From a virus: DNA of 22,564 nt. Numbering within the stretch: the first letter of the stretch is position 1; each line of letters opens with the position of its first letter. The stretch is taken from positions 1-22,564 of the IMG/VR virus record IMGVR_UViG_3300043410_001133; one strand, 5' to 3'. The position numbers were made by a program, and so were the translations under genes. This document shows positions 1 to 22,564 of the stretch, in pieces. Below the pieces are notes generated by a model. It saw only the letters and a program-made list of their open reading frames with translations. It was not told where the DNA came from and ran no database searches.

Positions 1-1
1 A

Positions 2-628
2 GGTGGAACAGTGGAAGCAAGATTTTATCCTTCGGCAGGACAAGTTGCTGGAGGTAGTGCAACAAGCAATGGTTCATCTGTAATAGCAGGTGCCACAGCA
101 GCCGCTTCTGGTGTGAATATCACAGGAAGCACAAATGTAAATGGAGCAGCATTGAATACTGTTGTTAATTTAGATAATTCTGGTGCAAAAACAGGAAGCT
201 CTTCTATGTTTAGTTTTAATTTCTTGGCTGCTTCGTTGAAAAAATGGCAAGACGAAAAGAAACTAAAAACAGAAAATGAACAGGCATCTCAAATCGGTGC
301 TGGATATGCAGCCGCCGCAAGTGCTAAAACATCGCAAGAAATATCTTCTGGCTATGCCTCTGCTGCTGCAGCAACTGATGCATATGTTGCAAAAGGTGCA
401 ACTGTATATGAAACAGGGTCAAGTACTCCTGTGGCACAACCTAATAGTGTATTATCACAAACAGCATATGCTGGTACTGTTGTAACACCATCATCGGCAG
501 TTGCTGCATCTGAGGCCGCTAATTTTGTTGATAATGGAAATCAACAAAAAGTACAACCAGCATTAAGTTATGCTGGAAATAATTTAGGTAATTCAACTAA
601 TCCACAACCAGGACCAGTGATTATATGA
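2..628 (+). CDS. C-terminal part of a probable virion structural protein (5' end cut by window)
   Basis: The reading frame is open from the first bases of the window, so the GTG at 11 is probably not the true start and the gene continues upstream. The visible 200-odd residues are rich in Ala, Ser, Gly, Thr and Asn and have low complexity, with a short charged helix around KKWQDEKKLKTENEQ in the middle and a Pro/Asn-rich tail ending in GPVII. I recognise no domain. Its TGA overlaps the ATG of the next gene (ATGA), so the two are likely translationally coupled. Placement immediately before small structural genes and gp4 suggests a baseplate or tail protein, but that rests on neighbourhood only. 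Confidence 0.6.
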   Translation, partial: GGTVEARFYPSAGQVAGGSATSNGSSVIAGATAAASGVNITGSTNVNGAALNTVVNLDNSGAKTGSSSMFSFNFLAASLKKWQDEKKLKTENEQASQIGAGYAAAASAKTSQEISSGYASAAAATDAYVAKGATVYETGSSTPVAQPNSVLSQTAYAGTVVTPSSAVAASEAANFVDNGNQQKVQPALSYAGNNLGNSTNPQPGPVII

Positions 629-813
629 CAACTTCTAACAGTCAAATTTTTACTACTCAAGTATTTGGTAATAGCAGTGGTCTAACTGCAGAAGAACAAG
701 CAACAAAAGATACGGAAGTAACTGAACAATTTTATGGACAGTATCCACTAGTAAAAATGAATACTCGCTCAGTTACGACTCCCAGTAATCAACGAACAGT
801 AAAAGGAAAATAG
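625..813 (+). CDS. Small hypothetical phage protein, 62 aa
   Basis: This short gene starts with an ATG that overlaps the stop of the preceding gene and ends one base before the next gene, which is typical packing for a phage operon. The product is hydrophilic, without Cys, signal peptide or membrane segment, and ends in a basic tail (TVKGK). I do not recognise a family. Its position between two structural-type genes suggests a minor virion or assembly protein, an inference from context only. Confidence 0.55.
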   Translation: MTTSNSQIFTTQVFGNSSGLTAEEQATKDTEVTEQFYGQYPLVKMNTRSVTTPSNQRTVKGK

Positions 814-814
814 C

Positions 815-1201
815 ATGGCAGATATTTCTTATCCAACAAATATTGATAGTGTCAATGTTAATCCTTTAAACCCAAGAGATTCTGACAAATATTTTAATAA
901 TTTTTTTGATATTCCACCAGTAGTTAGTTCAAATATAGATGCTGCCATACTTGGGTATTTTGAAAAAATTGCAACCAGTAAAACAAGTGCTCGTGCATTG
1001 GCTAGTGCAGTTATATACACTAGTGCTAAACAGGGCATTAATCCTATGCAAACACTTGATGAATTTAAGAAATTACCTGATGGTGATTTAAGTGCATATG
1101 CTGCATTGTTTTTAAATCTTGAAAGAGTTGGTACTAGTTATTTGGCTGTATCAAATCAACCACAACTTAACAAATATATTAAGCGTTCAATTTTACCATG
1201 A
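815..1201 (+). CDS. Conserved T4-like phage protein, probable virion component, 128 aa
   Basis: An AAAGGA ribosome-binding site at 802-807 sits 7 nt before the ATG. The first 30 residues are extended and Asn/Pro/Asp-rich (PLNPRDSDKYFNNFF). The remainder is probably helical and contains AILGYFEKI, AVIYTSAKQGINPM and a C-terminal FLNLERVGTSYL...NKYIKRSILP block. From memory this resembles a family of uncharacterised structural proteins that lies beside gp4 in cyanophage- and pelagiphage-type genomes. The stop codon overlaps the gp4 start (ATGA). No enzymatic motif is visible. Confidence 0.65.
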   Translation: MADISYPTNIDSVNVNPLNPRDSDKYFNNFFDIPPVVSSNIDAAILGYFEKIATSKTSARALASAVIYTSAKQGINPMQTLDEFKKLPDGDLSAYAALFLNLERVGTSYLAVSNQPQLNKYIKRSILP

Positions 1202-1632
1202 AATATGCAAACGGGTTTTATCAATTAAAGAATCCAGACAAATATGTAGGTAAAAAAGACCCACATTTCCGTAGTTCATGGGAACACGTTTTTATGAGAT
1301 TCTGTGATGAAAATCCAGCAGTACTACAGTGGGCAAACGAAGCAATTCATGTGCCTTACAAGAATCCATTCACTAATAGAAATACTATATATGTTCCAGA
1401 TTTTTTAATTGTCTACGTTGACAAAGATGGGAATAAATTTGGTGAAGTTGTTGAGATTAAACCAAACAAAGAAACTAGTCTACAAGAAGCAGGAAGAAGC
1501 ATGAGAGCACAGGCTGCTGCAGTTTTGAATATGGTTAAATGGGAAGCAGCACGTGCATGGTGTAAACAAAACAATTTAAGGTTTCGTGTAGTCACCGAGC
1601 ATGATATATTTCACCAAGGTCGTGCCAAATAA
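1198..1632 (+). CDS. 4: gp4-like head completion nuclease
   Basis: The product is 144 aa, close to the roughly 150 aa of T4 gp4, which completes filled heads before tail joining. The sequence shows a PD-(D/E)xK nuclease pattern: an N-terminal conserved Glu in SSWEHVFMRF (Glu30), VPDFLI with Asp68, and EVVEIKP with Glu86 and Lys88. TnsA-like and gp4/gp50-type phage proteins share this fold. The C-terminal half is helical (QAAAVLNMVKWEAARAWC) and ends in a short strand, FRVVTEHDIF. The ATG overlaps the preceding stop, so translation is likely coupled. The gene's stop region forms part of the hairpin and promoter-like box in front of gp16. Confidence 0.85.
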   Translation: MKYANGFYQLKNPDKYVGKKDPHFRSSWEHVFMRFCDENPAVLQWANEAIHVPYKNPFTNRNTIYVPDFLIVYVDKDGNKFGEVVEIKPNKETSLQEAGRSMRAQAAAVLNMVKWEAARAWCKQNNLRFRVVTEHDIFHQGRAK

Positions 1633-1643
1633 ATATTGGCATG
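1621..1643 (+). promoter_or_regulatory. Hairpin with late-promoter-like box in its loop, covering the gp16 start
   Basis: CGTGCCAA (1621-1628) pairs with TTGGCATG (1636-1643) around a 7-nt loop ATAAATA (1629-1635), giving an 8-bp stem with one G-T pair. The loop with its preceding base reads AATAAATA, one mismatch from the T4 late promoter TATAAATA. The gp16 ATG (1641-1643) is inside the 3' arm, and no Shine-Dalgarno sequence is visible. It may be a late promoter, a translational hairpin limiting gp16 synthesis, or both. Confidence 0.45.
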
Positions 1644-2147
1644 ACTAAAAAATTATCTGATCTATTCAATTTACCAGAAATCCCCCCAGAACTCCCACAA
1701 GAATCTGATGATACTAATGACGTATACCTAACGATTCAAGAAAACCAAAAGTTAATTACAGAGGTAGATAATGCTATTGATAAGATAGATATTGCCCTGC
1801 CAACTGTAAAAGACCTAGAAGCCAGCGATGAAGAAATGGATGAACTGGCTAAAATTGCCACTGATCGGTTTGAAGATTTAATGGATTTGGGAATGAATAT
1901 GGATCCACGTTTTGGTGGGGTAGTATTCCAAACTGCTGGTGCATTATTGGGTCATGCCATAACTGCCAAAACAGCCAAAATGGATAAAAAACTAAAAATG
2001 ATCCAATTACAGTTACAAAAAGCAAGATTGGATCACCAAATATCCAAAACCGAAGAAAAAACTGATAAGCCAATAGAAGGACAAGGTGTCATTTTAGATA
2101 GGAATGCCCTACTGGATCAGATTATACAAAAGAATAAAAACACATAA
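1641..2147 (+). CDS. 16: Terminase small subunit gp16
   Basis: The 168-aa product fits the T4 gp16 family, which forms an oligomeric ring that regulates the gp17 packaging motor. Visible support is the SDLFNLPEIP N-terminus, a central helical hairpin with YxDLMDLG-type sequence (RFEDLMDLGMNMDPRFGG, then AGALLGHAITAKTAKMDKKL) and a coiled-coil-like run MIQLQLQKARLDHQISK, ending in a short ILDRNALLDQIIQ motif. The central helices are the part of gp16 that makes the ring. Unlike T4, it is separated from gp17 by about 12 kb. The start lies within a hairpin and has no Shine-Dalgarno sequence, so initiation is probably coupled to gp4 or leaderless. Confidence 0.85.
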   Translation: MTKKLSDLFNLPEIPPELPQESDDTNDVYLTIQENQKLITEVDNAIDKIDIALPTVKDLEASDEEMDELAKIATDRFEDLMDLGMNMDPRFGGVVFQTAGALLGHAITAKTAKMDKKLKMIQLQLQKARLDHQISKTEEKTDKPIEGQGVILDRNALLDQIIQKNKNT

Positions 2148-2150
2148 ATA
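2143..2150 (+). promoter_or_regulatory. T4 late-type promoter candidate before the 2174 gene
   Basis: CATAAATA overlaps the gp16 stop codon and matches T4 late consensus TATAAATA at seven of eight bases. A start of transcription about 6-7 nt downstream would leave a short leader with AGGA at 2160-2163 before the ATG at 2174. Confidence 0.45.
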
Positions 2151-2173
2151 CAATATTACAGGAAATATGCCCT

Positions 2174-2794
2174 ATGAAAAGTCTTCATGATTATATTGCA
2201 GAGCGAAATTCACCATATTCGTTCCGTGTCAAAATCGTCAAACAAAACCCAAAAGAAGTGATGGAAGAAATTAAACGTGCTTTAGATTCGTATGAATTGG
2301 TATCTGTCACTGACCCAAAAAGTCTCCCAGTAATGGAACATCGTGAGTTTCCAAAATGGGGACCATGTGAGTGCTGGCAGTTTGAAGCCACTGTTTCTTA
2401 CCCAACTACTGCAGTTCAAATTACACAATTACTTCGTGAACGTACTGGTATGTTAGCGGATTATGTTTGTGTATATACAAAAGAACAAGCAGATGATAAT
2501 GATGCATTTGAATCATATGGCAAAGATCATGAAGGTTCACTCCTATTAGATGGTGAATTAAAAGATGTTGCTGGCGCACAAGAATTAGTTGGTGAAAAGC
2601 GTATGGGCGGATTGTTAAAAGAACTTGAAGAACAGATGCCTGTTATGAAAGGTTATACGGATTCTAAGTTAACATCAAAACCAGCAGAAAAAACTAAAGC
2701 AGCACAAACAACAAATCAGCTACCACAGGGAACAAAAAGTCCAGTTGGTTCAAACCAAAACAAAATTACCGATATGCGTAAAGGAAAAAAATAA
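2174..2794 (+). CDS. Conserved phage protein with prohead-targeting-like N-terminus, 206 aa
   Basis: No enzymatic family is recognised. The first ten residues, MKSLHDYIAE, closely resemble the capsid-targeting peptide of T4 internal head proteins (MKTYQEFIAE), ending at I8-A9-E10 where the prohead protease gp21 would cut. The body (residues 15-115) looks like a compact alpha/beta domain with YSFRVKIVKQNP, a Trp/Cys-containing strand WGPCECWQFEATVSYP and VCVYTKEQAD. After about residue 150 it becomes a Lys/Thr/Gln-rich disordered tail. An AGGA site lies 10 nt before the ATG, and the stop overlaps the next start (TAATG). An internal head or core role is inferred from the N-terminus; a non-cleaved virion protein is the alternative. 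Confidence 0.6.
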   Translation: MKSLHDYIAERNSPYSFRVKIVKQNPKEVMEEIKRALDSYELVSVTDPKSLPVMEHREFPKWGPCECWQFEATVSYPTTAVQITQLLRERTGMLADYVCVYTKEQADDNDAFESYGKDHEGSLLLDGELKDVAGAQELVGEKRMGGLLKELEEQMPVMKGYTDSKLTSKPAEKTKAAQTTNQLPQGTKSPVGSNQNKITDMRKGKK

Positions 2795-3447
2795 TGAGTA
2801 ACAATATCTATGACATTCTTAAAAAATTAAGTGGACTAGAAAATCCACAACAGAAAAAATCGGTAATTTCCGAAAGTAAAAAAATGTGCAACGAATGTGG
2901 CATGTATGAAAGTAAGTGCTCTTGTGGAGATAAAAAAGATGAAAGCAAGAAGAAAGATAAGGTTAAAGAAGGCGCTATTGCTGAAGCAGTTGCAAAAGTT
3001 GAAGCAAAATTAATGGAAAAATGGGGGAAAGCCGATGAAGATATGCTATCTCCAAAGCAAAAGAAAATTGCCAAACTATCTCCTCCACCAGACGAAATTG
3101 ATGCTGGCGATTTAGCCGCATTGCGTAAAGGTAAAAAAACTAATGAAGGTGAAATGACTCCAAAGCAAAAGAAATTTGCTGCATTGGCTGAACCAAAAGA
3201 TAAAATCACTTATGCTGATAAAATTGCTGGCGCTACGAAAAAAGTCAAAGAAGGTTTTGAAGATTTAGAAAAGTACATGAAAGATAAAGAAGGCAAAACT
3301 ACTCATGGCAAAAAAACTAAAACCAAAACTGGTCTAAAACATGAGCGTGACTACGACAAAGAAGATAATGAAAAAGAAACTGGCGAAGAGAAAAAAGGTC
3401 GTGGTCGTCCAAAAAAAGATAAGTTTAATAAAAAAGATAAAGATTAA
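2794..3447 (+). CDS. Lys-rich protein with Cys cluster and AT-hook, candidate DNA-binding virion protein
   Basis: This 217-aa product is extremely rich in Lys and Glu. Residues 5-15 (IYDILKKLSGL) carry the Leu-Ser-Gly-Leu motif shared with neighbours, followed by VISE|S at 24-28, a good match to the T4 prohead protease site. Residues 32-44 hold a Cys cluster, C-x2-C-x6-C-x-C, that could bind zinc. Two diverged repeats follow: SPKQKKIAKLS (86-96) and TPKQKKFAALA (122-132). The C-terminus has KKGRGRPKKDK (201-210), a classical AT-hook core (GRP flanked by basic residues) that binds the minor groove of AT-rich DNA. I infer a DNA-binding protein, perhaps packaged in the head. The family is unknown to me. 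It overlaps the preceding stop by one base. Confidence 0.65.
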   Translation: MSNNIYDILKKLSGLENPQQKKSVISESKKMCNECGMYESKCSCGDKKDESKKKDKVKEGAIAEAVAKVEAKLMEKWGKADEDMLSPKQKKIAKLSPPPDEIDAGDLAALRKGKKTNEGEMTPKQKKFAALAEPKDKITYADKIAGATKKVKEGFEDLEKYMKDKEGKTTHGKKTKTKTGLKHERDYDKEDNEKETGEEKKGRGRPKKDKFNKKDKD

Positions 3448-3449
3448 AA

Positions 3450-6400
3450 ATGAGGTCTAAGGATATAGTTCCACCTAAACAACATCCTGTTCAAGAAGAT
3501 TGGCAGGATGTTAAAGATTTTGGAAGAGAAGTTGGATCTGGTGTTGTAGATATTGGTAAAGGAGCAGTTGACCTTGCCGTTGCAGCAGGAAAAGACTTTG
3601 TTGATCCCGAATCTTATAAACGAGATTGGGAAGCAATTAAACGTGGAGCAAAGTTTGCTAAAGATGATCCTGTAGGAGCAGCAAAATATGCTGCACGATC
3701 TACTGATGATTTTGGTCGTGCAATGGCTAATCAAGCTACATTTGGTGGTGCTGATTACGCAGAAGCATTTGGACGCAAATACATGTATGGCGATAGTAAA
3801 CTTGATAAACATGTTTGGGACAAATATCAATCACAACAAAAAGCCGCACATGGAGATAAATTTAAACCAGAACCATGGACTGGTAGTTATGACCAATATA
3901 AAAAAGTACAAGACATTTGGAGTGCAGAAGCAGAAGAACGCAGTCCAAATGCAACTGCGATGGGAGATTTTGGTGGGGCAACTTTAAGTGTTCCATTCAC
4001 TGGTGGTGCTAGAGCAGTACTTCCATTAGTAGCAAAAGGAACAGAAAAATTAGCAAAAATTCCTGGAGTAGGAAAAGCGTTAAAAAAAGTTACAGATATA
4101 GGTGCAGCAACCTTGGGTGGTGTCGCTGCAGAGAAAGGGACAGGAAGAGTAGTGAGAAAATACGATCCAACAAATCCATATATTGGAGAGCCACAGTACA
4201 ACCAAGAACAAGTGCCGTTGCCAGAAGCACGAGCACCACGAGGACCTAGACCTTCTGTGCCACATACAACTCCACATGGAGTTACTGTAGATTTAAATAC
4301 TAAACCACCAAGCTTTAGAGGTTCTGGTAGAAAATGGAATGCACTATCTAATGCTGACAGACAAGCAGCGTGGAATGCCGAACACGCAGCAAATCCACCA
4401 CCAGGAAGTACAACACCTGGTACCACGGGATCAGGAGCAGAAACTAAAGCATCAGAATTAGCAGATAAGTGGAGAAGATTTTATCACGGCACTACTGACC
4501 CAGCCGTGATTGCAGATATTAAAGCCAAAGCAAAAGGAGCAGAAAAACCAGGAGTATTTAAACAGGCATTGGCCAAAGCTCCTTATACTACAGCCGTTGG
4601 TGGCACAATAGCGGCAGGTACGTTGGGGTCTGGATTATACAATTGGAAAAATGATCCAACAAATCAATCAATACCATTTCATATTGCAAAGGCTGCAACA
4701 GACCCTTTAAAAGGAGCGTGGACTGGATTAGGTGAACCAGGTAAAGATGTTGGTACAGCAATTGGTAACTGGATAGATAAAAAACTTGGAAAAACTACTG
4801 GCAATACTACCACTGGTGGCACTGGTGGTAATCAATCTGGTGGTAACCAATCTGGTGGTGGTAATCAAACCGACGCAGATGATGATGGATTGGGTGGTAG
4901 AAATTTAAGAAGTGGTCCAGAATTAGGAGAGGTTCCTACTGTACCACCAAATGCAAGCCCACAAAGAAATGAATCTTTTAATCATCGTAATTCATTAGTT
5001 AACCAATATATAGAATCATTGGACACAATATTATCCAATTCTCATGAGTTATTGGAATTTGGACCTATTGGTGAAGGTAAAAATCCCGAACAAGAACCAA
5101 ATTACGACGAACTTATTAAAAATCCTAATGTTCGTATAATGTTAGATTTGATAGGTCGTGCAGAAGGTGCAGATTATGATACGGTAGTTGGTGGTGGTAA
5201 ATTCAAAGATTTTAGTTCACATCCTAAAATTCCAGTTCGTATCAAAACTAAAGGAAAAAGTATATTAAGTAATGCTGCTGGCAAATATCAGATTATGGGA
5301 TTCAATTGGGAACCATACGCAAAAAGACTGGGACTTAAAGATTTTAGTCCAGAGTCACAGGATAAAATTGCAGTCGCAATGCTTAAAGATCGTGGAGCAC
5401 TTAACAGTGTACTTAAAGGCGATTTTGTTAATGCCATTAAAAAAACAAAAAGTCAATGGGCTAGTTTACCATCATCAGATATAATACAGGGTTACGGACC
5501 AAGATCTTGGAAATGGGTAGAAAAAAATCTTGCAGATTTGGGAAATAAAACTCTAGCTGCAGCGACATTATCTTCACCTGCACAAGCAGCAGATGAAATC
5601 CCTTCTAAAACACCATTAAAAACGACAGAGCCAGGTTATTACACTGTTGGTGATAGTCATGGCGTTGGTATTGCAACATATAACAAAGACAAAAATTGGC
5701 ATAATTTATCTACAACAGGCTCCAGTGCTTTTTCACCAGACCATTTACAGAATATAAACAAAATACCTAAAGGTAGTGTGGTAGTTATTAGTATGGGTGC
5801 CAATGATTTGGGTGGCGCAAAAATACCAAAAATTGTTAATCAAGTAAATGCCACTGTTGCTGCTGCAAAAGAACGTGGACTTAAAGTTGTATATGTTCTT
5901 CCAACTGCAACAACAAATCCAAAATCTCAACAGAAACGTGAAGAACTAAGACAAGCATTACTAAAGGGGCTAGATTCAAGAGACATCGTAGATTTGGGGA
6001 CAGCACCTAGTAGCAAAGAAATAAAAGGTGGTGATGGAGTACATTTAGGACCTAAAGGTTATGCATCAATCGGGTCCAACATTGTAGGTATGTTATCTCC
6101 TGATACTTCTGCTTCAAGTAAACCTCCAATTAAACCTGAGAAAAAAGCAACAGATAGTAGTACTAATAAAAAACTTGATAATAGAAAATCTGATGCACCT
6201 AATTTGGTTCCACAATCTGTAAAAAGAGATTCGGATTTGTCAACCGTTGCTCAAGGTGTAAAACCTATAACAGTTTCAACTAAACCAGCAAAACCTGCAG
6301 ATAAATCCAATTCTGATAATGCTAGTGCAACGGCTGTAGACCAACCTCCAGTTAAAGTTCAAAAAACTAAATCAAGTGCTGCTGATATTGAAGCAAAGCG

Positions 6401-6845
6401 TCGTAAGCAAGACATGGCAATATCAAATGCTGATATTATAGATGCATCTAATAAAGCCAGAGCAGCACAGATGGCAAAACTTACTGGAACAGATACATCA
6501 ACCTTATCTGGTGATGAATTAGATCGTGCAAAATATGGTGGATCATTTAAAGGTAAAGCATATGATCCAGATGAGACAATTATCAAGCCAGATGAAATAG
6601 AAAAGGTATTGCAAAAACATTATGCAGAAAAACCAGCACAAAGTGTTGATGTTCCTGTTGATATTAAACCAGTTGTTAAAGAACCAGAGCCAGATGAGTC
6701 ACCTTTGATTAAAAAATGGGATACTGGTATTGAAGCATTGACTGGAAAAAAACGACTAACACCAAAAGATTTGAACACAGTTCAAGTACCAGAATCAATA
6801 AATACTGAACTTACAGACATTTTAAGATTGGCAGGAAGAAAATAA
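3450..6845 (+). CDS. Giant virion-type protein with lysozyme/transglycosylase and SGNH hydrolase domains, 1131 aa
   Basis: Residues 1-400 are helical and Gly/Ala-rich, with stretches able to interact with membranes (TLSVPFTGGARAVLPLVA; YTTAVGGTIAAGTLGSGLY). A Gly/Asn/Gln linker covers about 455-475. Residues about 550-690 resemble the lambda R/P1-type peptidoglycan transglycosylase: LDLIGRAEGADYD with likely catalytic Glu572, SNAAGKYQIM, and DKIAVAMLKDRGAL. Residues 730-890 form an SGNH/GDSL hydrolase: GDSHG with nucleophile Ser736, GANDL (783-787) and DGVH with Asp862 and His865. The C-terminal 240 residues are disordered and end in TDILRLAGRK, the motif shared with neighbours. The two enzymatic domains should cut glycan strands and remove ester groups, plausibly O-acetyl groups that block lysozyme. 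The size and context fit a virion-associated entry enzyme more than a holin-dependent endolysin, but that is inference. Confidence 0.8.
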   Translation: MRSKDIVPPKQHPVQEDWQDVKDFGREVGSGVVDIGKGAVDLAVAAGKDFVDPESYKRDWEAIKRGAKFAKDDPVGAAKYAARSTDDFGRAMANQATFGGADYAEAFGRKYMYGDSKLDKHVWDKYQSQQKAAHGDKFKPEPWTGSYDQYKKVQDIWSAEAEERSPNATAMGDFGGATLSVPFTGGARAVLPLVAKGTEKLAKIPGVGKALKKVTDIGAATLGGVAAEKGTGRVVRKYDPTNPYIGEPQYNQEQVPLPEARAPRGPRPSVPHTTPHGVTVDLNTKPPSFRGSGRKWNALSNADRQAAWNAEHAANPPPGSTTPGTTGSGAETKASELADKWRRFYHGTTDPAVIADIKAKAKGAEKPGVFKQALAKAPYTTAVGGTIAAGTLGSGLYNWKNDPTNQSIPFHIAKAATDPLKGAWTGLGEPGKDVGTAIGNWIDKKLGKTTGNTTTGGTGGNQSGGNQSGGGNQTDADDDGLGGRNLRSGPELGEVPTVPPNASPQRNESFNHRNSLVNQYIESLDTILSNSHELLEFGPIGEGKNPEQEPNYDELIKNPNVRIMLDLIGRAEGADYDTVVGGGKFKDFSSHPKIPVRIKTKGKSILSNAAGKYQIMGFNWEPYAKRLGLKDFSPESQDKIAVAMLKDRGALNSVLKGDFVNAIKKTKSQWASLPSSDIIQGYGPRSWKWVEKNLADLGNKTLAAATLSSPAQAADEIPSKTPLKTTEPGYYTVGDSHGVGIATYNKDKNWHNLSTTGSSAFSPDHLQNINKIPKGSVVVISMGANDLGGAKIPKIVNQVNATVAAAKERGLKVVYVLPTATTNPKSQQKREELRQALLKGLDSRDIVDLGTAPSSKEIKGGDGVHLGPKGYASIGSNIVGMLSPDTSASSKPPIKPEKKATDSSTNKKLDNRKSDAPNLVPQSVKRDSDLSTVAQGVKPITVSTKPAKPADKSNSDNASATAVDQPPVKVQKTKSSAADIEAKRRKQDMAISNADIIDASNKARAAQMAKLTGTDTSTLSGDELDRAKYGGSFKGKAYDPDETIIKPDEIEKVLQKHYAEKPAQSVDVPVDIKPVVKEPEPDESPLIKKWDTGIEALTGKKRLTPKDLNTVQVPESINTELTDILRLAGRK
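4812..4869 (+). repeat. Coding Gly/Asn/Gln tandem linker repeat
   Basis: Imperfect repeats of a GGTGGTAATCAATCT-type unit encode GGNQSGGNQSGGGNQ. They form a flexible linker in the 1131-aa protein, between the helical N-terminal half and the enzymatic half. Length may vary between relatives by slippage. Confidence 0.75.
6797..6804 (+). promoter_or_regulatory. T4 late-type promoter candidate before the 6847 gene
   Basis: AATAAATA lies within the 3' end of the upstream coding region and matches the late consensus at seven of eight positions. A start near 6811 would leave a leader carrying AGGAAG at 6833-6838, placed 8 nt before the ATG at 6847. Confidence 0.4.
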
Positions 6846-6846
6846 T

Positions 6847-9606
6847 ATGGAATTTAAAAAACTATTAAAAATATTTGAGGCACCAGCAGCCCCAGTTGGG
6901 TCAGAACTTGCACAAACAAGTGGTGGTCAGTTCATGAACAAAGCCGATAGATTAAATCAGGCTAAAGTTGATGCAGCATTGGGACCTGGTTATAAGGCTG
7001 GTAGAGCAGATACTAATTTAGCATTAGCAAAAAAATTCAGACAACCACAACCATCTGGTCAAGCAGCATATGCAGATACTATATCAGATAGAGCAGCTAA
7101 AGGCGACGTAAATGTTCTTGGCACAGGAAAAAAACAACCAGCAGTTAATGATCCAACAAGTGGAGACTATACAGTAAATGCTGACCCAAATGCAGCAAAA
7201 GTTCCATTTACTCCAAGAAATACAACTGGATATAGTGGAGTTCAACAACATCAATATGTAGATGGTAAACCAAATCCAAATTATGATTCTGGTGAAAAAC
7301 CTGGTACTAGTAGTGAAGTCCCCGTACCAGCAAATATTGGAAATATGAGTCCAGAAGATTCTACCAGAGAATTAAATGCTGCACGTGTTGCAGCAGGACA
7401 GAAACCAGTTGGTGGCACTGTGGGTTCTGGCACTAACACAACTTGGACTGATAGTAGTGGAAAACCTATCACAACTGATAGCCCAGAAGAAATTGCAAGA
7501 AGAGGTCCTATGGGAATCCGTCTTCCAGATCCAGCAGAGCAACGTGCTCAAGGTGAGAAAAATTGGAACGCAATTAAATCTGGATGGAACTCTATGTTTG
7601 GAGGGAATAAATCTTCTTCAACTCCAACACCTCCACCAGCACCTGATTCAGCAGCGCCACCAGTAGACTCATCAAAACCATCAGTTCAAGGTTCAAGCGC
7701 AGGATATGCACCTGGAAAATTTTCTGAAGATGCATTAGAAGAAGAAATGGAAAAAGAATTAGAAGAAATGATGCGTTTGAGTGGATTGTCTTTAAATGAA
7801 AAGGCTGTCAGCACATCACAACAGCAAATGGCAGGTGCTGAACTCGAAAGACGCAGAGAAGGTAAAAAGAAATCTAAAAAAGGTATGGGTTCTATGAGCA
7901 CATCTGAATTGAAAAAATTTGCTGGAACCAAACACAAAGGCTTACCAAAGCATGTTACTGAAAGTACAGAACTAATGGATGAAACTCGTGAAACCCTAAA
8001 GCACATTGCAAATCGTTTTAAGTATGAAACTAAAATGTTCATGCAAAGCGGTCATATGGATCAAGATTTGTTCCATTCATTGTATGATTATTATAAAGAA
8101 AAAGGCGATATGCCATATAGCGTTGCCAAAGGTGATGCACAACCATGGGTTGAAAGCCGTTTTTACCAAGATATGGGGAGTGGTATGAGTGAATCAATGG
8201 GTAGTAATGTTGCTCCTGCTGGTAATACATTGTCGGAGTTAGCCCGTTTAGCTGGACTAACACACAAAGAACATGAAATTACTGAATGGGGTGATTCTCC
8301 ATTGAATAAAATTGGACAGCCACCACAGCCACAAAGTCCTGGTGCAGCCCCATCATTTGCTCCACGTGAGCGTGAGCGTGTAGTTAGTCCTAAAGTAGAC
8401 AAATTTGATAAAGACAAAGAACAGGCAGAAAAAACACGTCGTTGGATAGTGGACAAAGAAAGCCCAAAGGCAAATGATTTTGGACGCAATATTGGCAAGG
8501 CATTATCAGAACCTGTTGCAGCAGTCAAGAGTGCATGGCATGGAGCACAGGATGCATGGGATCACACAATGGGCAATGATACTGCACCTGATCCTAAACC
8601 CCCTGTTAGCGTTATGAAACCAAATCAGTGGAAGGGTGATAAAGATAATCCTGCATTAAAAGAAAATGATGAATTAAATCAAATGCGCCGCATTGCTGGT
8701 TTAAAAGAATGTGGTGATATGGATGTAAATCAACCTGATTCAATGAATGTTAGTACTAATATGAGCAGCGAGGGTACCAAGAATGTTACTATTTCTGCAC
8801 AAGGTGACAAAGCAGATGAATTACTTGGCATGTTAAAACTTGCTGGTATGCAACATCATCAAGAAGAAGAACCAGTCGCTATTATTTCTACTAATGAAGA
8901 AGAAATGGTTGATGAATCATCAAGTAAGCGTTTAATAAAGAAAATTGGTGATGCATCTGCTGGTGCTAAAATCTATAAAGACATGGAATGGAACGAGTTT
9001 ATCGTTAAATTCTTTAAAGATGGTCGCATGCTTCCAGAAGAAACATGGCATCATACTGATGATTTGCAAGATGCCGTTGATACAGCAACTTCAGAAGTTA
9101 ATAGAATGGGTTCACTTGATGAAGAATATGCCAATGAGCCAGAAGAAGAATATGAAACCATTTCTACCATCACTCGCCAAGGTAATGATTTAAATCGTGA
9201 GAAAAAGCAATTTTCGGATAGACCAAAACTTGGTGATAATCCAATGGCAGAAAGTTTAATTTCTTTAGATGAAGAATTAGAAGAAATGCTTGAAAGCATT
9301 AAAGTTAAAGAAGATAGTGGCGCAGGTGGAGTCTCTGCCGAACAACCATATCGTGATGAAAAAACAGGAAAAATGGTTTACCCACCAAAGGGTGCGACTA
9401 TGCCTCCACCTGATAGTGAATTCCCACCAGGCGATCCTAGAAATTCAGCACCTTTAAAGAAGAAACCATCTATGTCTGCTCCAAGGGCACCAAGCGCACC
9501 AAGTATACCAAAAGACTCATCAAGACCTATAATTCCAAAAGGAATGAATATTGAACCTGATGATGGTATTTTAAATCTACCAATGAAACAACGAGGTGGC
9601 AAGTAA
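6847..9606 (+). CDS. Large disordered phage protein with targeting-like N-terminus and repeated LAGL motifs, 919 aa
   Basis: The N-terminus MEFKKLLKIFE|APAAP fits a prohead-targeting helix ending at I9-F10-E11 before Ala, matching the T4 protease rule. The first 290 residues are Pro/Gly/Ser/Asn-rich and probably disordered. Four copies of the shared motif follow: MMRLSGL (308-314), LARLAGL (465-471), MRRIAGL (613-619) and MLKLAGM (662-668). Between them lie SMSTSELKKFAGTKHKGLP (about 350-370), which resembles the small DUF3008 segment of bacterial proteins, and a compact helical stretch FKYETKMFM...LYDYYKEKGDMPYSV. Another folded segment with WNEFIVKFFKDGRML lies near 715-735. No active site is recognised. 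AGGAAG precedes the start by 8 nt. It is probably a structural or scaffold-like virion protein; function unknown. Confidence 0.65.
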   Translation: MEFKKLLKIFEAPAAPVGSELAQTSGGQFMNKADRLNQAKVDAALGPGYKAGRADTNLALAKKFRQPQPSGQAAYADTISDRAAKGDVNVLGTGKKQPAVNDPTSGDYTVNADPNAAKVPFTPRNTTGYSGVQQHQYVDGKPNPNYDSGEKPGTSSEVPVPANIGNMSPEDSTRELNAARVAAGQKPVGGTVGSGTNTTWTDSSGKPITTDSPEEIARRGPMGIRLPDPAEQRAQGEKNWNAIKSGWNSMFGGNKSSSTPTPPPAPDSAAPPVDSSKPSVQGSSAGYAPGKFSEDALEEEMEKELEEMMRLSGLSLNEKAVSTSQQQMAGAELERRREGKKKSKKGMGSMSTSELKKFAGTKHKGLPKHVTESTELMDETRETLKHIANRFKYETKMFMQSGHMDQDLFHSLYDYYKEKGDMPYSVAKGDAQPWVESRFYQDMGSGMSESMGSNVAPAGNTLSELARLAGLTHKEHEITEWGDSPLNKIGQPPQPQSPGAAPSFAPRERERVVSPKVDKFDKDKEQAEKTRRWIVDKESPKANDFGRNIGKALSEPVAAVKSAWHGAQDAWDHTMGNDTAPDPKPPVSVMKPNQWKGDKDNPALKENDELNQMRRIAGLKECGDMDVNQPDSMNVSTNMSSEGTKNVTISAQGDKADELLGMLKLAGMQHHQEEEPVAIISTNEEEMVDESSSKRLIKKIGDASAGAKIYKDMEWNEFIVKFFKDGRMLPEETWHHTDDLQDAVDTATSEVNRMGSLDEEYANEPEEEYETISTITRQGNDLNREKKQFSDRPKLGDNPMAESLISLDEELEEMLESIKVKEDSGAGGVSAEQPYRDEKTGKMVYPPKGATMPPPDSEFPPGDPRNSAPLKKKPSMSAPRAPSAPSIPKDSSRPIIPKGMNIEPDDGILNLPMKQRGGK

Positions 9607-9818
9607 TGTCAATTCATTTTGAACAATACAATAGTGATGGTGATGAAGATCAAGCAAACTATTGTCGTGAATTAGAAATGAAAATTCATTACTTAATAAG
9701 TATGTTGCAAAAGGCAGGTGTTTTATTAGATGCAAATGGAAATAGTGTCAATTCATTACCAGATTCTGTAATGGATGATGCTGATGAAATTCAAAATAGT
9801 ATAAAGGGTAATTGGTAA
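9606..9818 (+). CDS. Small acidic hypothetical protein, 70 aa
   Basis: The ATG overlaps the previous stop (TAATG) and its own stop overlaps the next ATG in the same way, so it sits in a translationally coupled chain. The product is acidic, with a predicted central helix (CRELEMKIHYLISMLQKAGVLLD) that could form a coiled coil, and a single Cys. I do not recognise a family. It may be a small assembly partner of the large neighbours. Confidence 0.6.
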   Translation: MSIHFEQYNSDGDEDQANYCRELEMKIHYLISMLQKAGVLLDANGNSVNSLPDSVMDDADEIQNSIKGNW

Positions 9819-10522
9819 TGAAAAGTTTTAAAGAATATTTAACTGAACAAGAGTTAATAGAAGAATCCCCAACAACTGGTGATTATTTTAATATTGAGAT
9901 TGCACGTGAAGAAATAGTTCTTGAAACTCACGTCATTGATGTTCTTGAAGATGGTGTGTTAATTGAAGCAGATGAAACTATGCTTAAAATTTTATCACAT
10001 GTTGGGTATCTAACTGAAGATTCTAATATGCCAGTTGCACATGATAGTACCAGTCCTATTAATGGTAGTAATTTAGAAGAAGATGATGATTATCCTGGTT
10101 CACAGGGCACTTGGATGCATGGTGGATACAAGATTCGTTATAATCCAGAAACATTTACTTTAACCGTTCAAGGCAAAAATCAAGAACGTGGACATCGTTG
10201 GGGTGGAAAGCCAACAAAACAAGCATATCGTATTGCAGTTCAACAATTGATTGACAAGCTAGAAGACGAAACAGAACTAGATGAAGCAAAATATCAAGGA
10301 CGTGAAGTTCCTTTAGGTAAACCTATGGCTGGAGATGTTAAAAAATCTAAAGTTTATGTACGCAATCCACAAGGAAATGTTGTCAAAGTAAATTTTGGCG
10401 ACAAAAAAATGAAGATTAAGAAATCTAATCCAAAACGTCGTAAATCATTTAGAGCAAGACATAATTGTGCAAATCCTGGTCCACGTCACAAAGCACGTTA
10501 CTGGTCTTGTAGGGCTTGGTGA
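9818..10522 (+). CDS. Conserved phage protein with targeting-like N-terminus and basic Cys/Trp-rich C-terminus, 234 aa
   Basis: I place the start at ATG 9818 rather than the TTG two codons upstream, because this gives the usual TAATG overlap and a targeting-like peptide, MKSFKEYLTE, ending at L8-T9-E10. Residues 10-85 are acidic. Residues about 95-150 form a domain with GTWMHGGYKIRYNPETFTL and KQAYRIAVQQLIDKL. The last 60 residues are strongly basic (KMKIKKSNPKRRKSFRARH) and end with HNCANPGPRHKARYWSCRAW. From memory this ending is widespread in uncharacterised proteins of T4-like aquatic phages. The basic region and paired Cys suggest nucleic acid or metal binding. No catalytic motif is known to me. 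Confidence 0.65.
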   Translation: MKSFKEYLTEQELIEESPTTGDYFNIEIAREEIVLETHVIDVLEDGVLIEADETMLKILSHVGYLTEDSNMPVAHDSTSPINGSNLEEDDDYPGSQGTWMHGGYKIRYNPETFTLTVQGKNQERGHRWGGKPTKQAYRIAVQQLIDKLEDETELDEAKYQGREVPLGKPMAGDVKKSKVYVRNPQGNVVKVNFGDKKMKIKKSNPKRRKSFRARHNCANPGPRHKARYWSCRAW

Positions 10523-10998
10523 TGAGTGATCCAAGATTCTTTAGAAAGTACTTAGATATTCTTGATGAACAGCCATTGCCCACTGGCGTAAATCAAGCAA
10601 CAGTAAACGTAGGGGATAACACAACTGCAACTGTTGATACAGCAGCAAAGACCATTGGGGTGCAAACTAAAGTTGGTGATAACCTAAATATGCAAGCCAC
10701 GCAAGACTTAACACACAATGCTGGACAGGTATCGGCTGATTACCAAATGTCTCCAAACACGAGTGTCGGTGCAACACATACACAGGCAGGTTACAAAGGA
10801 CAAATGACTCCTACCAACCAAATTCGTGCTTCTTCAAATGTGCCTAATACTGGCAAAGTTGATATTGAGCATAATCAAGGTGCCATGTTACAAGGTGCTG
10901 GAAAAAATGCTAAACCTGGTGATAGCAGCCAAACAACAATGAGAGTCACAAATCCGCAAGGGCAAACTACCACTTACGGTACAAACAGAAATTTATAG
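10522..10998 (+). CDS. Thr/Gln/Asn-rich beta-type hypothetical protein, 158 aa
   Basis: ATG 10522 overlaps the preceding TGA (TGATG) and is preferred over the in-frame TTG and GTG just before it. The first 17 residues (FFRKYLDILDE|Q at 6-17) again look like an amphipathic targeting helix ending at L14-D15-E16. The rest alternates polar and small hydrophobic residues (VNVGDNTTATVDTAAKTIGV), suggesting repeated beta strands like those of fibre or porin-like proteins. No Cys, signal peptide or catalytic motif is present. The function is unknown; a virion protein is likely from context. Confidence 0.55.
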   Translation: MSDPRFFRKYLDILDEQPLPTGVNQATVNVGDNTTATVDTAAKTIGVQTKVGDNLNMQATQDLTHNAGQVSADYQMSPNTSVGATHTQAGYKGQMTPTNQIRASSNVPNTGKVDIEHNQGAMLQGAGKNAKPGDSSQTTMRVTNPQGQTTTYGTNRNL

Positions 10999-11007
10999 GA
11001 AAAATCA

Positions 11008-11814
11008 ATGAAAAAATTATTTGCCGTTCTATTATTAGCAGCACCTTCTCTGAGTTTTGCTTGGACACAAACAGCACCACTACCAGTAGAAAAGTGTCAA
11101 GTGCATAATCCATATGGATTTCCACAGGCTAGTAAAGCAGTAACACCAATTTGTCGTCGTGCTTATTACGTAGGGTACGATGCTGCTGCTAAAATTCCTA
11201 ATCATGTAACTTATACATTAACACCCGCAAACGCATTGGGTTGCTGGCCACGTACAAATGCTTTTGTTGCTGATCAAAGTGTACCTAACGGACCTCGTCC
11301 TGAAGATTATGCTGGAACAGGATATGATAAGGGTCATGCTGCTCCAGACGGTGACTTGTCATGGGATGAACAAGTAGAATATGAAAGTTTCTTAATGACT
11401 AACATGTATCCACAACTTGGTGGATTAAATCGTGGCATTTGGAAATTATTAGAAACATCAGTGCGTGGTTGGGCAGTACAAACTAATCAAACATATAATA
11501 TCTATGTTGGCGGTATATACAACACAGCAACAGACAAGAAAATTGGTAATGGTGTTGTAGTACCAACAGGATTCTACAAGATTGTTGTTAATCAAAATAC
11601 AAAACAAATGGCTGGTTGGTATTTCAAACACGAAGGTGGACAAGGAAACGACTTAACTAAAGTACGTGCCAGTATCGCTGCTATTCAACAAAAAGCAGGA
11701 GTAACATTCGCATTTCCACAGGGAGCAGTTGAGTTGCCTGTAGGACAAGAATGGCCAGTTGATTTCGGAGCGTTAACAAATGCAAAAAGAGCCAAGTGCA
11801 AATCAGCCGACTGA
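11008..11814 (+). CDS. Secreted DNA/RNA non-specific endonuclease (NucA/EndA family)
   Basis: The first 18 residues are a clear signal peptide: KK, a hydrophobic core FAVLLLAAPSLSF, and a predicted cleavage after SFA. The mature part carries the beta-beta-alpha-metal nuclease motif DKGHAAP (107-113), equivalent to DRGH in Serratia nuclease, with His110 as general base. It also has TNMYPQ (131-136) and LNRGIWKLLE (140-149), where Asn141 would bind magnesium and Glu149 is conserved. Cysteines at 30, 49, 79 and near the C-terminus could form disulfides in an oxidising compartment. AGGA (10997-11000) gives a good ribosome-binding site. It should degrade DNA and RNA outside the cytoplasm. It may act on competing incoming DNA, extracellular DNA or host DNA after lysis; that choice is inference. 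Confidence 0.88.
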   Translation: MKKLFAVLLLAAPSLSFAWTQTAPLPVEKCQVHNPYGFPQASKAVTPICRRAYYVGYDAAAKIPNHVTYTLTPANALGCWPRTNAFVADQSVPNGPRPEDYAGTGYDKGHAAPDGDLSWDEQVEYESFLMTNMYPQLGGLNRGIWKLLETSVRGWAVQTNQTYNIYVGGIYNTATDKKIGNGVVVPTGFYKIVVNQNTKQMAGWYFKHEGGQGNDLTKVRASIAAIQQKAGVTFAFPQGAVELPVGQEWPVDFGALTNAKRAKCKSAD

Positions 11815-11850
11815 TGATGATAGACCAGTAGTACCCTATGGTGAACACTG

Positions 11851-12561
11851 ATGAAGAGGTTTTGGCTGCGTGAAGAGATTCCAATCGCAGATGAATTGGA
11901 GTCTCTAATTCCTGCACTTAGGGAAGAGTTTATTAAAGCACATCCTGAAATTCTTGAAAATAAAATATACGCTCCCCCAATCACAGACATTAGCAAACAT
12001 GGTATAAATCATATTGATGATGATATTATACAGAATAAAAAAGAACTTCCATGGAAAAGTGATTTTTTAAAGTATGTAGATAAAAAAATAAATCACTATA
12101 ATATATTATATGAAGATTCTGAAGTAAAAGCACGATATCCCACTGCAACAGCCCTTACAAAAAAATACGGAAATGACTGTTATTCAAGTGGATATAGTAT
12201 TTTAGATTTGAAATCACAAATTCATCGTCATACTGACATAGAAAACAGAGATAATAAATTTATTAAAATCCATATTCCTATTATTATTCCCAAAGGGGAT
12301 GTATTTTTTGAGTGCGAGGGTTTTGAAATTGATTGGTCTTGTTTGTGGGCATTTGATAGTCAGTTAGTTCATAGTGCATATAACAATACAGATGAAGTAC
12401 GTGTTGTTTATCTTTTTGATATTAAACGATCTGCACTTGGACTACCAATCGGTGAACCGTATGATTCAGAAAGAGAAAAATCAATTCCACCATTTATTCG
12501 TGGAGCATTACCAAAGGTATATCATTCATGTCAACTATTAGACAATATAGATTTAGTGTAG
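11851..12561 (+). CDS. Aspartyl/asparaginyl beta-hydroxylase-like 2OG-Fe(II) oxygenase
   Basis: The 236-aa product has the conserved core of the AspH family, iron- and 2-oxoglutarate-dependent hydroxylases. H-R-H-T-D at 125-129 supplies the H-x-D iron ligands (His127, Asp129), IKIHIPIIIP is a core strand, and FDSQLVHSAYN holds the distal iron ligand His174. DEVRVVYLFDI contains Arg184, expected to bind 2-oxoglutarate. The N-terminal 100 residues have no recognised domain. The substrate cannot be read from sequence; protein side chains are usual for this family, but phage members are uncharacterised. The ribosome-binding site is weak. Its 3' end overlaps the next gene by 34 nt. Confidence 0.82.
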   Translation: MKRFWLREEIPIADELESLIPALREEFIKAHPEILENKIYAPPITDISKHGINHIDDDIIQNKKELPWKSDFLKYVDKKINHYNILYEDSEVKARYPTATALTKKYGNDCYSSGYSILDLKSQIHRHTDIENRDNKFIKIHIPIIIPKGDVFFECEGFEIDWSCLWAFDSQLVHSAYNNTDEVRVVYLFDIKRSALGLPIGEPYDSEREKSIPPFIRGALPKVYHSCQLLDNIDLV

Positions 12562-12824
12562 AAGATTTTGTACCACAGGGTGAACAAGGGCACGAGGATG
12601 CTGTCCTTGATCCTAATGATCCTATTCATGAAATGAAACGTCTTGCTGGTATACCAAGTCGTAATATTATGCAAGAATATAAGGGTGAACCTGGTAGCAA
12701 TATTTCGGTTACTGGAAATGAAAAGGGCGAACTCATGCGTAAACATGATATTCGCCCTGGCACTGATGAATGGTTTAAACTCTGGTTTTCTAAACCATAT
12801 CTAACTGGTGAAAAACCAATTTAA
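12528..12824 (+). CDS. Small protein with LAGL-type motif, 98 aa
   Basis: The ATG at 12528 lies inside the 3' end of the oxygenase gene in another frame; a later start at 12633 is possible but would cut into the motif. Residues 33-42, IHEMKRLAGI, match the motif repeated in the large upstream proteins and at the end of the 16207 gene. The acidic N-terminal third looks disordered. The C-terminal third, MRKHDIRPGTDEWFKLWFSK, looks like a small folded helix-turn segment. No family is recognised. The shared motif suggests it belongs to the same structural set, though it lacks a targeting-like N-terminus. Confidence 0.6.
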   Translation: MSTIRQYRFSVEDFVPQGEQGHEDAVLDPNDPIHEMKRLAGIPSRNIMQEYKGEPGSNISVTGNEKGELMRKHDIRPGTDEWFKLWFSKPYLTGEKPI

Positions 12825-13348
12825 GCAGCAGCCTTATCTCTACCTAAGTATTGATTCCACTTTGGGTCTTTAACTCTAAATGGACTATGCTTCCATGCCG
12901 CAGCCAATGCCCAATAATCTGGGCGATATGGTTTACGAATTGGTTTCATAAAACTTTTATCTGCTTTACGCCAGTTGCAGTCTTTGCAACTAGTTACACA
13001 GTTAGTCCATTCTGTTTTACCACCCTGACTTACAGGAACAACGTGGTCAATAGTCAAGTCATCAAAATCAAAAGTATCTTCACAGTATTGACATTGATAT
13101 AGATCACGTAGATACATGTTGTAACGTGTGAAGTTTACATTACGCTTGAAATTGAAATATTCTTTAGTAATGGCGACAGATGGTACATTAATTGATAGTT
13201 TTTCACTATGAATAATCCAATCTGGATAGGTTTCAATAACATGAATCCTGCCCAAATACATTAATTTGATAGCATGTTGCCAATGAATTACGCTCAAAGG
13301 TAATACCGAAATTGGGGTGTAATCTTTATTTAAAAGTAGTGTGTGCAA
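12821..13348 (-). CDS. HNH endonuclease (bacterial/phage McrA-like type)
   Basis: This is the only convincing minus-strand gene. The protein has an N-terminal LLLNKDYTPISVLP segment typical of this HNH subfamily, then C-x2-C (QCQYC), the HNH core LTIDHVVPVSQGG with Asp-His, WTNCV, and C-x2-C (SCKDC), so a zinc-stabilised HNH fold is complete. I chose TTG 13348 because it begins the conserved domain and has AGAAAG just upstream; an in-frame TTG at 13396 would add 16 residues. It is convergent with the 12528 gene (4-base overlap) and divergent from the next endonuclease. It may be a homing-type selfish endonuclease or a packaging-associated HNH protein; its position upstream of gp17 allows either. 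Confidence 0.8.
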   Translation of the reverse strand: MHTLLLNKDYTPISVLPLSVIHWQHAIKLMYLGRIHVIETYPDWIIHSEKLSINVPSVAITKEYFNFKRNVNFTRYNMYLRDLYQCQYCEDTFDFDDLTIDHVVPVSQGGKTEWTNCVTSCKDCNWRKADKSFMKPIRKPYRPDYWALAAAWKHSPFRVKDPKWNQYLGRDKAAA

Positions 13349-13395
13349 AATAAACTTTCTTGCTAAATAAGTATGATGTTTATAAAGGAACAGCA

Positions 13396-14052
13396 ATGTA
13401 TTTACAGAACAAATACACTAGATGGTATTTTAGTATAATTTCAAATGCAAAGTCAAGAATCTTGTCTGATTCCATATATACTGAAAAACATCATATTATT
13501 CCAAAAAGTATAGGGGGTGATAATTCTATTGAAAATTTAGTTAAATTATTACCAAAAGAGCATTTTATTTGTCATTTATTATTGACAAAAATGGTAGAAG
13601 GCATTAATAAAAGAAAAATGTGGTATGCATCATATATGATGATAGTTGGGATAAAGAGATACAAACCTACTTCTAGATCATATCAAATAGTTAGAAATAA
13701 TATGATTATGGCAAGTAAAGAACGTGTTGGGACTAACACTGGTAAAGTTATGTCAGAAGAACAAAAACAAAAAATTTCAAATAGGCTAAAGGGAAAAAAC
13801 AGACAACCTAAAACTGAGGAACATAAAGAAAAATTGAGAAAGCCAAAATCTGAGGAACATAAAAAGAAAATTTCAGAGACTCGCAAAGGGAAAACTTATG
13901 GGTATAAACACAGTGAAGAAACTAGACAGAAAATAGGGAAATCAAATACTGGAAAAATTGGTAAATTTTTTGGAAAAGAACACTCTGAGGAAACTAAAAA
14001 ACGTATGTCTGATGCTAGGAAACAATATTGGGAAAATAAACGCAGCACATAA
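13396..14052 (+). CDS. HNH homing endonuclease with NUMOD3 repeats
   Basis: ATG 13396 follows AAAGGA (13384-13389) at 6 nt, so I prefer it to the TTG 12 codons upstream. An N-terminal HNH-type nuclease is visible as EKHHIIPKSIGG (30-41) with His32/His33, Asn47 in ENLVKL and HFICH at 56-60. The C-terminal half is four or five repeats of the NUMOD3 DNA-binding module, for example SEEHKKKISETRKGK and HSEETRQKIGKSNTGK. This architecture is typical of free-standing and intron-borne phage homing endonucleases. No intron is evident: gp17 immediately downstream is uninterrupted. It probably inserted as a selfish gene between structural genes. Its lower-complexity, Lys-rich make-up differs from the genes around it. 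Confidence 0.85.
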   Translation: MYLQNKYTRWYFSIISNAKSRILSDSIYTEKHHIIPKSIGGDNSIENLVKLLPKEHFICHLLLTKMVEGINKRKMWYASYMMIVGIKRYKPTSRSYQIVRNNMIMASKERVGTNTGKVMSEEQKQKISNRLKGKNRQPKTEEHKEKLRKPKSEEHKKKISETRKGKTYGYKHSEETRQKIGKSNTGKIGKFFGKEHSEETKKRMSDARKQYWENKRST

Positions 14053-14060
14053 GTAATAAT
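14049..14060 (+). promoter_or_regulatory. Late-promoter-like box directly before gp17
   Basis: ATAAGTA (14049-14055) differs at one base from ATAAATA and lies 5 nt before the gp17 ATG. No Shine-Dalgarno sequence is visible. Transcription from such a box would begin at or next to the ATG. Confidence 0.3.
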
Positions 14061-15641
14061 ATGAGTAAACCATTAAATGTACCTCAGTCCATTATAAAGG
14101 CTCCGTACCAACAAGTCAACTTTTCTGAAGAGCAGATAATAGAATTTGTTAAGTGCGCTGAACCAGAACGTGGGCCACATTATTTTATGAGTAATTATTT
14201 TTATATTCAGCACCCCACAAAAGGTAAGATGCTGTATAACCCGTTTGAATATCAATCTAAACTCATAGATACTTATCATCATAACAGATTCAGTATTTCT
14301 TTAATGCCTAGACAAACAGGCAAAACAACAAGTGCGGCTGGTTACTTACTTTGGTATGCAATGTTTATACCAGATTCTACAATCCTAATTGCAGCACACA
14401 AGTACTCAGGCGCACAGGAAATCATGCAACGTGTGCGATATGCATACGAACTATGCCCAGACTGGATTCGTGCAGGTGTTACTAGTTATAATAAAGGAAG
14501 CATAGACTTTGAAAATGGTTCACGTATTGTTAGTCAAACGACAACAGAAACAACTGGACGAGGTATGTCCATCACATTGCTATATTGTGACGAGTTTGCG
14601 TTCGTTAGACCCACTATTGCCAAAGAGTTTTGGACATCCATATCACCTACACTAAGCACTGGTGGTAAAGCAATTATTACTTCAACTCCCAACTCAGATG
14701 AAGATCAATTTGCGTTTATTTGGAAACAAGCTAACAAACAAATTGATGAATATGGTAATGAACGGACTGATGGACTAGGTATTAATGGATTTCGTGCATA
14801 TCAAGCATATTGGTGGGATCATCCTGATCGTGATGAGCAATGGAAAAAAGAAGAAGTTGGTAGAATTGGAGAAGAACGTTTTAGACGTGAACATGGTTGT
14901 GAATTCTTGATTTATGATGAAACATTAATAAATTCTATTAGATTATCAGAACTAGAACCAAATGAGCCTATTGAAAGACAGGGACAAGTTAGGTGGTTTC
15001 AAAAACCCAAACGTGGAAAAACTTATGTCATTGGATTAGACCCTTCACTTGGAACTGGAGGTGATCCCGCTGCTATACAGGTATTTGAATTGCCTAGTAT
15101 GATTCAAGTAGCAGAATGGCAGCATAATACTACACCAATCCAACGTCAAATTGTTATTTTAAAAGAAGTTTGTGAATATCTTTATGATGTTTTGGGCACA
15201 CAAAATGACATTTATTATAGCGTAGAAAATAATACACTTGGTGAAGCGGCTTTAGTGGTGATTGGTGAAATAGGTGAAGAAAATATTAAAGGCATTTTCT
15301 TATCTCAACCACATGCAGTTGGACAACAAAGGCTACATAGAAAAGGTTTTACTACTACAAATAAATCAAAAATTACTGCTTGTGCTAAATTAAAAAATTT
15401 AGTTGAAAACAAGAAAATGACTATAAACAGTAAGAATTTGATTAGCGAACTCAAAACATTTGTGGCAGACGGTCCTGGCTTTGCCGCCAAACTAGGCGAA
15501 ACAGACGATTTAGTTACTGCCACATTGCTAGTTTTGCGAATGATACAGTCTATTCAAAGTTACGATGCAGATATAGATGAACGCATGAAAGATAGTGAAG
15601 AGGATTATATATCACCAATGCCATTTATTATGGTGTCTTAA
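14061..15641 (+). CDS. 17: Terminase large subunit gp17
   Basis: The 526-aa product is the ATPase-nuclease that drives DNA into the prohead. The ATPase domain has Walker A RQTGKT at 84-89 (T4-type RQxGKT) and Walker B LLYCDE with Asp177 and Glu178. The coupling motif is IITSTPN, near 205-211. The C-terminal RNase H-like nuclease domain has the expected acids: GLDPS with Asp327, SVEN with Glu389, and GETDD with Asp482/Asp483. T4 gp17 is about 610 aa; the difference is mainly a shorter N-terminal region. The frame is continuous, so no intron is present despite the adjacent homing endonuclease. It ends one base before the next gene's ATG. Confidence 0.95.
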   Translation: MSKPLNVPQSIIKAPYQQVNFSEEQIIEFVKCAEPERGPHYFMSNYFYIQHPTKGKMLYNPFEYQSKLIDTYHHNRFSISLMPRQTGKTTSAAGYLLWYAMFIPDSTILIAAHKYSGAQEIMQRVRYAYELCPDWIRAGVTSYNKGSIDFENGSRIVSQTTTETTGRGMSITLLYCDEFAFVRPTIAKEFWTSISPTLSTGGKAIITSTPNSDEDQFAFIWKQANKQIDEYGNERTDGLGINGFRAYQAYWWDHPDRDEQWKKEEVGRIGEERFRREHGCEFLIYDETLINSIRLSELEPNEPIERQGQVRWFQKPKRGKTYVIGLDPSLGTGGDPAAIQVFELPSMIQVAEWQHNTTPIQRQIVILKEVCEYLYDVLGTQNDIYYSVENNTLGEAALVVIGEIGEENIKGIFLSQPHAVGQQRLHRKGFTTTNKSKITACAKLKNLVENKKMTINSKNLISELKTFVADGPGFAAKLGETDDLVTATLLVLRMIQSIQSYDADIDERMKDSEEDYISPMPFIMVS

Positions 15642-15642
15642 C

Positions 15643-16200
15643 ATGATAATAACGCCAGTTGATGAACAAAATAATTTATTTTCTGTAACAAATATATTAC
15701 CAGATAATATTATAGATCAAATAAAACAAGAAGATTTGTTAAATTATTCATGGGAGTTACAGGAAGAGCAACATGATTGGAAACGAAGAAAACTTCTTCC
15801 TGCCTCCGACAGTCCGATATTAAAAATAGATAATATTTACATGTCTGTCATGGATCAAATTGCACAGGCACTTAATATTCAATTTAGCGTCAATCATTGT
15901 AATAGTAATTTTTGGTTAGATTATATGGGCTTTGGGTGCCCAATTCACCTAGATGGATTTGGAGAAAGGCCCAAAATAGCCATGCAAATATACCTTACTG
16001 AAACCCCCCACGAACTTGGTACTGTATTTTACCACGATACTCATGGCAAAAAATTGAGGTACAGGTGCCCTTACAAAATTAACACTGGTTATATTATGTT
16101 AAATAATGATAATCAATGGCATGGTATGACAGAAACTATACCAGAAGGCACATTTAGGCTGAGTAGTTATACATATTTTAGCCGTTTTGAACATAAATAA
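15643..16200 (+). CDS. 2OG-Fe(II) oxygenase-like protein, 185 aa
   Basis: I place the start at ATG 15643, just after the gp17 stop; an upstream in-frame ATG at 15595 would overlap gp17 by 47 nt. The double-stranded beta-helix core is visible: HLDGFG with His102-x-Asp104, then AMQIYLTE, GTVFYHD, a strand ending NTGYIMLNN, QWHGM with distal His160, and GTFRLSSYTYFS with Arg172 for 2-oxoglutarate. This matches the small phage oxygenases common in aquatic T4-like viruses. The substrate is unknown; protein, nucleobase and small-molecule substrates are all possible in this superfamily. It differs from the AspH-type enzyme upstream in motif spacing, so it is not a recent duplicate. Confidence 0.75.
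   Translation: MIITPVDEQNNLFSVTNILPDNIIDQIKQEDLLNYSWELQEEQHDWKRRKLLPASDSPILKIDNIYMSVMDQIAQALNIQFSVNHCNSNFWLDYMGFGCPIHLDGFGERPKIAMQIYLTETPHELGTVFYHDTHGKKLRYRCPYKINTGYIMLNNDNQWHGMTETIPEGTFRLSSYTYFSRFEHK
16192..16199 (+). promoter_or_regulatory. T4 late-type promoter candidate before the 16207 gene
   Basis: CATAAATA overlaps the oxygenase stop codon and matches the late consensus at seven of eight bases. The ATG is only 7 nt further on and lacks a Shine-Dalgarno sequence, so a transcript from here would be nearly leaderless. Confidence 0.4.
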
Positions 16201-16206
16201 TATACT

Positions 16207-17634
16207 ATGCGTGAAATTAACAAAATCTCTGATGAACTTTTTAACAAAATACGTAGCCGTTTCCAACATGTAAGTCTTGGGGATGAGGATGCAAAACGTA
16301 TTACTGATCCCGAAGAAGCCAAGTTTTTTGACTTTCATTATGTCAGTGAAAATGGTGACGATTTTGGTAGTGTTACAATCAGCCTTATTGACGAAGATAG
16401 TTTAAAAGTATATTTTAGTTCAAATATCACTGATGATTTAGATGATGAAGAACAGGATGAATGGTACGATTTTTTAAAGGGACTTAAAAAATTTGCCAAA
16501 AGAAATATGTTGACTTTTGATGTAAGAGATATTACACGCAGTAATTTAGATTTAAAAGATATTCGTCAGCAAACTGATTCTGATTCAACCTACGATAAAG
16601 AAGACATCGTGTCAGAAAGTAAATTATATGGAACAACACGCAGTTCGTATGCAGATGTCGGACCTCATAAGTTAATTATTAGACATCAAGATCACATTGA
16701 TCCAGAACGTCATGGATCACGTGGTAGAAAAATAAAACATATATTTGTTGAAACTCCATTAGGAGAGCGTTTCTTACTAGACCACACTAACCTACATGGT
16801 GCTCGTGCTATTGCCAATCATTTAACACACGGTGGAAAAATTGGTGATGAGGGTAGTGGAATAATAAATGAAATGGTTAAAGAAATGGCAAGTATGCGTC
16901 ATTTTGTTCGTGCTATGCGTAACCGTACATTTGAAGATACAGAAACCACTGGTATGGTTGAAGCGGCAATTCACCGCTACAACGAAGTTCGTGATCATTT
17001 AAAACGTTTCAAAGGTCGTAAAGGGCATGAAATGTTGATGGGCATGATGGGCATTCAACAAGAACCACAACAAGATGTTGACGTTGATGGATTACGTGAA
17101 CGTTTTGTTAAGAAAATTTACGATGATAGATTCAACGAAGCGTTGCCATATGTATATCGTGCTTATCAAAATAGAAAGCATTTAGAAACTGAAGGTAGTA
17201 AAGAGTTTGAATCATGGGCAAACGAAGTGACTGAAGCAACATGGGATTCTGATCATGATGATCATAACGAAGAAGATTTGCTACAACTAATAAAATCACC
17301 AATTAAATGTGGAATTGATGGAATTGATGCTATTGGAGTAATTTCTGGCATTAATTTTTTAAACACAGATAAATTAAAAAATATATTAAAACAATATTCT
17401 ATCGGGCAACCAGATGCAGACACAAGACCAATTATCGCAGCGTGGTTAGCAAAAAATGGTGAATCTGCACTTGCAAATGAGATAGTAAAAATTATACAAT
17501 CACAGAACCAGCCTGTACAAGCGCAACCACAGTCACCTCCAGTGCCCCAACAACAAATGGGCGCAACTAAAACGGACGAGCCTGTTACAAATGAAAGCAT
17601 TTTAGATATGCGTCGTTTGGCTGGATTAAAATAA
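16207..17634 (+). CDS. Conserved T4-like phage protein ending in the LAGL motif, 475 aa
   Basis: No enzymatic family is recognised, but the sequence resembles, from memory, uncharacterised proteins conserved in many aquatic T4-like phages. Residues 1-140 form a domain with FDFHYVSENG, FGSVTISLIDEDSLKVYFSS and EWYDFLKGLKKFAKRNMLTF. A second domain around 145-260 has SRGRKIKHIFVETPLGERFL, then a helical segment EMASMRHFVRAMRNRTFED. Residues 340-430 are helical. A Gln/Pro-rich linker precedes the last 12 residues, ILDMRRLAGLK, the best match to the motif repeated in the large proteins upstream. A virion or assembly role is inferred from that motif and from its position after gp17. Confidence 0.65.
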   Translation: MREINKISDELFNKIRSRFQHVSLGDEDAKRITDPEEAKFFDFHYVSENGDDFGSVTISLIDEDSLKVYFSSNITDDLDDEEQDEWYDFLKGLKKFAKRNMLTFDVRDITRSNLDLKDIRQQTDSDSTYDKEDIVSESKLYGTTRSSYADVGPHKLIIRHQDHIDPERHGSRGRKIKHIFVETPLGERFLLDHTNLHGARAIANHLTHGGKIGDEGSGIINEMVKEMASMRHFVRAMRNRTFEDTETTGMVEAAIHRYNEVRDHLKRFKGRKGHEMLMGMMGIQQEPQQDVDVDGLRERFVKKIYDDRFNEALPYVYRAYQNRKHLETEGSKEFESWANEVTEATWDSDHDDHNEEDLLQLIKSPIKCGIDGIDAIGVISGINFLNTDKLKNILKQYSIGQPDADTRPIIAAWLAKNGESALANEIVKIIQSQNQPVQAQPQSPPVPQQQMGATKTDEPVTNESILDMRRLAGLK

Positions 17635-17672
17635 TAACCGTTTATTAAAATATTTAATATTTTTTTATCATT

Positions 17673-17701
17673 TTGCTTGATTTGATAAATAAATTTGTTA
17701 T
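17673..17701 (+). promoter_or_regulatory. gp32 promoter region: late box and weak sigma70-like elements
   Basis: GATAAATA at 17684-17691 matches the late-type box. A weaker host-type pair, TTGCTT (17673-17678) and TGTTAT (17696-17701) with 17-bp spacing, overlaps it. One or both may drive gp32 in this 132-nt gap, which is the longest non-coding stretch in the window. Confidence 0.4.
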
Positions 17702-17725
17702 ATGATTGCAGGGTGCAATTATATA
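17699..17725 (+). promoter_or_regulatory. Leader hairpin upstream of gp32
   Basis: A 12-bp stem with one G-T pair (17699-17710 with 17714-17725) closes a GGG loop; the core is ATTGCA-GGG-TGCAAT. It lies in the 5' leader of gp32, 41 nt before the start codon. T4 gp32 mRNA is autoregulated through structure at its 5' end, so a regulatory role is plausible. I did not find a convincing pseudoknot partner for the loop. Confidence 0.55.
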
Positions 17726-17751
17726 TCTAGGCACATAACTAAGACCATCTT

Positions 17752-17757
17752 AAGGAG
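17752..17757 (+). promoter_or_regulatory. Strong ribosome-binding site of gp32
   Basis: AAGGAG lies 9 nt before the ATG at 17767. It is the best Shine-Dalgarno match among the gene starts I examined, consistent with high expression of gp32. Confidence 0.8.
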
Positions 17758-17766
17758 AAAAACATT

Positions 17767-18753
17767 ATGGCAAAAAGTAAATTAGAACTTCTACGTGAAC
17801 GTGTTCAAGAAATGGAAAATCGTGGACAGAACACAAAAACAACTCAATCGTTTGACAATGCAGTTTATCCTCACTGGAACATTCCAGAAAATTCAACAGC
17901 AAAAGTAAGATTCCTACCAGATGCAAACTCAAAGAATGATTTCTTTTGGGTAGAGCGTTTGATGATTCGTCTACCTTTTGCAGGTATCAAAGGTCAATCA
18001 GACAGCAAACCAGTAATAGTACAAGTACCTTGCGTTGAAATGTATGGCAAAGATCGTTCTTGCCCCATTCTCGCAGAAGTTCGTCCTTGGTTTAAAGATT
18101 CAGGCATGGAAGAACTTGGAAGAAAATATTGGAAGAAAAAATCTTATATTTTCCAAGGATTTGTAAAAGAGAATCCACTCGCTGATGACACAACACCGAC
18201 AAATCCAATTCGTCGTTTTGTAATTAGCCCTCAAATTTTCACTATCATTAAAGCAAGTTTAATGGATACTGAAATTGAAAATATTCCAACAGACTATGAC
18301 AATGGGTTAGATTTTGTAATCACTAAAACAAGTAAAGGTGGTTATGCTGACTATTCAACATCAAAATGGTCACGTAAAGAATCTTCATTGACTGTTTCTG
18401 AAAAAGCAGCAATTGAAGAATTTGGATTGTTCAATCTTTCTGAGTTTCTTCCTAAAGAGCCTGGTGAGACAGAACTACGTATCATCAAAGAGATGTTTGA
18501 AGCATCTGTTAATGGTGAAGCATATGATGTTGAGCGTTGGGGTCAATATTACAAACCAAGTGGACTTCGTGTTAACAACGACGAAACTGAAAACACAAGT
18601 TCATCACCAGCACCTCAAAAATCATATGATCTTGATGAAGAAGATGATGAACCATCAGTGGCAACTGCTTCAGTAGCAACTCCTGCTGCAAAACCTTCTA
18701 GCCAAAAAGCTGAAGATATCTTAGCAATGATTCGTAATCGTTCTAAGCAGTAA
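17767..18753 (+). CDS. 32: Single-stranded DNA-binding protein gp32
   Basis: The 328-aa product has the three-part layout of T4 gp32, which coats single-stranded DNA at forks and recombination intermediates. The basic helical N-terminus (residues 1-20) serves cooperativity. The OB-fold core runs roughly 25-240, with aromatic/basic blocks such as HWNIPENSTAKVRFLPD, FFWVERLMIRLPFAG and KYWKKKSYIFQGFVKE. An acidic low-complexity tail (DLDEEDDEP, then Ala/Ser/Pro) ends in an EDILAMIRNRSKQ helix. T4 gp32 binds zinc with one His and three Cys. Here only C-x9-C in CVEMYGKDRSC is visible, and SCPVC of T4 reads SCPIL, so the zinc site appears lost or altered. A strong ribosome-binding site and a terminator isolate it as its own transcription unit. 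Confidence 0.92.
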   Translation: MAKSKLELLRERVQEMENRGQNTKTTQSFDNAVYPHWNIPENSTAKVRFLPDANSKNDFFWVERLMIRLPFAGIKGQSDSKPVIVQVPCVEMYGKDRSCPILAEVRPWFKDSGMEELGRKYWKKKSYIFQGFVKENPLADDTTPTNPIRRFVISPQIFTIIKASLMDTEIENIPTDYDNGLDFVITKTSKGGYADYSTSKWSRKESSLTVSEKAAIEEFGLFNLSEFLPKEPGETELRIIKEMFEASVNGEAYDVERWGQYYKPSGLRVNNDETENTSSSPAPQKSYDLDEEDDEPSVATASVATPAAKPSSQKAEDILAMIRNRSKQ

Positions 18754-18762
18754 TTATGAAAT

Positions 18763-18789
18763 AAAACAGGGGAGCAATCCCCTGTTTTT
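18763..18789 (+). terminator. Rho-independent terminator after gp32
   Basis: An 11-bp perfect stem (core ACAGGGGA with TCCCCTGT) closes a GCAA tetraloop and runs into TTTTT at 18785-18789. It starts 9 nt after the gp32 stop. The GNRA-type loop adds stability. It should separate gp32 transcription from the downstream recombination genes. Confidence 0.93.
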
Positions 18790-18794
18790 AACTG

Positions 18795-19958
18795 ATGACA
18801 GATATTAATTCTATTTCTTTTGCATTAGATCCTTCTAATGTTCCCTCATTTTTACTTGATTGGGAAGTGACTAAACTCTGCAATTTAGATTGTTCTTACT
18901 GCGGAGTTGGTATTGATGGAGGTCATGATAATACAACTAAACACCCTCCACTTGATGAATGTCTACAAACAATTGATTTTATGTACGAGTATGTTGATTT
19001 ATACATGCAACATAAAAAACAAACACAGCGTAAAGTAGTGCTGAATGTGTATGGTGGTGAAAGTTTATTTCACCCAGATATTATTAAAATATTAGAAGAG
19101 TGTAGAAAAAAGTATATTTCTTATCAAGACAAATGGACATTGACTATTACATGCACTACAAATGGTGTAGTGGGTGCTAATCATTGGAAAAAAATTGTTC
19201 CATTAATTGATGAATTTACTGTAAGTTATCATACTGAAAGTTTACCAAAACAAAAAAAGCAATATTTTGACAATATATTGTATCTTAAAGAACAAAATAA
19301 AAAATTTAAATGTGTCATTCTGATGCATACAGAAGAAAAACTCTTCAATGATACTGAATCAATAATACAATTTTGTGAAAATAATCAAATCAGATATGTT
19401 GCAAAACCATTGGATAATTCTGGTGATGATTGGAAGTATTCTGATAAACAATTTTCTAAATTAAAAACATTTTGGATTAAAACCATTCCAGAATCCAAGA
19501 AAAGTGAATATTTAAATTTAATGGATCAAGTGGGAACATCTGAGTCTGTTTCAAGTATCAATGAAGGAAGACCATGTTGTGGTGGTAGAAAACTTAGCAT
19601 TAATGGTGATTTGAAATCGTGCGTGTCTTTTGTACCAAAGCAAGGGTTTGCTGATTGGTATTGCAGTGTAAATTGGTTCTTTTTGTTTGTTCGGCAGCAA
19701 GATAAAAAAGTTTTTACAAATAAAGATTGTCAGATGAGTACAACTGGAAAAGTTGAGCCATTGGGTGATCTTGAAAATTGCAAAAGAATCATTGATACTT
19801 TAAAATATCAACTTGAGAATAATACAATGCCAATAATTCAATGCAAGAAAAAAATTTGTTTGTGTGGATTCTGTTCACCAAAAGCAGAAAATAAAGAATC
19901 TTTTCTTAAATTAATAAAAAGAAATGTAATTAATGATGTATTTTTAAAGGAAAACTAA
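18795..19958 (+). CDS. Radical SAM enzyme with Cys-rich C-terminus
   Basis: The 387-aa product has the radical SAM signature C-x3-C-x2-C (KLCNLDCSYC, Cys29/33/36), which holds a 4Fe-4S cluster and cleaves S-adenosylmethionine to start radical chemistry. A GGE motif (VYGGESLFHPD) helps bind SAM, and strands LTITCTTNG and EFTVSYHTE fit the partial TIM barrel. The last 120 residues contain about a dozen Cys, including RPCCGG, KSCVSF and CKKKICLCGFC, suggesting a SPASM/twitch-like domain for auxiliary clusters. Such enzymes often modify peptides, but nucleotide and other substrates are known. No precursor peptide is obvious nearby. It lies between gp32 and uvsX, starts 5 nt after a terminator, and lacks a Shine-Dalgarno sequence. 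Confidence 0.85.
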   Translation: MTDINSISFALDPSNVPSFLLDWEVTKLCNLDCSYCGVGIDGGHDNTTKHPPLDECLQTIDFMYEYVDLYMQHKKQTQRKVVLNVYGGESLFHPDIIKILEECRKKYISYQDKWTLTITCTTNGVVGANHWKKIVPLIDEFTVSYHTESLPKQKKQYFDNILYLKEQNKKFKCVILMHTEEKLFNDTESIIQFCENNQIRYVAKPLDNSGDDWKYSDKQFSKLKTFWIKTIPESKKSEYLNLMDQVGTSESVSSINEGRPCCGGRKLSINGDLKSCVSFVPKQGFADWYCSVNWFFLFVRQQDKKVFTNKDCQMSTTGKVEPLGDLENCKRIIDTLKYQLENNTMPIIQCKKKICLCGFCSPKAENKESFLKLIKRNVINDVFLKEN

Positions 19959-19960
19959 TC

Positions 19961-21025
19961 ATGGCTAAACCATTTGATGTATCAAAATTTCGTAAAAGTA
20001 TTACAAAAAGTATTGATGGTATCTCCATTGGATTTAAAGATCCAACAGACTGGATATCAACAAACAACTACGCTCTTAACTATCTTATTAGTGGCGATTT
20101 TCAAAGAGGTGTTCCTCTCGGTAAAGTTACTGTATTCGCTGGAGAATCTGGTGCGGGTAAATCCTTTATCTGCTCAGGAAATCTCGTTAAGAATGCACAA
20201 GAGCAAGGTATATATGTTATCCTCATTGATACTGAGAACGCACTTGATGAAGCGTGGTTACACGCACTGGGAGTCAATACAAATGATGACAAGTTACTTA
20301 AACTCAATATGGCAATGATTGATGATGTAGCCAAAGTAATTAACGATTTCGTAAAAGACTACAAAGCATTATCAGAAGATGATAGACCAAAAGTATTATT
20401 TGTTATTGATTCCCTTGGAATGTTACTAACACCAACTGATGTTAATCAGTTTGAAGCAGGTGATTTGAAAGGGGATATGGGTCGTAAACCTAAAGCACTT
20501 GCAGCATTAGTTCGTAATTGCGTGAACATGTTTGGTGATTTAAATATTGGTTTGGTTGCCACTAATCACACATATGCAAGTCAAGATATGTTTGATCCTG
20601 ATGATAAGATCAGTGGTGGACAAGGATTCATCTATGCAAGTTCCATTGTTGTGGCAATGAAAAAATTAAAACTTAAAGAAGATGATGATGGTAATAAGAT
20701 TAGTGATGTACGTGGTATTCGTGCAGCCTGTAAGATTATGAAAACACGCTACGCAAAACCATTTGAATCTGTTCAGGTTAAAATTCCATATGAAACAGGA
20801 ATGAATCCATATAGTGGATTGGTTGACCTTTTTGAAGGAAAAAATTTATTACAGAAGGATGGTAACAGCCTTAAATATACCCTATCAGACGGTACTGTTA
20901 TTAAGCAGTTTCGTAAAGCGTGGGAACGCAATGAGAATGAATCACTTGATCGTGTGATGGCAGATTTTTCAGCAAATCCCCACAAGCATACACCTGATGA
21001 ATCTAATGGAGAAACCGAAGAATGA
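19961..21025 (+). CDS. uvsX: UvsX RecA-like recombinase
   Basis: The 354-aa product matches T4 UvsX in length and motifs. UvsX forms filaments on single-stranded DNA and drives strand exchange for recombination-dependent replication. Walker A is GESGAGKS (61-68), Walker B is VLFVID with Asp150, and DTENALDE (90-97) and GLVATNHTYASQ correspond to RecA-family blocks. The C-terminus is acidic (GETEE). AAAGGA precedes the ATG. The stop region overlaps the next gene by 4 bases, linking uvsX to a small acidic protein and uvsY. gp32, UvsX and UvsY work together in T4, and all three are in this segment. Confidence 0.95.
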   Translation: MAKPFDVSKFRKSITKSIDGISIGFKDPTDWISTNNYALNYLISGDFQRGVPLGKVTVFAGESGAGKSFICSGNLVKNAQEQGIYVILIDTENALDEAWLHALGVNTNDDKLLKLNMAMIDDVAKVINDFVKDYKALSEDDRPKVLFVIDSLGMLLTPTDVNQFEAGDLKGDMGRKPKALAALVRNCVNMFGDLNIGLVATNHTYASQDMFDPDDKISGGQGFIYASSIVVAMKKLKLKEDDDGNKISDVRGIRAACKIMKTRYAKPFESVQVKIPYETGMNPYSGLVDLFEGKNLLQKDGNSLKYTLSDGTVIKQFRKAWERNENESLDRVMADFSANPHKHTPDESNGETEE

Positions 21026-21243
21026 GCATTGATGTTGAAATCTTAATTGAAACTTATACTATTTTAAAAGAGTATGTTCCTACTAAAGAAAGACAGGCGG
21101 CTGCTGATAATTTGATGAGTGTATTAGTTGATTCACTCAGCGAAAAAGAACTTCGTGAATTTGGCGGCACTGATGGATATACCAAACGCAGTCTAGAAGA
21201 ATATCTAGATGAAGAAGATGAATACGACGAAGATAATTATTAA
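21022..21243 (+). CDS. Small acidic protein between uvsX and uvsY, 73 aa
   Basis: The ATG overlaps the uvsX stop (ATGA), so the gene is coupled to uvsX. The product is helical in its first 50 residues (EILIETYTILKEYVPTKERQ) and ends in a very acidic tail, EEYLDEEDEYDEDNY, which could mimic DNA or bind a basic partner such as UvsX or UvsY. I have a weak memory of similar small genes beside uvsX in cyanophage-type genomes, but know no function. Confidence 0.6.
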   Translation: MSIDVEILIETYTILKEYVPTKERQAAADNLMSVLVDSLSEKELREFGGTDGYTKRSLEEYLDEEDEYDEDNY

Positions 21244-21250
21244 TAATTAT
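21233..21250. repeat. 18-bp perfect AT palindrome at the uvsY start
   Basis: ATAATTATTAATAATTAT reads identically on both strands. It covers the stop codon of the small acidic gene and the first two bases of the uvsY start codon, where no Shine-Dalgarno sequence is seen. Confidence 0.7.
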
Positions 21251-21701
21251 GTGGTATAACAAAATAGTTAATGATCTGTCAAGTCTTGCTGATTTTATAG
21301 AGTATTACGAAAACGAACTCATTGAAGCAAAAGCTGATACACGTATTCGTGGTAAATTAGAAAAATCAGCATCTGATTTGCCAGGAGAAACCGAGCATAG
21401 GTTCAATCAACTACAAGAGATTGAAGCAGTGCTTGAGTATCTTAACATTCAACTACGAAAAATTCGCCAAAAACATTTTAAGAAATTTTTAGAATCTTAT
21501 GCACGTGCTCTAACTAGCAGAGATGCTGAAAAATATACTGATGGTGAAGATGAAGTCATTGATATGGAAACTCTTATCAATGAAGTTGCTTTACTTAGAA
21601 ATAAATGGTTGGGTGTAATGAAAGGTCTAGAAAGTAAAAACTTTATGCTAGGACACATAGTTCGTTTAAGAACTGCTGGTATGGAAGACGTTGTTATTTG
21701 A
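21249..21701 (+). CDS. uvsY: UvsY-like recombination mediator
   Basis: The 150-aa product is highly helical and charged, like T4 UvsY (137 aa), which loads UvsX onto gp32-covered single-stranded DNA. The best match is the C-terminal block: LLRNKWLGVMKGLESKNF then MLGHIVRLRTAG, parallel to the T4 UvsY ending with a long helix, a short turn, and IKHIQDMRAFEAG. The middle helices (FNQLQEIEAVLEYLNIQLRK) fit the UvsY helical hairpin. Its position close to uvsX and gp32 supports the call. Overall identity is low by eye, so a profile search would be needed for certainty. Its TGA overlaps the next ATG. Confidence 0.72.
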   Translation: MWYNKIVNDLSSLADFIEYYENELIEAKADTRIRGKLEKSASDLPGETEHRFNQLQEIEAVLEYLNIQLRKIRQKHFKKFLESYARALTSRDAEKYTDGEDEVIDMETLINEVALLRNKWLGVMKGLESKNFMLGHIVRLRTAGMEDVVI

Positions 21702-21952
21702 TGGACTACAAAGAATACGCAGATCAATTAATTGAAGATTACAACTTGTGTTGTAAGGCTCGTCCTAAAAACAATGCAGTGGATATACAATTATTAAAAG
21801 ATTCTGTGGGTAAGTGGGCTAGTCATCTTGCTACTCAACGTAGTTGGGGAACAGACAATGAAATAGCAGAAGCTTGTCATCAACTTGCACCTAGATTACA
21901 AGAATTAAAAGAACAAGTTATAATTGAGGTATTAACTAATGGTACAGTTTAA
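21701..21952 (+). CDS. Small hypothetical protein, 83 aa
   Basis: I place the start at ATG 21701 (TGATG overlap with uvsY) rather than the TTG one codon earlier. The product is a soluble, probably all-helical protein with two adjacent Cys (NLCCKAR) and a conserved-looking WASHLATQRSWGT segment. It overlaps the next gene by 14 bases. No family is recognised; coupling to uvsY and the methyltransferase suggests expression in the same operon. Confidence 0.6.
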   Translation: MDYKEYADQLIEDYNLCCKARPKNNAVDIQLLKDSVGKWASHLATQRSWGTDNEIAEACHQLAPRLQELKEQVIIEVLTNGTV

Positions 21953-22564
21953 AAATGCACAGGAAAGCCACGATCATAGTAAAGAAGTATTAGAAGTTCT
22001 TTATGGTTATGATAGTTTCTTGGATAGCTTAGAGTTCATTGCTGATTTTGGCTGTGGGTATGGACTTGATACAGAGTGGTGGGCAAAACTTACTACAAGA
22101 GATGATCCACCAGAACCAAGAAACTATACTGTCTATGCAATAGATCGTGATAGTAGTAGAGTAAACAAACAAATTACCAAATTACCAAATGTGCATTTTT
22201 TTGAATCTGATTTTGATGGCGATGATCCAATAGTTCCAAGAAAAATAGATTTTTTATGGTGTCATGATGCGTTTCAATATGTTACTAACCCATTAAGAAC
22301 TTTAAAAAAATGGAATGAAATAATGAATGTAAATGGAATGTTACTTATGGTATTCCCTCAACAAATTCATTATGCATACAATAGATTGCAGACACACAGT
22401 TATAATTACACATATTACAACCACAATATTGTTAGTTTGATGTACATGCTAGCAGTAAATGGGTTTGATTGTAGAGACGCATATTTTAAAAAAGAAGAAA
22501 ATGATCCATGGTTATATGCAGCAGTGTACAAATCAGATATTGAACCAATGAATCCAAAATCTAC
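21939..22564 (+). CDS. Class I SAM-dependent methyltransferase (3' end cut by window)
   Basis: The frame runs from ATG 21939 to the end of the window without a stop, giving at least 208 residues. SAM-binding motif I is FIADFGCGYGLDT, followed by the motif II strand YTVYAIDRDS, a DFLWCHDAFQYV motif IV-like strand with a following helix NPLRTLKKWNEIM, and NGMLLMVFPQQ, a typical post-motif IV order of small-molecule or protein methyltransferases. No DNA-methyltransferase DPPY/NPPY motif is seen in the visible part, so DNA modification is less likely. The substrate is unknown. It overlaps the preceding gene by 14 bases in another frame. Confidence 0.8.
   Translation, partial: MVQFKNAQESHDHSKEVLEVLYGYDSFLDSLEFIADFGCGYGLDTEWWAKLTTRDDPPEPRNYTVYAIDRDSSRVNKQITKLPNVHFFESDFDGDDPIVPRKIDFLWCHDAFQYVTNPLRTLKKWNEIMNVNGMLLMVFPQQIHYAYNRLQTHSYNYTYYNHNIVSLMYMLAVNGFDCRDAYFKKEENDPWLYAAVYKSDIEPMNPKS

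Follow-up and report, generated by a model that had tools for sequence, protein, structure and literature searches.

Reuse of a prohead scaffold tail as a candidate encapsulation peptide in a clade of jumbo phages

We propose that a short peptide recurring in otherwise unrelated phage proteins has its origin in the prohead. As judged from sequence, the prohead scaffold that occupies the position of T4 gp22 has this motif as its conserved C-terminal tail, and we put the probability that this tail is reused as an encapsulation (prohead-docking) peptide, a reading in which we infer binding, packaging and cleavage alike, at roughly two in three. The window, by which we mean the whole 22.6-kb stretch of DNA that was analysed, is an entire virus contig and carries a T4-type late region (Table 1), and its terminase is most similar to those of PA5oct, a jumbo phage, and related phages, at 54.7% identity. 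Motif carriers besides the scaffold are mostly head-module proteins. The scaffold gene that belongs with the window is not on the contig and was deduced from relatives, which is why the scaffold link is invisible from the window alone.

Copies in the window and the tail of the scaffold

A sequence-only reading of the window had reported eight LAGL-type peptides in five proteins, and all eight are present. The strict pattern [ML]x[RK][LI][AS]G[LIMR] is matched seven times among the 27 window ORFs, compared with a mean of 0.02 in shuffled sequences (maximum 2, 2000 shuffles), and the eighth peptide, ILRLAGR at the C-terminus of the 1131-aa protein, is one residue off the pattern, with I in first position. 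The motif is C-terminal in the 475-aa and 1131-aa proteins and in the scaffold, and internal in the 919-aa and 98-aa proteins. The membership claimed for the 2794 gene did not hold up. Its orthologs retain MSNNIYDILKK without LSGL, reading MSNNIYDILKKMENLE, KKMQRLE and KKFNNLD, and for that reason it was dropped from the conserved set as a copy that may be degenerate or a chance match, leaving seven conserved copies and one that is unsupported.

Table 1. Positions of motif copies, N-terminal tag candidates and genes in the window
Feature	Position	Strand	Remarks
Head-closure protein gene	1198		T4-type late region
T4-CTS-like N-terminus MKSLHDYIAE/R	2174..2203	+	candidate second, N-terminal tag type; from sequence
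2794-gene N-terminal peptide IYDILKKLSGL	2806..2838	+	regex match; doubtful member
1131-aa protein gene, lysozyme/GDSL-type	3450-6845		lysozyme-like and GDSL-like segments
1131-aa protein, C-terminal motif ELTDILRLAGRK	6807..6842	+	scaffold-only PSSM 16.8
919-aa protein, copy 1 ELEEMMRLSGL, then SLNE/K	7756..7788	+	scaffold-only PSSM 19.6
919-aa protein, copy 2 TLSELARLAGL	8227..8259	+	scaffold-only PSSM 16.8
919-aa protein, copy 3 ELNQMRRIAGL, then KE/C	8671..8703	+	scaffold-only PSSM 22.3
919-aa protein, copy 4 ELLGMLKLAGM	8818..8850	+	scaffold-only PSSM 9.7; weakest of four, kept in relatives
T4-CTS-like N-terminus MKSFKEYLTE/Q	9818..9847	+	from sequence; kept in relatives
98-aa protein, copy PIHEMKRLAGI, then PSRNIMQE/Y	12621..12653	+	scaffold-only PSSM 22.5, top window match
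Terminase large subunit gene	14061		T4-type late region
475-aa virion structural protein gene	16207-17634
475-aa protein, C-terminal motif SILDMRRLAGLK	17596..17631	+	conserved in relatives; predicted helix
gp32-like protein gene	17767		T4-type late region
UvsY-like protein gene	21249		T4-type late region

The connection to the scaffold comes from complete relatives. Among the best matches of the motif profile over the complete PA5oct proteome is VEELRRLAGIK, the extreme C-terminus of gp330, a 368-aa protein encoded between the gene for the head maturation protease and that for the major capsid protein. Contigs of the window clade carry a scaffold gene at the equivalent place, ending NVFEIKRLAGLK, and a KRLAGL tail, in some cases with a K, R or N after it, was found in 80 of the 80 window-clade scaffold orthologs examined in viral contigs. 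A gp22-type gene lies between those of the gp21 protease and the gp23 capsid protein in contigs G001 and G003 as well as in PA5oct, CBB, RaK2, 121Q and Vibrio 2.275.O, and the records of 121Q and MIJ3 name the scaffold gene as scaffolding protein, with the wording "scaffolding (T4 gp22-like)" in 121Q. The tail extends, as the variant h..h...[AS]GI.K(K), to the scaffold ends of ten jumbo-phage lineages outside the window clade (PA5oct, Phosso, Atu_ph07, Vibrio 2.275.O, XaC1, CBB, RaK2, 121Q, fENko and SCTP-2), including ELRRLAGIEK in Phosso, DLKRLAGIKK in Atu_ph07, RLTKIAGIRK in Vibrio 2.275.O, EISRNAGISKNR in CBB, ELSILSGIIKK in RaK2 and ELDVLSGINKK in 121Q. A search of the PDB found no sequence relative of the scaffold. 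The motif tail is absent from the scaffolds of T2, Phi1, ValKK3, S-PM2, S-CAM7, an Ackermannvirus, CP81 and ACP17, and no reuse of the scaffold tail on other proteins was found in the ordinary T4-like phages ValKK3 and S-CAM7, which rules out a general rule that all T4-like phages reuse it.

An independent comparison uses a PSSM whose only input was the set of ten scaffold C-termini from beyond the window clade, all cargo being left out, and which was scanned over all window proteins. Its top seven window matches are seven of the eight noted copies; five matches exceed 15 bits where 0.01 would be expected (maximum 1, 2000 shuffles), and six exceed 12 bits where 0.07 would be. With a combined profile scanned over nine relative contigs (~820 kb), all matches above 14 bits, among those listed, fall in six families, namely the scaffold and the 475-, 919-, 1131-, 69/98- and 100/115-aa proteins. 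A motif equally frequent among non-structural proteins, or in shuffled sequences, the outcome that the sequence-only reading had itself named as counting against it, is therefore not what was found. Weak LAG-like matches turn up in many proteins.

Conservation in relatives and virion data

Close relatives of the 475-aa protein are encoded by 45 IMG/VR contigs, and in IMG/VR relatives the motif is kept at the same sites of the 475-, 919-, 1131- and 69/98-aa proteins. In the 475-aa family, D.PVVxE and then [DEA][LI]xx[LIM][RK].L[AS]GL are kept and the residues between and ahead of them vary, the conserved PVVxE standing immediately upstream of the motif. Relatives of the 919-aa protein have 2 to 4 copies each, those of the 1131-aa protein keep the C-terminal motif as ELxDIL[RW]LAGR.., and the 98-aa orthologs in three contigs (G001, G004 and G005) have starts that resemble MNDIEQLKVLAGIGNRAVMQE. 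A tblastn search of phages with the 919-aa protein gave no match, and with the 1131-aa protein as query no relative among viral contigs could be confirmed.

More distant relatives also carry the motif. In Phosso, the homolog of the 475-aa protein has the C-terminus HIARLRKLAGI, and the gene directly upstream of the terminase carries SLSELHRMLDLAGV. The PA5oct protein encoded at the same position as the latter, gp281, has two copies and gp249 has one, and both carry an ESI-MS/MS annotation as virion proteins. Two weaker copies are found in ENKO_241 of fENko, which is encoded near the head-completion gene and is positive by LC-MS/MS, while similar multi-copy proteins are present in CBB and Vibrio 2.275.O, and Atu_ph07 encodes small proteins with the motif at their start, one of them adjoining the terminase. 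Within PA5oct alone the statistical support for virion association is modest. Four of the six motif proteins, a set that likely includes chance matches, are MS-positive (Fisher p = 0.013), and another profile gives two of three (p = 0.09); the ORFs were mechanically called, and 3 of the 93 MS-marked PA5oct genes have no match among them.

The scaffold itself is missing, as gp330, from the ESI-MS/MS virion list of PA5oct, and that of phAPEC6 was represented by 2 peptides and 4.9% coverage compared with 74.9% for the capsid protein (PMC7247149). Both observations are what digestion of the scaffold would predict. The fENko scaffold is marked as detected by LC-MS/MS, and scaffold remnants can therefore persist in virions.

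Predicted anatomy, proposed docking and alternative readings

AlphaFold2 models of the scaffold and the 475-aa protein, from 14- and 26-sequence alignments, predict the motif to be a short isolated helix behind a disordered linker. In the scaffold, long helices are followed by a low-confidence stretch (residues 319-354) and then by an isolated helix (355-364) with the motif, and in the 475-aa protein, modelled with a low overall pLDDT of 61, a low-confidence or disordered linker (435-462) precedes an isolated helix (463-471). The residue ahead of [LIM]AG is basic in both scaffold and cargo of one lineage set (18/22 for cargo) and in neither in the enterobacterial set (0/4 for cargo), and this covariation, in which descent is ignored, suggests one common receptor.

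We therefore describe the mechanism in conditional terms. An amphipathic helix, ELxxLRRLAGL(K), that forms the tail of the gp22-type scaffold would be reused on other proteins of the jumbo-phage clade, and during head assembly the site that takes the scaffold tail would also accept the copies of this helix on the 98-, 475- and 1131-aa proteins and the four on the 919-aa protein, such that all of these are packed inside the prohead. The receptor site would most likely lie either on the capsid protein, at its inner face, or in the core lattice, and likeness to other HK97-fold heads makes the capsid protein the most likely candidate. The gp21-type prohead protease would then cut nearby [LIV]xE sites, and cleavage would both destroy the scaffold and free the cargo from its tether ahead of DNA packaging. 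The sequence-only reading had proposed a docking or sorting peptide for a partner such as the prohead core, portal or protease. Docking in the prohead survives as the best reading, while the portal gives way because the motif is the scaffold's own tail, whose binding partner, capsid protein or core, is the most likely receptor, and the protease is more likely the cutter.

Sites that such a protease might use do occur near the motif. An [LIVM]xE lies at most 14 residues downstream in 20 of the 32 internal copies, with 10.4 +/- 2.4 expected from flank shuffling and 20 reached in none of the 5000 shuffles, in a count that includes orthologs and ignores descent. Scaffolds have LTE/S or LAE/S some 25-35 residues upstream of the tail, and T4 gp21 cleaves after L/I-X-E (PMC9026906). 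Both the downstream clustering and the scaffold sites would also suit a protease exosite, in which the peptide recruits the gp21-type protease for neighbouring LxE cuts and packaging occurs by other means. We consider this unlikely, as close to the N-terminus of the major capsid protein there are LLE- and LMETA-type sites but no motif, the scaffold copy is at the extreme C-terminus and the above distance from its closest site, and several copies have no nearby site at all.

Likewise improbable, in our view, is that the helix is a core-assembly element with the scaffold coiled coil, or the helix itself, as its partner, so that the motif proteins are minor cross-linkers of the core and not cargo delivered to the host. 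The four copies of the 919-aa protein, set in low-complexity linkers, would suit a multivalent cross-linker, and gp22 and the internal proteins of T4 co-purify (PMC9026906), but the motif is not part of the coiled coil and stands past a long disordered linker, where binding to the shell surface fits equally, and the homologs stay in virions. Chance or composition, that is, an amphipathic helix pattern of a kind common in proteins that are acidic and disordered, gains something from the shortness of the motif, the weak matches elsewhere and the loss of the 2794 copy in orthologs, yet it is very improbable overall and is refuted for the conserved copies by the shuffles and ortholog conservation, with the independent scaffold profile and the near absence of the motif elsewhere in the ~820 kb also against it.

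Reuse of the scaffold tail for prohead docking would have consequences beyond the window. A peptide common to the scaffold and to co-packaged proteins would provide a direct and testable rule by which head cargo might be predicted from sequence in jumbo phages, most of whose genes lack annotation, and a scaffold-tail peptide points at a specific docking site and could act as a C-terminal packaging tag. That the 1131-aa protein is an enzyme stored in the head for delivery at infection is speculation. More tentatively still than the docking itself, the major capsid protein of Arenbergviridae-like and related jumbo phages may have an inner-face pocket for the scaffold LAG[LI] helix, with this helix repeatedly transferred to unrelated proteins as a self-releasing cargo tag. 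The unrelated carriers under such a lineage-wide code would be a muralytic enzyme, small proteins and a multi-copy core protein, each with a helix of 10-12 residues.

Comparison with known systems

A close parallel to the proposed function is the T4 capsid-targeting sequence (CTS), which is found on IPI, IPII, IPIII and Alt, brings them into the core of the prohead and is cut off by gp21 at L/I-X-E (PMC9026906, PMC9958956), although the mechanisms by which T4 core proteins are localized have been called mysterious and the structure of the core is unresolved (PMC9958956). Both are short peptides on unrelated proteins, and the two systems have homologous head proteins of the gp21 and gp23 types. 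The T4 CTS is, however, N-terminal with a cleavage site at its end, whereas the window motif is C-terminal or internal, often multi-copy, of other sequence and, unlike the CTS, of the same kind as the scaffold C-terminus. The logic is the same, and identity with a T4-type CTS is excluded by position and sequence. The window phage seems, from its protein N-termini, to use T4-CTS-type tags as well, given that MKSLHDYIAE and MKSFKEYLTE resemble the T4 CTS sequence.

Encapsulin cargo-loading peptides, with the consensus SDGSLGIGSLKRS (PMC8346489), are similarly short, conserved, mostly C-terminal and present on unrelated cargo, and they dock inside an HK97-fold shell. Encapsulin systems have neither scaffold nor maturation protease, whereas the window motif is shared with a scaffold; the motif is not of the SDGSLGIGSLKRS type and the shell gene of the relatives is that of a gp23-type capsid protein, which places it outside the encapsulins. 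The protease gp245 of SPN3US, also a giant phage, has a 64-residue C-terminal propeptide that is proposed to target it to the prohead core and is then cleaved (PMC7411985), but gp245 is a single protein and the accessible part of that report describes no shared motif. CpmB of SaPI1, in work cited in PMC12810830, vies with the native scaffold for sites on the capsid protein; it is a size-redirecting scaffold of a satellite, unlike the putative cargo tag of the window.

Searches of open-licence papers found no description of the motif or of a scaffold tail spread across further genes. In herpesviruses (scaffold/protease), lambda (Nu3/C) and P22, the scaffold binds the capsid protein through its C-terminus, and proteins attached to this C-terminus are directed into the procapsid. 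The fold of the C-terminal domain of the P22 scaffold has been described (PMC3185693). In these three systems the tail is shared through overlapping genes or engineered fusions, whereas in the window a tail of 10-12 residues is dispersed over several unrelated genes.

Possible N-terminal targeting and the 919-aa protein

Several neighbouring late genes begin with a segment that ends in xxE and resembles the N-terminal capsid-targeting sequence (CTS) of T4, which suggests that a second, N-terminal class of targeting sequence may be present. The 919-aa protein, which carries multiple copies of the LAGL motif, also has a DUF3008 domain. It shares a second element with the 100- and 115-aa motif proteins of relatives: [YF]ANEP and, after it, a conserved run of residues (GDNPM / NPADIR). 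In all of these proteins the element lies close to the LAGL motif.

Features located in the window and in relative contigs G001 and G011
Feature	Position	Residues	Remarks
Lysozyme-like segment, 1131-aa protein	3450-6845	557-686	PHROG endolysin match
GDSL/SGNH-hydrolase-like segment, 1131-aa protein	3450-6845	757-872	Pfam PF13472, score below family cut-off
CTS-like MEFKKLLKIFE	6847-6880		ends in xxE
CTS-like MKSFKEYLTE	9812-9847		ends in xxE
CTS-like MSDPRFFRKYLDILDE	10516-10570		ends in xxE
DUF3008 domain, 919-aa protein	6847-9606	320-370	Pfam PF11450, E 2.7e-07
[YF]ANEP element, 919-aa protein	6847-9606	about 760-810
[YF]ANEP element, 100/115-aa proteins	G001:10868-11170; G011:7939-8286
DNA/RNA non-specific endonuclease	11008-11814		PF01223; signal-peptide-like N-terminus; among head genes
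HNH endonuclease	12821-13396 (-)		beside terminase
Radical-SAM-like protein	18795-19958		between gp32-like and UvsX-like genes

Enzyme-like proteins and nucleases

The 1131-aa protein, with its lysozyme-like and GDSL/SGNH-hydrolase-like segments, would be a virion-type protein that is unusual in pairing two enzymes. The proteins at 11851-12561 and 15595-16200 resemble 2-oxoglutarate/Fe(II) oxygenases, and neither has a match in PHROGs. A further protein appears to be radical-SAM-like, with the N-terminal segment CNLDCSYCG. At the site of the PF01223 endonuclease some relatives (G001, G005) have a different, thermonuclease-like gene, and the HNH endonuclease, which lies on the minus strand next to the terminase, is conserved in G001, G004, and G005.

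Motif-like segments in capsid proteins, and the scaffold tails of T4-like phages

In the jumbo phage PA5oct (gp329), in relative G011 (212331-213515), and in the jumbo phage Phosso, a motif-like segment is also present within the major capsid protein. These segments (LNRLRILAGPA, LGSLRSLAGTE, and LTSLRRLPGAA) share one position in the folded part, and may represent either chance or a capsid helix that is mimicked by the scaffold tail. The scaffolds of the ordinary T4-like phages T2, ValKK3, S-PM2, and S-CAM7 (L076, L077, L075, and L079) have a short hydrophobic tail at or near the end, after a linker, and such tails (VYAKVASRF, MAAYLKAARTNR, and MAAYLHAMARW) are unlike LAGL but are possibly the same site as the LAGL tail with another sequence.
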